From NCBI RefSeq assembly GCF_010667685.1, contig NZ_WHZW01000001.1:124001-188000 (forward strand): DNA of 64,000 bases, given 5' to 3'. The translations under genes were made by a program, and so were the position numbers. Positions 1 to 64,000 of the stretch are shown here, in pieces. The notes beneath the pieces are model-generated. The model was not told the origin of the DNA. It worked only from the letters and a program-made list of their open reading frames with translations, and searched no databases. This DNA comes from Bifidobacterium aerophilum. GTDB lineage: Bacteria > Actinomycetota > Actinomycetes > Actinomycetales > Bifidobacteriaceae. Positions within the stretch are counted from its first letter, which is position 1; each line of letters starts with the position of its first letter.

Positions 1-35
1 GGAGTGTCGGTCAGGAGACCGGACCGCGGACCGGG

Positions 36-1373
36 TCAGTCGACCGTGTAGTTGATGCCCTTGGACTTGAGGTCCTTGGCGACGAAGTCCTGCGTGTTCT
101 TCAGGGCTTCCTTGACGGTGATCTGGCCGTTGACGGCCTTGCCCCACTGGTCCTGCAGCTCCGGGAACCAGGCGTCGTAGTCCGGGCCGAGGTTGAAGCC
201 GCCCATGACGTCCTTGGTCGCGGTGTTGATGATGTCGACCGCGTCGTCCGGGTTGGAGTAGAAGCCGTCGGGGATGTTGGCCTTGACGTACTTGGTCAGG
301 TCGCCGGACAGGCCGGTCGGCAGCGGCACGGTGTTGGAGGCCTTGTCACGGCCGGCTTCGATGCCCTCGTCGGAGTTGATGTACTTCTCCCACTTCATGA
401 CGGCTTCCTGGTGGGCCTTGTCGGTACCCTTCGGCACGAAGTCGACCTGGGTGACGATGCCCGGGACCTTGGCGGTGCCGTCGATCTCCGGGTAGGCGGA
501 GATCTTCCACTTGCCGGAGGTGTTCGGCATGTTGGTCTTGAAGTTCGGGACGGACCAGTACTGGGTGGTCATGAACGCGAGGTTGCCGGAGTCGAAGAAC
601 TTGTACAGCGAGCCTGTGTCGGTCCAGGTCTCGTTGGAGACCATCTTGCCGTCGATCATCTGCTGGATGATGTCGGCCGCCTTGGTGCTGCCCTCGTCGA
701 GGAAGTTGACCTTCCAGCTGTCGCCGTCGATCGAGAACCAGTTGGCGCCCGCCTCCTGGGCGAGCTGCATGAGCACGGACGGATCCTCGCCGGCGAGGTT
801 GAAGATCTTCACGCCGTCGGCGTTGGACTTCTTGCCGAGGGCGAGCAGCTCGTCCCAGGTCTTCGGGGCGTCGACGCCGTACTTGGAGAGCACGTCGGTG
901 TTGGAGATGCTGTACTGGCCTGCCGGGGCGACCGGGATGCCGTAGTACTTGCCGTTGAGCTCGGCGTTCTTCTTGGCGCCGTCGGAGAAGATGCCCAGGA
1001 TCGGCTGGATGGAGTCGGTGATGTCCTCGGCCCAGCCGTTGGCCACGTTGGTGGTCAGCGGGGCGAAGCCCTGCACGAGGTCGGGCAGGCTCTTCTTGGC
1101 CTCGAAGGCGTTGCGGAAGTTCTGCTGCTGGGCGGTGTTGGACGCCTGCAGGACGACCTTGACCTTGACCTCGTTCTGCGACTTGTTGAAGGCCTCGGCC
1201 TGCTGCTGGCCGGTGGTGCTCCAGGTCCAGACCTCGATCTCGGTCGGACCGTTGGACGTGGCGGCGGTGTCGCCCGCGTTGTTGGTGGAGCCGCAGGCGG
1301 CCATGCCCATAAGGGTGGCGACGGCCGCGATGCCGGCGCCGACGCGCATTGCCATGTTGTGTGAACGCTTCAT
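36..1373 (-). CDS. Sugar ABC importer substrate-binding lipoprotein
   Basis: This 445-residue protein binds a sugar or oligosaccharide outside the cell and delivers it to ABC permeases. The N-terminus MKRSHNMAMRVG is followed by a hydrophobic segment and the lipobox MAAC, with the lipidated cysteine at residue 27. The body shows the pattern of family 1 extracellular solute-binding proteins, with WTDTGSLYKFFDSGNLAFMT and QVDFVPKGTDK blocks. The ATG at 1373 is chosen over upstream codons because AAGGAAAAGGAACA directly precedes it. The cognate permeases are not in the window and would lie further left. A weak palindrome at 19-34 follows the stop codon, as is common between binding protein and permease genes. 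Divergent to a LacI gene with matching operators. The ligand cannot be read from sequence. Confidence 0.93.
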   Translation of the reverse strand: MKRSHNMAMRVGAGIAAVATLMGMAACGSTNNAGDTAATSNGPTEIEVWTWSTTGQQQAEAFNKSQNEVKVKVVLQASNTAQQQNFRNAFEAKKSLPDLVQGFAPLTTNVANGWAEDITDSIQPILGIFSDGAKKNAELNGKYYGIPVAPAGQYSISNTDVLSKYGVDAPKTWDELLALGKKSNADGVKIFNLAGEDPSVLMQLAQEAGANWFSIDGDSWKVNFLDEGSTKAADIIQQMIDGKMVSNETWTDTGSLYKFFDSGNLAFMTTQYWSVPNFKTNMPNTSGKWKISAYPEIDGTAKVPGIVTQVDFVPKGTDKAHQEAVMKWEKYINSDEGIEAGRDKASNTVPLPTGLSGDLTKYVKANIPDGFYSNPDDAVDIINTATKDVMGGFNLGPDYDAWFPELQDQWGKAVNGQITVKEALKNTQDFVAKDLKSKGINYTVD

Positions 1374-1453
1374 TGTTCCTTTTCCTTCACTTGGGTGTGA
1401 AACACCTCGTTGTTGCTGTTTCACCACCGGATCAAGAATCCTCAGTTAATCCT

Positions 1454-1465
1454 TTCACCAGTGAA
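1454..1465. promoter_or_regulatory. LacI operator TTCACCAGTGAA (binding-protein side)
   Basis: TTCAC-CA-GTGAA is an inverted repeat in the 346-bp divergent gap 1374-1719. It matches TTCACCGGTGAA at 1623-1634 in everything but the two central bases. A wider-spaced TTCAC-N6-GTGAA lies at 1386-1401 in the leader of the binding-protein gene. The gap also contains GGAAAACGCTTACA at 1512-1525, similar to the operators listed near 27.7, 34.0, 36.6, 45.5 and 47.95 kb. Inferred target of the LacI protein encoded at 1720. Confidence 0.7.
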
Positions 1466-1622
1466 CGGTTTCAATTACAACACCACGGAATCACTTTGTC
1501 AAGCCAGAGAAGGAAAACGCTTACAATTGGCTTAATTTGAGGCGTTTCGCATCATTCTCACTCACGACGCCTCAACGCCGGCAGGTAGCATATTTATCCA
1601 TATATCAACACAAGTGAATCTA

Positions 1623-1634
1623 TTCACCGGTGAA
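1623..1634. promoter_or_regulatory. LacI operator TTCACCGGTGAA (autoregulatory side)
   Basis: Perfect 12-bp palindrome 86 bp before the LacI start. It overlaps a second arrangement, GTGAATCTATTCAC at 1614-1627, so two half-site pairings are possible. Its match to the site at 1454-1465 suggests that one regulator controls both divergent transcripts. Confidence 0.7.
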
Positions 1635-1719
1635 TTGTTCACTACACGGGCTATACTGGCAGACAGTTCGCGGTCCGTTCGGTCCGCATGTCCGCCATCA
1701 CACCAAGAGGTATTCGGTC

Positions 1720-2754
1720 ATGGTCACGCTACGCGACGTCGCGCTTGCCGCCGGGGTCTCCCCCGCGGCGGCCTCATATGCACTGTCAGGCAGTTCCAAG
1801 GTCACCGAGGAGACGGCCGCCCGCGTACGCAAGGCCGCAGAGGAGCTGCACTACACCGGCAATCTGGCCGCCAAGGCGCTGCGCCAGGGCAAAAGCGGCA
1901 TCATCGGCGTGGCGGTGTTCGAACTCAGCCGCGAATACCCGGCCACGCTGTCGTACGTCATCAGCACGCAGGCGCTCAAGCACGGCATGCAGGCGCTCAT
2001 CCAGCAGATCAGCTACTCCACCAAGCAGGAACGCGCGTTCCTGCGCAGCATGTCGAACCAGTACAGCGACGGGATGATCCTGTGTTCGGCCGGCGTGCCG
2101 GAGTCGGAGATCGCCATGCTCAGCAAGGGCCGTCCCGCGGTCATCCTGGACGACGCCGCGGTCACTTCCTACGACACGGTGCTCAACCCGCGCGAGGACG
2201 GCATGCGCACGCTGATCGGCCACCTGTTCTCCACCGGCAAGTCCGACCCGCTGATCATCGGCGCGAAGCCGCGCACGAAAAAGGACGCGATGGCCGGCGC
2301 GTCCGGCAACGACCGACTCCTTACCGGCTGTTACGAAGGATTCGCCGACAACGGCCACCGCCTGGCCAAATCCCGCATCGTGCCGCTGCAGGCATGGGAC
2401 ATCGAGGTCGCCCGGCTCAAGGCGCACGAACTGGTCGAACAGCACCGCATCTTCGACAGTGCGATCTGCGCGACCGACACCGTGGCGCTCGGCTTCATGC
2501 GCGGGCTCATCGAATGCGGCGTGCGCGTGCCCGAGGACGTGGCCGTGGTCGGATTCGACGGCATCAACACCGCGCGATACGGCTCGCCCTCGCTGACCAC
2601 CATCGAGGTGGATATGGAGGAGATCGCCTCGCGCGCCGTCGAACTGCTCATGAACCGCATCAACGCGCCCGCCGAAGACGCCGACCATACCCCGCAGCAC
2701 GTCACTGTCGGCTACCGCCTGCGCGTGGGCGAATCCACCGTGGGCCGGCAGTAG
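1720..2754 (+). CDS. LacI-family transcriptional regulator
   Basis: A 344-residue sugar-responsive repressor. The N-terminal helix-turn-helix is VTLRDVALAAGVSPAAASYA followed by the hinge-helix region. The periplasmic-binding-protein-like effector domain follows and ends with the typical VAVVGFDGINTARYGSPSLT block. The start at 1720 is favoured because AAGAGG precedes it and because LacI proteins begin a few residues before the V/I-x-DVA motif. The gene is divergent from the sugar-binding lipoprotein gene. The shared TTCAC-NN-GTGAA sites make that importer the likely target. The inducer is unknown. Confidence 0.93.
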   Translation: MVTLRDVALAAGVSPAAASYALSGSSKVTEETAARVRKAAEELHYTGNLAAKALRQGKSGIIGVAVFELSREYPATLSYVISTQALKHGMQALIQQISYSTKQERAFLRSMSNQYSDGMILCSAGVPESEIAMLSKGRPAVILDDAAVTSYDTVLNPREDGMRTLIGHLFSTGKSDPLIIGAKPRTKKDAMAGASGNDRLLTGCYEGFADNGHRLAKSRIVPLQAWDIEVARLKAHELVEQHRIFDSAICATDTVALGFMRGLIECGVRVPEDVAVVGFDGINTARYGSPSLTTIEVDMEEIASRAVELLMNRINAPAEDADHTPQHVTVGYRLRVGESTVGRQ

Positions 2755-2877
2755 CCGGCGAATCCCGGACCGGACCTCGGACCGGAGCCGATTCTCAAAA
2801 GGACCATGGCGTTCGACACACGGAACCACTACAATCGGGCGGTGAGAGATCATCACCATGATCAAGGGGGATTTTCC

Positions 2878-5739
2878 ATGTCCGAACCACACGACGACGC
2901 GACGGCCGACGCCGGCCAACCCGATCCGACGCAGCAGCCGCCGGCCGTGCAGCCACCGGCATCGCAGCAGCAGCCGTCATCGCAACCGAACGCACCGCAG
3001 CAGCCCACGCCCGTGCCGCAACAGCCGGCACAGGCACCGTATCCGCAGCAGCCGTACGCGCCGCAACAGTACCATCAGGGACCGCAGCAGCCGGCATACG
3101 GGCAACCGCAGCCCCGCTACGGGCAGGCACCGTACGGACAGCAGCCGCAGTATCGTCAGCAGCCGCACCAACAGCCCGCGCCGCAACAGTACCGGCCGCA
3201 GTACGCCGGACAGTATCCCGCCGGGCAGCCGCACCAGCAGCCGTTCCAAGGACAGCCGCGCCCCGCGTCCGGCGCACAGCCGTTTGCGGGCCAGCCGTAT
3301 CCGGGCCAGCCCGCCCAGCCACAGCCCGCCCAGCCACAACAGCAGTCGCCGTTCCCCGGACAGCGTCCGGCACCGGCCGGCCAGCAGAACCAACCGTTCG
3401 CCGGACAGCCGCAGCAGGGTCAGCCGCAACCCGGTCAGCCGTTCCCGCCGCAGGGGCCCGGCAACCGTCCGGGCGGAGCGCACGCCGGCAAGCCCGGCAA
3501 AGACAAGCCGAACCGCAAGCCGAAATGGTGGCTGATCATCGTCGCCGTGGTGGCCGTCATCGCCATCATCGTCGGCACCGTGTTCGCGGTGCGCGCGATG
3601 AACGGCGGCGACAAGACCGCCAAGGCCGCGCTGCCCACCGTCGAGCAGGCGTACGGCGGCGCGCTGTCGGCCGACCAGTACGATCTCAAGGAGCCGATCG
3701 CGGTCGACATCTACCACGAGTTCCGCATCACCCTCAAGGGCAAGGCGTCGGTCGTGCCCGACGACTACTGGGCGTTCAAGCTCAAGGGCACCGACATGAC
3801 GGTGTACGACTGCGCGCGGATCTACCAGGACGCCTCGCTGTCCGTGCCGATCCCGACCAGCGTGTTCGCCAGCACGCCGATCGACGACAAGGACGGCAAC
3901 GGCACCATCGACATCAGCGGCACGATGGACATCCCCGACTACATGCAGCACGGCGACAGCGTCGGCAAGGAACGCGGTCTCCTGCCATCCGACGGCTACT
4001 ATTACGTGCAGTACATGGGCGCGGACGGCAAGAAGCTCGCCAAGCCGATCGTGCAGTTCTTCAAGGTCATCAACCCGGCCGACGTCGAACAGCTCGCCCC
4101 CGTCCGGAACATCACGCCGGTCGTCAACTCCGATGGCGGCGTCGACATCTCGTGGGACGCGCTCGACGGCGCCAAGTCGTACAACGTGTACACGTACATC
4201 GTCCGCCCGCAGGTCGGCCAGCCCGGCGACGACAACTTCAGCGAGGAACAGACCACGATCACCAAGATCGGATCGTCCACGACGACCGAACTGCTGTCGA
4301 AGGACTACGACAAGGTCAAGTCCAGCAAGCTCCTCAACGACGAAAAGGAAACGACCTACAGCCAGAACGAGGCGTTCCACTCGCTGGCCGTCGAGGACCA
4401 GGACTACATCGACGCATGCGCGGACAGCTCCGAGGAATACTGCGCGAACGTGCTGCAGGAGGCAGGCGGGTCGTACAACCCCGACTCGGCCGGCAAGCTG
4501 TACTTCGTGGTGTCCGGAGTGGACGCCGATGGCCACGAGAGCCGCTGGCGCGCGGTCGACGCGAACGACATCGTGCCGTCGATCCCGATCGGCGTCGCCA
4601 ACCAGACCCAGCACCGCCAGTGGATCTACGGCCTCAAGGGCGTGTTCGGCGAGGACAACACCCTCGAAGAGAACATGCAGCAGTACGTCTACACCTTCGT
4701 GACGATGGCCAACGGCTCGACGGCGACGATCCCCAGCCGGTTCAGCGACCTGCAGAAGACCGGCGACGCGGATTGGAAGTTCACGATCTCGGCGCCCGGC
4801 ACGAAGATCACGAACACCGGACGCCTGTATTACGAGGGCGATCTGAACCCGATCTTCTCCAAGGTCACGCAGGCCGCGCTCCAGGCGCTGCCGAAGGCCG
4901 GCGGCGTGCTCGACCGCATCAACGCGGTCAGCAACGTCGACTGGAACGGATACGACACGAAGAAGATCGATTCGGACACGAAGGAATCCCCGTACTTCAA
5001 CTACGCGTCGACCGACTACGGCAAGTACCTCGCCAACAACATCCTCAACGGCCACGAGGTCATCGACGTCACCAAGTACGCCACCGACGACTACCAGGTG
5101 AGCACGGACGACGTGATGTACGAGCTGATCTACCAGAACCCGTACGTGCGCACCGACTCCTCGGGCATCAGGTACACGGTCCGCAAGCAGGGCGACAAGA
5201 CCGTGATGTGGGTGAAGTACCCGGACAACTACCGCGAGCGCCAGCAGAAGATCGCCGATTTCGTGGACGAGAACAAGGGCAGGTTCCAAGGCTCGGACCG
5301 CGACAAGGCCATCGCCATCGAACAGTTCCTCGCCGAGAAGATGACCTACGACTACGATGCCGTCGCAGACAAGGGAGACACACAGGAAAGCGCTTACGAA
5401 AGCGTGGAATCCGTGCAGAAGTTCCCCGACGCGTGGAGCCCGTACGGCATGGTGAGCGGCAAGGGCGTGTGCATGTCCTACGCGTACGCCTACCAGATCC
5501 TCGGCAAGGCCGCCGGCCTCGACACCCGCGTGGTGTCCGGCAACGTCACCGGCTACAGCGTCAGCCACGCATGGAACTACGTGAAGATCGACGGCAAGTG
5601 GCTGGTCATCGACGCCACCTGGGACGATGAAGGCAACTACGCCGACACCAAGTACCAGCTCAAGGACAAGTCCGAGGTGACCGACCACTTCGCCTTCAAC
5701 GACGGATGGACCCTCGCCTCCCAGTCCGGCCAGTACTGA
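2878..5739 (+). CDS. Pro/Gln-rich membrane protein with transglutaminase-like domain
   Basis: A 953-residue protein with four parts. Residues 1-215 are extremely rich in Gln, Pro, Tyr and Gly (PQQPYAPQQYHQGPQQPAYG style). One transmembrane helix (WWLIIVAVVAVIAIIVGTVF) spans about 217-238. A long middle region includes a fibronectin-like stretch (ISWDALDGAKSYNVYTYIV). The C-terminal domain is transglutaminase/protease-like. The expected catalytic triad is visible: Cys865 in GKGVCMSYAYA, His897 in SVSHAWNYV and Asp912 in WLVIDATWDD. The start at 2878 has AAGGGGGATTTTCC before it. By the positive-inside rule the Pro/Gln tail is probably cytosolic and the enzyme-like part outside. It may process or crosslink cell-wall peptides, but the substrate is unknown. 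Confidence 0.85.
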   Translation: MSEPHDDATADAGQPDPTQQPPAVQPPASQQQPSSQPNAPQQPTPVPQQPAQAPYPQQPYAPQQYHQGPQQPAYGQPQPRYGQAPYGQQPQYRQQPHQQPAPQQYRPQYAGQYPAGQPHQQPFQGQPRPASGAQPFAGQPYPGQPAQPQPAQPQQQSPFPGQRPAPAGQQNQPFAGQPQQGQPQPGQPFPPQGPGNRPGGAHAGKPGKDKPNRKPKWWLIIVAVVAVIAIIVGTVFAVRAMNGGDKTAKAALPTVEQAYGGALSADQYDLKEPIAVDIYHEFRITLKGKASVVPDDYWAFKLKGTDMTVYDCARIYQDASLSVPIPTSVFASTPIDDKDGNGTIDISGTMDIPDYMQHGDSVGKERGLLPSDGYYYVQYMGADGKKLAKPIVQFFKVINPADVEQLAPVRNITPVVNSDGGVDISWDALDGAKSYNVYTYIVRPQVGQPGDDNFSEEQTTITKIGSSTTTELLSKDYDKVKSSKLLNDEKETTYSQNEAFHSLAVEDQDYIDACADSSEEYCANVLQEAGGSYNPDSAGKLYFVVSGVDADGHESRWRAVDANDIVPSIPIGVANQTQHRQWIYGLKGVFGEDNTLEENMQQYVYTFVTMANGSTATIPSRFSDLQKTGDADWKFTISAPGTKITNTGRLYYEGDLNPIFSKVTQAALQALPKAGGVLDRINAVSNVDWNGYDTKKIDSDTKESPYFNYASTDYGKYLANNILNGHEVIDVTKYATDDYQVSTDDVMYELIYQNPYVRTDSSGIRYTVRKQGDKTVMWVKYPDNYRERQQKIADFVDENKGRFQGSDRDKAIAIEQFLAEKMTYDYDAVADKGDTQESAYESVESVQKFPDAWSPYGMVSGKGVCMSYAYAYQILGKAAGLDTRVVSGNVTGYSVSHAWNYVKIDGKWLVIDATWDDEGNYADTKYQLKDKSEVTDHFAFNDGWTLASQSGQY

Positions 5740-5747
5740 GTTCGCTG

Positions 5748-5796
5748 AATGACCTGTGGGGTGACGGAGAGCATTCTCTGTCACCCCACAGGTCAT
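5748..5796. terminator. Bidirectional hairpin terminator
   Basis: A 23-bp stem (one G-U pair) with a GCAT loop, beginning AATGACCTGTGGGGTGAC and ending in its complement. It lies 8 bp after the transglutaminase-like gene and between two convergent genes. There is no strong T tract. Confidence 0.75.
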
Positions 5797-5855
5797 TGCC
5801 TATCTACCGCCGAACAGCCGCCGATGATCTACGATAACGCCGATCATCGCGGCGG

Positions 5856-6752
5856 TCAGCGTTCGTACGTCCATTCGTCATGCCATTCGAGCAACGCCTG
5901 TCCGCCGCCGATGCGGATCGGCAACCACAGGGTCGGCGAGTTGCCGAGATCCTTCGGTTGCCAGCGGTCGCCGACGTACAGGAACTGCCCGTCCGGCAGC
6001 GGCAGCACGAGATCGCACTGCGAGTCGAACGTGCGCGATCCGGCCGGCGTGAACGCCTTCCACTCGCTCCACGGACCGTGCAGGTCGGCCGCGGTCGCGA
6101 ACATGTTGTCGTTGCAGTCCCAGCCGGTCAGCTGCGAGCCGAACCAGTAGTACAGGCCGTCGTGCTTGACGATCGTCGGCGACTCGTAGCCGTACCGGTA
6201 GTTGGTGCCGCGCAGGCAGACCACGTCCTCGACGACCGAATGGTAGTCGTCGGACAGGCGGTAGATGTGCGTGCCGTGCTCGCGGTCCTCGGAGATGAGG
6301 TAGCCGGCGCCGTCGTCGTCCTGGAAGACGCCGATGTCGCGCGAGATGTTGCCGAACGGCTGCATCGAGAACAGGAAGCGGAACGGCCCGAGCGGGTTGT
6401 CGGCGACGGCGACGGCGACGTGCGCGTAGTTGTAGTCGCCGCGCTCGGCGTGGATGTACATGACGTATTCGCCGGCGGACGGGCAGCGCAGCACCTTCGG
6501 GCGTTCGGCGATCGTGTCGGCGGCGAGCAGCCCCTCGGCGCGCGGCGCGAGCACGATGCCGGCGTTGTGCCAGTGTGCGAGATCATCGGACGTGTAGCAG
6601 GCGACGCCCTGGAACAGGTTGCCGTTCACCTTGTTCTCGCCGTACGCGTAGTACGTGCCGTCGAACTGCTGGATGCCGAGGCCGTGCAGCTGGGCGACTG
6701 CTCCGGTGTCGTCATGCGCGAGGCATGCGCCCCGCATGGTTACGGTGGTCAT
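5856..6752 (-). CDS. GH43-like glycosidase (exo-galactanase-type five-bladed propeller)
   Basis: A 298-residue cytoplasmic protein without signal peptide. Sequence features of the GH43/clan-F propeller are visible: GTYYAYGENKVNG near the start, RDIGVFQDDDGAGYLISED in the middle, and YESPTIVKHDGLYYWFGSQL with a likely catalytic Glu. The RD-x3-F-x-DDDG and E-(A/S)-P patterns resemble exo-beta-1,3-galactanase-type GH43 members more than arabinofuranosidases. This is a recognition from memory, not a search. The start at 6752 has GGAGGAAGGA upstream. The gene is last in the importer operon, after a hairpin at 6821-6860, so it probably cleaves the imported oligosaccharide inside the cell. Confidence 0.75.
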   Translation of the reverse strand: MTTVTMRGACLAHDDTGAVAQLHGLGIQQFDGTYYAYGENKVNGNLFQGVACYTSDDLAHWHNAGIVLAPRAEGLLAADTIAERPKVLRCPSAGEYVMYIHAERGDYNYAHVAVAVADNPLGPFRFLFSMQPFGNISRDIGVFQDDDGAGYLISEDREHGTHIYRLSDDYHSVVEDVVCLRGTNYRYGYESPTIVKHDGLYYWFGSQLTGWDCNDNMFATAADLHGPWSEWKAFTPAGSRTFDSQCDLVLPLPDGQFLYVGDRWQPKDLGNSPTLWLPIRIGGGQALLEWHDEWTYER

Positions 6753-6820
6753 GGATGATTCCTTCCTCCGCATCGTCATGCGATGCGGCCATATGTGTCG
6801 TATATGCGTTCGGATATGGT

Positions 6821-6860
6821 TCGAGCCGCGAACCCGCGCAAGCACAGGTTCGCGGCTCGA
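6821..6860. promoter_or_regulatory. Intercistronic stem-loop between permease and glycosidase
   Basis: TCGAGCCGCGAACC pairs perfectly with GGTTCGCGGCTCGA (14 bp, 12-nt loop) in the 144-bp gap. There is no T tract on the minus strand, so it may attenuate or stabilise the transcript rather than end it. Confidence 0.6.
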
Positions 6861-6896
6861 TTCGGGCGTACCTCCGTCGCCCCTGTGGTCACTGCG

Positions 6897-7874
6897 TCAC
6901 TGCTTGACAGAGCCGGCGGCGAGGCCGGACTGCCAGTACTTCTGCAGGAACAGGAAGCAGATGATCAGCGGAACGATGGCGATGAGCGATCCGGTCAGGA
7001 TCAGGTTGTTCGGCAGCTCCTTCACCGAGGTGTCGCTGCCCATCTTCAGCCAGACGTTCAGGCCGACGGTCAGCGGGTAGTCCTTGGTGTCCTGCAGCAT
7101 GATCAGCGGCAGGAAGTAGTTGTTCCACACGCCGACGAGCGCGAACAGCAGCACGGTCACGAAGCCCGGGGACAGCAGCGGGAAGCCGATCTTCCAGAAG
7201 ATCGTCCACTGGCTCGCACCATCGAGCTTGGCGGCCTCAAGCAGCGAGATCGGGATCGACGTCTGTGCGTAGATGATCATCAGGTACAGGCCGAACGGGT
7301 TGCTCAGCTGCGGCAGGATGACCGCCCACGGCGTGCTGACCAGACCGGCCTGCGAGTACATGAGGAACAGCGGGACGGTGATGACCGTGCCCGGGATCGA
7401 CATGAACGCGAGCGTGATCCACAGCAGCCAGTTGCGGCCCGGGAAGCGCATCGTGGCGACCGCGTAGCCGGCGAACGTGGCGATGAGCGTTGAGCCGAGG
7501 CCGGCGGCCACGGCGTACAGGATGGTGTTGAGCAGCCAGCGCGGGTAGACGCCGTCCTTGAACGTGAACGTGTCGTGGATATTCTGGAAGAACACGTTCT
7601 GGTCGGCGAACCACAAGCCGGGCGAGTTGTACAGGCCGCTGTTGGTCTTCGTACTCGAGAACACGAGCCACAGCAGCGGCACGAGGCAGTAAATCACCAT
7701 GACGGCCATGATGATGTGCAGCAGCCAGCTCATGACGCGCTGCCTGCCGGTGAGCTTGAGGCGCTGCGCGGCCTTTTCGGCGCGGCGCATGTTGCGCTGG
7801 CGGTTCTTCCAGTCCTGCTTCGCGAGCTTCTCCTCGCGGCTTGCCTTGCGTGGCGAAACGGTTGCGGCACTCAT
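6897..7874 (-). CDS. Sugar ABC importer permease, MalG/UgpE type
   Basis: A 325-residue inner-membrane permease with a basic N-terminus and six predicted helices. The EAA loop that docks the ATPase is EAAKLDGASQWTIFWKIGFP, and a conserved WNNYFLPLIML block follows. It pairs with the upstream MalF-type permease. Its ATG overlaps the upstream stop codon by one base (TAATG), which points to coupled translation. No ATP-binding subunit is encoded nearby. Bifidobacterial sugar importers often use a shared MsiK-like ATPase, and that is inferred here. Confidence 0.95.
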   Translation of the reverse strand: MSAATVSPRKASREEKLAKQDWKNRQRNMRRAEKAAQRLKLTGRQRVMSWLLHIIMAVMVIYCLVPLLWLVFSSTKTNSGLYNSPGLWFADQNVFFQNIHDTFTFKDGVYPRWLLNTILYAVAAGLGSTLIATFAGYAVATMRFPGRNWLLWITLAFMSIPGTVITVPLFLMYSQAGLVSTPWAVILPQLSNPFGLYLMIIYAQTSIPISLLEAAKLDGASQWTIFWKIGFPLLSPGFVTVLLFALVGVWNNYFLPLIMLQDTKDYPLTVGLNVWLKMGSDTSVKELPNNLILTGSLIAIVPLIICFLFLQKYWQSGLAAGSVKQ

Positions 7875-8791
7875 TACTTATCCCACCTGTTCCCAATGGC
7901 CTTGACGATGGCGACGAGCACCATCGTGATGATGCCTACGATCAGCGATACGGCGGCCGCGTAGTTCGCGTCCTGGCTGGTGAACGCCAGATTGTAGGTG
8001 TACATGTTCGGCGTGTACGAGCTGTTGATCGTCTCCGGTGCGAGCGTCTTCAACACGTTCGGTTCGTTGAACAGCTGGAACGAGCCGATGAGCGAGAACA
8101 GCAGCGTCATCATGACCGATCCGCGGATCTGCGGGATCTTGACCGACCATGCGATGCGCAGCTCGGACGCGCCGTCGATGCGTGCGGACTCGTACAGCTC
8201 CTCGGGGATGACGCGCAGCGAGGAGTAGTAGATCAGCATGTTGTAGCCCATGAAGCACCAGGTGGCGATGTTCGCGATGGCGAACAGCATGAGCTGGCTG
8301 CCGAACATGTTCGGGGCCTGCACGCCGAGCGCGTGCGCGACCTGTCCGAACAGGCCGTAGTCGTTGCCGTAGATGTAGCCCCACATCATGGCGGCGATCA
8401 CGCCGGGGACGGCGTAGGGCAGGAACATGAGGATGCGCGGGATGGCGATGTGGCGGATGCGCTGCGAGTCAAGCATCAGCGCGGCCATGAGGGCGAGCGC
8501 GAGCATGAGCGGCGTCTGGATCCAGAAGTAGAGGAACACGCGACCGAAGCCGGTCCACATGAGCGTGTCCTTCAACGCCTTGAGGTAGTTCGCGAATCCG
8601 ACGAACGACGATCCGCCGATCATCTGCTGCTTGAAGAATCCCAGATACAGTGCGTAGAACAGCGGGATGATCGTGCCGAACAGGAACACGATCACGTACG
8701 GCAGGCAGAACGGGATGCCGATCCAATCCTGACGCTCCTTGACTTTTGTTTTCCGTGCCTTTGCCGGCGCGGATGCGGTTGCTGCAGTCAT
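7874..8791 (-). CDS. Sugar ABC importer permease, MalF/UgpA type
   Basis: A 305-residue permease with an N-terminal Ala/Lys-rich tail, then six helices beginning PFCLPYVIVFLFGTIIPLFY. The EAA-type loop is YESARIDGASELRIAWSVKI. The start at 8791 is preceded by GGAAG. A TTG codon four residues upstream is possible but poorly placed. It overlaps the next permease by one base and follows the binding-protein gene after a 72-bp gap holding a stable hairpin. Confidence 0.94.
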   Translation of the reverse strand: MTAATASAPAKARKTKVKERQDWIGIPFCLPYVIVFLFGTIIPLFYALYLGFFKQQMIGGSSFVGFANYLKALKDTLMWTGFGRVFLYFWIQTPLMLALALMAALMLDSQRIRHIAIPRILMFLPYAVPGVIAAMMWGYIYGNDYGLFGQVAHALGVQAPNMFGSQLMLFAIANIATWCFMGYNMLIYYSSLRVIPEELYESARIDGASELRIAWSVKIPQIRGSVMMTLLFSLIGSFQLFNEPNVLKTLAPETINSSYTPNMYTYNLAFTSQDANYAAAVSLIVGIITMVLVAIVKAIGNRWDK

Positions 8792-8817
8792 GGTGACTTC
8801 CAATCTCTGATGGCATG

Positions 8818-8854
8818 CCCGCGCCCCTTACAGACAGACCGTGAGGGGCGCGGG
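8818..8854. promoter_or_regulatory. Intercistronic hairpin after binding-protein gene
   Basis: CCCGCGCCCCT pairs with AGGGGCGCGGG (11 bp, all matched, 15-nt loop) between the binding protein and permease genes. Such hairpins commonly leave binding-protein mRNA in excess over permease mRNA. No T run follows. Confidence 0.65.
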
Positions 8855-8863
8855 CGGACGGGA

Positions 8864-10252
8864 TCACTTCGCGGTGACGTTGAAGCCCTGCTCGGTGCCG
8901 TAGGTCTTCAGCTTGTCCTGGAACTTGGCGAGCGCGGACGAGATGTCGCCGCCCTCCTTCATCTGAGGAACCACGATGTCCTTGAAGTCGGAGTCCATCT
9001 GGTTGTTGTACGGCAGGATGGACCAGTTGGTGTTGATCTTCTCGGCGGCCTTGAAGTAGATCTCGTTGACCTTCTGGCCGAAGTACGCGTCGTCGACCTC
9101 GGCGTACTTGGAGTCGGACTGGAAGGACTTCGCGGCGCAGAACAGGGAGCCGCCGACGGTCTGGAAGGCGTCGATGGACTCGGGGTCGGAGTTGACCCAG
9201 TTGATGAAGGCCAGCGCGGCGGCCTGCTTCTCCTTGGTGTCGGCGGTGGTGGTGACGCTCAGCAGCGAGCCGCCGGCCTCACCGACCTGCACGTCGTCGG
9301 CCGAGGATCCCCAGCTCGGCGGCAGAGCCGCGGCGAGCTTGCCCTTGAGCTCCGGGTTGCCGGTGGCGAACAGGCCGCCACGCCAGGAGCCGTCGATCCA
9401 GGAGGCGTACTTGCCGTCTGCGAAGGCGCGGTTGAACTCGTCGGTGCCGGACGGCACGGCGGCGAGCACGCCCTCGTCGATGAGGCGCTGCGTGAACTCG
9501 GCGACCTTCTTGGACTTGTCGTTGGTGAGATTCAGCGTGATGTCCTTGAGGCCGTCGACCGTCCACGGGGTGGCGTCGGCGGCGTGCAGCATCTGGATGA
9601 ACTGGCGGTTGCCGGAGGTGTCGATGAAGCCGAGGTACTTGGTCGGGTCGGCCTTGTGCAGCTTGATGCCGGCCTGCTCGTACTCGTCCCACGTGGTCGG
9701 GATCTCGATGCCGTACTGCTTGAGGATGTCGGTGCGGTACCATGCGGCGACCGGAGCCTGATCCTGCGGGATGCCGTACAGGCCGTCGCCGACGTGCACG
9801 TTCTTCCACGCGGCGTCGTTGTACAGCTTGCCGATGTTCTCGTCGATGCCGTCACCGGCGAGGTTGACGAGCGCGCCCTGCACCGCGTACTGCGGCAGCG
9901 CGTCGTACTCGAGCTGGATGATGTCCGGCAGGCCTTTCTTCGCCTTGATGGCGTTCTGGACCTTGGTGTAGTGGTCGGCGGACGCGCCGGTGGAGACGAA
10001 GTCGACCTTGATGTGCGGATACTTCTTCTCGAACGCCTCGACGCTGGGCTTCATGGTGTCGTACGACCATGCCCACATCGTGAGGTTGATGTCCTTGTCG
10101 CTTTTGAGGGCGGCCTCGACATCGGAGTAGCTCACGGCGGTCTTGGCGCCAGCCGCGCCGCCATTGCCGTTGCCCGAACCGCAGGCACCCAGCGTGAGAG
10201 CCATTGCCGCCGCGGAGGCCGCGGCCACGATTGCCTTCATCTTCGTTGACAT
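8864..10252 (-). CDS. Sugar ABC importer substrate-binding lipoprotein
   Basis: A 462-residue extracellular binding protein, first gene of the importer operon. The signal sequence MSTKMKAIVAAASAAAMALT leads to the lipobox LGAC with Cys24, followed by a Gly/Asn linker. The mature part has family 1 features: NLTMWAWSYDTMKPSVEAFE, VAAWYRTDILKQYGIEIPTT and FADGKYASWIDGSWRGG. The start is supported by GGAGAA. Two palindromic operators sit in the promoter region upstream. The companion glycosidase suggests a galactan- or arabinan-like oligosaccharide, but the ligand is not determined by the sequence. Confidence 0.95.
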   Translation of the reverse strand: MSTKMKAIVAAASAAAMALTLGACGSGNGNGGAAGAKTAVSYSDVEAALKSDKDINLTMWAWSYDTMKPSVEAFEKKYPHIKVDFVSTGASADHYTKVQNAIKAKKGLPDIIQLEYDALPQYAVQGALVNLAGDGIDENIGKLYNDAAWKNVHVGDGLYGIPQDQAPVAAWYRTDILKQYGIEIPTTWDEYEQAGIKLHKADPTKYLGFIDTSGNRQFIQMLHAADATPWTVDGLKDITLNLTNDKSKKVAEFTQRLIDEGVLAAVPSGTDEFNRAFADGKYASWIDGSWRGGLFATGNPELKGKLAAALPPSWGSSADDVQVGEAGGSLLSVTTTADTKEKQAAALAFINWVNSDPESIDAFQTVGGSLFCAAKSFQSDSKYAEVDDAYFGQKVNEIYFKAAEKINTNWSILPYNNQMDSDFKDIVVPQMKEGGDISSALAKFQDKLKTYGTEQGFNVTAK

Positions 10253-10365
10253 GTGTTCTCCTTCACCTTTCCGGCTCGCCCCATCCTCGAAGTTCCCCGG
10301 AACCATCGGTCGTCTACTGCGACGGCCGCATGTTGTGTTGTCAGGAAGGTTTTCGCCTTTCCTGA

Positions 10366-10379
10366 TGTTGACGTTAACA
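10366..10379. promoter_or_regulatory. LacI operator TGTTGACGTTAACA
   Basis: 14-bp near-perfect palindrome 113 bp upstream of the binding-protein start. It is the exact reverse complement of the site at 11651-11664, which precedes the adjacent LacI gene. Confidence 0.78.
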
Positions 10380-10388
10380 CAAGGAGGA

Positions 10389-10402
10389 TGTTAACGTCAA
10401 CT
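10389..10402. promoter_or_regulatory. LacI operator TGTTAACGTCAACT
   Basis: Second copy, 23 bp from the first measured start to start, so roughly two helical turns apart and on the same DNA face. It differs from the 11651 site by one terminal base. Tandem spacing suggests cooperative binding. Confidence 0.75.
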
Positions 10403-10488
10403 TCCGCATGGTAAAGCCTTTGTTCTATACCGCTACAATCCAGTGTTTGCAGTCGAAACGCCGACAAAGAAAACGGCGCCGACGACGA

Positions 10489-11589
10489 CTACGCCCGCGG
10501 CCGGTACGGCGCGGTGGTGCCACGCACGATCAGATCGGCGCCGACGAGCACATGTTCGGGCTTGTCCGAGCCGTTGATCCGGTCGAGCAGCAGCCGCACC
10601 AGCTCCTCGCCGGCCACGTCGTACCGCTGCCGCACGGTCGTCAGATCGTTGCCCGCATAGTATCCGCCGATCGAATCATCCACGCCGACCACACTCACAT
10701 CCTCCGGCACACGCAGGCCGCGGTCGCGCAGCGCCTTGATCACGCCGACCGCCAACGTGTCGTTCGCGCAATACACCGCCGTGCAGGCCGGATCCTCCGC
10801 CAACTTAAGACCGGCGCGGTAGCCGTCGTCCGCCCACCATCCGGCATACTCGAACGCCGGCACCGCACAGCCGTGCTCGCGCAGCAGACGCGCCCACGCC
10901 TGGGCACGGTACTGAGCCGCACCGGAGCCGGCCATGCCGCCGACGTGATACACGGTCTTGTGCCCGAGCCCGAACAGGTGCTCGACCGCCAGCGCACTGA
11001 TCAGGTTCTGGTCCATGTCGACTGACGACCAGTCGAGACTCGGGTTTGGCACCGCACCGACCGACACGACCGGCAGACCGGGGAACAGCTCGTCAAGCTC
11101 CGCGCAGATTGCGCCGCCGTTGTTGGCGATGATGCCGTCCACGTTCAGGCTGGCTACGAACGGCGATGTGGAGATGAGCGACTGATGGTCGCTGGTCTTG
11201 GCGGGCAGCAGGGTGAGACCGTATCCGCTGCGGGAAGCCGCGGCCATAGTGCTTTCCAGCATGAGCGCCGAACCCGCTGTTTCCAGTTTTTCGACCATGA
11301 TGCCGATGATCTTGGTGCGGCCGGATCGCAGGGCGCGCGCCATGCGGCTCGGCCGGTAGCCAAGCTCGGTCATGGCGCGGGTCACGCGCTCGCGCATCTG
11401 CGGGCTGACCGAAGGGCTACCGTTGGCGACACGCGAGACGCTTTGCATCGAGACGCCGGCGAGTTTCGCCACGTCGCGGATCGAAACAGGCTTGCTTGCC
11501 GACTGCGGCTTCGCCTCGGCGACCGACGGCTTGCGCACATTCATATCGTTCATATCGACGCTGACGTCATCGTGTTCATCGGACATCAT
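10489..11589 (-). CDS. LacI-family regulator of the adjacent importer operon
   Basis: A 366-residue repressor with an acidic N-terminal extension before the helix-turn-helix VSIRDVAKLAGVSMQSVSRV. The effector-binding domain ends with VSVVGVDDSIGGYYAGNDLT. GAGGTG precedes two adjacent ATG codons (11589 and 11586), so either may be used. It is transcribed in the same direction as, and upstream of, the importer operon but with its own promoter region. The same palindrome stands before this gene and twice before the importer operon, so it very likely represses both. Confidence 0.93.
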   Translation of the reverse strand: MMSDEHDDVSVDMNDMNVRKPSVAEAKPQSASKPVSIRDVAKLAGVSMQSVSRVANGSPSVSPQMRERVTRAMTELGYRPSRMARALRSGRTKIIGIMVEKLETAGSALMLESTMAAASRSGYGLTLLPAKTSDHQSLISTSPFVASLNVDGIIANNGGAICAELDELFPGLPVVSVGAVPNPSLDWSSVDMDQNLISALAVEHLFGLGHKTVYHVGGMAGSGAAQYRAQAWARLLREHGCAVPAFEYAGWWADDGYRAGLKLAEDPACTAVYCANDTLAVGVIKALRDRGLRVPEDVSVVGVDDSIGGYYAGNDLTTVRQRYDVAGEELVRLLLDRINGSDKPEHVLVGADLIVRGTTAPYRPRA

Positions 11590-11650
11590 TCACACCTCAT
11601 TTATGCTCGCATCACCACGACGATCCCAGCTTATCGCAGAATCACTAGGG

Positions 11651-11664
11651 TGTTAACGTCAACA
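11651..11664. promoter_or_regulatory. LacI operator TGTTAACGTCAACA (autoregulatory)
   Basis: Third copy of the importer operator, 62 bp before the LacI start. The rest of the 337-bp non-coding stretch 11590-11926 holds no convincing gene, and its base composition is already lower in G+C toward the right. Confidence 0.78.
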
Positions 11665-11926
11665 CATATAGGATGTCCGTTATCCGCCAACGCGCATGGA
11701 ATCGCCGGCCATGGCAAGCCCGCAACAACGAAGCAGCTCATCGCCCTCCCCCGGATCACAGTCCAAGAAAACGACACCGTCTCGACATGCAAGGGATGAC
11801 TCTCTCTCCTTGTTCGCATGTCATTTTTGGTTTAACAGAGCCTTTATACAATCGTTAGTTTCGCAAAACCTCAATCGTCGATCTATGGTCATGCAACGGC
11901 GATCAACACGCCCCGCACATATTCCG

Positions 11927-13000
11927 TCATTGCGTGAACGGCCGCAGATATGCCTCCACCTTGTTCAGAAAGTATCGTACGTTCGTGGAATAGTTCGGAT
12001 AGGCAACGGCGAGCTGCTCCGCATCGCGCGCATACACCAATACGGCATTGTCATAGCCGGATTCACCGCTCATCATGCCATCGACATCGGGAATCTCGAT
12101 GCACCGTTCCACCGCATCGTACCGGCGAAGAGCCTCTTCAAGCTCGTTCACGGGAAAAACATCGACGTCAAGATATTGGTTCTCCCTGGAAAGCTTCAGC
12201 AGAAACAGTTCGGATGACACTTCCGGGACGTCCGTGACGAACACGCTATCCACCGCGGCTCCGAGGTCGTCCAGCAATCCCCGTGTGCATTCAAGATCAC
12301 GCAGCCGATGAACCAGCATGGCGCGGTCTCCCTCAAATCCGGGAACCTGCGGCGAACCTTCTTCCAGCGCAAATAGGCTGGACACGATCTTAAAGAAGCA
12401 CAATCGCTGCTCATCATCACCGTTGGCGCCGGCTCGCACCGCGGGACTCTTATATTCGGTACCGTAGATTTCTCCCGCCGCTTCCACCGCAGTAGACCAG
12501 CAATGTTGCAGACGGGTCCTGATCTGCACCTCGACATGATACGAAGCCGAATCGGATACGACGTTGCACAATAGATGCCGGGACCTGTATCCGCTGTCCT
12601 GCGGCCGCGCAATATAGTCCTTATCGGCGGCCCCGTTCTTTAACGGCAGATTTGCCGCAAGCCATGTCGCCGCCTTCTCGGCCTGCCCGATTGATTCCAC
12701 GATCAGACGACAACCGCCAATATCATCCAGTTCCCCGAGTTTGAAATGCGTATTCGGCCGCCGAAGCTTACGTACGATGGAAACCATACGTTTCATCCGA
12801 AACGTCGCCACAGACTGCGGTATGTTCCGAGAGCATTCCAGAACCTTGGCGAAACACCGCTCGGTCGGCTCGACATGCTGGGCACGCCACCGCTGCGCGA
12901 TCACCATTTCACGAGAATACTCGGACGCGTCCTCGCACCGCGAGTTCGAACCGAGAATCCGACCAGCGGCGGTTGCCCTACTCCTGCTGACGCGCAGCAT
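11927..13000 (-). CDS. RelA/SpoT-domain nucleotide pyrophosphokinase, probable toxSAS-type toxin
   Basis: A 357-residue protein with a complete small-alarmone-synthetase-like core. Visible motifs are FRMKRMVSIVRKLRR (68-81, ATP side), LDDIGGCRLIV (91-101), KDYIARPQDSGYRSRH (127-142, with Tyr138 expected to stack on the acceptor base) and VEVQIRT (156-162, catalytic Glu157). There is no HD hydrolase, TGS or ACT domain. About 170 C-terminal residues are unrecognised. The adjacent divergent Panacea-domain gene makes a toxin role likely: toxSAS enzymes make toxic nucleotides or pyrophosphorylate tRNA CCA ends. No clear ribosome-binding site precedes the ATG at 13000, and an ATG at 12907 is an alternative. 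G+C is near 50% in sampled stretches, far below its neighbours, suggesting acquisition. Confidence 0.85.
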   Translation of the reverse strand: MLRVSRSRATAAGRILGSNSRCEDASEYSREMVIAQRWRAQHVEPTERCFAKVLECSRNIPQSVATFRMKRMVSIVRKLRRPNTHFKLGELDDIGGCRLIVESIGQAEKAATWLAANLPLKNGAADKDYIARPQDSGYRSRHLLCNVVSDSASYHVEVQIRTRLQHCWSTAVEAAGEIYGTEYKSPAVRAGANGDDEQRLCFFKIVSSLFALEEGSPQVPGFEGDRAMLVHRLRDLECTRGLLDDLGAAVDSVFVTDVPEVSSELFLLKLSRENQYLDVDVFPVNELEEALRRYDAVERCIEIPDVDGMMSGESGYDNAVLVYARDAEQLAVAYPNYSTNVRYFLNKVEAYLRPFTQ

Positions 13001-13053
13001 GCCGTTGTCTGAAGTCAGGCTCTACAATATAGCTTCCGGAAAGGAGGAGCACC
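13001..13053. promoter_or_regulatory. Divergent promoter region of the toxin-antitoxin pair
   Basis: Only 53 bp separate the two start codons. TACAAT at 13023-13028 is a plausible -10 for the rightward gene, followed by the strong site AAAGGAGGAGCACC before its ATG. The leftward promoter would have to overlap this stretch or the antitoxin 5' end, so one bound protein could control both. Confidence 0.5.
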
Positions 13054-13509
13054 ATGGCAACCATCACCGATGTGGCCGCCTATATTCTTCACGAATATGG
13101 ACCGATGACCACCATGAAACTACAGAAATTGGCGTTTTATGCACAGGCGGAATCGCTGTCTCGCCATGGGGCTCCATTGTTCGACGAGGATTTTCAAGCC
13201 TGGCGCGGTGGTCCGGTATGCACTGCACTGTATGCGAAGCACCGCGGCAAGTTCATCATCCGCGACGGAGAACTGCCCGTTATTCCCGGCATGCCAAATG
13301 GCGACGAACGAACCATCATCGATGCCGTGTGCTCCGTACTCGCCGCGCAGACCGGCAACCAGCTCAGCACCCGCACCCATAGCGAGGAACCTTGGCTCGT
13401 TGCCCGCAGCGGATTGCCCGCATCCGCATCGTGCAGCACGGTGATCAGCAAGAGCAGTATGGCGACTTACTACAAGGCCAATCCCGTCATACCGTCCGGT
13501 ACCGTGTAA
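13054..13509 (+). CDS. Panacea (DUF4065, SocA-like) domain protein, probable antitoxin
   Basis: A 151-residue single-domain protein. The family pattern is clear from start to end: AAYILHEYGPMTTMKLQKLA, then HGAPLFDEDFQAWRGGPVCT, THSEEPWLVARSGLP and VISKSSMATYYK. Panacea domains are known antitoxins that neutralise many unrelated toxins, including RelA/SpoT-type toxSAS enzymes. Its neighbour is exactly such an enzyme. A strong ribosome-binding site (AAAGGAGG) is consistent with antitoxin excess. The divergent layout is unusual, because most such pairs are co-directional and overlapping. The gene appears intact. Confidence 0.9.
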   Translation: MATITDVAAYILHEYGPMTTMKLQKLAFYAQAESLSRHGAPLFDEDFQAWRGGPVCTALYAKHRGKFIIRDGELPVIPGMPNGDERTIIDAVCSVLAAQTGNQLSTRTHSEEPWLVARSGLPASASCSTVISKSSMATYYKANPVIPSGTV

Positions 13510-13570
13510 GGACCCGGCGGTCCATTGCAGAATATGGGCTGAGGCTGGCCGCCTGCGGGTGAACCAGAGG

Positions 13571-13608
13571 AAAGCCAGTGACCCTGTGTCATGATAGGGC
13601 CCGGCTTT
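13571..13608. terminator. Weak stem-loop between convergent genes
   Basis: AAAGCC pairs with GGCTTT, and ACCCT with AGGGC inside. It sits between the Panacea gene (+) and comEC (-) and may end either transcript. There is no long T tract. Confidence 0.4.
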
Positions 13609-13616
13609 CGCATCTT

Positions 13617-15542
13617 TCATTGCTTCCAACCTTTCTCAAGGAATGTCGTGGTGTGGGCGAACCAGAGGGCGATGCGCGTGCGCGGACTCGGACGGAAGGG
13701 TTCGCCCGGCAGACCGGGGTCGGGATCGCGCAGCCGACGAAGGCGCCTGACGCCGTGGATGAACATGGCGGCGAACGAGGCTTCGACGGCGAGCATGAGC
13801 AGTGCGGCGGGCAGGTTGCCGGACGGACCGCCGGCCAGTGCGTCGCCCCATGGGATCACGGCGTAGCGTCCCGAGGCGAGCCATGCGGCGACGCGTTCCA
13901 TCACCTGAGTGCCGCAGGAGGCGATCCACGCGAGCGCGAACCCGCATTGCGGGCTTGCCCATGAGACGAGCAACGACGCCAGTCCGGCGATCGTGGCGAA
14001 TCCCACGAACGGGCTGACCAGCAGGTTCGCCGGCACGGATGCGAGCGGCAGTTCCGGTTCCATGAGGATCTGTATCGGCAGCGTCAACGATTGCGCGGCG
14101 ACGGTCATCGCCAACGGTTCCGCGACGAACCGCGGCAGCAACGCGCCCAGCCGTTCGCCGATCGGCCCGGAGAACAGCACGATGCCGAGCACGGCGGCGC
14201 ATGACAGCGCGAATCCGTAGCTGCGGGCCATCGCCGGATCCGCCAGCACTACGCCGATCACCGTCCAGCTCAGCGCGCTCATCGACTGGCCCCGCCGCCC
14301 GACGAACATGGCCGCCGCGCCGAACAGGCCCATGACCAGCGCGCGCAATACCGAATCGGACGGGTACATGGTCGCAGCGAGCATCAGATAGGCTGCCGCC
14401 ACGCAACCGGCGACGAACCGGCGCGGCAGCAGCAGTCTGGCACACAGGCGGCGGACAAGATCGGCAACGAGCAGGAAATGCCCGCCGGACACGGCCATGA
14501 GGTGCATGATGCCGGATCGGCGGAACTGGTCCTCGACCATGCCGGCATACGTGTCGTCGACGGTCGACGGCCGGATTGCCCCGGATACGGGACGCGTCGT
14601 GTCCTCCGTCGACAGGGCGACGCCGCCGACGACGTTGACGTGGTCCTGTCCGAGCACGCCGAGCGTCAGTCCCGGCACCAGTACGCGACCTTGGTCGGAA
14701 AGCCGCTCCGTGACGTCGAAGAACGATTGCCGCATATGCGCGATCGTCCGTGCGATGACGGTCGGTGCGCGGATGACGTCGACCGCGGACCGATCGCTGC
14801 CGACGCGTTCGGCGACGATCCACAACGGCCGCTTGCCGAACCGGGCTTCCTGCAACGTACCGCGCACACGGAGGGCCGCCCCGTCGGCGAGCGCCGCGCA
14901 ATCGCGGCCGGAAGCGAACAGGCGCACCGGCATGACGGACGGCCGGATGACGGTACCGGTCGCCAATGATCGTAGCGCGGCGTCGGTCTGGCAGTCGGCG
15001 TCACGAAGGTCGGACACGGTCGCCGGCGTGGAGACGCGCAAGGTCGCGACTACGAAGGATTCGCCGGATTCCCGTACAAGACGGCTGGCGGGATCATGCC
15101 ATTGCGTCAAGTCCGCCGACAAGGCGGCGATCGCGGACAGCAGCATGGCGATGACCAGTACCGTGATCGTCGGAGCCACGTCATGCAATCCCGTGGCGAA
15201 TGCTTCCGGCCGAGCGCCTGCGCGAACGCCGTCCGTTCGACGACGTACCGGCCCGTCATGGTCACGCCGTCCGGCACGGCTCGCCACGGTCATGACGCCG
15301 ATGCCGACCATGGCCGCAACGGCCACGATCAGGGCCAGCCGGTCACTTTCGCCCGTCATGAGCAGCATGAACGTCTGATGGGCGGCCAGACTTGCCATCC
15401 ATACCATGAGCGCGACGGGAAGCATGCGACGGTCGCAGCTCCCCTGTTCGCGGCTCGCCTGCTCACGAATCCGCAAATCCCGCCGTTCCCGCCAATCCCA
15501 CCGTTCCCGGTTTCCTTGCCGTGATGTCCGCCACACGCTCAT
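13617..15542 (-). CDS. comEC: ComEC/Rec2-family DNA-uptake channel protein
   Basis: A 641-residue polytopic membrane protein. After a basic N-terminus come two to three helices, a soluble DUF4131-like part, and the competence domain with the signature HLMAVSGGHFLLVADLV. In competent bacteria ComEC carries single-stranded DNA across the membrane. The protein stops soon after the last helices and has no metallo-beta-lactamase-like C-terminal domain, which many longer ComEC proteins carry. Its ATG overlaps the comEA stop in ATGA, fixing the start and implying coupled translation. Whether the organism is naturally transformable cannot be told from this locus. Confidence 0.92.
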   Translation of the reverse strand: MSVWRTSRQGNRERWDWRERRDLRIREQASREQGSCDRRMLPVALMVWMASLAAHQTFMLLMTGESDRLALIVAVAAMVGIGVMTVASRAGRRDHDGPVRRRTDGVRAGARPEAFATGLHDVAPTITVLVIAMLLSAIAALSADLTQWHDPASRLVRESGESFVVATLRVSTPATVSDLRDADCQTDAALRSLATGTVIRPSVMPVRLFASGRDCAALADGAALRVRGTLQEARFGKRPLWIVAERVGSDRSAVDVIRAPTVIARTIAHMRQSFFDVTERLSDQGRVLVPGLTLGVLGQDHVNVVGGVALSTEDTTRPVSGAIRPSTVDDTYAGMVEDQFRRSGIMHLMAVSGGHFLLVADLVRRLCARLLLPRRFVAGCVAAAYLMLAATMYPSDSVLRALVMGLFGAAAMFVGRRGQSMSALSWTVIGVVLADPAMARSYGFALSCAAVLGIVLFSGPIGERLGALLPRFVAEPLAMTVAAQSLTLPIQILMEPELPLASVPANLLVSPFVGFATIAGLASLLVSWASPQCGFALAWIASCGTQVMERVAAWLASGRYAVIPWGDALAGGPSGNLPAALLMLAVEASFAAMFIHGVRRLRRLRDPDPGLPGEPFRPSPRTRIALWFAHTTTFLEKGWKQ

Positions 15543-16255
15543 CGCACCGTCACCCCGTCGCGGATCTTGGCAAGTGTTTTCGCGCCGATGCCCTTGACGT
15601 CGAGCAGCTGGTCGACGCTGGTGAACCGGCCGATCTGCCTTCGGTGCGCCAGTATGCGTTCGGCCGTGACCGGCCCTATGCCCTTGACGGTCTGCAGTTC
15701 CTCCGACGTCGCGGTGTTGAGATCGATTCGCCCATCGTCCGCAGGCGGATTCGTCTCGGCATCATTGTCATCGGCATAGTCGTCATCGCCGCCGCCATCA
15801 GTGTCATCGCCGCCGCGATCACCGGTACCATCGTCGGAATCCGCGCCTGATCGCTCACCTCTTCCTTCATCACCGTCAGTACCGTTCGTACCGTCACCGC
15901 CCCGGCCGTCGGCACCGGCAATCCCGGACTTGTCAAGCGTCACGGATGTCAACGTGTCGGCGTTCGCCGCGGTCAGTGCGGCATCGTACCGTATCGCCTG
16001 CCGCACGAGCATGGTCAGACTGGCGCTGAGCAATATGGTCAGCAGCAGGATCGCGCCGGCCGCATGCGTCGGCGTGAATGCGATCCGCGGCAGGTCGCGT
16101 CGCAACCGGTGTTCCTCATGCGCGGTATCCGATTGACGCACGCCGGACAGGTCGCCCAGCGACGACCGCATTCGCATATCGGAGGTACGTGAACCGGCCT
16201 GTGCTTCGGACCGGGCGGACGGCGGTGATGCCAGGTCCCGCGTACGGGGCCGCAT
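15539..16255 (-). CDS. comEA: ComEA-like helix-hairpin-helix DNA-binding protein
   Basis: A membrane-anchored DNA receptor for uptake. One helix (AGAILLLTILLSASLTMLV) is followed by a long Asp/Gly-rich linker. The C-terminus carries a tandem helix-hairpin-helix domain, with RIDLNTATSEELQTVKGIGP and LLDVKGIGAKTLAKI giving the two G-I-G turns. The start is uncertain. The frame is open to 16513, but the leuS terminator at 16424-16467 lies inside that extension. ATG at 16255 is therefore chosen, with 16435 and 16177 as alternatives. None has a good ribosome-binding site. It overlaps comEC by four bases. Confidence 0.82.
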   Translation of the reverse strand: MRPRTRDLASPPSARSEAQAGSRTSDMRMRSSLGDLSGVRQSDTAHEEHRLRRDLPRIAFTPTHAAGAILLLTILLSASLTMLVRQAIRYDAALTAANADTLTSVTLDKSGIAGADGRGGDGTNGTDGDEGRGERSGADSDDGTGDRGGDDTDGGGDDDYADDNDAETNPPADDGRIDLNTATSEELQTVKGIGPVTAERILAHRRQIGRFTSVDQLLDVKGIGAKTLAKIRDGVTVR

Positions 16256-16423
16256 CACGGCGGCCTGTGCCTCACCACAAGCAGGCGGAGGCGGCGGATG
16301 CAGCGCAATACCGCTTCCCCGCGTCCGTGGCTCAGACGGATTCCGACGCTCCAATGCGCCCAACCGCCGCGCGGCCGTCGCCCGGCCGCCGTCGGCCGTC
16401 GCCGCGCCGATCGTGCCAATATG

Positions 16424-16467
16424 CAAGGTGCCCATGCATCCACAGTGAGGGATGCATGGGCACCTTG
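16424..16467 (-). terminator. Strong hairpin terminator after leuS
   Basis: CAAGGTGCCCATGCATC pairs perfectly with GATGCATGGGCACCTTG (17 bp) around a 10-nt loop. It lies about 125 bp after the leuS stop. No T run follows on the minus strand, but the stem is very stable. Confidence 0.75.
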
Positions 16468-16592
16468 TCCAGCCGAAACGGGTCATGTGGTCGAACGGTC
16501 GGCGGTTGTCCACAACGGGTTATCCACAACCCGTCACGACACCACGACCCTCGCAGGATCCGCAACACCCGCCATGCGTGCGATGGGCGAAA

Positions 16593-19571
16593 TCACTCCG
16601 CAGGCACGATGGAGACGATCTTCGGGGCCTTGACGATCACCTTGCGCGGCGTCTTGCCGCCGAGACGGTCGGCGACGGCCTCAAGCGCCATCTTCTCAAG
16701 CTCGGCCGGGTCGATGTCCGGCGAGACCTCAAGCTTGGCGCGGATCTTGCCCTTGATCTGCACGACCGCGGTCACCGTGTCCTGGCCGACGTAGCGTTCG
16801 TCGGCGACCGGCCACGGCTCATGAGCGAGCGATTCCGCATGGCCAAGTCGGGCCCACAGCTCCTCGCAGATGTGCGGCGCGATCGGCGAGAGCATGAGGA
16901 TCAGCGGCTCGACGGCGGCGCGCGGCACGGTGCCGAGCGAGGTCAGGTGGTTGTTGAGCACGATGAGCTTGGAGATCGCGGTGTTCGGGCGCATGCCCTC
17001 CATCTCCTCGGTCACCTCGGCGATCGTGTTGTTGAGGGCCTTGAGGGTCTTCGCGTCCAGGGCGTCCTCGGAAACGTGCACCTCGCCGGTGTTCTCGTCC
17101 ACGACGTTGCGCCACAGGCGCTGCAGGAAGCGCATGCCGCCGACCACGTTGCGCGTGTTCCACGGACGGGAGTCGGCCAGCGGGCCCATGCTCATCTCGT
17201 ACAGGCGGAACGTGTCCGCGCCGTAGTTCTCGTACATGTCGTCCGGCGTGATGATGTTCTTGAGGCTCTTGCCCATCTTGCCGAACTCACGGTTGACGTG
17301 CTCGCCGTGCCAGGTGAACGTCGGTTCGCCGTCGGCGCCGGCCGGCCCCTCCTCGACTTCGGCGGCCGGCACGTACTGGCCGCGGTCGTCGGTGTAGGCG
17401 AACGCCTGAATCATGCCCTGGTTGAACAACTTGTGGAACGGCTCGGCCGAATCCACGTAGCCGAGGTCGAAGAGCACCTTGTGCCAGAAGCGCGAGTACA
17501 GCAGGTGCAGCACGGCGTGCTCGACGCCGCCCACGTACAGGTCCACGCCGCCTTCCGGCCCCGAGTACTTGTTGTGGTTCGGGCCCATCCAGTAGTCGAA
17601 CTCGTCCTTTTCGACCATGTGGGCCGTGTCGGTCGGGTCGATGTAGCGCATGTAGTACCAGCAGGAGCCTGCCCAGTTCGGCATGGTGTTCGTGTCACGG
17701 TAGTACGTCTTCTTGCCATCGCCCAGGTCGAGCTCGACCTTGACCCAGTCCTCGTTGCGGCTCAGCGGCGCCTCCGGGTTGGATTCGGCGTCCATCGGGT
17801 CGAAGGTGCGCGGCTGGTAGTCGGGCACGTCCGGCAGGTTGATCGGCAGCGCGGAGTCCGGCAGCAGGTGCGGGGTGCCGTCCTCGCCGTAGACGATCGG
17901 GAACGGTTCGCCCCAGTAACGCTGGCGGGAGAACAGCCAGTCGCGCAGACGATAGCTCACGGTGCCCTTGCCGACGCCGGCCTCCTCAAGCCACGCGTTG
18001 ACCTTGGCGATCGCGTCGTCGACGCGCAGGCCGTTGAGCGAGAGCGCGTCGCCCTTGGCGAACGTCGCATCGACGGCGGAGTTGATGACGATGCCGTCGT
18101 GCGAGACGAACGGGGCCTTGCCCTCGTAGTTGGCGAGGTCGTCGCCGGATTCCGGCAGCGGCTGAACGGTGTAGATGACCGGCAGGCCGTACTTCGTCGC
18201 GAAGTCGTAGTCGCGCTGGTCGCCGCCCGGCACGGCCATGATCGCGCCGGTGCCGTAGTCCATGAGCACGTAGTCGGCGGTGAACAGCGGGAGCTTCACG
18301 CCGGTGATCGGGTTGGTGGCGTACAGGCCGGTGAACAGGCCGGTCTTCTCGCCGGCTTCCTCGACGCGGTCCTTCGCGGTCTTCGATTCGGCGGCCAGAC
18401 GGTACGCCTTGACGCCTTCGGCCGGGGTCGCGTAGCCGCCCTTCCAGGATTCCGGGATGTCGGCCGGCCACTCGGCGGGCACGTAGTGCAGCAGGTCGTG
18501 CTCCGGGGAGACGACGGCGAACGTGGTGCCGAACAGGGTGTCGGGACGGGTGGTGTAGATCTCCATGTCCTTGTCGCCCTCGGCGGTGGCGACGGTGAAG
18601 TGCACGGACGCGCCGTGGCTCTCGCCGATCCAGTTGCGCTGCATGAGCTTGACCTTTTCCGGCCAGTCGATGCCGTCGAGGTCCTCGATCAGGCGGTGGC
18701 CGTACGCGGTGATGCGCATGGACCACTGACGCAGCTCGCGCTGGAACACCGGGAAGTTGCCGCGCTCGGACTTGCCTTCGGCGGTGACTTCCTCGTTGGC
18801 GAGCACGGTGCCCAGACCCGGGCACCAGTTGACCGGGGACTTGGAGATGTAGGCGAGACGGAAGTCGTTGAGGATGTCCTGCTGTTCGGCTTCGCTCAGA
18901 TCGCCCCACGCGACCCCGTCGGATTCGTGGCCCGGAATGGCCTTCTCGCCGTTCTCGAACTTGGCGACGAGCTCGCTGATCGGACGGGCGGAACCCTGCG
19001 AGCCGCTCGGGTTCTTGGCGTCCGCGTCGTACCACGCGTCGTAGATGCGCGAGAAGATCCACTGCGTCCAGCGCACGTAGCCGGGGTCGATGGTCGCGAA
19101 CGAGCGGCGGTTATCGAAAGACAGTCCCATGCGGTGCAGCTGGCGGCGCATATTGGCGATGTTCTGCTCGGTGGTGATGCGCGGGTGCTGGCCGGTCTGC
19201 ACGGCGTACTGCTCGGCCGGCAGGCCGAAGGCGTCGTAGCCCATGGCATGCAGCACGTTCTCGCCCTTCATGCGGTGGTAGCGCGAGACCACGTCGGTGG
19301 CGAGGTAGCCGAGCGGGTGGCCGACGTGCAGGCCCTTGCCGGACGGGTACGGGAACATGTCCATCGCGAAGAAGGCCGGGCGGCCGTCCGCGTTGCGGCC
19401 CTTGCCGTCCTTGAGATCGCCGTTGACGTTGGCGGCCCAGAAGGTGCCTTCGTCGTCCCACTTCTTCTGCCACTTGGTTTCGATGTCCTGGGCGAGCGTC
19501 GCGTTGTAGCGGAACGACGGCTCGGCGGGGACTTCGGCCGCCTGAGCGGCGGTGTTCTTCTCATTAGCCAT
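16593..19571 (-). CDS. leuS: Leucyl-tRNA synthetase
   Basis: A 992-residue class I synthetase that charges tRNA-Leu. The nucleotide-binding HIGH motif appears as HVGH in [15 protein letters not shown] near residue 92. The CP1 editing domain contains [12 protein letters not shown] and [20 protein letters not shown]. The second signature is KMGKSLKN, where Gly replaces Ser of the usual KMSKS. The anticodon-binding domain is C-terminal. The start [10 protein letters not shown] at 19571 is preferred. It has no visible Shine-Dalgarno sequence, so initiation may be leaderless or at ATGs 9 or 18 bp upstream. Transcription ends at the hairpin before comEA. Confidence 0.97.
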
Positions 19572-19626
19572 ACGGTGCATTATTGCCATGCAACTGGACA
19601 CTTGCGCGGTTTTCCGCGCTTTCCGG

Positions 19627-20547
19627 TCAACCCGTGATATGGGCGATATCCCGCGGCGAGGGAGCCTCCCGCGGCCGATACCCGAGCGGGGCGAGATCGG
19701 CGTCGACGAACCGTTGCCACGACCCGTCGTCGATCATGTCGCGCAATGCGTCTGCGATCCGTTCGGCGAGCTCGTCGCGGTCGTGCCGCACGGCGATGCC
19801 GTACCGCAGCGCGCCGTCCGAACCGTCGCCGTCGAGGGGTCCCGTCGAACCGTCGCCGTCCATCAGGCCATCGACGATGCGGTATCCGCCACGTCGGTCG
19901 AGCATCAGCCCGGGCAACGTCGCGTCGTCTCCGGCGATCGCGTCGACGGAACCGGCCATCAGCGCGGTCATGCACTGTCCGTACGTGTCGTACGCGCGCG
20001 TCGCCGCGCCGTCACGGTTCCCGATCATCGTCTGCACGGCCGTGCCGTTCACCGTGCAGACGGTCATGCGCGCGGACGGATCGGCATCGTCGTGCGTCAG
20101 CAGCGCGGGCCGCGTTTCGAGATACGGCCCGGCGAACGTCACCCCGCGCGAAGCCTCGTCGGTCATCGCATACCCGGCGACCACCATGTCGACGTCGCCG
20201 TCGTTCAGTGCCGCGGCGCGTTCGTTCGGTTTGAGCGGCACGAAGACGATCTGCTTGTCCGCGTAGCCGAGCGCGTTGGCCACATACGAGGCCACGTCGA
20301 TGTCGAATCCGGAGTACGCGCCGTCATGCCGGTCCCCCAGGCCGGGCAGGTCGTCGGCGACGCCGATCGCGACCGTCGGCCCCTGCGGCAGTCCGGACGC
20401 GCCGGCGGTCGCGCCGACCGTCCCGGAAGCGCCCGATGACGAAGCGGCCGCGGATGTCGAAGACGGATCCGCGCCGCATCCGGCCAGCGGCGACGCGAGC
20501 AGCGCGACGGCGCACGCCGCAGCGGCCGCACGGCGAAGGCCGGTCAC
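19627..20547 (-). CDS. Solute-binding lipoprotein, amino-acid ABC type (family 3)
   Basis: A 306-residue extracellular binding protein. The signal sequence ends in the lipobox LAGC (Cys24 from the GTG start), then an Ser/Ala/Gly-rich linker. The family 3 core shows [40 protein letters not shown] and [15 protein letters not shown]. These match polar amino-acid or glutamate-type receptors. The GTG at 20547 overlaps the upstream stop in GTGA. An ATG at 20577 inside corA is the alternative. No permease or ATPase genes adjoin, so it is an orphan receptor here. Confidence 0.83.
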
Positions 20548-21494
20548 TTGAACATGCGCGAACGGGTGAGGAACCATGTCACCACGGCGGACAACGCGGC
20601 CGAGATCAGGATGATGGCGGCGAAGCCCCACGGCTTGTCGCTCAGCGGCATGCCGAGCATGCCTTCCTGGAAGTTCATGCCGTACATGGAGAAGATGAGC
20701 GTGGGCACCGACAGGGTGATCGAGATGATCGTGAAGATGCGCATCACGTTGTTCAGGTTGTTGGACACGATCGAGGCGAACGCGTCGGTCATGTTCGCAA
20801 GAACGCCGCTGTAGATGTTCGCCATCTCGATGGCCTGCTTGTTTTCGGTGATGACGTCGTCGAGCAGGTCCTCGTCGTCCGGGTATTTCTTGATGCGGCT
20901 CAGCGTGGTGAGCTTCTCCATCACGATTTCGTTCGATTTGAGCGACGTGGTGAAGTAGACCAAGGTCTTGCTCAGTTCCATGAGCATCACGATCTCGCGG
21001 TTCTGCATGGAATGGCGCAGCTTCAGTTCGAGCTTGTCGCTTTCGCGGTCGATGATGCGCAGGTAGCGCAGGTACATGGTCGCGTTGCGGTACAGGATCT
21101 GCAGGATGAACCGCGAGCGCATGAACGTGTTGAATCCGCGGATCGTGCCTTCCATGAACGGGTGGAGCACGGGCGTGTCCTGCATGCAGACGGTGATGAT
21201 GAGGTTCTGCGTGACGATGATCGACAACGGGATGGTCTCGTACCAGTCGCGTCCGCCGCGTTCCTCGACGGTGGGGATGTCGACGATGACCATCGTGTAG
21301 TCGTCCTCGACGTCGACGCGCGAGCGTTCCTCGTCATCCAGGGGGGCGCGCAGGTCGGCCAGGTCGATGCCGGTTTCCTGGGCGATGGTGGCGAGTTCCA
21401 CGTCGGTCGGTTCGCTCAGCGATATCCATGAACCGTTTTCGGGTTTCTGTATCTGCTCCACTTGGCCGTTGATGGTGCTGAAGATTCTCAACAT
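20544..21494 (-). CDS. corA: CorA-family divalent cation transporter
   Basis: A 316-residue membrane protein. The large soluble domain is followed by two C-terminal helices and the diagnostic YGMNF motif just after the first helix (FSMYGMNFQEGMLGMP). It forms pentameric Mg2+/Co2+ channels in characterised members. The length and divergent N-terminus fit the shorter CorA-like group found in Firmicutes and Actinobacteria, so ion specificity is not certain. AGGTG precedes the ATG. It follows the phosphatase gene by 87 bp and overlaps the next gene, so the three may be cotranscribed. Confidence 0.92.
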   Translation of the reverse strand: MLRIFSTINGQVEQIQKPENGSWISLSEPTDVELATIAQETGIDLADLRAPLDDEERSRVDVEDDYTMVIVDIPTVEERGGRDWYETIPLSIIVTQNLIITVCMQDTPVLHPFMEGTIRGFNTFMRSRFILQILYRNATMYLRYLRIIDRESDKLELKLRHSMQNREIVMLMELSKTLVYFTTSLKSNEIVMEKLTTLSRIKKYPDDEDLLDDVITENKQAIEMANIYSGVLANMTDAFASIVSNNLNNVMRIFTIISITLSVPTLIFSMYGMNFQEGMLGMPLSDKPWGFAAIILISAALSAVVTWFLTRSRMFK

Positions 21495-21581
21495 GTCTCG
21501 TTCACCTGCCTCTCACCGCACATCGCGCCTTATGGGCGCCGAACAAACCGTGTCAAGGATAGTCCCTACGGTGCGACAGCG

Positions 21582-22388
21582 CTACCGCAGCCATTCGGGC
21601 CCGTTTTCCCAGTCGACGTGGCGGGCGATGGGGGCCGATTCGTTGAATGCCTCGAGCTGCCAGACGGGCCGGCCGGTCGCGACGCCGTTCATGTCGCGCA
21701 GGATCGACAGCCGGCTCCAGAACGCGTTGCGGATGCGTCCGAGGTTGTCGAGCGAGTTGACCTGCATGCCGATCAGCGTTTCGATCGTGGCGGCGATCCA
21801 TGAGCCGTGGCCGACGACCATCAGCGTGGTCGGCTCGTCGGCGTACCGGTGGTCGTCGATGATGGCGCGCATCGCTTCGGCGCCGCGTCGTCCGGTCGCC
21901 TCGCGGCTTTCGACGCCGTAGGCGAGTTCGCCGCCTTCGTGCCGCCGCCATGAGGCGTACGCGTCCTCGTCGATGGCGCGGATCTGGTCGCGGGTCAGGC
22001 CTTCCCACTGGCCGAAGCTGCGTTCGCGCAGACGCGGGTCGACTTCGACCGTCAGTCCCAGCAGGTCGGCGAAGGCGTGCGCGGTCTGCTGCGCGCGAAA
22101 CAGGTCGGAGGAGATGACGGCCATGCGACGGCGTGCGGCGGACGCGTTGCGGTATTCGTCGATGTCGCTGCGTTCGGCGGCGTCGGGTCCGGGCTGCGCG
22201 AGACGGTCGGGTTCGCGTGCGACGACGCCGATTTTCGCCCAGTAGTAGCATTGCGCGAGCGTGAGTCCGGCCATGTCGGCCTGCCATTGGCCGACGATGT
22301 CGAGCGGCACGTCGATCTGGCCCTGCAGCCGTCCTGCCTGATTGTATGCGGTCCGTCCGTGCCGCAGCATCACCACTTCGTCGATCAT
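21582..22388 (-). CDS. Histidine phosphatase (phosphoglycerate mutase-like) family protein
   Basis: A 268-residue cytoplasmic enzyme. The phosphohistidine motif is LRHGRTAYN near residue 8. The downstream conserved parts are DLFRAQQTAHAFADLLG, RLRERSFGQWEGLT and VVGHGSW with the second active-site His. The family includes mutases and phosphatases acting on small molecules, and the length does not settle the substrate. GGGAGC precedes the start MIDEVVMLRHG. It is divergent from the atypical response regulator with a 130-bp gap. Confidence 0.9.
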   Translation of the reverse strand: MIDEVVMLRHGRTAYNQAGRLQGQIDVPLDIVGQWQADMAGLTLAQCYYWAKIGVVAREPDRLAQPGPDAAERSDIDEYRNASAARRRMAVISSDLFRAQQTAHAFADLLGLTVEVDPRLRERSFGQWEGLTRDQIRAIDEDAYASWRRHEGGELAYGVESREATGRRGAEAMRAIIDDHRYADEPTTLMVVGHGSWIAATIETLIGMQVNSLDNLGRIRNAFWSRLSILRDMNGVATGRPVWQLEAFNESAPIARHVDWENGPEWLR

Positions 22389-22518
22389 CGTCCGCTCCCG
22401 TCGTCTTCGGCACGTTCCTCCGCCATCATATCGGCAGGCTGGCATCTTGCGTCCCGCTCCCCTGCCGGACGGTCCGCGGACTATAGTGCTGGGTAGGAAA
22501 CCCGATGGGAGGCGGCTC

Positions 22519-23268
22519 ATGGATCTGCTCGTGGTGACCGGCAGCATGCCGTTGGCGTCCGCATTGGAGCGGTCATTGGAGACGGCCGGCCATCAGGTCA
22601 CGGTCGCCACGTCCGTCGGCCAGTTGGACGATCTGTTCAAGGATTATCCGATGCTGCCGTTCGACGCCGTGATCGTGGATGATCTCGCCGGCGAGAACAT
22701 GGTCGAGCGCTTGGCGCACAGGCTGGACGACGCGCGGCGCAGCGGCGAGGATCTCGGCGTGCGGCCGCGGATCGCGTTGCTGTCGACGCCGTCGGCGAAG
22801 CCGGCCGAAGCCAACGGAACCAATGTCGATGGATCCAACGATGCCGGCCCGTCGACGTTGGTTCCGGACGTCACGGTGGTCAAGCCGTTCGGCGACGCCG
22901 AACTGCTGTCCTACATATCCCTGCTGCAGCGTGGCGCGCGACACGAAGGCACGGCGACGGCCGACGATCCCGTTCTGCTGATCCACGGCGATCTGACGCT
23001 CGACACGCACGCCCAGCGCGCCTATTATCGCGGCACGGACCGTCCGATCGCGCTGTCGCCGCGCGAGTATTCGGCGTTGGAGGCGCTGGTGCGCGCGAAC
23101 GGCGAGTTCCTGAGCTTCGATGACCTGTCCCGGATCGTGTTCGGCGACGGCGCGGGATTCGCCGACCAGCGCACGGTGATGGATACGACGCTGTATTCGC
23201 TGACGCGCAAGCTGCGTCGGCTTGGATTCTTCATCACCCAGCATGGTCACCAGTACCGAATCCGTTGA
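22519..23268 (+). CDS. Atypical response regulator, OmpR/PhoB-type winged helix
   Basis: A 249-residue regulator. The C-terminal 95 residues are a trans_reg_C winged helix (LSPREYSALEALVRANGEFL, then RTVMDTTLYSLTRKLRRLGF and GHQYRIR). The N-terminus has receiver-like secondary structure, with AVIVDDL at the phosphoacceptor position and VVKPF as the conserved Lys-Pro. The paired acidic residues after the first strand are missing: LLVVTGSMP stands where VVDD is usual. A low-complexity insert occurs near residue 100. No histidine kinase gene adjoins. It probably works without classical phosphorylation. GGGAGG precedes the start. Confidence 0.82.
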   Translation: MDLLVVTGSMPLASALERSLETAGHQVTVATSVGQLDDLFKDYPMLPFDAVIVDDLAGENMVERLAHRLDDARRSGEDLGVRPRIALLSTPSAKPAEANGTNVDGSNDAGPSTLVPDVTVVKPFGDAELLSYISLLQRGARHEGTATADDPVLLIHGDLTLDTHAQRAYYRGTDRPIALSPREYSALEALVRANGEFLSFDDLSRIVFGDGAGFADQRTVMDTTLYSLTRKLRRLGFFITQHGHQYRIR

Positions 23269-23295
23269 CGGATGACGGGAGATCGAGAGCCGGTC

Positions 23296-23838
23296 ATGGT
23301 CATGCATGTGGAGCATGGGTTCGGTCCTGTATGGAATGCCGAATCCCGGGTGTTGGTGCTCGGTTCGATGCCGAGCCCGAAATCGCGTGAGGCGGGGTTC
23401 TATTACATGCATCCGCGCAACCGGTTCTGGCCGGTGATGGCGGCGCTGTTCGCGAATCCCGCCGATCCGTCCGATGTTCCCGGCGACTCCCCCGTCTCCC
23501 GTGCGGCGTTCGCGTTGCGTCATCACGTCGCGTTGTGGGACGTGATCGCCTCGTGCGACATCGTCGGCGCGTCCGACGCGTCCATCCGCAACGCGGTGCC
23601 GAACGACATCGCGCCGATCCTGCGCGGTTCCGAGGTCGGCCTCGTCGTCGTCACCGGCGCGAAGGCAGGTCAGCTGTATCGTCGTCTCATCACGCCGACG
23701 CTCGACGCGGCCGGCATCGGCGTGCCGATGATTCAGCTGCCGTCCACCAGTCCGGCGAACGCGGCCATGCGGCTGGACGATCTCGTCGTGGCGTACGGCG
23801 ACGCGTTCCGGCAGGCCGGCGTGCCGGTCAACGTCTGA
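23296..23838 (+). CDS. DNA-deoxyinosine (hypoxanthine) glycosylase, UDG family 6
   Basis: A 180-residue base-excision repair enzyme of the uracil-DNA glycosylase superfamily. VLVLGSMPSPKSREAGFYY and HPRNRFWPVM form the active-site region. ALWDVIASCDIVGASDASI and LPSTSPANAAM form the remaining motifs. This pattern is that of the family 6 enzymes that remove hypoxanthine, rather than Ung. The start at 23296 has GAGAG six bases upstream. ATGs at 23272 and 23302 are alternatives. It is 27 bp after the response regulator gene and may share its transcript. Confidence 0.85.
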   Translation: MVMHVEHGFGPVWNAESRVLVLGSMPSPKSREAGFYYMHPRNRFWPVMAALFANPADPSDVPGDSPVSRAAFALRHHVALWDVIASCDIVGASDASIRNAVPNDIAPILRGSEVGLVVVTGAKAGQLYRRLITPTLDAAGIGVPMIQLPSTSPANAAMRLDDLVVAYGDAFRQAGVPVNV

Positions 23839-23901
23839 CCGGGCAGGATCACCGACCGCGTCGTTCATCGGCGAGCGGCACGACGGAGGCCGGATATGCG
23901 A

Positions 23902-23934
23902 AGGCGCCGTCTCCCCGCGGGGAAGACGGCGCCT
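23902..23934. terminator. Hairpin terminator between convergent genes
   Basis: AGGCGCCGTCT and AGACGGCGCCT form an 11-bp stem, extended internally by CCCC/GGGG. It lies 63 bp after the glycosylase stop and 50 bp from the opposing gene. Confidence 0.75.
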
Positions 23935-23984
23935 CTGTCGAACTGCGGTGGCACCGGATTGCGATACCGGACCACGACGAAACG

Positions 23985-24389
23985 TCAGTCCTTTTCGATG
24001 GTCTTGCCGGCGGTGGCGCCGGAGGACAGGTCCTGGATCTCGGTGACTTCGAGCACCGGGATGACGGCCGGCTTCTTGGTGCCCTTCTCCTCGGCGACCT
24101 TGACCTGGGCCTCGTAGATCGCGTCGTCGGAGTGCAGGGTCACGGTGCCGCGGAAGCGGTAGCCCTTCTTCTCGGCGAGGTTCGCGAACGCGATGACCAG
24201 CGGGGAGCCGTTCTTGAGGTTCTCGTAGGCCTGGCCGGAGGTGCGCTCGTGGTAGGCGATGTGGTTGTCGTCGAGCACGAACAGGCTCATCTTCGGGCCG
24301 AGGTCGAGCTGGCCGTCCTTGTCGACGGTGGAGATCCAGCCCAGATTGTTTTCGATGAACGTCTTCATCTCTGCGGTGAGCGTTGCCAT
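23985..24389 (-). CDS. Pyridoxamine 5'-phosphate oxidase-fold (flavin-binding) protein
   Basis: A 134-residue split-barrel protein. The pattern TFIENNLGWISTVDKDGQLD, then NHIAYHERTSGQAYENLKNG and KGYRFRGTVTLH, fits the small PNPOx-like family that binds FMN, F420 or haem. The substrate is unknown. The start at 24389 is chosen because AAAGGA lies eight bases upstream. The codon nine bases earlier would sit on top of that site. Single gene with its own promoter region facing the nitroreductase gene divergently. Confidence 0.85.
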   Translation of the reverse strand: MATLTAEMKTFIENNLGWISTVDKDGQLDLGPKMSLFVLDDNHIAYHERTSGQAYENLKNGSPLVIAFANLAEKKGYRFRGTVTLHSDDAIYEAQVKVAEEKGTKKPAVIPVLEVTEIQDLSSGATAGKTIEKD

Positions 24390-24567
24390 AATGGCCATCC
24401 TTTCATGATGCGTCTTGCGTATGCGTCGTCTTTCAGATTACGCCACGCGGCGCCCGTTCGCCGCCCGTTTCGGCTGTGAGTAATCTCACGGGGTCCGTGG
24501 CGGGCATCCGCGCCGCTAGGATGGAGACGACGACGGCCGCGGGCCGCATATTTGCGAGGGAGATCCT

Positions 24568-25263
24568 ATGGACATCATCGAGGCGATGGGCGCCCGCCAT
24601 GCGGTGCGCGACTACACCGACGAGCCGATCGACGACGACGCGCTGGACGCGTTGCGCGAGGCGGTCGCGCAGGCCAATGCGGACGGCGGCCTCGACATCC
24701 AGCTCGTGCACGACGATACGGACGCGTTGGGCGGATGCCCGACGCATTACGGACGGTTCAGGAACGTGCGGTATTGCATCGCGCTGATCGGCCGGGACGG
24801 CGACGATCCGGACGCGTTGGACGAGAAGGTCGGTTACTGGGGCGAACGTCTGGCGTTGGAGGCGGTGCGGCTCGGATTGGATACCGGCTGGGTCGTGCTG
24901 CATGAGACCGGCGACCATGAGGGACGCTGGACGATCGGCGAGGGCGAGCGCATGCCGGCCGCGATCGCGGTGGGCCATGGCGCGCGTGCGGGACGCCCGC
25001 ATCGCAGCAAGCCGGTCGAGGAACTGGGCGCACTCGAATCCGGTGCGTTCGAGGATGCGCCGGATTGGTTCGTGCATGGTCTTGAGGCGGTGCAGCTGGC
25101 GCCGAGCGCGCTGGGCAAGCAACCGTTTCGATTCACGTTGCTGGACGACGGCCGTACCGTGCGCGCCGAGGCGCTGGACGGCGTGCAGGCGCATATCTGC
25201 CTGGGCGTCGCCAGGCTGCATTTCGAACTGGGGGCCGGCGGCGACCGGTTCGCATGGGCGTAG
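24568..25263 (+). CDS. Nitroreductase-family flavoprotein
   Basis: A 231-residue protein of the two-domain nitroreductase group. The N-terminal FMN contact is GARHAVRDYTDEPIDDDALD. EAVRLGLDTGWVVLHET lies in the middle, and GLEAVQLAPSALGKQPFRFT resembles the second half of the fold. These enzymes reduce nitro or quinone compounds with NAD(P)H in characterised relatives. The substrate here is unknown. GGGAG precedes the ATG. A stem-loop at 25280-25320 follows the stop. Confidence 0.85.
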   Translation: MDIIEAMGARHAVRDYTDEPIDDDALDALREAVAQANADGGLDIQLVHDDTDALGGCPTHYGRFRNVRYCIALIGRDGDDPDALDEKVGYWGERLALEAVRLGLDTGWVVLHETGDHEGRWTIGEGERMPAAIAVGHGARAGRPHRSKPVEELGALESGAFEDAPDWFVHGLEAVQLAPSALGKQPFRFTLLDDGRTVRAEALDGVQAHICLGVARLHFELGAGGDRFAWA

Positions 25264-25279
25264 GCCCCTATCGTCGTGT

Positions 25280-25320
25280 CGGGTTGCGGTCGTTTGCCGG
25301 CTTACGACGGCCGCAACCCG
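25280..25320 (+). terminator. Stem-loop after nitroreductase gene
   Basis: CGGGTTGCGG pairs with CCGCAACCCG, with an additional TCGT/ACGA pairing and a three-base bulge. The right arm GGCCGCAACCCG resembles the GGCCGTAAC repeat halves found at 35.5, 39.4 and 46.8 kb. Confidence 0.55.
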
Positions 25321-25375
25321 CCGGAAGCGCCGCGGGACGGGTCTCGACGGGTCTTGTCGGCGACGGAATACGAAA

Positions 25376-25411
25376 AACCCGGAACCGTTGATATTCCAAC
25401 GATTCCGGGTT
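25376..25411 (-). terminator. Rho-independent terminator of tRNA-Ala
   Basis: On the minus strand AACCCGGAATCGTTG pairs with CAACGGTTCCGGGTT around a six-base loop, with one mismatch. A TTTTT run follows (25373-25377). It starts six bases after the tRNA 3' end. Confidence 0.9.
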
Positions 25412-25416
25412 ATCTG

Positions 25417-25489
25417 TGGAGCTAAGGGGATTCGAACCCCTGACCCTCTCCATGCCATGGAGATGCGCTACCAGCTGCGCCATAGCCCC
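25417..25489 (-). tRNA. tRNA-Ala (anticodon GGC)
   Basis: 73-nt cloverleaf on the minus strand. The acceptor stem is GGGGCTA/TAGCTCC with one G-U pair, the D arm GGCGCAGCTGGTAGCGC, the anticodon stem TCTCC/GGAGA with loop ATGGCAT, and the T arm AGGGGTTCGAATCCCCT. The discriminator base is A. CCA is not encoded. Confidence 0.97.
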
Positions 25490-25696
25490 AAATATTCGGT
25501 TATCGGTTCATTGCCGAACCTGTGACAGCATACGACGAACATCACGCACCCGCAAACCGTGGCGTGTCGCGACAGGGCACGTATGCCGGAGCCAACCCGA
25601 CCAGCATGCCCCCGACCACGAGAAAACCAAGCGGTCGGACGGCAAAGGCCCCTATTCACCTTGTGCCACCCGACCGCTTGGTCGCAGGTCCGTCAC

Positions 25697-26881
25697 TCAC
25701 TGTCCGCTTGTGGACGACGAGGAATCACCGGACGACGAACCGGAACCGGACGAGGACGAGTCGCCGGACCCGGACGACGAACCGGACGAGCTGCTGCCGG
25801 ATGATGATCCGTCCGACGAACCGGAACCGGACGAACCGCCGGATGAGGAGTCGGACGAGCCTGCCGATCCCGAAGACGTGCCGCCGGAGCCTTCCGAGCC
25901 GGTGGAACCGCTTGTGCCGTTCGAACCGTTCGACGAGGACGAGTCGCCGGACTCAGACGACGAACCGCCGGACGAACTGCCGGATCCGGACGACGAACCG
26001 GTGCCGGACGACGAACCGCCGGTCGTACCGTTCGTGGAATCATTGCCGGAACCGCTGCCGCCGGTCGTGCCGTCATTCGTCGTGCCGTTCGCAGTGCCGT
26101 CGGTCGTGCCATCATTCGTCGTATCGCCGCCCGTCGTACCGTCCGTGCCGTTCGGCTTCTGCTGATCCGGCACGTCGACGGATGGGCGACTCGGAGTCTG
26201 CGTGGTGCCGACCAGGTCACGCACCACCGTATCGGTGCCTTGTCCGCGTGTGACCAGCATGATGATGCCGGCCGTCACGGCGACCGCGATCAGTGCGCTG
26301 ACCACGGCGACGATGATCGCGACGCGCTTCTGCCGGTCGGCGGATGCCGCGGCGGTCGCCGCTGCGGACAGATGGCCCGCATGACCGGATGCACGCCTTG
26401 CCTCACCGCCGCGGGAGGCGGCGTTCCCGGCAGAGCCCTCGACGACACGGCCTTCGGTCGAGGTTCCGGCGACGGGATGCATCACCGTCGTGGCATCGGC
26501 GCCGTTCCCGGCAATCCCGCCGATCGCGGCGGAGCTGATGACGCGGGTCGCATCATCGGACGCCCCCGCGGATCGCGTCTCGGCACGCAACGCTCCGGGC
26601 GCGATCACTTCGGTCGCGTCATCCGTCGCGGCTTTGGTTCCGTCGCTTCCGTCATCCTTGGACGACGAGCCGACGCCGGTCACGTTCTGCAGTTTCTCAC
26701 CCGACGCGCTGAGCACGTTCTTGTAGATCTGCGTCGCGACGGCGGACACGATGGAGCCCACGGCCACGCCGATCACGGACCCGGCCATGCCGATTTTCGC
26801 CGACAACAGGAACGAGGTGACCGCGGCCAATGCGCCGGCGGCCAGCGACGTTATCGAAATGCCCTTGAAAAAATTCCTCAC
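25697..26881 (-). CDS. Membrane protein with long Ser/Gly-rich surface tail
   Basis: A 394-residue protein of unknown function. The N-terminus VRNFFKGISITSLAAGALAA starts two close helices. A loop rich in charged, Ala and Thr residues follows, then a third helix (VAIIVAVVSALIAVAVTAGI). After this come repeats of NDGTTDGTANGTTNDGTT type and roughly 110 residues made almost wholly of Ser, Gly and Asp. The tail probably lies outside the cell and could be glycosylated or act as a spacer. The GTG start at 26881 is a judgement: the frame is open further upstream, but no good ribosome-binding site exists. Confidence 0.7.
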   Translation of the reverse strand: MRNFFKGISITSLAAGALAAVTSFLLSAKIGMAGSVIGVAVGSIVSAVATQIYKNVLSASGEKLQNVTGVGSSSKDDGSDGTKAATDDATEVIAPGALRAETRSAGASDDATRVISSAAIGGIAGNGADATTVMHPVAGTSTEGRVVEGSAGNAASRGGEARRASGHAGHLSAAATAAASADRQKRVAIIVAVVSALIAVAVTAGIIMLVTRGQGTDTVVRDLVGTTQTPSRPSVDVPDQQKPNGTDGTTGGDTTNDGTTDGTANGTTNDGTTGGSGSGNDSTNGTTGGSSSGTGSSSGSGSSSGGSSSESGDSSSSNGSNGTSGSTGSEGSGGTSSGSAGSSDSSSGGSSGSGSSDGSSSGSSSSGSSSGSGDSSSSGSGSSSGDSSSSTSGQ

Positions 26882-27023
26882 GCATCGCAACAATAGCGAC
26901 GATTCATGGCGACTGGCTGAGCCTTGGGTGAAAACAACGTAACCGTCACATGTTCTCGGCACAATCTTCACAAGCCGTTCGAAACCGGCACGGTACGGCG
27001 TCGCACCGAATCGGCGACGCCGG

Positions 27024-27677
27024 TCAGGCGCAGGCCTTCGCTGGCTGGCGAGCGGGAACGAATTCGAAATGGCGGTTGAGCAGGTTGACGATCTGCCCGG
27101 TGATGACCGCGGCGACGACCGTGCCGACGCCGAGGCCCTCGATCCGACCGAAGAACGCGAACGAGAGCACCGCGGCGACGATGATCAGCGACACGTCGAA
27201 GCACACCTTGATCGTGCCGAACCGCGCCTTGGTCACCATGGAGAACGCGTTCACGACGCCTTCGCCGGGAACCATGATCAGCCCCGGAGCGACTTCCATG
27301 CAGATGCCGAGGGCCAGGATCGCGCAACCGAGCAGCAATCCGCACCAGCGCTGCCACCAGGCCACCGGCACGAACCACGTGAGCATGAACATGCCGACGT
27401 CGATCATGGCGGAGAACCAGAACGTGACCGCCAGTTGCAGGTATTGGATGACGTGGAAGTCGCGACGCAACAGCACCACTTCAATGAGGACGAAGATCAC
27501 GTTCACGGCGAAGGTCGTCAGGCCGAAGCTGATATGCGGGAAGCGCAGTGTCGTCACCCATGCGATGCCGGAGATCGGCGACGTGCCGAGGTCGCTCTTC
27601 GTGATGAGCGCGATGCCGAACGCCTCGATGGCGATGCCGGCCAGAAAGCAGAGCATCCGCTTGACGAAATATGGCAT
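27024..27677 (-). CDS. YczE/YitT-like integral membrane protein
   Basis: A 217-residue protein with five to six helices. FLAGIAIEAFGIALITKSDLGTSPISG at the start and PGEGVVNAFSMVTKARFGTIKV later are typical of the YczE/YitT family, whose role is poorly known and may be transport. AAGAGGACGGC precedes the ATG. The promoter carries a TATAGT -10 (27718-27723, minus strand) with a GGAAAGCGCTTACC operator just upstream of it. This ties it to the sugar-related regulon in this window. Confidence 0.85.
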   Translation of the reverse strand: MPYFVKRMLCFLAGIAIEAFGIALITKSDLGTSPISGIAWVTTLRFPHISFGLTTFAVNVIFVLIEVVLLRRDFHVIQYLQLAVTFWFSAMIDVGMFMLTWFVPVAWWQRWCGLLLGCAILALGICMEVAPGLIMVPGEGVVNAFSMVTKARFGTIKVCFDVSLIIVAAVLSFAFFGRIEGLGVGTVVAAVITGQIVNLLNRHFEFVPARQPAKACA

Positions 27678-27731
27678 GCCGTCCTCTTTTCATGTACATT
27701 CCATGGATCCGCATGTCACTATAACACAGTT

Positions 27732-27747
27732 TGGAAAGCGCTTACCA
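27732..27747. promoter_or_regulatory. Regulon operator TGGAAAGCGCTTACCA
   Basis: Near-perfect 16-bp palindrome overlapping the spacer and -35 position of the YczE-like gene's promoter. A related site, GCAAACGCTTAC, is at 27799-27810. The sequence recurs at 34005, 36598, 45517 and 47952. Confidence 0.75.
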
Positions 27748-27798
27748 TTTAAAAAGTCAAATACTCGGTAAATCAATGTGAAATATACCGCATTTATT

Positions 27799-27810
27799 GC
27801 AAACGCTTAC
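27799..27810. promoter_or_regulatory. Secondary operator GCAAACGCTTAC
   Basis: Partial match to the 27732 site, 52 bp further upstream. The A/T-rich stretch between them (about 27745-27800) contrasts with the surrounding DNA. Confidence 0.5.
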
Positions 27811-27848
27811 CTTAAGCGGCGCCAAAACCGACTTTTTCGCACTCGTCT

Positions 27849-28883
27849 TCAGCGCGCGATCGCACGCTCCGAATCACGCAGACACGGCCGCCCCTGCACC
27901 ACCTCGACCCGAGACGGAGGCACCGCGGCGCCTCCGCGACGCGCCTGTATCTGCTCGTACAGCATGCCGAACGCCCGCTGTCCCATCTCATGGAAATTCT
28001 GCGTGTAACTGGAAAGAGCCGGCTGCCACATCGACGCGAAGTTGCGGTTGTCGAAGCCGACGACGCTCACGTCGTCAGGCACGTGTCGACCGCCCTCCCG
28101 CAGCCCTTTCATCACGGCGATCGCCGTCTCGTCATTGCCGGCGAACACCGCGGTCACATCGTCGCGCGACGCCAGTTCACGTCCGACGCGCACCGCCACG
28201 TCCAGATCATCGTCCGGCACGACGATCGGCTCCGGCACCGCGATCCCCCGCTCTTCAAGCGCATCGCGCCAGCCGTTCGTGCGCGTGTTGTCGGTCGGCC
28301 CCTCGCGTCTGCCGACGTGGACAACGGTACGGTGTCCCAGATCGAGCAGGTGCAGCGTCATCCATCGCCCGCCGTCGCGTTCCGCATTGACGACCTGATA
28401 GTCGCCGTCGCCGAAGCTGCCGCCGACCACGACCAACGGCAGGTCCTTCGGCATGTGGTTGAGTGCCTCGATGCCGGAACGGTCGTATTCGTAGACGATC
28501 GCACCGGCCGGGCGCACGGCCAGGCCCATGCGCACCCGCTGTTCGAGAGACCCCATGTCGGATTCGTCGAGCGAAACGATGTTGAGCAGGAATCCGCGCC
28601 TGCGGGCCGCGGCCTCGGCGCCGTGGTTCGTGGCCGACGTGGAGAACGCGTCAGGATTGGCGGCGAACACCACCACCGTATCCATCTCCCGGTTGGACAG
28701 CGCGCGGGCGACGACGCTCGGCTCGTAGCCGAGTTGCTTGATCGCCGCGGCGATGCGGTTGCGCTTGTCCTCGGCGACGTTGACCGTGCCGTTGAGATAG
28801 CGCGATACGGTGGGCGCGGAGACGCCGGCGAGCGCGGCGACGTCCTTGATGACCGGCCTGGTATGTCCCGTGGTTCTCGCCAT
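27849..28883 (-). CDS. LacI-family transcriptional regulator
   Basis: A 344-residue repressor. The helix-turn-helix is VIKDVAALAGVSAPTVSRYL. The effector domain ends VSVVGFDNRNFASMWQPALS. The start at 28883 (MARTTGHTRPV) leaves the usual short tail before the DNA-binding motif. ATG at 28919 would add a basic MKRGRKKGRKPS stretch. Neither has a strong ribosome-binding site. A perfect 20-bp operator palindrome lies 170 bp upstream of this gene, in the divergent promoter of a 42-residue peptide gene. That is its most likely target. Confidence 0.9.
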   Translation of the reverse strand: MARTTGHTRPVIKDVAALAGVSAPTVSRYLNGTVNVAEDKRNRIAAAIKQLGYEPSVVARALSNREMDTVVVFAANPDAFSTSATNHGAEAAARRRGFLLNIVSLDESDMGSLEQRVRMGLAVRPAGAIVYEYDRSGIEALNHMPKDLPLVVVGGSFGDGDYQVVNAERDGGRWMTLHLLDLGHRTVVHVGRREGPTDNTRTNGWRDALEERGIAVPEPIVVPDDDLDVAVRVGRELASRDDVTAVFAGNDETAIAVMKGLREGGRHVPDDVSVVGFDNRNFASMWQPALSSYTQNFHEMGQRAFGMLYEQIQARRGGAAVPPSRVEVVQGRPCLRDSERAIAR

Positions 28884-29028
28884 CGACGGTTTCCGCCCTT
28901 TCTTCCGCCCGCGTTTCATGCGTTACGGTTTCGTTTCGCGCAGGTCACGCCCATGGCGTAACTCATGTCTTCCTTAGTGCCGCAACCCATTGTAACCATT
29001 GCGAAACGCCGTCGTCGACGACGACCTC

Positions 29029-29073
29029 TTGCGTCGGTCCGAGACATGCGCTATTCTGAAACCGGTTTCAGAA
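29029..29073 (+). promoter_or_regulatory. Promoter with perfect 20-bp operator
   Basis: TTGCGT (29029-29034), a 17-bp spacer and TATTCT (29052-29057) form a good promoter. TTCTGAAACCGGTTTCAGAA (29054-29073) is a perfect palindrome that covers the end of the -10 and the expected start site, ideal for repression by a LacI-family protein. Confidence 0.8.
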
Positions 29074-29135
29074 ATGGAGCCGACAACAGATAAACGCGTA
29101 CGTCAAACGATGCACGCACTACGAAAGGAAACATC

Positions 29136-29264
29136 ATGTCCATCAAGGATTCCATGCTCCGCGGTCTGGCTCTCTACGGCGCGAACGCGATGGCCCAGCA
29201 CAGCTTCGCCAACACCAAGGTGCTCAACGACCTCATCAACGACGCCAACGAGACCGCCCGCTGA
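29136..29264 (+). CDS. 42-residue small protein with dedicated regulated promoter
   Basis: A short gene encoding MSIKDSMLRGLALYGANAMA and a further 22 residues ending NDANETAR. AAAGGAAACATC is well placed before the ATG. About 65 bp separates the operator-covered promoter from the start. There is no signal peptide or double-Gly leader. The N-terminal half could form an amphipathic helix. No family was recognised. The clear promoter, palindrome and ribosome-binding site argue that it is expressed and controlled. The divergent LacI gene is the candidate regulator. Confidence 0.65.
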   Translation: MSIKDSMLRGLALYGANAMAQHSFANTKVLNDLINDANETAR

Positions 29265-29621
29265 ACCATTCGACTTCGACGGAGACCCGAGGAACGACCC
29301 ACATGACGACAACGGTCGAACGCCTCGCTTCGCTTACTCCGCGGTCATGATCGCAAACCGTCCATGACCACCATGCGGCATCGAAAGATCCCGCACACCA
29401 TAACCGAAGATCCGATAACAGAACATACCCGGACAACGGCGTCCACCCATATATCGTTCTTTTCCGCAAAGCCCCGATCAATAGGACATCGCCGACCCCG
29501 CCCGTCACCTCTGCCACGTAATGCAACGAGTCTTCCACTCTTGACAAGAGTCGCTCAATCCGAAAAACGTTACAAATCGACTCTCAAAATAGAGAAAAAC
29601 GTGACAACATAAGGATCGACA
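29265..29621. other. Non-coding stretch, 357 bp
   Basis: No convincing gene on either strand. Short open frames lack ribosome-binding sites and family features. The right half is lower in G+C and probably carries the promoter of the ATPase gene. Confidence 0.6.
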
Positions 29622-30980
29622 ATGCTTGAGCGCAAGGCATGGCACGTTCTCGAAGCATGGAAGAGCAACCGCGACCACAAGGCGCTGATACTGACCGGAG
29701 CACGCCAGATCGGCAAGACCACCCTGGTCCGAGAGTTCGCCAAACGGCATTACACGCATTTCGCCGAACTCAATTTCCTGACCGACGTTCACGCCGGCGA
29801 CATCTTCGCGGGGCCGCTGGATGCCGAGACCATCATCGCCAATCTGACCGCCTACCTGCGTACGCCGTTGGAGCCCGGCAATACTCTTGTCCTGCTTGAT
29901 GAGATACAGGAATGCCCTCGGGCGCGCACCGCGATCAAGTTCCTCGTCGAGGACGGGCGGTTCGACTACGTCGAAACGGGATCACTGCTCGGCGTTCGGG
30001 TCAGGGACGTCCCGTCCTATCCGGTCGGGTTCGAGGAGCGGCATCGGATGTTCCCCATGGATTTCGAGGAGTTCTGCCGGGCGAACGGGGTGCAGGACAG
30101 CACCTTCGACATGTTGCGCGAACATTTCGCGGCACGGCGTCCGGTCAGCGACGCCGTACACCGCACCATGAGCCGACTATTCCAGGCGTATATGGTCGTC
30201 GGAGGCATGCCGGATGCCGTGCAGCGCTATGTGGACACGCATGACATCGCACAGGTCGTTGCCCTGCAGCGCGATCTGCTCAACCTGTATCGTCTGGACA
30301 TCGCCAAATACGCGGAGAAGACCGACCGATCAAAAATCAGGGCGATCTTCGACGCGATCCCCTCCCAACTGGACGATCACAACCGACGATTCATTCTGGC
30401 CGGAATCGACAAGAACGCCCGTCAGAGCCGATACGCCAACAGTTTCATGTGGCTGGCCGACGCCGGCGTGGCGCTGCCGTGCTACAACGTGCAGTCGCCG
30501 ACCGCGCCGCTTACGGCCAACGAGAAAAGGAACCTGTTCAAGCTGTTCATGGGCGACACCGGTCTGCTGTGCGCGGCGACGATGGACAATGCGCAGTTCG
30601 CCTTGCTGCAGGGCGATCTCGAAACGAACATGGGCAGCATCACCGAAAGCATCGTGTCACAGGAGCTGACCACACAGGGTTTCGTTCCGCACTATTTCGA
30701 TTCGAAACAGTATGGCGCGGTCGATTTTCTCGTGCAGTCGGGAACGCGCGTGATTCCCGTGGAGGTCAAGTCAGGCAACGACTGGACGAAACACAAGGCA
30801 CTCGACAACGTGCTGCAGGTAAGAGAATGGGGGCTCGACGAGGCATATGTCCTATGCAAAGGCAACATCGCAGAGGACGGCCCGATCACCTATCTGCCGT
30901 TGTACATGACCATGTTCCTGCAGCCGGAACGTCTTCCCGAATCCATGCCGTTCACGGTGGATCTGAGCGCCTTGCCATAA
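29622..30980 (+). CDS. AAA-type ATPase with DUF4143 C-terminus
   Basis: A 452-residue protein. Walker A is GARQIGKT (26-33), and Walker B is LVLLDEIQE near residue 92. SLLGVRV is the sensor-like turn. The C-terminal DUF4143 part contains YFDSKQYGAVDFLVQSGTRV and VIPVEVKSGNDWTKH, a PD-(D/E)XK-like D-E-x-K arrangement. The biological role of these common ATPases is unclear, although defence or DNA-linked functions have been suggested. AAGGATCGAC precedes the start. A paralogue is encoded at 37882-39201. Confidence 0.88.
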   Translation: MLERKAWHVLEAWKSNRDHKALILTGARQIGKTTLVREFAKRHYTHFAELNFLTDVHAGDIFAGPLDAETIIANLTAYLRTPLEPGNTLVLLDEIQECPRARTAIKFLVEDGRFDYVETGSLLGVRVRDVPSYPVGFEERHRMFPMDFEEFCRANGVQDSTFDMLREHFAARRPVSDAVHRTMSRLFQAYMVVGGMPDAVQRYVDTHDIAQVVALQRDLLNLYRLDIAKYAEKTDRSKIRAIFDAIPSQLDDHNRRFILAGIDKNARQSRYANSFMWLADAGVALPCYNVQSPTAPLTANEKRNLFKLFMGDTGLLCAATMDNAQFALLQGDLETNMGSITESIVSQELTTQGFVPHYFDSKQYGAVDFLVQSGTRVIPVEVKSGNDWTKHKALDNVLQVREWGLDEAYVLCKGNIAEDGPITYLPLYMTMFLQPERLPESMPFTVDLSALP

Positions 30981-31026
30981 GAAGACCGACCCAGGAACGA
31001 ACGGTCCGGCAGTCCTCAGAACGCGA

Positions 31027-31065
31027 AACGGTCCCGCCATGCGTATCACACATGACGGGACCGTT
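31027..31065. terminator. Hairpin between convergent ATPase and GH28 genes
   Basis: AACGGTCCCG-CATG pairs with CATG-CGGGACCGTT (one internal mismatch, nine-base loop). It can serve both convergent transcripts. Confidence 0.7.
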
Positions 31066-31085
31066 CGTTCGTTGCGGCTCGCGCG

Positions 31086-32483
31086 TCACCTCGCCCGTTC
31101 GCCGTTGACGACGATGTCCGGTTCGGCGTAGGTCGTGCAGCCGTCGAGCAGCACGGCGGGGCGTTCGTCGGGACGGATCGACCGCAGCCGCACCCGCGCA
31201 AGGTCGAGGCCGTGCACGTTGCGCAGGTCCATGAACGCGGTGCGCGACCAGTCCGGCCAGTAGTTCTCGCTGGACTTGACGTCCGGCTCGACGAGCTTGT
31301 CGACCAGCCGCGGATAGTCGTTCAGCGGCGGAATGTCAGACGTCTTCACTCCCCCGATGAACGTGTACCGCAGCCCGTCGATCGTCACGTCCTCGATCGG
31401 ATGCCCGTCCGCTGCGTCGAAGCGGATGCCGGCGAACTTCGGTTCGCCCATCACGTCGTCGGTGAAGCGACGGTGCACGTTCGCCATCTCCTCGCTGTCG
31501 GTCGCGGTGACGTTGCTGATCGAGATCCGCGCCATCGTGCCGATCTCGGGCATGTGGTCCAGTTCGACCGACGTGCCGTAGTCGTCGAGTTCGAAACGGT
31601 TGTTGAGCACGGCGAAGATCGGGCGGGTCACGTCGCGCATGACGATGTCGCTGATCGAGATGTCGCTGATCGCGCCGCCTTCGGTGCATTCGAGCTTGAT
31701 GCCCTCGCGCCAGACATGATCGAGCGTGCAGTTCGAGATCGTCACGTCGTAGATGTCGCCGATGGATTTGAGTCCGATGCGGATGCCCGCGCACACGCCG
31801 GAGAACTCGCAGTTGGTGACGTGGATGTCATGCACCGGGTAGTCCTTGCTGCTGGACTGCAGGCAGAAGTTGTCGTCGGTGCCGCGCACGTAGCAGTCGG
31901 AGACGAACACGTGCGCGCTGCCGTCGAAGTCAAGGCCGTCGCCGTTGTAGCGCTTGTCGTTCTTGATGTCGAGGCCGCGGATCCAGATGTATTCGCTGTC
32001 GAGGAACGCGGTCGTCCATGCGGCGGATTCGTAGAGGCGCAGGTTTTCGACGTGCACGTTATGGCAGCGCAGCATGCGGATCATCATCGGCCGGTAGATG
32101 GAGCCCTCGTTCGGGAAGGCGGTCGCGTTGCCGTCGATCGTGCCGCGGCCGACGAGCGCGAAGTCGTGCGCGTCTTCGGCATAGATGAAGCACCGGTCGA
32201 GCGCGGTCTCGTTGCGGTAGCGGTTGCGGTGCACGTCGGCAGCGTAGTCGTTGATGTCCGGGCTGGCGAGCAGGGTCGCCGATTCGGTGATCTCCAGCGT
32301 GACGTTCGACTTGAGCCTGATGATGCCGGCGAGGAACGTGCCGCCGGCGAGGACGACGCGGCCGCCGCCGTTCGCCGCGGCCCGGTCGATCGCGGCCTGG
32401 ATCGCCGGGCCGTCGTTGGTCATGCCGTCGGCGACGGCTCCGAAATCACGGACGTTGTAGATATGTTGGGTATTGATCGTCAT
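31086..32483 (-). CDS. GH28-fold right-handed beta-helix protein (pectinase-like)
   Basis: A 465-residue protein without signal peptide, so intracellular. The start NVRDFGAVADGMTNDGPAIQ and the GGGRVVLAGGTFLAG block are typical of GH28 polygalacturonase-like beta-helices. Two acidic clusters are retained: NGDGLDF near residue 178 and GTDDNFCL near 201. The usual Gly-His-Gly reads GVCAGIRIG and the usual RIK reads GIKLECTEGG, so the normal His and Arg are absent. It could be a divergent exo-hydrolase or a lyase-like enzyme. AAAGGATCGG supports the start. It follows the MFS transporter gene and probably acts on its cargo. Confidence 0.78.
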   Translation of the reverse strand: MTINTQHIYNVRDFGAVADGMTNDGPAIQAAIDRAAANGGGRVVLAGGTFLAGIIRLKSNVTLEITESATLLASPDINDYAADVHRNRYRNETALDRCFIYAEDAHDFALVGRGTIDGNATAFPNEGSIYRPMMIRMLRCHNVHVENLRLYESAAWTTAFLDSEYIWIRGLDIKNDKRYNGDGLDFDGSAHVFVSDCYVRGTDDNFCLQSSSKDYPVHDIHVTNCEFSGVCAGIRIGLKSIGDIYDVTISNCTLDHVWREGIKLECTEGGAISDISISDIVMRDVTRPIFAVLNNRFELDDYGTSVELDHMPEIGTMARISISNVTATDSEEMANVHRRFTDDVMGEPKFAGIRFDAADGHPIEDVTIDGLRYTFIGGVKTSDIPPLNDYPRLVDKLVEPDVKSSENYWPDWSRTAFMDLRNVHGLDLARVRLRSIRPDERPAVLLDGCTTYAEPDIVVNGERAR

Positions 32484-32589
32484 GGTCCGATCCTTTGCGA
32501 TGTGTCGTAGGCGCCGTGCGGCCGGATCATCGCCGGGAGCATGATCCGCACCACATCGGCAAACGTTTTTCAGTACAGGAAGCATGGAA

Positions 32590-32623
32590 CGGCGGCCCGC
32601 CCCATGCGTGGGACGGGCCGCCG
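32590..32623. promoter_or_regulatory. Intercistronic hairpin between MFS and GH28-like genes
   Basis: CGGCGGCCCG pairs with CGGGCCGCCG, then CCCA with TGGG around a TGCG loop. It lies 8 bp after the transporter stop codon. It may cut read-through into the downstream gene. No T run follows. Confidence 0.65.
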
Positions 32624-32630
32624 AACCGCA

Positions 32631-33899
32631 TCACTTGATGCGCTTGATGCCGAAGATCGAGATCGCGGCGAGGGTGAGCACGATGAAGCCCATCGGGAAC
32701 AGGCCCGCGTAGCCGAACGCCTTGAGCACGGCGAACGCGAGCAGCGGGGCAAGCAGCTGGCCGACGGTGCCGGCCGCGTTGAGGAACGCGAGATCCTTGG
32801 CGGCCGTTTCGTTGTTCGGCAGCACGGAGGTCATGAGCGCCTGGTCGAGGGAGATGAAGATGCCGCCGCCGAGGCCGGAGAACGCGACGTAGATCGTGTA
32901 CATGAGCGGGTTCGGGATGAAGAACGGCAGCCAGCACGGGATGCCGACCGCGAACACGGCGAGTGCGCACGGGATCTTGATGGTCTTGAAGAAGTCGGCG
33001 AGCGGGCCGGCGATGGCGGCGGAGACGACGGCGAGGATGAGGTTGAGCAGGGCCATGAAGCTCATCCACCTCGCGGCGTCCGCGTCGGACTGGTGCATGT
33101 AGTCGGTCAGCGTGAACAGACGGTAGGTGCCGATGCCGCCGGGCATCATGAACATGAAGCGGGCGAATGCGGCGAACCAGTAGTCGCGGCCGGCGTGCAT
33201 CGGAGGCAGGAAGTCCTTGAACTGGGAGACGTCGAACTTGCCGCGCGGCTTGTCGAGGTTGGACGGCTCCCTGCACACGACGACGGCGATGAACAGCAGG
33301 ATGTCGGAGATGACGAGCAGCACGAACACGCCGGTCGGCACGTTGGTGATGAACAGCGAGCCGAGCGACTGGGCGCCGTTGAGGCCGATCTGGGTGGCGA
33401 CGCCGAAGATGGCGGATGCCGAGCCGCGGTACTTGACCGGGATCAGGTCGGGCATCCACGCCATGCCGGCGGACATGATCGCGTTGTAGCAGACCACGTA
33501 GAAGAACCAGGCGAGCATGACGACGACGATGTTGGAACTCAGCGCGAAGACGAGCAGACCGATGGTGCCGAAGATCGCGCCGAGGATGATCCACGGCGAG
33601 CGGCCTCCCCAGCGGGTGCGGGTCATGTCGGACAGGGCGCCGAAGATGACGCCGGCGAAGATCGCGATGAACATGGCGATCGTGGTGCTCTGGGCGAGCA
33701 GGTCGGCCTTCTGGTCGGGGGCCACGGCGGCGAGCTTCGCCGGCAGCAGCGCGGCGGAGATGCCGAAGAACGGCGCATACCAGCCGATGGTGGCGAAGAA
33801 CTGCGCCATCGACGGGCGCCAGGGGAATTTGCCCGTGTCTTTCGGGCCTTGGACGGCGGCTTGCGTCGCATCCATCGTGTCGCTTATTGCAGAGCTCAT
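32631..33899 (-). CDS. MFS sugar transporter (GPH/SLC45-like)
   Basis: A 422-residue, 12-helix carrier. The loop motif SDMTRTRWGGRSPW after the second helix and the overall layout suit the glycoside/sucrose-like (GPH or SLC45) cation symporters. AAAGGAGCGGACTG precedes ATG 33899. The operator GGTAAGCGCTTTCC lies 106 bp upstream and links it to the regulon. The next gene is the GH28-like protein, so a pectin- or uronide-derived oligosaccharide is a reasonable but unproven cargo. Confidence 0.87.
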   Translation of the reverse strand: MSSAISDTMDATQAAVQGPKDTGKFPWRPSMAQFFATIGWYAPFFGISAALLPAKLAAVAPDQKADLLAQSTTIAMFIAIFAGVIFGALSDMTRTRWGGRSPWIILGAIFGTIGLLVFALSSNIVVVMLAWFFYVVCYNAIMSAGMAWMPDLIPVKYRGSASAIFGVATQIGLNGAQSLGSLFITNVPTGVFVLLVISDILLFIAVVVCREPSNLDKPRGKFDVSQFKDFLPPMHAGRDYWFAAFARFMFMMPGGIGTYRLFTLTDYMHQSDADAARWMSFMALLNLILAVVSAAIAGPLADFFKTIKIPCALAVFAVGIPCWLPFFIPNPLMYTIYVAFSGLGGGIFISLDQALMTSVLPNNETAAKDLAFLNAAGTVGQLLAPLLAFAVLKAFGYAGLFPMGFIVLTLAAISIFGIKRIK

Positions 33900-34004
33900 C
33901 AGTCCGCTCCTTTGCTGTACGGATTGTTCGGTCGTTGTTGACGCCCATCTCCCGGTTCCGCCATCGGCTTTCCGGTCGATGCCATGCACTTATCGAATCA
34001 TCTC

Positions 34005-34018
34005 GGTAAGCGCTTTCC
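34005..34018. promoter_or_regulatory. Regulon operator GGTAAGCGCTTTCC
   Basis: Exact reverse complement of GGAAAGCGCTTACC at 45517. It lies in the 387-bp divergent gap 33900-34286 upstream of the MFS gene. The gap also holds the unrelated palindrome at 34041 and otherwise shows no gene. Confidence 0.78.
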
Positions 34019-34040
34019 AGTTGATGAATATACAAGATTG

Positions 34041-34054
34041 TGCAACTAGTTGCA
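34041..34054. promoter_or_regulatory. Palindromic operator TGCAACTAGTTGCA
   Basis: Perfect 14-bp palindrome between the MFS gene and the divergent LacI gene, 22 bp from the other operator. Its different sequence suggests a second regulator, probably the LacI protein encoded at 34287. Confidence 0.7.
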
Positions 34055-34286
34055 AATCGGCGTTTCGCAGTGCTTGCCAAAGCTCGCCTCTCTCCTCCCC
34101 CGATCTTCCGACACTTCGGCGATACGCTTGCAAACACCTCGACCATCGGCCATAATCGCAACATGGCGAGCCCGCACCGCGCGGCATCACCGATCGCCGC
34201 ACAACCATCCGACATCGGCCAACGTCAAGCGGCATCCGCACAGGCACCGGTAATCATCACCGCATCGGCGAGGAAAGCGATATCCA

Positions 34287-35372
34287 ATGACACAGTCCAC
34301 GTCCCCATCGACCACGTCCGGCCCGCGCGCCAGCGGCGGCGCGACGATGAAGGACGTCGCCCGGCTCGCCGGCGTATCCGTCTCCACCGCGTCACGCGCG
34401 CTGGCCGGCAATCCCCGCATCGGCGAGCGCACCCGTGTCCGCGTGGAACAGGCCGCGCTCGAACTCCATTACGTGGTCAACGGCCTCGCTCAGTCGATGA
34501 TGGGCGTGGGCACGAAAACCCTGGCGTTCATGACCACCGCGTTCCTCGCCGAGCCGTTTGCCCGCATCGCGCAGGGCGTCGATCTGGTCGCCAAACGGCA
34601 TGACGCCATGCTGTTGATGAACGCGACGCGCAACGATCCGCAGGCGGCGCAGGACGCGGTGTCCATGCTCGCCCGGCAACGCGCCGCCGGCGTGCTGATG
34701 GTCGGCTCGCGCAACATGGACGAGGCCTGCCTTCAGCGTTTCACCCACTACCGGGACACGCTCGCCGCGGTACAGGCGACGCTGGTGCTATGTGGCAGTC
34801 CCCGCATGCCAGGACTGGACGACGCACCTTCCGTCTCCTATGATCAACGGCACGGCGTCGTTCTGGCCACACGTGCGCTGCTGGACGCCGGTCACCGGCG
34901 CATCGCGTTTCTGGGCCATGATGATCGCACCAGCGCCCATGAACGCTTCCTCGGGTTCCGGGACGCGATGCTCGATCGGGGATTCATGACAGATGCCGAC
35001 GATCCGCTGGTGATCCATTCCGCCAACGTCAGCGACGAGCTCGATCCGGCCATCCGCGCGTTGCTGTCGCAAGACACAGGCCATAGGCCGACCGCGATCG
35101 TCTGCGTCACCGACTTCGCCGCATACCGCGTGTACCGGATCGCCCGGGAGCTCGGACTGCGGCTGCCCGATGACCTGTCCGTCACCGGATTCGACGACCT
35201 GTCCACCGACGACACCGTCACGCCGCCATTGAGCAGTGTCTGCGTGCCGTACGAGCAGGTCGGCGACTATGCCGCCCGGCTCGCGTTGCGCCTGCCCGTC
35301 GAACTTGGCGACCACCCGGTCTTCCCGGTCACGTTCACCGCGCGCGACTCGATCGTGCCTCCTCACGCATGA
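34287..35372 (+). CDS. LacI-family transcriptional regulator
   Basis: A 361-residue repressor. A Ser/Thr/Pro-rich tail precedes the helix-turn-helix MKDVARLAGVSVSTASRALA. The effector domain ends with LSVTGFDDLSTDDTVTPPLS. AGGAAAGCG supports the start at 34287. It is divergent from the MFS/GH28-like pair, whose shared gap contains its probable operator TGCAACTAGTTGCA. The inducer would be related to that transporter's cargo. Confidence 0.92.
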   Translation: MTQSTSPSTTSGPRASGGATMKDVARLAGVSVSTASRALAGNPRIGERTRVRVEQAALELHYVVNGLAQSMMGVGTKTLAFMTTAFLAEPFARIAQGVDLVAKRHDAMLLMNATRNDPQAAQDAVSMLARQRAAGVLMVGSRNMDEACLQRFTHYRDTLAAVQATLVLCGSPRMPGLDDAPSVSYDQRHGVVLATRALLDAGHRRIAFLGHDDRTSAHERFLGFRDAMLDRGFMTDADDPLVIHSANVSDELDPAIRALLSQDTGHRPTAIVCVTDFAAYRVYRIARELGLRLPDDLSVTGFDDLSTDDTVTPPLSSVCVPYEQVGDYAARLALRLPVELGDHPVFPVTFTARDSIVPPHA

Positions 35373-35462
35373 TCGCTCTGTTCTGACCGTATCAGCCCGA
35401 TGGTGCCGTCTGGCCACGCCGATCCGACTACTCATCCCCGACCACGCCGGTCCGACCATGTT

Positions 35463-35504
35463 GGTGTGATCGCACTGATCCGATTACACCAGCGCGATCA
35501 CACC
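35463..35504 (+). terminator. Stem-loop after LacI gene
   Basis: GGTGTGATCGC pairs exactly with GCGATCACACC across 20 bases. It lies 90 bp after the LacI stop and has no T tract. Confidence 0.5.
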
Positions 35505-35532
35505 GTCACGCATGCCCCGTCGTACGTATGCC

Positions 35533-35577
35533 GGCCGTAACTCAACAACAGACATGCGTTCCTGTCGAGTTATGGTC
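35533..35577. repeat. Intergenic inverted repeat, GGCCGTAACTCAACA family, copy pair 1
   Basis: GGCCGTAACTCAACAA (35533-35548) faces TGTCGAGTTATGGTC (35563-35577). Half-sites of the same kind recur at 35596-35640, 39421-39499 and 46831-46875. Confidence 0.65.
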
Positions 35578-35595
35578 GTTGCGGCGTCGGACAAC

Positions 35596-35640
35596 GACCA
35601 TAAGTCAACAATAGGATCGCGATGTTGCCGGGTTACGGTC
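35596..35640. repeat. Intergenic inverted repeat, GGCCGTAACTCAACA family, copy pair 2
   Basis: GACCATAAGTCAACA (35596-35610) faces TGTTGCCGGGTTACGGTC (35623-35640). Same spacing and orientation as pair 1, as if the whole unit had been duplicated and had diverged. Confidence 0.6.
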
Positions 35641-35669
35641 TCGACTCCCGCGGCAACGACGACGATCGA

Positions 35670-36491
35670 TCAGGACAGGCTTGTGCCTGTGGACGCAGCC
35701 GTGACGAGCCGCAGTTCGGCTCCGACGTTCTCGTACACTCCGCGGCTGATGGCCCAGCTGACGACCTCGTCCGCGAACCGCACCGGATCCTCGAGGAACA
35801 GGAAGTGGCCGTGGCCGCCGGACCAGATCGACACGTCCCTGGTGCCGGCGGTGCGCTCGAAATCGGCGCGGGCGGGCGTCGTGTAGATGCCGAGCGTGGG
35901 CTTGGTGCGGCGCTTCATCATCGCGATCGCCGGGTCCCAGTTGCCGAACGATTCCGGATCCATGTATTCGGACTGGTAGTAGTCGGCGAGCGCACGAGGA
36001 TCAGCACGGCGGATGTCGGCGACGACGGCTTCGCGCATGCGCTGTGGGGTGTATGCGGAGAACGCGCCTTGGATGAACGATTCGATCGTGTCACAGGCGT
36101 CGTCGCGCAACGCCTTGAGCATGACCGGCTGGCCCGCGACCTCGTCGGCCTTCGCGCCGAGCGCCGGATCGATCACCACTTCGCCGGCGACGAGTTCGGG
36201 ATGATGCACGTGCACGTGCAGCGTGAGCTGGCCTCCCATCGAATGCCCGATGAGCAGCGCCCGCTTGCCCGCCGGCACGTTGCGGCGGATGAAGTCGGCC
36301 AGGTCCTCGCCCGCGGCCGGGATCGTGAACGGCGCGTCCGGTCCGGCAGGGTTGTCGTCGCGCCGGGTGCCATGACCGGGCAGTTCATATGGCAGGACGG
36401 TCCAGTCGTCCGGCCACGATACGAAATCCCATACGCGCGGAGAGCCAGCCCATCCGTGGACCGGGATCACGTACATCTGTTGAACGCTCAT
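35670..36491 (-). CDS. Alpha/beta hydrolase
   Basis: A 273-residue hydrolase. The oxyanion region is VIPVHGWAGSPRVWD, the nucleophile elbow GHSMGG (Ser near 95), and the C-terminal GGHGHFLFLEDP carries the catalytic His. The closest general pattern is small esterase or BioH-like enzymes. An esterase removing acyl groups from plant glycans would fit the context but is inference. The start at 36491 has no clear ribosome-binding site. The promoter TTGGAA-17-TAGGAT (36585-36613, minus strand) is overlapped by a regulon operator. Confidence 0.85.
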   Translation of the reverse strand: MSVQQMYVIPVHGWAGSPRVWDFVSWPDDWTVLPYELPGHGTRRDDNPAGPDAPFTIPAAGEDLADFIRRNVPAGKRALLIGHSMGGQLTLHVHVHHPELVAGEVVIDPALGAKADEVAGQPVMLKALRDDACDTIESFIQGAFSAYTPQRMREAVVADIRRADPRALADYYQSEYMDPESFGNWDPAIAMMKRRTKPTLGIYTTPARADFERTAGTRDVSIWSGGHGHFLFLEDPVRFADEVVSWAISRGVYENVGAELRLVTAASTGTSLS

Positions 36492-36594
36492 GTTTTCGCC
36501 GTTCGCCTTTCACGAGGGATGTTTCCGTGCGCCGGGCCGCCATGGCCCGGAACGCGCGGATACGGAACGCTTGGTACATCCGCTATCCTACCCC

Positions 36595-36614
36595 ATTGGA
36601 AAGCGTTTTCCAAT
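36595..36614. promoter_or_regulatory. Regulon operator ATTGGAAAGCGTTTTCCAAT
   Basis: 20-bp near-perfect palindrome. On the minus strand it contains the -35 box (TTGGAA) and most of the 17-bp spacer of the alpha/beta hydrolase promoter, a classic repression position. It lies in the 347-bp gap 36492-36838, which otherwise shows no gene. Confidence 0.8.
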
Positions 36615-36838
36615 CTTGTGTCCGGAAGATGCCGCGCGACGGGCGTTCCGCGGAACCGTCGCCGTCCCGGCCACGCGCTCCTCCTCCCGTCGGATGACGT
36701 TCCCGCGGATGTCCGCGATCGCGGTCATCCCCGCGCACGAGCGCGATCGGACGTCCGATCGTCTACAGTGGCAGAAAGACGCCGGACGTCCCAGGATGAC
36801 GGGAGACCCCGGCGCACACGAGAGACGAGGGAAACACC

Positions 36839-37915
36839 ATGGGATATATCCTGTATTTCAGCCGGCCGTTCATGCTGGCGGTCGCGCTGTGGCCGTTCGT
36901 GTCGGCCGTGCTCACGGTGCCGGTGCTGGCTCTGCTGTATCACCGCTACAACCGCATCCGTTTTTCGCAGGCGCTCGTCGCGTACGGCACGGTGCTGTAC
37001 GCGATCGGCCTGCTGTGCTTCACGCTGTACCCGATGCCGGAGGATCCGGTCGCCTACTGCGCCGCGCATCATCTGGCGCCGCAGCTCAACCCGCTGCAGT
37101 TCGTCGGCGACATCCGCACCGACGGCCTGGCCGCGATCATGCAGCTCGCCCTGAACGTCGTGTTCTTCCTGCCGCTCGGCTTCATCATGGGTCGCGTGTT
37201 CCGCTGGCCTCTCGCCGCGGCGATCCCGGTCGGCTTCGCGACGAGCCTGATGATCGAAACACTGCAATTGACCGGATTCCTCGGCTTCTACCCGTGCTCG
37301 TACCGGCTGTTCGACGTGGACGATCTCATCACGAACACGCTGGGCGCCGTGCTCGGCTACGCCGCGGCGAAACTGTTCGACCGGCTCGTGCCGCCGCGCG
37401 CGAACGATCTGACGACGGTGACGCAGCCGGGATTCCTACGCCGCTGCATCACGTACGCGATCGATCTGACGGTGGTCACGGCCGTGGCGATGCCGACGAC
37501 CATGCTCGCCACGGTGCTGTACGACATGTTCGTGGTGCGCGACATCGCGATATGGCAGTCGATTCCGGCCGTCGGCCACGTGTTCGGCAACGACGTCACG
37601 TTCTCCGACATCGCGACGCTGGGCGCGCTGCTCGTCTTCGAACTGCTCGTGCCGTGGATGCGCGGCGGACGCACGCTCGGCGGCGGGTTCACGCACATGA
37701 CCTGCGAGACGCGGCCACGGTCCGGCTGGCGGCGAATGCTGTTCTACGCGGCACGCACCGCGGTGTTCGCGATCGTCGTGTTCGCACGCCTGATCCCGTT
37801 GTCCGGCCTGTTCACGTTCGTGCTGCTGATCTTCTACTGGGTCAAGAAGCAGATGCCCTACGACCTGCTGCCGGCGGACGTTCAATCATCGACGTCGAAC
37901 ATGGCAACCATATAG
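36839..37915 (+). CDS. VanZ-RDD fusion membrane protein
   Basis: A 358-residue membrane protein joining two families. The N-terminal VanZ-like half has four to five helices with LNPLQFVGDIRTDGLAAIMQ, LALNVVFFLPLGFIMGRVFR and the acidic DVDDLITNTLGAVLGY block. The C-terminal RDD half begins GFLRRCITYAIDLTVVTAVA. VanZ relatives affect teicoplanin resistance and envelope stress in some bacteria, and RDD proteins are mostly of unknown function. GAGGGAAACACC supports the start. Its 3' end overlaps the convergent ATPase gene by 34 bp. Confidence 0.85.
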   Translation: MGYILYFSRPFMLAVALWPFVSAVLTVPVLALLYHRYNRIRFSQALVAYGTVLYAIGLLCFTLYPMPEDPVAYCAAHHLAPQLNPLQFVGDIRTDGLAAIMQLALNVVFFLPLGFIMGRVFRWPLAAAIPVGFATSLMIETLQLTGFLGFYPCSYRLFDVDDLITNTLGAVLGYAAAKLFDRLVPPRANDLTTVTQPGFLRRCITYAIDLTVVTAVAMPTTMLATVLYDMFVVRDIAIWQSIPAVGHVFGNDVTFSDIATLGALLVFELLVPWMRGGRTLGGGFTHMTCETRPRSGWRRMLFYAARTAVFAIVVFARLIPLSGLFTFVLLIFYWVKKQMPYDLLPADVQSSTSNMATI

Positions 37916-39201
37916 ATCGGCAGGTATGTCACCCGTCCTACGATCTCAACGTTCGTTTCCGCCAGCACGTATGCCTCGTCTATGCCGCAGTTCGGCGAAT
38001 CCAGCGCATGATCGAGCGACGCATGGGTCCGATATGACGATCCGGATTTGATCTCGAACACCAGCACTCGCCCGTCGGCCGTTTCGGTTACGAAATCAAG
38101 TTCCCCCATACGTTTGCTGGCGCAGTAGTATGTGGTGAATCCATGCGAGTTGAGTTCCTGCGCCACCGCGTTCTCATACACGCCGCCGACATTCATGTTG
38201 GTTTTGCCGTCAAGCAGATCGATGGATGCGCGCTTGATGAACGTACCAGTCAGCAGTCCGACATCGGAATAGAACAGCTTGAACCGACTGTCGTTCTTCG
38301 AGATGAGCAACGGATGCCTTGGCTCCGTCGCATTATACGTGGCGATCGCCACGTCCGCATTGATCAGCCATAGGAATTCGTCCGTCACCTGATCGAACCG
38401 CTTGACGTTCTCGATCGAGCTGAACTTGAACCGTTTGCTGGTGCCGGTCAGTTCGCTGGGAACAAGGTCGTAGATGTTCTGGATGACCAGCCGGTTCTCC
38501 TTAGGCGCATACTTGGCGATGTCCCGTTTGTATACGCGGATGATTTCAGACTGAGACACGCGCACCTGATCGATGGTGCCGTTCTTCAGGAACGCGTTGA
38601 CCGCATCGGGCATGCCGCCAACCAATAAATAGCGGTGGAACAGCTTCAGCAACCGTTCATGAATGAAATCCGCCACCGGCGTGCGATCGGCGAATGCCTT
38701 GCGCGCCATCCGCCATGCTTCTTCCGGCAGACCGTTAGCCCAGCAGAACTCCTCGAAATCCAGCGGGAACATCTCAACCTGTGTGAGATATCCCCCAGGC
38801 AACGCGTCCACGCCTTCCAGTTTCACCCCGAGCAGCGAGCCGGACAGAATGAAGTCATACTCGCCCTTGTCGATCAGCAATTTGATGTGCTCCATCACGT
38901 TCGGGCATTCCTGAATCTCATCAAGGAATATGGCCGTCTCGTGAGGCACCAGCGGAATGCTGGCGGCCACGGAAATGCGAAGCATCAGATCGTCTGCATC
39001 CGTCGCCGCGGCGAACGACGAGCGTGCCGCACTGTCATCGGCAAGATTGATCTCAACTCGGCTGCGGTAATGCGACCGCATGAATTCGCGCACCAGATAC
39101 GTCTTGCCGATCTGACGAGCGCCCGTGACCAGCAACGCCTGCTTCGACTTGTCCCGTCTCCAGGACTCGAAGCGTTCGTACGCCTTGCGTTTCAATGCCA
39201 T
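37882..39201 (-). CDS. AAA-type ATPase with DUF4143 C-terminus (paralogue)
   Basis: A 439-residue paralogue of the protein at 29622-30980. Walker A is again GARQIGKT, Walker B is AIFLDEIQECP, and the DUF4143 part has YYCASKRMGELDFVTETADG and VLVFEIKSGSSYRTH with the D-E-x-K pattern. The two share order and motifs but differ widely in sequence, so they are old paralogues or separate acquisitions. GGAAGG lies before the ATG. The gene is preceded by unusually A/T-rich DNA. Its last 34 bp overlap the VanZ-RDD gene in a convergent arrangement. Confidence 0.88.
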   Translation of the reverse strand: MALKRKAYERFESWRRDKSKQALLVTGARQIGKTYLVREFMRSHYRSRVEINLADDSAARSSFAAATDADDLMLRISVAASIPLVPHETAIFLDEIQECPNVMEHIKLLIDKGEYDFILSGSLLGVKLEGVDALPGGYLTQVEMFPLDFEEFCWANGLPEEAWRMARKAFADRTPVADFIHERLLKLFHRYLLVGGMPDAVNAFLKNGTIDQVRVSQSEIIRVYKRDIAKYAPKENRLVIQNIYDLVPSELTGTSKRFKFSSIENVKRFDQVTDEFLWLINADVAIATYNATEPRHPLLISKNDSRFKLFYSDVGLLTGTFIKRASIDLLDGKTNMNVGGVYENAVAQELNSHGFTTYYCASKRMGELDFVTETADGRVLVFEIKSGSSYRTHASLDHALDSPNCGIDEAYVLAETNVEIVGRVTYLPIYMVAMFDVDD

Positions 39202-39420
39202 GTATCAGACGCCTTCCACCCGCGTATCTTATTGGCCTCATACACATACTACGACGGATTGCATTTTTCTACAATTTGACTACACAGTTTTTCGCATTTT
39301 TCATAATTTCATATACTCGTTTTTTACACTTTTACCAATTTTCAACAAGCTTATTCCGACACTTTCCAATACTTTCCGCAACATGACGAATTCATGTACG
39401 ATCGATGCCTCGTCATTCTC
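39202..39420. other. A/T-rich promoter region upstream of the ATPase gene
   Basis: About 219 bp without genes. The central part (39260-39350) is dominated by T runs on the plus strand, in marked contrast to the rest of the window. Probably promoter DNA of the leftward ATPase gene, and a possible binding region for an A/T-binding silencer. Confidence 0.55.
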
Positions 39421-39499
39421 GTCATTGGGTTACGGTCGCTTCGGAGACGGAAAAGGCCGTAACTCAATGACGGATTCGTTGTCTTGTTGAGTTACGGCC
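39421..39499. repeat. Intergenic inverted repeats, GGCCGTAACTCAA family
   Basis: GTCATTGGGTTACGGTC (39421-39437) pairs with GGCCGTAACTCAATGAC (39455-39471), matching at 15 of 17 positions. A third half-site, TTGTTGAGTTACGGCC (39484-39499), can compete for the second. Located after the isomerase operon, it may also work as its terminator. Confidence 0.65.
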
Positions 39500-39574
39500 T
39501 GATGTACCGACGAATGATGGCCGATCCGTTGCGTCGTGCGCGGGATCGGCTGTACATACCGGATCGGCTGCGGA

Positions 39575-40462
39575 TCACAGCTGGGATTCGGCGGGCAGGG
39601 CCTCGATGGCCTTGCGGGCGGCGACGAGGGCCTCCTCGAGCGGCTCGACCTGCGGATACCAGCGGCGCTCCCATTCCAGGGACAGCGGGCCGGTGTAGCC
39701 GCCGTCCTTCAGGAGCTTGCAGCACTCGGCCAGCGGCACGCGGCCGGTGCCCTGCAAGACCGGGGTCTGGTCGCCCGGGAACGCGCAGTCCTTGATCTGC
39801 ACAAGGCCGCGACCACCGACCAGATACGGCTTCAGGTATTCGAACGTGGTGGCCGGCGCCTCGCCGACGCGCCACGGGTGGGCCAGATCCCAGATGGAAC
39901 CGGCCTGGTTGCCCGGCGCGATCTTATCGAGGTAATAGTGGATGATCGCGTTGCGCTCGCCGTTGGTGTGGCTGTCGTGCGTTTCGATGAGCGGCTGCAC
40001 GCCGAGCTTGTCCGCGGTCGGCAGGGCCTTGGCGATGATCTCGGCGCCGCGCTCGGACACGCCGGCGAGGTTCATGCCCTTGGGCAGCACCATGCCGGGC
40101 AGACGGTCCGGATCCCAGCTCGGCTCGAGCGGCGCGGTCGGGAAGACGCGGACGAACTTCGCGCCGAGCACGGACGCCATGTGCAGGCAGTGTTCGAGGC
40201 TTTCGACCAGTTCGTCCTCGTCGCGGTCGGTGTTGCACACCTGCACGCGCGAGTCGACGCCGAAGATGGTCACGCCGGCCTTCTCGGCAAGTTCGTCGCG
40301 CATGGCCTTGAGCTCGTCGTCCGTGGAAGCCATCGTGAACTTCATCTCGTCACCGACGGCGACTTCGATCCGCTTGACGCCGGTCGCCACAAACGTATGA
40401 GCGAGTTCGTCCATCGTGTCGTACGGCGCGCCGAGGGTCGACGCGGCCAGTTCCCATGTCAT
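39575..40462 (-). CDS. TIM-barrel sugar isomerase/epimerase
   Basis: A 295-residue protein of the xylose isomerase-like (AP endonuclease 2) superfamily. Metal ligands expected of the fold are seen: Glu in PLIETHDSHTNG, Asp/His in IWDLAHPW, the KD of GLVQIKDCAF and Glu in GPLSLEWERRW. Relatives isomerise or epimerise sugars, sugar acids, inosose or hydroxypyruvate. The exact substrate is unknown. GAAAGGAACATG supports the start. It is the last gene of the glycerate kinase/alpha-galactosidase/xylosidase operon, 14 bp after the xylosidase gene. Confidence 0.85.
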   Translation of the reverse strand: MTWELAASTLGAPYDTMDELAHTFVATGVKRIEVAVGDEMKFTMASTDDELKAMRDELAEKAGVTIFGVDSRVQVCNTDRDEDELVESLEHCLHMASVLGAKFVRVFPTAPLEPSWDPDRLPGMVLPKGMNLAGVSERGAEIIAKALPTADKLGVQPLIETHDSHTNGERNAIIHYYLDKIAPGNQAGSIWDLAHPWRVGEAPATTFEYLKPYLVGGRGLVQIKDCAFPGDQTPVLQGTGRVPLAECCKLLKDGGYTGPLSLEWERRWYPQVEPLEEALVAARKAIEALPAESQL

Positions 40463-40476
40463 GATTCATGTTCCTT

Positions 40477-42138
40477 TCAGTGTTGTTCCTGGTAGTCGAA
40501 GTATTGGAAGTCGGCGTGCGACCGCTTGGCGTCCATGTCCTGGGCGCACAGGCCGACCATGCCGCCGGTGAACGCGCAGCCCTTGATCGTGCGCTCGACG
40601 TAGTCGTCGCTGATGTGGTCGGCCGGCTGGGCGCCGCCGATCGCATGCCATACGGCGTTGTCGGCGTACATGTTCGGTCCCTGCGCGAAGCGGAAGTGCG
40701 CCTTATCGCGCCGCACCTCCACGCGGATGCGCACCGGGCCATCCTCAAGCGTGATCGCCTCGGAACCGTATTCGAGATCCTCGTGATCGCAGCGCAGCAC
40801 CTGGATGATGCGCCTGTCGGTGCCCTCGGTGTCGAAGGAGACATACGCGTAGATCCAGTTCTGCGTGTCGTAATACAGAATCAGCCCGGCCATCTGCTGA
40901 TAGTTGGTCGGATCGAAATCGAGCACGGTCTCGGCGTCGAAGTCGTACGCCTCCCAACGCCTGGCGAACAGCACCTGATGATGCTGCGATCGCAGCGACT
41001 GGTCACCGTACAGGCGCAGCCAGCCGGGGCGTGCGGTAAGCGAATAGTCCTTCTCCGCATCCAGCGCGCCACGCAGGGTCTTCAGGCTCGGCGGAATGGC
41101 CGGATCGGTCACGGACGTGAGCGGCGTGCAAGCCTGCGCGACGCGGTCCACCTCGAATTCGACGCGTTCGGAGCGGTCGGTCCGCTGCACGACGCCCTGC
41201 GCGATGGCGGGGGCCGGAACCTTGAGGTCGGGGCTGATCGTGTTGTTGATCAGTCGCGGCCAGCCGTCCTCGGTCCAGTAGATCTTCTGGATCGCGGTTT
41301 CGCGGCCGAGCGTGCAGTTGCCGCGCTCGGTCAGGGGACGGCCACAGATCTGCGTGACGTACCATTCGTCGCCGATCTCCAGGAAGCAGCAGTGACCGGA
41401 CTTCTGCAGCGGGTTGTTCGGCTCGTCACGCGTGGTCATCAGCGGCGTGTACGGGCTGTCCTCAAACGGGCCTTCGAGCGAACGGGCGCGGGCCACGGTG
41501 GCGGCGTGCATGTAGCCGGTGCCGCCGGCCGCGCACAGCAGGTAGTACCAGCCGTCGCGTTTCAGAATCTGCGGTCCTTCGCATACGCCGAGCTTGGTGC
41601 CCTTGTAGAAGTGCTTGCGTTCGCCGATGAGTTTCATGGTCGTCGGATCGAATTCCTGGATGACGGTGCCGGCGAACATCTGATGGCCCGGACGGTAGTC
41701 GTAGAGCATGTTGAGGAACCATTTGCGGCCGTCGTCATCGTGGAAGATGGCCGGGTCGAAGCCGGAGGCGGTCAGGAAGTGCGGCTCGCTCCACGGGCCG
41801 GTGATGCTCGGCGCGGTGATGACGTAGTTGAGCGTGTCCTTGAACGGCGCGTAGGTTTTCACATCGGTGTAGACGAGCCAGAACTTGCCGTCGGCGTAGC
41901 TCAGGTGCGGCGCCCACAGGGAACCGGAGTCATAGTTGCCGTGCAGGTCGACCTGCGATTCGCGGTTGACGGGCGAGGCGATCCATTCCCAGTTGACGAG
42001 GTCCTTGGAATGGTAGATGTCGATGCCCGGCCACCATTCGAACGTGCTGGTGGCGATGTAGTAGTCGTCGCCGACGCGTAGCGCGCTCGAGTCGGGGTGA
42101 AAGCCAGGAAGGATCGGGTTGGTGATCATCGTGGTCAT
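40477..42138 (-). CDS. GH43 beta-xylosidase (XynB-like)
   Basis: A 553-residue intracellular enzyme. The five-bladed propeller starts NPILPGFHPDSSALRVGDDY, with the catalytic base Asp in GFHPD. GFDPAIFHDDDG supplies the pKa-modulating Asp, and GVCEGPQILKRDGWYYLL the general acid Glu. The C-terminal 200 residues form the beta-sandwich found in GH43_11-type beta-xylosidases. It releases xylose or related sugars from non-reducing ends in characterised relatives, and some also act on arabinosides. AAAGGAGCC supports the first ATG. It is third in the operon, 20 bp after the alpha-galactosidase gene. Confidence 0.92.
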   Translation of the reverse strand: MTTMITNPILPGFHPDSSALRVGDDYYIATSTFEWWPGIDIYHSKDLVNWEWIASPVNRESQVDLHGNYDSGSLWAPHLSYADGKFWLVYTDVKTYAPFKDTLNYVITAPSITGPWSEPHFLTASGFDPAIFHDDDGRKWFLNMLYDYRPGHQMFAGTVIQEFDPTTMKLIGERKHFYKGTKLGVCEGPQILKRDGWYYLLCAAGGTGYMHAATVARARSLEGPFEDSPYTPLMTTRDEPNNPLQKSGHCCFLEIGDEWYVTQICGRPLTERGNCTLGRETAIQKIYWTEDGWPRLINNTISPDLKVPAPAIAQGVVQRTDRSERVEFEVDRVAQACTPLTSVTDPAIPPSLKTLRGALDAEKDYSLTARPGWLRLYGDQSLRSQHHQVLFARRWEAYDFDAETVLDFDPTNYQQMAGLILYYDTQNWIYAYVSFDTEGTDRRIIQVLRCDHEDLEYGSEAITLEDGPVRIRVEVRRDKAHFRFAQGPNMYADNAVWHAIGGAQPADHISDDYVERTIKGCAFTGGMVGLCAQDMDAKRSHADFQYFDYQEQH

Positions 42139-42158
42139 TGGTTTGCGGCTCCTTTGCG

Positions 42159-44294
42159 TTATTTCGTGTTCAGCAGTACGGCGACGCCGTCGAAGTCGGC
42201 GAGGCCGGAGACGGTGAGCATGCCGTCGTCCAGCGTGACGGTGACGCCGTCGCGGTAGAACGTGCGGGCGATGCGCGCGGCGGCGTCATCATTGCCGTCG
42301 ATCGGCACGGTGATCGTCGACGGCGCATCGTGGAACGTGTGCAGCACAACGAGCGTGCGGCCGTCGGCCGCAGTGCCGGTTTCGCCGTCGCGCACGATGG
42401 CCTGCCAGCCGCTCGGATGGGCGTAGCTGCCGATCCGCGGCCCGTACCAGTGGGATTCGCCGCGGTCGATGACGGGCGCGGCCGCGTGGTAGAACGCGAT
42501 GCCGTCGCGGATGATCTCGTTCTTGCGACCGGCGAACGCGGTCGCGTCGCCGCTGAAGCACAGGCGGCCGAGCAGTCCGGAGCAGATCTGGTAGTACAGC
42601 TTGTCGTCCGGCTCCTCGTCGCGTACGACGGCCCAGATCTGCGACTGGCGCGGCAGGATCATGCGGTGCATGTTCGCGGCGACGACCGGGATGTAGTCGC
42701 ATTCGTGCGCGTCGGAGAAGCTGGCCATCGCGCCGATGGTCATGAAGCTCTGGACCAGCCGGTGGCCGCCGGACGCGCAGAGCTCGATCATGAGATCGGG
42801 CAGTTCGGCGCGAATGCGGCGGAAGAACGCCTGCGACGCCTGGATCTGGTCGTACAGGCCCTCCCCCAGCGACGCGTGCGGGTCGCCCGGCGTCTCGCAG
42901 CCGATGCCGATCGTGTCGTTGTAGTCGACCTTCATGTAGTCGAAGCCGTTGTCCTTGAGGAAGTCGATGACCCTGTGCGCCAGATACTCCTGTACCTCGG
43001 GGTTGCGCATGTCCCACCAGCGGCGGTTGCCCGAGGTGATCGGCAGGCCGTCGCGCTTCAGAAGCCATTCGGACTTGTCGAAGCAGTCCGGCTCCTCACG
43101 TCCGGCGATCTCGAACTCGAACCAGATGCCGGCCTTCAATCCGGCCTCGTGAATGCGGTCGACCACCGGTTTCATGCCGTGCGGGAACGCGGTTTCGCTG
43201 ACCTCCCATTTGCCGAACTTGCTGGCCGACTCGAACGCCTGGTCGTCGAACCATCCGGCGTCGATCACGAAGTATTCCACGCCGAGCGCCTTGACCGCGT
43301 CGAGCTGTTCGATGACGCTTTTCTCGCTCGGGCATCCCCACGTCGAGCAGAATTCGTTGAAGATCACCGGCAGCCTGTCCTCGCATGCGGGCACGTCGAG
43401 GTCCTTGCGCACGTTGCCGGCCACGGCCTGCGCGGCCTCGTCCACGCCGCCGACGACGGCCGTCACGACCGCGTACGGCGCGTCAAAGCGCTCGCCGGGC
43501 CGTACCGCGTGCGTCCACTGGCCGAATTCGCGGTCGGCGATGCCGCCTGACAGGCTCAGCCCGTCGTCGCGGCGGTACGCTTCGATCTGCCAGCTGGACG
43601 CGTGCGTGGTCGCCGCCGCCCAAGTCACGCCGGCGCGTCGGTCGGTCACGCCGACGAACGGCGCCCATTCGCGCACGGGAAAGCTGCCGATCGAGCCGAA
43701 GCGCACGGAGTTCGCGCTGTACTTCTGCCAGCTCGGTTCGAGTTCGAGGTCCTCGACCGGCTGGGAGAGCACGCGGCCTTCGGCGCTCCACGTGCTGCGC
43801 AGCCGGTGCAGGGTCAGGTTTTCGGGGTCAAGTCCGGTGGCGTACGGCGAGATGGAGCCGAGCGTGAAGCTGGAAAGCATTTCGAATGTGACCGGCTCGG
43901 CAGCGTCGTTGACGACGGCCGTGCGGATTTCGGCGGCGCGGCTTGCCGGGGTCATGGTGAGCGTGTGCTCGTAGTGCCAGCCGCGGTCGTCGACAATGGT
44001 TGTCATGACGGTGACGTCGCCGGCCGTCTCGTCACGCCGCACGACGGGCTCGCCGTAGGTCATGTGTTTGGTGACGGTGGTCGCGTTGCGCATGGTGCGG
44101 CCTTGGCTGAAGCCGAACGGATAGTCGTCGCCGATGATCTTGGCTTGGACGAGCGGTTCGGCGGCGCAGTCGTCGCGCACGATGTCTGCGACCTTGTCGG
44201 CCGGAGACAGCACGAGTTCGACGACGCCGGTCTCGTCGCGGCGGTATACGGCGGCGAGGTCACCGCAGGCGACGGTTGCCAATGTGGTTCGCAT
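42159..44294 (-). CDS. GH36 alpha-galactosidase
   Basis: A 711-residue enzyme. The N-terminal beta-supersandwich precedes the catalytic barrel with VEYFVIDAGWFDD, GFDYMKVDYND (nucleophile Asp in KVDYN) and MIELCASGGHR followed by SDAHE (acid/base Asp). These fit GH36 alpha-galactosidases, which remove alpha-galactosyl groups from raffinose-type or galactomannan oligosaccharides. There is no signal peptide. AAGGACC lies before the ATG. It is second in the operon, 53 bp after glycerate kinase, so its substrate must be imported. Confidence 0.92.
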   Translation of the reverse strand: MRTTLATVACGDLAAVYRRDETGVVELVLSPADKVADIVRDDCAAEPLVQAKIIGDDYPFGFSQGRTMRNATTVTKHMTYGEPVVRRDETAGDVTVMTTIVDDRGWHYEHTLTMTPASRAAEIRTAVVNDAAEPVTFEMLSSFTLGSISPYATGLDPENLTLHRLRSTWSAEGRVLSQPVEDLELEPSWQKYSANSVRFGSIGSFPVREWAPFVGVTDRRAGVTWAAATTHASSWQIEAYRRDDGLSLSGGIADREFGQWTHAVRPGERFDAPYAVVTAVVGGVDEAAQAVAGNVRKDLDVPACEDRLPVIFNEFCSTWGCPSEKSVIEQLDAVKALGVEYFVIDAGWFDDQAFESASKFGKWEVSETAFPHGMKPVVDRIHEAGLKAGIWFEFEIAGREEPDCFDKSEWLLKRDGLPITSGNRRWWDMRNPEVQEYLAHRVIDFLKDNGFDYMKVDYNDTIGIGCETPGDPHASLGEGLYDQIQASQAFFRRIRAELPDLMIELCASGGHRLVQSFMTIGAMASFSDAHECDYIPVVAANMHRMILPRQSQIWAVVRDEEPDDKLYYQICSGLLGRLCFSGDATAFAGRKNEIIRDGIAFYHAAAPVIDRGESHWYGPRIGSYAHPSGWQAIVRDGETGTAADGRTLVVLHTFHDAPSTITVPIDGNDDAAARIARTFYRDGVTVTLDDGMLTVSGLADFDGVAVLLNTK

Positions 44295-44347
44295 GATTCG
44301 AGGTCCTTGATGAACGGTTATCGATGAACGTTATCCCAAATGGATGG

Positions 44348-45484
44348 TTATCTCGCGATGTTCAGCAGACGGGTGACCTGTTCGGCGGTGCGGGTGACGT
44401 TCGCGGCGGCGGCGCGCAGCAGTTCGTCGAGGCCGGCCGCGCCGGGCGCGATGCCGAAGACCGCGTCGATGCCGATCTCGTGGAGTTCCCCGATGCCGTC
44501 GCCGATATGTCCGGCGATGGCGATGACCGGCTTGCCGTGCCGTTTGGCGACGGCGGCCACGCCGGCCGGGGTCTTGCCGAATTTGGTCTGGAAGTCGATC
44601 GATCCTTCGCCGGTGAACACGACGTCGGCCCATTGCGCGGCCTCGTCCAGTCCCGTACGGTCGATCACCAGGTCGATGCCCGGCTTGAATTCGGCATGCA
44701 GGAAGGCGAGCAGGGCCGCGCCGATGCCGCCGGCCGCTCCTCCGCCCGGCAATGCGGCGACGTCCATGTTCAGCTGGCGGCCCGCGATCTCGGCGAAGCG
44801 GGTCAGCGCGCGGTCGAGCAACGCGACGTCGCTTGCGGAGGCGCCTTTCTGCGGGCCGAACACGGCGCTGGCGCCGTTCGGACCGGTCAGCGGGTTGGTC
44901 ACGTCGCACGCGGCGATGATCTCCACGCCGTTCAGCCGTTCGTCCAGTCCGCTCGTGTCGATCGTCTCCAGTTCGGCGAGCGCGGCGCCGCCGGGCGCGA
45001 GGTCATGGCCGTCCGCGTCGAGCAGTCGCGCGCCGAGCGCTTTGAGGATGCCGGCTCCGGCGTCGTTGGTGGCGCTGCCGCCGAGTCCGACGATGACGGT
45101 CGTCGCGCCGGAGTCAAGCGCGGCCCGGATGAGTTCGCCGGTGCCGTATGAGGTGGCGATCTTCGGGTTGCGTTCGTCGGGGGCCAGCAATGCCAGGCCG
45201 CTGGCCTCGGCGGTTTCCACGACCGCGGTCGTACCGTCGCCGAGCATCGCGTATCGGGCGGCGATCGGGCGGCCGAGCGGATCGTGCGCGATGGTGCGAC
45301 GCATCGTGCCACCGGTCGCGTCGGCCAATGCCTGTGCCGTGCCTTCGCCGCCGTCCGCCATCGGGACCATGCGGATCTCGGCGTCCGGGTCGGCCTGTCG
45401 TATTCCCTGTGCCATCGCCTGTGCGGCCTCGTTGGCGGTCAGGCTCTCCTTGAAGGAGTCGGGAGCGCATACATATCGCGTCAT
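44348..45484 (-). CDS. glxK: Glycerate kinase (GlxK/GarK family)
   Basis: A 378-residue kinase that phosphorylates D-glycerate, usually to 2-phosphoglycerate in this family. Diagnostic blocks are CAPDSFKESLTANEAAQAMA, MVPMADGGEGTAQAL, GLGGSATNDAGAGIL and LPGGGAAGGIGAAL. It leads the operon with the alpha-galactosidase, xylosidase and isomerase genes, an unusual association that hints at glycerate as an intermediate. The start at 45484 has only a weak TAGGCTGG site. The operator GGAAAGCGCTTACC stands 32 bp upstream. Confidence 0.93.
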   Translation of the reverse strand: MTRYVCAPDSFKESLTANEAAQAMAQGIRQADPDAEIRMVPMADGGEGTAQALADATGGTMRRTIAHDPLGRPIAARYAMLGDGTTAVVETAEASGLALLAPDERNPKIATSYGTGELIRAALDSGATTVIVGLGGSATNDAGAGILKALGARLLDADGHDLAPGGAALAELETIDTSGLDERLNGVEIIAACDVTNPLTGPNGASAVFGPQKGASASDVALLDRALTRFAEIAGRQLNMDVAALPGGGAAGGIGAALLAFLHAEFKPGIDLVIDRTGLDEAAQWADVVFTGEGSIDFQTKFGKTPAGVAAVAKRHGKPVIAIAGHIGDGIGELHEIGIDAVFGIAPGAAGLDELLRAAAANVTRTAEQVTRLLNIAR

Positions 45485-45516
45485 GGCTACCAGCCTACCG
45501 CACGACACGCCGAATC

Positions 45517-45530
45517 GGAAAGCGCTTACC
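45517..45530. promoter_or_regulatory. Regulon operator GGAAAGCGCTTACC
   Basis: In the 152-bp divergent gap, nearest to glycerate kinase. It matches 34005 (reverse complement) and 27734 exactly over 14 bp. Confidence 0.8.
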
Positions 45531-45583
45531 ATTGTTTTACCCGACCGAGATATCGGAGACCGTACAGAAACTTACGTTATACT

Positions 45584-45595
45584 GGTAAACGCTTA
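45584..45595. promoter_or_regulatory. Operator GGTAAACGCTTA next to the LacI promoter
   Basis: Directly downstream of a TATACT -10 (45578-45583) and 41 bp before the LacI start. Its position suggests autoregulation by that protein and dual control of the divergent operon. Confidence 0.68.
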
Positions 45596-45636
45596 AAACT
45601 GTTTTCCAAAGAAGTGCAACGAAGGACAGTGACATC

Positions 45637-46734
45637 GTGGCAGAGCAGAACGACAAGGCGGCCTCCCCCGCAACGCTGATGGATGTGGCCGCCAAGGCCG
45701 GGGTTTCCATCGCCACCGCATCCCGCGTGCTCAACGGCAGCACGCGCAAGGTGCGCAACGACTCGTACGTGAAGGTCATGGAGGCCGCGAAGAAGCTCAA
45801 TTACCGCCCGAACGCGTACGCGCAGGCCGTGGCGAAGGGCACCGCGCCGAACATCGTGCTGCTCGTCTCCGACATCTCCGACCCGTATTTCGCATCCGTG
45901 TCGCAGGGCGTGGTGAAGGCGGCCGGCGAGCAGGGCATCTCCGTCACGATCGGCGTGGCCGCAGGTCCCAAGGAGGAGCTGGAGGCCGTGCGCAAGGCGA
46001 CGGCGACACGTCCGCGCGGCATCATCATTTCGGAAAGCGAATATGTCGACGCGCCGGAACGGGCCGCGCTCGAGGCGGAGCTCAGGCAGTACGAGGCCGC
46101 CGGAGGTCGCGCCGTGTTCATCCTGAACCGCAACCTGCCGTTCCCCGCCGTGGACGTGGCCAACGAGGTCGGCGCGCGGGCGATCGCGAAACTCGTGGTC
46201 GACTCCGGATACACGCGTCCCGCGATCCTCAAGGGAGACGACAACCACCGTTCGTCGCGTGAACGGCTCGCCGGCGTGATGGACGTGCTCGGCAAGGCCG
46301 GCATTGCGGTCGACCCGGCGGCGATCGCCAATGGACGATTCAGCCGCACCGAGGGCTACGCGGCCGTGATGCAGATGGCACGTACCGGACTGCTGACCGC
46401 CGGCGACCACGCGGCATACGACGGCGCCGGCGTGGACGTCATCATCGCCCTGAACGACGTGATGGGCATCGGCGCGATGACCGCGCTGCGCGCCAACGGC
46501 ATCGAACCCGGCAAGGACGTGGGCGTGACCGGCTTCGGCGACATCCCCTACTCCGCGGACGTGCACCCGTCCCTGACCACCGTGCACCTGCCGCTGGCCG
46601 AAATGGGACAGGCCGCGGTCGACTGCGTCATGGCCGACCGGGACGAATCCGAATCCGCGACGCCGGCGAATCGCCTGATCTTCGTGCAGAGCGCGCCTGA
46701 CATCGTGCTGCGCGAATCCCTGCCGCGGCGTTAG
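45637..46734 (+). CDS. LacI-family regulator, candidate regulon master
   Basis: A 365-residue repressor starting with GTG after GAAGGACAGTGACATC. The helix-turn-helix is LMDVAAKAGVSIATASRVLN. The effector domain ends VGVTGFGDIPYSADVHPSLT. It is divergent from the glycerate kinase operon, with two copies of the regulon operator between them. It is therefore the best candidate for the protein that binds the GGAAAGCG-type sites at 27.7, 34.0, 36.6 and 47.95 kb as well. A global regulator encoded elsewhere cannot be excluded. Confidence 0.92.
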   Translation: MAEQNDKAASPATLMDVAAKAGVSIATASRVLNGSTRKVRNDSYVKVMEAAKKLNYRPNAYAQAVAKGTAPNIVLLVSDISDPYFASVSQGVVKAAGEQGISVTIGVAAGPKEELEAVRKATATRPRGIIISESEYVDAPERAALEAELRQYEAAGGRAVFILNRNLPFPAVDVANEVGARAIAKLVVDSGYTRPAILKGDDNHRSSRERLAGVMDVLGKAGIAVDPAAIANGRFSRTEGYAAVMQMARTGLLTAGDHAAYDGAGVDVIIALNDVMGIGAMTALRANGIEPGKDVGVTGFGDIPYSADVHPSLTTVHLPLAEMGQAAVDCVMADRDESESATPANRLIFVQSAPDIVLRESLPRR

Positions 46735-46820
46735 GCGAGGACATCCGAGATTTCCGATCTCGCGGCCGCAACTGAGTCCATATCACGACTTCGTCTCCCG
46801 CTTACGGTTGTCCCGACAAC

Positions 46821-46878
46821 GGAAAACGGCCGTAACCGAATCGCGGATCATCATCCGCACTCGGTTACGGCCGTTTCC
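46821..46878. terminator. Hairpin between convergent genes, GGCCGTAAC repeat family
   Basis: GGAAAACGGCCGTAACCGA pairs with TCGGTTACGGCCGTTTCC, with one bulged A, continued by GCGGAT/ATCCGC. It lies between the LacI and dehydrogenase genes. A diverged half-site, CTTACGGTTGTCC, is at 46801. Confidence 0.75.
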
Positions 46879-46925
46879 GGTCTGTCACGCAAACGACGAC
46901 GGCCGACCGTTCGGCCCGACCGGAC

Positions 46926-47933
46926 TCACTCACCGAATTCGAGCGGCTCGCCCTTGATCATATGGGTCAGCTCGTTGACCACGTTCTCTCCCATGCCCTG
47001 CAGCTCGGTGCCTTCGGAACCGGCGATGTGCGGGGTGAGAATCACGTTCGGCATGTCCCACAGCGGGGAATCGGCGGACAGCGGCTCGTCCGGGTCGGTC
47101 ACGTCGAGGATCGCGTTGATGCGGCCGGTCTTCAGCTCGGCGATCATCGCGTCCGCATCCACCACGGCGCCGCGGGCGGAGTTGATGAACCACGCGCCGT
47201 CCTTCATCATCTTGAAGTACTTCGCGCCGATCATGCCCTGCGTCGCCGGCAGGCTCGGCGTATGCAGGGAGACGATGTCGGACTCGCGGAACACGGTTTC
47301 AAGATCGGCCTTCTTGGCGCCCAGGGAAACGGCCTCCTCCTCGCTCATCGAACGGGATTCGGCGAGCACGTTCAGACGGTAGCCCTTGAGCAGACCGAGC
47401 AGGTGGCGCGCGATGCGGGAGCCGGCGGTCACCAGGCCCACGGTCTTCTCGTAGTTGCCGGCGGTCGGGAACTCGACCTCGCGGTTGATGTACTCGCGAC
47501 GCTCGCGGTAGATGCGCTCGGCACGGAAGAAGTCCTTGTTGGCCATGAGGATCATCGCCATGCAGTATTCGGCGACCGGGATGCCGTTGACGTAGCCGGA
47601 GTTGGACATCTGGATGCCGCGCTGCTTGACGGCCTCGAGCGCCTCCGGGGTGAGCAGTCGCCACGCGTTGCCGGCCGCGGCCGCGATGCCCTTGAGGTTC
47701 GGCATCTTGGCCAGCGTCTCGGCGTCGATGCGCGCGTCCGGGCCCCAGCCGGAGAAGATGTAGTCGGCGGCGGCGAGACGGTCGTCGAGGCCTTCGACGT
47801 GGAAATCGGTGATGACGTTGCGGTCGACGTTGGCTACGGCGTTCAGACGGTCCCACTGCGTGTCGTTCATGAGCTTGTTCACCAGCTCCGGCGGCTGCAT
47901 GGTGAGAATGACGTTCGGCTTGGACTCACTCAT
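46926..47933 (-). CDS. D-2-hydroxyacid dehydrogenase family protein
   Basis: A 335-residue NAD(P)-dependent oxidoreductase. Catalytic residues of the family are present: Arg in INSARGAVVDADAM, Glu in DPDEPLSADSPL and His in LTPHIAGSEG. The cofactor loop reads KTVGLVTAGSRIARHLLGLL in place of the usual G-x-G-x-x-G, so cofactor binding may differ. Relatives reduce hydroxypyruvate, glyoxylate or sugar-derived 2-oxoacids. AAGGAGTATCACGT precedes ATG 47933. The operator GGAAAGCGTTTTCC lies 18 bp upstream of the start, between a TATAGT -10 and the ribosome-binding site. Confidence 0.88.
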   Translation of the reverse strand: MSESKPNVILTMQPPELVNKLMNDTQWDRLNAVANVDRNVITDFHVEGLDDRLAAADYIFSGWGPDARIDAETLAKMPNLKGIAAAAGNAWRLLTPEALEAVKQRGIQMSNSGYVNGIPVAEYCMAMILMANKDFFRAERIYRERREYINREVEFPTAGNYEKTVGLVTAGSRIARHLLGLLKGYRLNVLAESRSMSEEEAVSLGAKKADLETVFRESDIVSLHTPSLPATQGMIGAKYFKMMKDGAWFINSARGAVVDADAMIAELKTGRINAILDVTDPDEPLSADSPLWDMPNVILTPHIAGSEGTELQGMGENVVNELTHMIKGEPLEFGE

Positions 47934-47951
47934 ACGTGATACTCCTTCATT

Positions 47952-47965
47952 GGAAAGCGTTTTCC
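47952..47965. promoter_or_regulatory. Regulon operator GGAAAGCGTTTTCC
   Basis: Downstream of the minus-strand -10 TATAGT (47977-47982), at the expected transcript start. It shares the 14-bp core of the site before the alpha/beta hydrolase. A second inverted repeat, GACTAT-N8-ATAGTC (47976-47995), overlaps the -10. Confidence 0.78.
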
Positions 47966-48115
47966 GTTCTTGATTGACTATATTATCACATAGTCTGCAA
48001 CACACCATATAAAGCATGATGTTTCACAAAAAGTAAGCCCTTACCGAAAGAGTCAATCAGACATGGACGGCGGCGAGACATCCGACGAGCGTTCCGCCGC
48101 CCCGACGCCGGTCCG

Positions 48116-48679
48116 TCACGCGCATGTCACGCGGCGCAGGCCGGCGCGTATGGCCTGCGGATCCGGCTTGATGGCGCCAAGCGCCAGGTGAAGCGTCAGG
48201 CCTTCGATCATCGCGTCGACCAGCATGGCCGTGGGCGGGTCGAAGAACCGTTCGATCTGTCTGCGGCTGGCGGCGGTCCATCTTTCGGAGATGTCTCGGT
48301 ACGCGGGGTCGCGCGCGGCGAGCGTGTAGAACTCGAGGTTGATGTTCAGCTCCCGCTGCGTTCCCAGCAGGTCGCGTCCCAGGATATGGTCCGCGATCGC
48401 ATCGCAGGCCTCCTGCGGCGTCGCGGCGCCGGCCATGCGCGCGGCGAACCGGTCGATGCACTGTTGCGCGTACTGGTCGAAGGCCTGGTGCAGCAGGTCG
48501 GCCATGCCGTCGAAATGGTAGGTCATCGAACCGAGCGGCACGTCCGCGGCGGCGGCGATCACGCGGTGGGAGGCGCCGGCCACGCCGCGTTCGGCGATCA
48601 CGTCGAGGCATGCGTCGATGATGCGCTGTCGGCGTTCCGGGTCGAACCGGCGGGTTCTGGCGGCGTGGTCATCGGTCAT
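48116..48679 (-). CDS. TetR-family transcriptional regulator
   Basis: A 187-residue repressor. The N-terminal helix-turn-helix is RRQRIIDACLDVIAERGVAG with HRVIAAAADVPLGSMTYHF. The helical effector domain has no recognisable ligand signature. MTDDHAARTRR at 48679 is the sensible start, with AGGG eight bases before it. It is divergent from the coiled-coil CAP protein gene across 339 bp. CGTACAC direct repeats at 48703-48718 lie in its promoter and may be its operator. Targets are unknown. Confidence 0.9.
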   Translation of the reverse strand: MTDDHAARTRRFDPERRQRIIDACLDVIAERGVAGASHRVIAAAADVPLGSMTYHFDGMADLLHQAFDQYAQQCIDRFAARMAGAATPQEACDAIADHILGRDLLGTQRELNINLEFYTLAARDPAYRDISERWTAASRRQIERFFDPPTAMLVDAMIEGLTLHLALGAIKPDPQAIRAGLRRVTCA

Positions 48680-49018
48680 GGCTCCGACCCTACACGACGA
48701 TACGTACACTCGTACACGAATTCGGGGCGGGAACCATCGCCGCATAACGCGCGCATTCTCCGGTCCGACCCAAAAGAAGCCGACACCCGCCCTCGTGACC
48801 AAGAAAGAGGGGGTGGATTCAAAGGAGGGGGCGCGATGTTTTCTTTCCGCCAGCAGAGACCGTAGATGCCCAGCATTGAAATGATCGGCATGGCGCATGA
48901 GCGGGCGACATAATATAACGTACATGCCCCCTAAAAGTCGGGGTCATAAAGCCCTTGGGTCGACGTGGACGCATGCGCGGCGTCGACCCTTTGCACGAAT
49001 CGCATGAGAAAGGCGAAC
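48680..49018. promoter_or_regulatory. Divergent regulatory region, 339 bp
   Basis: Contains the TetR promoter, a very strong AAAGGAGGGG site before a nine-codon frame (48836-48865, MFSFRQQRP), a possible -10 TAATAT at 48911-48916, the small hairpin CCCC/GGGG at 48927-48942, and GGGTCGACG/CGTCGACCC at 48957-48989 followed by CTTT. The nine-codon frame could be a leader peptide, but it lies upstream of the TAATAT box, so its link to the CAP gene is doubtful. Confidence 0.4.
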
Positions 49019-51910
49019 ATGGGTATGGATAACGGGAAGAAGAAGGCTCTGATCGCGGCCGGTCTTACGGTCGCGACGCTCGCGGCCCCGCAGGTCGCCA
49101 TGGCCGACGAGACCGCGCAGACCGCGGATGAGCAGGCGGCGATGTCGCTGGAGAACGCGCGCAAAAACCTCGAACAGGCGCAGGCGCATGTGAGCACCGT
49201 GACGACCGGCGTCCCGGAGGCGCAGGCGAAGGCCGACGCGGCGCAGAAGGCTCTCGAGGACGCGCAGGCGAAGCTCGATGAGGCGCAGGATGCCCGTCAG
49301 CAGGCCGCCAAGGATCAGTCGGCCGCGCAGACCGCCGTCGACGAGGCTACGGCCGCCCGACAGCAGGCCGCGCAGGATGCGGCCGACGCGCCGGCCAAGC
49401 TCGCGGAGGCGCAGCAGGCCGCCAAGGACGCGCAGACGAAGATCGAGGCCGCGGAGCAGGCCGCCAAGGACGCGCAGGACTCCAAGACGGCCGCGGAAAG
49501 CGCGAAGGCCGGCGCGGAGGCGGACAAGGCCACGGCTGAGAAGGACAAGGCCGAGGCGGACAGGACGGTCGCGGACGCGCAGGCGCGCGTCGACAAGGCG
49601 GGCGCGGATGCCACGGCCGCGCAATCCGATCTGGACAAGGCGAACGCGGACAAGACCAAGGCGGAGAAGGATCTCGCCGACGCGGGCAAGGCGGCCGACA
49701 AGGCGAAGACGGACAAGGCGAACGCCGAAGCGGCGAAGACGGCCGCGACCGCGGACAAGGCCAAGGCGGAAGCGGACAAGGCGAACGCGGAGGCGGAGCG
49801 CGGCAAGGCGCAGACCGCGGCCGACGCCGCGGCCAGGGCAGAACAGTCCGCGAAGGACGCCAAGGACGCGGCCGACAGGTTCGTCAAGGATCTTGAGAAC
49901 GACTCCCTTGATCTCGTCAAGCTCCAGGAGGCCTTGGACGCGGCCAAGCAGGCCCGGTCGGACGCGCAGACCGCGGCCGACAAGGCGCAGGCGGCCAAGG
50001 ATGAGGCCGACAGGGCCGTAGAGGAGAAGAGCGCGGACGCGACCGCCAAGCAGGCGAAGGCCGACGAGCTTCAGGCGAAGGCCGACGAAGCGCGGAAGAC
50101 CGCCGACCAGGCATCCTCGAAGATCACGGAGGGAGCCAAGGGCTTCTACGAGGAGCAGGGCTGGACGCAGGCCCTCGAATCATTCTCCAAGATGGAGGAA
50201 TCCGGACTCGAATTCTACGCGAAGGGCACCGGAAACGCGGACAGCGCCCGCGCATTGAAGAACATGAAGGCCGCGATCCAGGTCATGAAGGACACGAACG
50301 AGATCCGCAAAAGCCTCGGCCTGAGCGAGCTGAAGGTCGGCGCGAACACGCTCGCATGGTCGCAGATCGCCGCGGACTACCAGACGTTCGGGGAAGGCGG
50401 CCACAACTACTACTCCTACAGCCAGAACCTCGCCTGGGGTTACGATAATCCGCTGCGAGGCTGGTACGACGAGGAGAAGCAGATCTGGGATGAGGAGGTC
50501 GCCAAGAACCCAGATCTGGAGAAGTACAAGGACGATCCGTACAAGCTGTCCCAGATCGATCCCGACATCTATTCGAAGGTCGGCCATTATCTGAACGTGA
50601 TCGACAAGAACGCGACGCTGATCGGCGTCGGCACGAACGCCAGGCAGGGCATTCACGCGCAGAACTTCGGCAGCAAATACTCGACCGACGACGTGACCCT
50701 CACGGTCGACGAGTATGAGAAGCTGCTCGACGCGTACATCTCCAAGCTGGAGAACGCCGGCCAGAACGCGAAGGACGCGCAGGCCAAGGCCGATACGGCG
50801 AAGCAGTCCGCCAAGGACGCGCAGACCGCGCTCCAGACGGCCAAGGACGCGGCCGGCAAGGCCGCGGACACGCTCCAGGCGGCGCAGGACACGCTCGCCG
50901 AACGGGAAGCGAAGGTCAAGGCCGCGCAGGACGCGTACGACAAGGCTTTGGCCGCGCAGGCCGACAAGGCCGAGGCGTTGCGCAAGGCCCGTGAGGATCA
51001 GGCGGCGAAGAGCAAGGCGTACGAGACCGCGAAGGCCGCGAACACGGCCGCGCAGGAGAGGCTGACGGAGGCGAACACGGCCGTCGACAAGGCGCAGGCC
51101 AAGGTGGACACAGCCTCCAAGGCCGTCGAGGCCGCGCAGACCCTGATCGACAAGGCCGACAAGGACGCGCAGGACGCGCAGGCCTCCCGGACGGCCGCGC
51201 AGACGCGCATCGAAGCGGCCGAACAGGCCGCCAAGGACGCGCAGGATCGTCTCACGGCCGCTCAGAACGCCAAATCGCAGGCCGAAACGGATCTCAAGGC
51301 CGCGCAGACGCAGGCGGGCAAGGCGCAGAACGTACTCGACGCGCTGAACGCGAAGATCAAGGAGCTTGACGCGACGATCACGGCCTCGCAGAACGCTTAC
51401 GATCAGGCGGTCAGGGATCGTGCGACGGGCGAGGCGAGCCTGAAGGCCGCGAACGCGCTCATCGACCGGTACGAGAACGCGCAGGCCACGCTCGACAAGG
51501 CGAACCAGGCTCTCAAGGACGCTCAGGATCGTCTCGCCAAGGCGACCGCCGCGAAGACGGAGGCGGACAAGGCGTATGCGACCGCGAAAACCGCCTACGA
51601 TACGGCCAGGACGGATCGTGACGCGAGCGTGAAGGAACTCGAAGCCGCCAGGAAGGCCGAGAAGGATGCGGCCGCGAAGGCCGATCAGGCCGAAAAGGAC
51701 AAGACCAAGACCGAACAGGAGAAGGCCGAGGCGGAGCGGACGGTGAAGACCGGCACCGGCACGAAGACCCTGTCGTCGACGGGCGCGGATGCGAGCGTCA
51801 TGCTCGGCCTGACCGCGATCCTCACCGTCGCGGGCGCCGGCTGCGTGCTCCTGCGCGTTCGCACCGCACGCCACGCGGACGGCTGGTCGAACGTGACCGT
51901 GGGCGAATGA
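49019..51910 (+). CDS. Coiled-coil surface protein with central CAP domain
   Basis: A 963-residue secreted, wall-associated protein. The signal peptide is cut after APQVAMA (about residue 29). Residues 32-365 are an Ala/Lys/Asp/Glu heptad-rich coiled coil (ADKAKAEADKANAEAERGKA). About 370-570 is a CAP/SCP-like domain with GHNYYSYSQNLAWGYDNP and VGHYLNVIDKNATLIGVGTN. Residues 575-905 form a second coiled coil. The end has LSSTG (918-922), a hydrophobic helix and a tail with Arg residues, like a sortase signal but with Ser in place of Pro. AAAGG sits five bases before ATG 49019. Adhesion or matrix binding is plausible. Confidence 0.88.
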   Translation: MGMDNGKKKALIAAGLTVATLAAPQVAMADETAQTADEQAAMSLENARKNLEQAQAHVSTVTTGVPEAQAKADAAQKALEDAQAKLDEAQDARQQAAKDQSAAQTAVDEATAARQQAAQDAADAPAKLAEAQQAAKDAQTKIEAAEQAAKDAQDSKTAAESAKAGAEADKATAEKDKAEADRTVADAQARVDKAGADATAAQSDLDKANADKTKAEKDLADAGKAADKAKTDKANAEAAKTAATADKAKAEADKANAEAERGKAQTAADAAARAEQSAKDAKDAADRFVKDLENDSLDLVKLQEALDAAKQARSDAQTAADKAQAAKDEADRAVEEKSADATAKQAKADELQAKADEARKTADQASSKITEGAKGFYEEQGWTQALESFSKMEESGLEFYAKGTGNADSARALKNMKAAIQVMKDTNEIRKSLGLSELKVGANTLAWSQIAADYQTFGEGGHNYYSYSQNLAWGYDNPLRGWYDEEKQIWDEEVAKNPDLEKYKDDPYKLSQIDPDIYSKVGHYLNVIDKNATLIGVGTNARQGIHAQNFGSKYSTDDVTLTVDEYEKLLDAYISKLENAGQNAKDAQAKADTAKQSAKDAQTALQTAKDAAGKAADTLQAAQDTLAEREAKVKAAQDAYDKALAAQADKAEALRKAREDQAAKSKAYETAKAANTAAQERLTEANTAVDKAQAKVDTASKAVEAAQTLIDKADKDAQDAQASRTAAQTRIEAAEQAAKDAQDRLTAAQNAKSQAETDLKAAQTQAGKAQNVLDALNAKIKELDATITASQNAYDQAVRDRATGEASLKAANALIDRYENAQATLDKANQALKDAQDRLAKATAAKTEADKAYATAKTAYDTARTDRDASVKELEAARKAEKDAAAKADQAEKDKTKTEQEKAEAERTVKTGTGTKTLSSTGADASVMLGLTAILTVAGAGCVLLRVRTARHADGWSNVTVGE

Positions 51911-51934
51911 TCCTCATCCGATTCTGGATATGAG

Positions 51935-51967
51935 TCAGGGGGTGTATCCTTTGGATACACCCCCTGA
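51935..51967 (+). terminator. Strong terminator after the CAP protein gene
   Basis: TCAGGGGGTGTATCC pairs exactly with GGATACACCCCCTGA around a TTT loop, 25 bp after the stop codon. Confidence 0.85.
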
Positions 51968-52091
51968 TCTGTTCGCACACCGAGTTTGTGTTTCACCCTG
52001 TCACACGTCATACATCTCATCGGATTTCTGATCAGAGCATGTACGGAGGGAAACTGTACTGAGTACCGCGACCGAGAAGCCATGGCGCTCA

Positions 52092-52268
52092 CCGCGGAAT
52101 CGCTGAATAACACATGCGGAGACCGCCGTCCGAAACCGAAGGCGTGCTGTGCATTCCCGCGGAATCAGCGAGTAACGCGTGTGTCCTCTAGGCGCACCGA
52201 GGGAAGACGTACGAAGGGTACGTTGACCGAGGAGCAACGACGAGGACGCTCCGTTATTCGCTGATTCC
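52092..52268. repeat. Diverged repeats of the gmk 3' end
   Basis: CGGAATCAGCGAATAACGG spans the end of the gmk-type gene on the minus strand. Related copies, CGGAATCGCTGAATAACAC near 52100 and CGGAATCAGCGAGTAACGCG from 52160, lie on the plus strand in the otherwise empty gap 51911-52253. The 52160 copy and the gene end can pair as an inverted repeat, including GTGTCC/GAGGAC flanks, so it may act as a terminator. I see no gene in this gap. Confidence 0.5.
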
Positions 52269-53887
52269 GTATTCTTTGGCGAGCAGCTGCCACAACTCCT
52301 CCGCCGCCCTGTCGACGTTGTCGTTGACGATGGTGACGTCGAATTCGCCTTCGGCGGCGAGTTCGGTGTGGGCGGTTTCGAGACGGCGGTTGCGTTCCTC
52401 TTCGGTTTCGGTGCCGCGGCCGGTGAGACGGCGAACGAGTTCGTCGAAGCTGGGCGGGGCGATGAAGACGGAGAGGACTTCCATGCCGAGTTCCTTGGCG
52501 CGTTCCTTGACGCGGCGGGCGCCTTGGAGGTCGATTTCAAGGATGGTGGGGGTGCCGGCGGCGAGGTGCTCCTCGACGGGCTTGAGGGGCGTGCCGTAAT
52601 GTGCGAGGCCGTGGACGACGGCGGTTTCGAGGAATTCCCCGGCTGCTTCCTTGGAGAGGAATTCGTCATCGTTCATGAACCAGTAGTTGAGACCGTTGAC
52701 TTCGCCGGGACGGGGCTTGCGGGTGGTGGCGGAGACGGATACCCAGACTTCGGGGTGCTTTTTGCGCAACGCGTTTTCGACGGTGCCCTTGCCGACGCCT
52801 GCGGGGCCGGTGAGTACGAGCAGTCGTCCTCCGCGCAGGGCCTGTTCGTCGCTGTTCATATGGTCGTCCTTGGTGTCGGTGTGGCCGGTGGCCGTGTCGG
52901 TATGATCGGCGGCACGGCTGACGGCGGTAAGTTCCTGGGTGTCGGTGTTGTCCGGCTTGAGGGTGGTGGCATCGTTGCGGCGCGCGTCTTCGGTGGCTTC
53001 GAGCAGGGCTTGACGTACGTCGATGGAAATGGCGTCGGTGGCTTCGGCAAGCGATTTGATGTCGGGACCATGGGAGGCGATGAAACGCGACACGGTGACG
53101 AGCACGTTGCCTTTGGTGCCTTTGAAGACGGAGCGCAGGTCCTTGGCTTCGGCGCCCTGCCAGCCGTAGCCGGGAGAGAGGATCGGGCCGGTGAACTGCG
53201 ACGGGTCGATGCCGCTGTCGTCGATCCACTGGCCGATGGTCGCGCCGATGATAAGGCCGACGGAGCCCATGCCGCTGATGCCGTTGTTGAATTTCTGCAC
53301 GGTGCTGGCGACGCCGAACGCGACGGTTTTGCCTTTGTAGTCGCCGCGCTGACGGATGGCGGTCTGCAGGCTGGCGCCTTCCTCATTGGAGGTGAGCGAC
53401 GCCACGAACACGCCGCGGCCGTTGTCGAGCGCGTCGTTGATCACGCCGCCGAGCGATCGTGCGCCGTAATACGGCAGCAGCGTGATCGCATCGGCGAGCA
53501 GGGGCGCGCCGGGCTTGAAGTAGGCGTCCGAGATCGCCGAGATCGTCGTGGCAAGACCGCCGTGCAGGCAGTCGACGATCGTGATGATGCCCATCTGCCG
53601 CGCCGCGTACAGTACGCGTTCCAACGCCGCGATGCCTTTCGAACCGTACCGTTCGAACATCGAGGATTGGAATTTGACCGCTGCGGCGCGGCCGGACGCG
53701 GCTTGCAGCATGCGCATGGCATACAGCTCCGCGCCTTCGGCATCAATGTTGTAGCCCCAGTCAGTGAGGAGCTTGCGATGCGGGTCGATTCCTACGCACA
53801 ACGGGCCGTATTTGGCCATCGAATTGCTCAGGCGCAGACCGAAATCCGAGCGCTGGGCTTGCTGCTCTTCACTGCTGAGGCTACTGG

Positions 53888-53891
<4 letters not shown>
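52254..53891 (-). CDS. gmk: Fused PyrF-like domain and guanylate kinase
   Basis: A 545-residue fusion. Residues 1 to about 310 match type 2 orotidine-5'-phosphate decarboxylase ([61 protein letters not shown]). The catalytic motif expected as D-A-K-R-G-D reads [10 protein letters not shown], so the key Lys and second Asp are gone. After a Thr/Asp-rich linker, residues 345-545 are a complete guanylate kinase with P-loop [32 protein letters not shown] and [13 protein letters not shown] 52859 with AAGGA upstream could give free guanylate kinase (201 residues). The start overlaps carB in ATGA. Confidence 0.9.
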
Positions 53892-57266
<3,375 letters not shown>

Positions 57267-57274
<8 letters not shown>

Positions 57275-58493
57275 TGCGGTTTTCCTCCTTGGTCGTCTTC
57301 GCCGTCTTCATCAGGTCCACGAAACGGTCGAACAGGTATGCGGCGTCATGCGGGCCGGCCGCCGCCTCGGGGTGGTACTGCACGGAGAATGCGGGGATGT
57401 CCACGCACTGCAGGCCCTCGACCACGTCGTCGTTGAGGTCGATGTGGGAGACGAACACCTTGCCGTACTTGCCGTTGCCGTACGGGGCGTCCACCGGGTC
57501 GCCGATCGGGGCGTCCACGGCGAAGCCGTGGTTGTGCGCGGTGACCTCGACCTTGCCGGTGGTCAGGTCCTTGACCGGCTGGTTGATGCCGCGGTGGCCG
57601 AACTTGAGCTTGTAGGTGCCGAAGCCCAGCGCGCGGCCGAGCAGCTGGTTGCCGAAGCAGATGCCGAAGAACGGGTAGCCGGCGTCGAGCACCTTGCGCA
57701 GCAGCTCGACCTCCGGGTCGGCCTGCTCCGGGTCGCCCGGGCCGTTGGAGAAGAACACGCCGTCCGGGTTGAGATTCTGGATCTCCTCGAACGTGACGGT
57801 GGACGGCACGACGTGCACGCGGCAGCCGCGCTCGGCCATGCGGTGCGGGGTCATGGCCTTGATGCCGAGGTCGACGGCCGCGACGGTGAACAGCGGTTGC
57901 TTGCCTTCGAACTCGCCGCACGGTTCGATGGTGTACGTCTCCTTGGTGCTGACCTCGTCGTAGAGGCTCAGGCCCTTCATCTGCGGGGTCGCCTTGACCT
58001 CGTCGAGCATGGAGGCGACGGAACGCGGCTTGCCGGATTCGTCGAGCAGCGCGTCGCCGGAGAAGATCGCCGCACGCATCACGCCGGCGGAGCGCAGGTG
58101 ACGCACGAGCTTGCGGGTGTCGATGCCGCTGAGGCCGACGATGCCCTCACGCTTGAGATCGTCGTCAAGCGAGCCGGTGGCACGCCAGTTGCTCACGATC
58201 GGGCTGGGATCGCGCACGACGTAGCCGGCGACCCAGATGCGCGACGACTCGGGATCCTCCTGGTTGATTCCGGTGTCGCCGATGTGCGGGAACGTCTGCA
58301 CGACGATCTGACGGTCATAGCTCGGGTCGGTCAGCGTCTCCTGGTAACCGGTCATGCCGGTCGCGAACACGAGTTCGCCGTGTGTGGTCCCAAGCGCGCC
58401 ATAAGGCTCCCCCACATACACTTGCCCGTCCTCAAGAACAAGAACGGCGTCATCAGGGGAAAAACTCACGGCTTCGGAATCAATCTGGTTCAC
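57267..58493 (-). CDS. carA: Carbamoyl-phosphate synthase small subunit
   Basis: A 408-residue glutaminase subunit that feeds ammonia to CarB. The class I amidotransferase domain shows [12 protein letters not shown] with the nucleophile Cys, and [12 protein letters not shown] with the catalytic His and Glu. The N-terminal domain has [24 protein letters not shown] at 58493 is the chosen start, with GAGGGGG seven bases upstream. A TTG codon lies one position earlier. It is 94 bp downstream of nusB and overlaps carB. No pyrimidine attenuator was recognised in the gap. Confidence 0.97.
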
Positions 58494-58587
58494 CAAAACC
58501 CCCTCAAATATCTCGGGTCAACTGTCTTTCACGATAGCGGCCGGCGGGGACTCGTGGAACCCGCGCGAAGCCGCAAGTTGCACTGTT

Positions 58588-59106
58588 TTATTCGGACTCG
58601 CCGGTCGAGGATTCGCCGGCCTCGCCCGACTCGTCGACGGACGGATCGGCGTCCGGCTTGCGGTCGCCCTCCGTCTTGGAATCCTGGCCGATCGACGCGA
58701 TCACCGCGTCCTTGTCGGTGCAGATCGCGCTGAGCAGGCCATGGATGAACGCCGGGGAATCGTCGTCGGACAGGGTCTTCGCCAGACCCAACGCCTCGTC
58801 GATGGCGACCTTGTCGGGCACCTCGTCGTTGAACAGGATCTCCCATACGGCGATGCGCAGGATGTTGCGGTCGACGACCGGCATGCGCCAGACCTTCCAA
58901 CCGGTGGAATGGTCGTTGAGCGTACGGTCGATGTCGCGACGGTGCTCGGCGACGCCGCGCACGATATCGATGGCGTAATCGGGAAGCGGAGTCTGCGCGC
59001 CCGGCTCGGCGATGCGCTCAGCAAGAAGGGACAGGATATCCTGTCCCTTCTCGTCCGCTTCGTACAACGTGTTCAGAGCCCTCTTGCGGGCGGTGGAACG
59101 TGCCAT
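58588..59106 (-). CDS. nusB: Transcription antitermination factor NusB
   Basis: A 172-residue RNA-binding protein of the rRNA antitermination complex. STARKRALNTLYEADEKGQD, RMPVVDRNILRIAVWEIL and DKVAIDEALGLAKTLSDDDS are the family's core helices. About 30 C-terminal residues are an acidic, probably disordered tail (GESSTGESE end). It lies 56 bp after efp in the usual actinobacterial order efp-nusB-carA. Confidence 0.96.
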   Translation of the reverse strand: MARSTARKRALNTLYEADEKGQDILSLLAERIAEPGAQTPLPDYAIDIVRGVAEHRRDIDRTLNDHSTGWKVWRMPVVDRNILRIAVWEILFNDEVPDKVAIDEALGLAKTLSDDDSPAFIHGLLSAICTDKDAVIASIGQDSKTEGDRKPDADPSVDESGEAGESSTGESE

Positions 59107-59162
59107 GAAGCTCTCTATTCCTTTGATCTCTTGCTGGCGGGATCAGCGGTTCGTTCCGGCTA

Positions 59163-59729
59163 TCAGCCGTTTTCGCGGCCGAGGTAGGAGCCGTCGCGGG
59201 TATCGACCTTGACCTTCTCGCCCTCGTTGATGAACAGCGGGACCTGGATTTCGGCGCCGGTCTCGACGGTGGCCGGCTTGGTGCCGGCGTTGGAGCGGTT
59301 GCCCTGCAGGCCCGGCTCGGTGTGGGTGATGGTCAGGATCACGGAGGCCGGCAGTTCGACGGACAGCGGGGTGCCGTCGTGGAAGGACACGATGCAGTCG
59401 GTGCCCTCAAGCAGGTACTTGGCCTGATCGCCGACCAGGGACTGCGGGATGTAGATCTGGTCGTAGGTGGTCATATCCATGAAGACGAAGTTCTCGCCGT
59501 CCTCGTAGGAGTACTGCAGGTTGCGGTTGTCGACGGTCTCGAATTCCATCTTCATGCCCGCGTTGAAGGTCTTGTCGACGATCTTGCCGGAGAGCACGTT
59601 CTTGATGGTGGTGCGCACGAAGGCGGGGCCCTTGCCCGGCTTGACGTGCTGGAACTTGGTGACGGTCCACAGCTGGCCGTCGAGGTTCAGAACGGAACCA
59701 TTCTTGATGTCATTGGTAGTCTGTGCCAC
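59163..59729 (-). CDS. efp: Elongation factor P
   Basis: A 188-residue factor that relieves ribosome stalling at proline runs. The domain I loop is [17 protein letters not shown], with the conserved Lys at its tip and a palindrome-like PGKGP loop, as in actinobacteria thought to use unmodified EF-P. The C-terminal signature is [19 protein letters not shown]. It starts with GTG at 59729 after AGGTGAGTAATC. First gene of the leftward efp-nusB-carAB-gmk series. Confidence 0.97.
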
Positions 59730-59843
59730 GATTACTCACCTATCGTTTGATTGAATGTTCGTGAAGCTGAAAATAGCCTTGGCTATTATGCCATACCGCC
59801 TATACAGGCGTTTCCGCCACGCTCCCGATATCTCCCAATATAA

Positions 59844-59881
59844 GGAAACCCCCTGAACCTATTCGGATTCAGGGGGTTTCC
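59844..59881 (-). terminator. Terminator of the str operon after tuf
   Basis: GGAAACCCCCTGAA pairs exactly with TTCAGGGGGTTTCC around a 10-base loop. On the minus strand TTATATT follows. It separates tuf from efp. Confidence 0.88.
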
Positions 59882-59923
59882 TAGAACGCTAGTTCAAGCG
59901 TGTCATGATCTCTCTGATGAAAA

Positions 59924-61123
<1,200 letters not shown>

Positions 61124-61233
61124 TACTTTTGTCCTCCTGGACGTCTCGTGTAGGGCTCCCCAAGCTCGTGGCCCGGGGCACTCGCTACAGTTTACTGGGT
61201 TTCTGGGTTATGTGCCACATTGGAGCCAGAACC

Positions 61234-61265
61234 CAGTCAGCGCTACACGATATTAGCGCTGACTG
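61234..61265. promoter_or_regulatory. Stem-loop in the fusA-tuf gap
   Basis: CAGTCAGCGCT pairs exactly with AGCGCTGACTG (11 bp, 10-base loop), between fusA and tuf. No T tract follows on the minus strand. It could limit read-through or protect tuf mRNA. Confidence 0.6.
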
Positions 61266-61299
61266 GAGACACTGTCATCTCACAATGTGACCCCGCGTG

Positions 61300-63429
61300 T
61301 CACTCGCCGCGCTGGGCCTTGACGATCTCGTCGGAGACCGACTTCGGGACCTCGGCGTAGGAGTCCATCTGCATGGTGAACATGGCGCGGCCCTGGGTCT
61401 TGGAACGCAGATCGCCGATGTAGCCGAACATCTCGGACATCGGGACCTTGGCGTCGATGACCTTGACGCCGGTGGCGTCGGTCATGGACTGGATGTTGCC
61501 ACGACGCTGGTTCAGATCGCCGATGACATCGCCCATGTACTCTTCCGGCGTACGGACTTCCACGGCCATGATCGGCTCGAGGATGACCGGCTTGGCCTTC
61601 GGGGCGGCTTCCTTGAACGCCATGGAACCGGCGATCTTGAAGGCCATTTCCGAGGAATCGACCGGGTGCATCTGGCCGTCGTACACGGTGGCCTTGACGC
61701 CCACGACCGGGAAGCCGGCGAGCACGCCGGACTCCATGGCTTCCTTGACACCGGCCTCGATGGGTCCGATGAACTCGGCGGAGATGTGGCCGCCGGTGAC
61801 CTCGTTGACGAACTCGAACGTCTCGCCGGCCTCGGTGTCGAGCGGCTCGAAGTTCATGAACACCTTCGCGAACTGGCCGGAACCACCGGTCTGCTTCTTG
61901 TGGGTGTACACTTCGTTCATCACGGCCTTGCGGATGGTCTCGCGGTACGCGACCTGCGGCTTGCCGACGTTGCACTCGACCTTGAACTCGCGGCGCATAC
62001 GGTCGACGATGATGTCGAGCTGGAGCTCGCCCATGCCGGCGATCAGGGTCTGGCCGGACTCTTCGTCGGTGGTGACCTGGAAGGTCGGATCCTCGTCGGA
62101 GAGCTTCGCGAGGGCGATGCCCATCTTCTCCTGATCGGCCTTGGTCTTCGGCTCCACGGCCACCTGGATGACCGGGTCCGGGAAGGTCATGGACTCGAGG
62201 GAGATCGGGGCGGACTCGGCGCACAGGGTATCACCGGTGGACACGTTCTTCAGACCGACGAACGTGTAGATGTTGCCGGCTTCGGCGGCATCGACCGGGT
62301 TCTCCTTGTCGGCGTGCATCTGGAAGATCTTGCCGATGCGCTCCTTCTTGCCCTTGGTGGAGTCGAGCACGTTGTCGCCCGGCTTGACGGCGCCGGAGTA
62401 GACGCGCACGAACACGAGCTTGCCGTAGAACGGGTGCGTGGAGATCTTGAAGACGAGGGCCGCGAACGGATCGGAGGTCAGCGGCTTGCGGTCGATCTCG
62501 ACGGATTCGTCGCCCGGCTTGAAGCCCTTGATGGACGGCACATCCTCCGGGGACGGCAGGTAGTCGATGACGGCGTCCAGCATCGGCTGCACGCCCTTGT
62601 CCTTGAACGCGGAACCGCACAGCACCGGGTAGGCGCGACGCTCGATGGTCAGCTGGCGGATGCCGGCGCGGATCTCTTCCTCGGTCAGCTCGCCGGACTC
62701 GAGGTACTTCTCGGTCAGTTCGTCGCTGGCCTCGGCCACGTCGTCAAGCAGCTGGGAGCGGTACTCCTCGGCCTTGTCCTGCAGGTCGGCCGGGATATCG
62801 GTGGTGTCGTAGTGGGCACCCTGGTCGGTGGACACGTCGTTCCACACGTAGGCCTTCATGCGGATCAGGTCGACGACGCCGGCGAAGTCGTTCTCGGCGC
62901 CGATCGGCAGCTGGACGACGAGCGGCTTGGCGCCGAGCTTGTCCTTGATGGTCTGCACGGAGAAGTAGAAGTCGGCGCCGAGCTTGTCCATCTTGTTGAT
63001 GAAGCAGATACGCGGAACGCCGTACTTGTCGGCCTGACGCCACACGGTCTCGGACTGCGGCTCAACGCCTTCCTTGCCGTCGAAGACGGCGACGGCACCA
63101 TCGAGAACGCGCAGGGAGCGCTCCACCTCGGCCGTGAAGTCCACGTGGCCCGGGGTGTCGATGATGTTGATCTGGTACTTGTCCTTGGTGTCGTGCGTCT
63201 GGCGGTTCCAGAAGCAGGTGGTGGCGGCGGACTGGATGGTGATGCCGCGCTCCTGCTCCTGAGCCATGAAGTCCATCGTCGAGGCGCCATCGTGGGTCTC
63301 ACCGATCTTGTAGTTCTTACCGGTGTAGAAAAGGATGCGCTCGGTGGTGGTGGTCTTACCGGCATCGATGTGAGCCATGATGCCGATGTTGCGGATCATG
63401 TGCAGATCCGAAAGCACGTCAAGTGCCAT
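61300..63429 (-). CDS. fusA: Elongation factor G
   Basis: A 709-residue translocase GTPase. G1 is [20 protein letters not shown], then [19 protein letters not shown] and INKMDK. Domains II-V follow with [14 protein letters not shown] and the C-terminal [31 protein letters not shown] precedes the ATG. Standard position between rpsG (29-bp gap) and tuf. Confidence 0.99.
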
Positions 63430-63458
63430 TGCTATTCCTTAGCTCTCGTTCTTGGAAA

Positions 63459-63929
63459 TTACCAGCGGTAGTGAGCGAAGGCCTTGTTGGCCTCAGCCAT
63501 CTTATGAGTATCCTCGCGGCGCTTGACAGAAGCACCGAGGCCGTTGGAGGCGTCGAGGATCTCGTTGGCGAGACGCTCAGCCATGGTCTTCTCGCGACGG
63601 GCGCGGGAGAAGTCGGTCAGCCAGCGCAGGGACAGCGTGTTGGCGCGGTTCGGCTTGACCTCGACCGGGACCTGGTAGGTGGCGCCACCGACGCGGCGGG
63701 AACGCACCTCGAGGGACGGACGGATGTTGTCCAGAGCGCGCTTGAGGACGGCGACCGGCTCCTGGTCGGTCTTTTCCTTGATCATGTCGAGCGCGGAGTA
63801 CACGATGTCCTCGGCGATCGACTTCTTGCCGTCGAGCAGGATCTTGTTGATGAGCTGGGCCACGACGGTCGAGCCGTAGATCGGATCGGGCAGCAGCTGG
63901 TGCTTCTTAGCGGGTCCTTTACGTGACAT
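63459..63929 (-). CDS. rpsG: Ribosomal protein S7
   Basis: A 156-residue primary 16S rRNA-binding protein of the small subunit. The sequence [40 protein letters not shown] and [20 protein letters not shown] is unmistakable. Five bases separate it from the rpsL stop, as is usual in the str operon. Confidence 0.99.
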
Positions 63930-63934
63930 ATCTC

Positions 63935-64000
63935 TTACTTCGCCTTCTTTGCTCCGTACAGGGAACGACCCTGCTTGCGGTCCTTCACACCCTGGGTATC
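63935..64000 (-). CDS. rpsL: Ribosomal protein S12, C-terminal fragment
   Basis: The last 21 codons and stop ([20 protein letters not shown] plus K) of S12. The gene is cut by the window edge and continues to the right. First gene of the leftward str operon. Confidence 0.95.

What the first reader, a model, noticed from the sequence alone, without database searches (positions are those of the whole stretch)
39575..47965. Glycosidase regulon that includes isomerase, 2-hydroxyacid dehydrogenase and glycerate kinase: a candidate new catabolic route
Seen: one operon encodes glycerate kinase, GH36 alpha-galactosidase, GH43 beta-xylosidase and a TIM-barrel isomerase. A dehydrogenase gene 2.4 kb away carries the same operator core as the operon. 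Known: glycerate kinase, hydroxyacid dehydrogenase and hydroxypyruvate isomerase-like enzymes interconvert tartronate semialdehyde, hydroxypyruvate, glycerate and 2-phosphoglycerate. Bifidobacteria normally use the fructose-6-phosphate phosphoketolase shunt. Inference: a sugar or sugar acid freed by these glycosidases may be split to a C3 oxoacid, reduced by the dehydrogenase and phosphorylated to enter lower glycolysis.
Basis: partly seen in the sequence, partly recalled or inferred. Interest (0 to 1): 0.75.

Follow-up and report, generated by a model that had tools for sequence, protein, structure and literature searches.

The report
Orphan sugar-acid pathway regulon in Bifidobacterium
Genes for an isomerase, a reductase, a glycerate kinase and plant-sugar-cutting enzymes in a Bifidobacterium share a switch with three further enzymes of unknown role just outside the window, which together look like an uncharacterised route for burning an acidic plant sugar.

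Summary
Observation confirmed: the GK-GH36-GH43-ISO operon and a dehydrogenase gene (DH) 2.4 kb away carry one operator. It marks a regulon: 11 perfect copies in 3.0 Mb, six within 54 kb. One, outside the window, precedes a Gfo/Idh-DUF993-second TIM isomerase operon (the 'trio'); another precedes MFS-GH28. DH abuts ISO in 4 other Bifidobacteriaceae loci (L033, L108-L110) and 7 of 63 further actinobacterial loci. DUF993 is in 7 of 151 Bifidobacteriaceae genomes, all among the 15 with ISO (p 2e-8). It has a DHDPS-aldolase fold. A uronate-dehydratase-like gene (DUF2264) lies near ISO in 11 of the 63, which hints at uronic acids. Best reading: an uncharacterised sugar-acid route, perhaps for galacturonate, leaving through a C3 oxoacid and D-glycerate. 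Regulon and linkage are strong; all chemistry is inferred. Against it: ISO misses the hydroxypyruvate-isomerase model; two ISO+ genomes show no glycerate kinase; a 2-ketoaldonate reductase role for DH is nearly as likely. New variant of a known kind.

The parts
39575..40462 (-). ISO: xylose-isomerase-like TIM barrel protein, last gene of the operon
   Evidence: PF01261; AlphaFold model pLDDT 96.5; matches in 15 of 151 Bifidobacteriaceae genomes and in other Actinobacteria
40477..42138 (-). GH43 (beta-xylosidase type with C-terminal GH43_C2)
   Evidence: Pfam; PDB 1yrz xylan beta-1,4-xylosidase E 1.5e-151
42159..44294 (-). GH36-like (melibiase) glycosidase, remote from solved members
   Evidence: PF02065 110 bits; best PDB 3mi6 E 8.6e-28; NF053652 beta-L-arabinopyranosidase 155 of 1100 bits needed
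44348..45484 (-). GK: glycerate 2-kinase family (probable true start at Met17 of the long ORF 44348-45532)
   Evidence: PF02595 497 bits, TIGR00045 484 bits (168 needed); operator overlaps the start of the long ORF
45517..45530 (-). operator GGTAAGCGCTTTCC between GK and the divergent LacI
   Evidence: perfect copy at the same place in 9 of 9 relatives that hold the stretch
45637..46734 (+). LacI-family regulator divergent from the operon (probable regulator)
   Evidence: PF00356 and Peripla_BP_3; ortholog at the same place in relatives
46926..47933 (-). DH: D-isomer-type 2-hydroxyacid dehydrogenase with altered glycine motif, R254/E283/H302 kept
   Evidence: PF02826; tree
47952..47965 (-). 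operator GGAAAACGCTTTCC, 18 bp upstream of the DH start codon
   Evidence: at most one mismatch upstream of window-type DH in 5 of 6 loci
31086..32585 (-). GH28 (rhamnogalacturonidase/polygalacturonase-like), probable regulon member behind the MFS gene
   Evidence: PF00295; NF049898 rhamnogalacturonidase 166 of 500 bits needed
32631..33989 (-). MFS transporter, first gene before GH28
   Evidence: PF07690; operator at 34005-34018 just upstream
34005..34018 (.). operator GGTAAGCGCTTTCC upstream of MFS-GH28
   Evidence: a perfect site also lies at the GH28 start in L018, L019, L021
35670..36491 (-). alpha/beta hydrolase (esterase-like), probable regulon member
   Evidence: PF12697; operator at 36598-36611 upstream
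36598..36611 (.). operator GGAAAGCGTTTTCC upstream of the alpha/beta hydrolase

Best explanation
The operon and DH belong to a LacI-type regulon for a uronate-containing plant oligosaccharide (pectic or gum type). It also holds MFS-GH28, a GH39 and, outside the window at G000:C1:114945-118302, a Gfo/Idh oxidoreductase - DUF993 - second TIM isomerase operon. Oligosaccharides are imported and trimmed by GH28, GH36, GH43 and GH39. The acidic sugar released, most likely D-galacturonate, is rearranged by the Gfo/Idh enzyme and the second TIM isomerase and cleaved by DUF993, a DHDPS-type aldolase, to give a C3 oxoacid (tartronate semialdehyde or hydroxypyruvate) plus a C3 fragment. ISO and DH then interconvert and reduce the oxoacid to D-glycerate, and GK makes 2-phosphoglycerate, which enters lower glycolysis. 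Shown: gene content, shared operators, linkage and co-occurrence across genomes, and the aldolase fold of DUF993. Inferred: binding by this LacI, substrate, reaction order and every chemical step. I put about 0.9 on one regulon, 0.85 on ISO and DH acting in one pathway, 0.65 on a uronate or other sugar acid, and 0.3 on the whole chain as written.
Against: ISO gets no NCBIfam hit at E 0.001. G150 and G018 keep DH-ISO but have no GK match at E 1e-20 and no MOFRL-type glycerate kinase; G018 is 92% complete. DH-ISO also persists without a detected trio (L110, L033, L034-L036, L041, L084), so ISO-DH need not lie downstream of DUF993; and 16 of 20 sampled trio loci show no ISO. GK occurs in 96 of 151 family genomes and near ISO in only 2 of 63 non-bifido loci. 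The own genome has a second, separate uronate route (UxaC-B with mannitol-dehydrogenase-type and enolase-type genes and its own LacI). The UxaC exclusion rests on 15 related genomes and the p values ignore ancestry. No operator was found in L026, L027, L029-L031, L033, L109, L110, and L108 has only a one-mismatch site far from these genes. Some perfect operators serve other genes. None of 35 linked DHs shows the canonical glycine motif. No expression or enzyme data exist.
Confidence: 0.3

Rival explanations
1. ISO and DH act on a six-carbon keto sugar acid: ISO isomerises or epimerises a hexulosonate and DH reduces the 2-keto group to an aldonate (a 2-ketoaldonate reductase role), which after phosphorylation enters the pentose phosphate and phosphoketolase routes. 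Glycerate kinase does an unrelated salvage job.
For: The second-best PDB match of DH is a probable 2-ketogluconate reductase, E 1.8e-26 (the best, E 4.4e-29, is a phosphoglycerate dehydrogenase). A. niger GluC, of the same dehydrogenase family, is a 2-keto-L-gulonate reductase essential for glucuronate use (PMC4870679, passages). L. suebicus ferments galacturonate via 6-phosphogluconate and phosphoketolase (PMC6978723, abstract). DH-ISO stands without trio in L110 and L033, whose genomes show no GK.
Against: GK heads the ISO operon in the window and in L018, L020, L022-L025 and L100, and follows the trio in L067. No aldonate kinase was seen among the regulon genes annotated here.
Confidence: 0.27
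2. The trio degrades one sugar (for example galacturonate or a branched or minor pectin sugar) and ISO-DH-GK another sugar released by the same glycan; they share a regulator only because both sugars come from one polymer.
For: No ISO near the trio in 16 of 20 sampled loci. DH-ISO without a detected trio in L033, L034-L036, L041, L084 and L110. In the own genome the trio is in a separate operon about 50 kb away.
Against: DUF993 in Bifidobacteriaceae is found only in ISO+ genomes. The trio directly follows DH-ISO in L108 and L109, and both lie in one run in L067 and L087.
Confidence: 0.27
3. ISO and DH replace KduI and KduD for 5-keto-4-deoxyuronate made from unsaturated uronides.
For: DUF2264 lies next to DH and/or ISO in L047, L055, L062, L067, L071, L079 and L084; a PL8 lyase gene lies beside the ISO relative of L075.
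Against: The own genome has no KduI match and no GH88/105 match above cut-off, so no source of this sugar is seen there. KduD reduces C5, which a 2-hydroxyacid dehydrogenase would not be expected to do (recalled chemistry).
Confidence: 0.08
4. Ordinary glycosidase operon with unrelated housekeeping genes; the shared operator is a generic LacI or carbon-control site and no pathway is implied.
For: Some perfect sites lie next to unrelated genes (two on C26 beside dnaN, one on C5 beside a GH125). GK is common.
Against: Six of 11 sites in 54 kb, conserved sites in relatives, and DH-ISO adjacency in lineages where no operator was found or sought.
Confidence: 0.08

Closest known systems
Glyoxylate/glycerate route (Gcl - hydroxypyruvate isomerase - reductase - glycerate kinase)
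   Same: A TIM-barrel isomerase, an oxoacid reductase and a glycerate kinase in one unit (general scheme recalled; PMC12694930 seen only as a search listing)
   Different: ISO does not reach the hydroxypyruvate isomerase model; DH is of the D-2-hydroxyacid type, not the tartronate semialdehyde reductase type; glycosidases and an aldolase-fold protein are present; a carboligase was not searched for
Canonical hexuronate isomerase pathway (UxaC, UxaB/UxuB, UxaA/UxuA, KDG)
   Same: Handles uronates; the trio is also an isomerase-fold, an oxidoreductase and a third enzyme, and never coincides with full-score UxaC among the 15 ISO+ genomes
   Different: UxaC is not in this regulon; the own genome keeps a divergent UxaC operon elsewhere with another LacI
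Lactobacillus suebicus galacturonate pathway into phosphoketolase (PMC6978723, abstract)
   Same: A phosphoketolase organism with a non-standard galacturonate route
Gfo/Idh + xylose-isomerase-like pairs of levoglucosan and C-glycoside catabolism (recalled)
   Same: Pairing of Gfo/Idh with AP_endonuc_2 proteins; weak NCBIfam hit of the L108 Gfo to levoglucosan dehydrogenase (57 of 650 bits)
   Different: Adds the DHDPS-fold DUF993; equivalog cut-offs not met
SMc04130 and SMc04132 of Sinorhizobium meliloti (PDB 3qc0/3ju2, 4dnh)
   Same: SMc04130 matches the second TIM isomerase and SMc04132 matches DUF993
   Different: PDB names give no specific function; ISO, DH and GK were not looked for there

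Membership tests
Hydroxypyruvate isomerase (Hyi) | match to NCBIfam TIGR03234 | tested here: not met
   no NCBIfam family at E 0.001 for ISO
Hydroxypyruvate isomerase (Hyi) | xylose-isomerase-like TIM barrel | tested here: met
Hydroxypyruvate isomerase (Hyi) | activity on hydroxypyruvate | not testable with these tools
   needs an assay
Xylose-isomerase-like metal-dependent epimerases | four acidic/His metal ligands | tested here: inconclusive
   E160, D192, H195, Q222 and E263 are invariant in the 29 sequences aligned; which of them are ligands is recalled, not mapped
[quoted passage not shown]
   154 bits against a cut-off of 25
[quoted passage not shown]
   R254, E283 and H302 kept in at least 97% of 35 aligned sequences; that they are the triad rests on recalled spacing
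[quoted passage not shown]
   GLVTAGSRIA in the window and no canonical motif in any of the 35 rows printed; own paralogs L177, L179, L180 are canonical, L176 is not, L178 was not caught by the motif search
Glycerate 2-kinase (PF02595, TIGR00045) | score over curated cut-off | tested here: met
   TIGR00045 484 bits against 168
GH36 alpha-galactosidase | Melibiase domain over cut-off | tested here: met
   PF02065 110 bits against 27
GH36 beta-L-arabinopyranosidase (NF053652) | equivalog cut-off | tested here: not met
   155 of 1100 bits
GH43 beta-xylosidase | full-length match to solved beta-xylosidases | tested here: met
   1yrz E 1.5e-151, residues 2-551 of 553
DHDPS-type class I aldolase superfamily (for DUF993) | DHDPS TIM-barrel fold | tested here: met
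DHDPS-type class I aldolase superfamily (for DUF993) | Schiff-base lysine on barrel strand 6 | tested here: inconclusive
   K240 is invariant in 19 sequences and lies on strand 236-242 of the model, by my count the sixth barrel strand; it was not superposed on the DHDPS lysine
Kdu pathway | KduI and GH88/105 in the genome | tested here: not met
   own genome: no KduI match, no GH88/105 match over cut-off (one weak match, E 8.8e-4)
Canonical hexuronate isomerase pathway | UxaC family in the regulon | tested here: not met
   the only UxaC match in the own genome is at C3:118084 beside another LacI, with no operator of at most one mismatch in the 13 kb fetched; a one-mismatch site lies about 7 kb away at C3:126385

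The most novel reading that the evidence does not exclude
A new hexuronate pathway that bypasses KDG: a Gfo/Idh enzyme and a TIM isomerase prepare galacturonate for retro-aldol cleavage by DUF993 into a C3 fragment and a C3 oxoacid, which ISO, DH and glycerate kinase channel into 2-phosphoglycerate. This would give some bifidobacteria a uronate route outside the bifid shunt, and would assign functions to three protein families that have solved structures but no specific function in their PDB names.
Probability: 0.2. Interest if true: 0.8.

Novelty: new variant of a known kind. Interest (0 to 1): 0.6.

Why it matters
The Gfo/Idh-DUF993-isomerase trio was complete in 20 of 20 DUF993 loci examined, and DUF993 is in 28 of 118 genomes sampled from the class, the own genome included. 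The nearest PDB entries of the three families carry no specific function in their names. Linking them to GH28, a uronate-dehydratase family, ISO, DH and glycerate kinase gives a short, testable substrate list. If right, it adds a carbon route to bifidobacteria, whose uronate use is little described (recalled). Several named relatives come from New World monkeys (recalled); marmosets feed heavily on tree gums (abstract start of PMC8406136), which would fit such a niche, but the host of this genome is unknown to me.

Tried and rejected
KduI/KduD stand-in: rejected for the own genome. Alternative glycerate kinase (MOFRL) in genomes lacking GK: none in the 15 ISO+ genomes. Glycerate kinase as the diagnostic gene: rejected, 96 of 151 family genomes have a match. 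Assigning ISO by fold: uninformative, because Art22, IolI, UlaE and xylose isomerases score within a few Z units.

Literature, held PMC library only: no paper holds DUF993 or PF06187. 'Glycerate kinase' + 'Bifidobacterium' + 'hydroxypyruvate' gave 2 papers, on CO2-fixation pathways by their titles (listing only). '3-oxo-isoapionate'/'apionate' gave 2 papers not opened. Of SMc04130-SMc04135, two papers hold any term; SMc04132 and SMc04133 stand in one table of PMC12542648 (one passage), and the other paper was not opened. Searches were used as listings, apart from the papers cited with passages, a section or an abstract. Subscription journals are not covered.

A first ISO gene tree mixed strands and is void; one search replaces it. 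On it trio-bearing and full-UxaC-bearing genomes are interleaved in two groups (G000/G124/G149, support 85/93; G147/G101/G150, support 100/100), so the exclusion is not one ancestral event, but only 2 of 12 inner branches are well supported.

The gene calls on relatives are my own heuristic and missed genes (for example DUF993 in several Nonomuraea loci), so counts use tblastn at E 1e-12. The labels perm6 and perm10 are guesses that no family search tested. LacI counts (19 of 20) are not specific, as LacI is a large family. The 20 DUF993 loci were picked from 27 non-own positives, leaving out 7. Cut before counts: G009 and G043 (intermediate UxaC scores) from the two UxaC classes.

Full report
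The window lies in a genome of 3.0 Mb (G000, window = C1:124001-188000) of the genus Bifidobacterium: its nearest named relatives by ISO are B. ramosum, B. biavatii and B. amazonense at 96% identity. The genome itself is unnamed.

Observation. The four genes GK, GH36, GH43 and ISO lie head to tail on the minus strand with gaps of 53, 20 and 14 bp. A LacI gene diverges from GK, and a 2-hydroxyacid dehydrogenase (DH) follows on the minus strand. Operators GGTAAGCGCTTTCC (before GK) and GGAAAACGCTTTCC (18 bp before the DH start codon) stand 2.4 kb apart. The GK long ORF starts on the operator, so Met17 is the likelier start.

Regulon. GGDAARCGYTTHCC has 11 perfect places genome-wide; with one mismatch allowed there are 24 against 6 for the reversed control. 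Six of the 11 lie between C1:118355 and C1:171965 (binomial p 4e-7 for five of the other ten). In window terms these are MFS-GH28 (34005), an alpha/beta hydrolase (36598), the GK operon (45517), DH (47952), one site beside a DUF6198 membrane protein gene (27733), and one outside the window at C1:118355. That last site lies between a GH39 gene (L119:14473-16320) and an operon of Gfo/Idh oxidoreductase, DUF993 and a second xylose-isomerase-like protein (L119:10945-14302; families named on the L108 orthologs, and DUF993 also). In relatives a perfect site stands before Gfo in the 4 loci where the trio has its own promoter (L023, L121, L122, L123), and between LacI and the operon in 9 of 9 loci holding that stretch. 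Before window-type DH it is present with at most one mismatch in 5 of 6 loci counting the window; L022 lacks it. L026, L027, L029-L031, L033, L109 and L110 show no site at all. Other perfect sites lie beside dnaN and a GH125 gene.

Linkage beyond the operator. ISO was found in 15 of 151 sampled Bifidobacteriaceae genomes, and a genome-collection scan kept the best 80 of 508 matches (79 loci, 16 of them Bifidobacteriaceae). In L108-L110 (two of them contigs of strains ESL0745 and ESL0704 by length; bee isolates as I recall) DH-ISO is a gene pair between an HflX gene and an L-lactate dehydrogenase gene. In L108 and L109 the trio follows it; in L110 the trio is missing. Of the 63 non-bifido loci, DH abuts ISO in 7 and lies upstream on the same strand within 4.5 kb in 4 more; all three trio genes are in the fetched stretch in 21, at least two in 23; DUF2264 in 11; GK in 2. 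In a separate DUF993-centred sample (28 of 118 class genomes positive, own included; 20 of the other 27 fetched) the trio is complete in 20 of 20, ISO is present in 4 and GK in 2. L067 (Nesterenkonia) carries DH, DUF2264, ISO, a FAD lactone-oxidase-like gene, Gfo, DUF993, isomerase and GK in one run behind an ABC solute-binding protein gene.

Co-occurrence. DUF993 is in 7 of 151 Bifidobacteriaceae genomes, all ISO+ (7 of 15 against 0 of 136, p 2e-8). UxaC comes in two score classes: full (576-634 bits, 31 genomes) and divergent (224-265 bits, and 134 in G042; 28 genomes); two intermediate genomes (G009, G043) were left out of both. The divergent class marks 14 of 15 ISO+ genomes against 14 of 136 (p 3e-11). 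In the own genome it sits with a mannitol-dehydrogenase-type and an enolase-type gene beside another LacI. Full UxaC occurs in 6 of the 8 ISO+ genomes without DUF993 and in 0 of the 7 with it (p 0.007). Two of those six loci were looked into: they show an altronate-dehydratase-like gene (L185 annotated, L186 by similarity) and a gene similar to the own mannitol-dehydrogenase-type one. These p values ignore shared ancestry.

Substrate. The linked CAZymes in bifidobacteria are GH28, GH36, GH43 and GH39, with a PF05426 alginate-lyase-family protein in L026. Elsewhere annotated neighbours include DUF2264, PL8, GH42, GH35 and GH20. DUF2264 of L084 matches beta-D-glucuronic acid dehydratase structures, and also one entry named beta-galactosidase; the family was reassigned from GH154 in PMC12269599 (passages). 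The theme is uronic acids, though GH42, GH35, GH20, GH36 and GH43 do not act on them. PMC8406136 (section 9 read) reports pectin islands in a marmoset Bifidobacterium, and its text has no 'glycerate'. The review PMC6353982 has no 'tartronate', 'glycerate' or 'hydroxypyruvate' (find).

Mechanism. The order 'isomerise/oxidise, aldol cleavage, C3 oxoacid, glycerate, 2-phosphoglycerate' uses each enzyme class in its usual chemistry. For example, retro-aldol cleavage of a 5-ketohexonate would give dihydroxyacetone and tartronate semialdehyde; this is inference from chemistry, not a result. The best rival makes DH a 2-ketoaldonate reductase, as in the fungal GluC. Two ISO+DH genomes without any detected glycerate kinase, and DH-ISO without the trio, weigh against a strictly linear chain in all species.

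Verdict. The gene set is real, shares an operator and is conserved. It is a plausible uncharacterised sugar-acid pathway. Its chemistry is not settled by sequence.

Noticed in passing
52254-53891: One frame matches an orotidine-5-phosphate decarboxylase domain (30-278) and a guanylate kinase domain (355-539): an apparent pyrF-gmk fusion next to carbamoyl-phosphate synthase.
   Followed up: no
29622-30980 and 37882-39201: Two AAA_14/DUF4143 ATPase genes flank the MFS-GH28 region; the match in L020 is 98% identical to the second.
   Followed up: no
27733-27746: A perfect operator stands upstream of a DUF6198 membrane protein gene (27024-27677), not obviously a sugar gene.
   Followed up: no
48965-51910: 981-aa frame with a CAP domain and below-cut-off SEC10/PgrA surface-exclusion and SMC matches.
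   Followed up: no
L190 (G000:C3:112000-125000): Divergent UxaC operon with mannitol-dehydrogenase-type and enolase-type genes, a LacI and a nearby GH30-family gene; the divergent UxaC is strongly associated with ISO.
   Followed up: partly
L026:6580-7824: In L026, L027 and L029-L031 an N-acylglucosamine 2-epimerase-family gene (annotated in L026) lies right after DH; a nitroreductase-like gene lies before ISO.
   Followed up: no
L045:10798-14712 and Nonomuraea relatives: LacI-ISO is followed by a phosphodiesterase-like and a PPDK_N/PEP-utiliser gene (annotated in L045), with similar genes in many Nonomuraea loci.
   Followed up: no
L077, L081: More distant ISO relatives sit with another Gfo/Idh (c25) and a PF00701 DHDPS-family gene (c66), annotated in L077: a second version of the oxidoreductase-isomerase-aldolase trio.
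   Followed up: no
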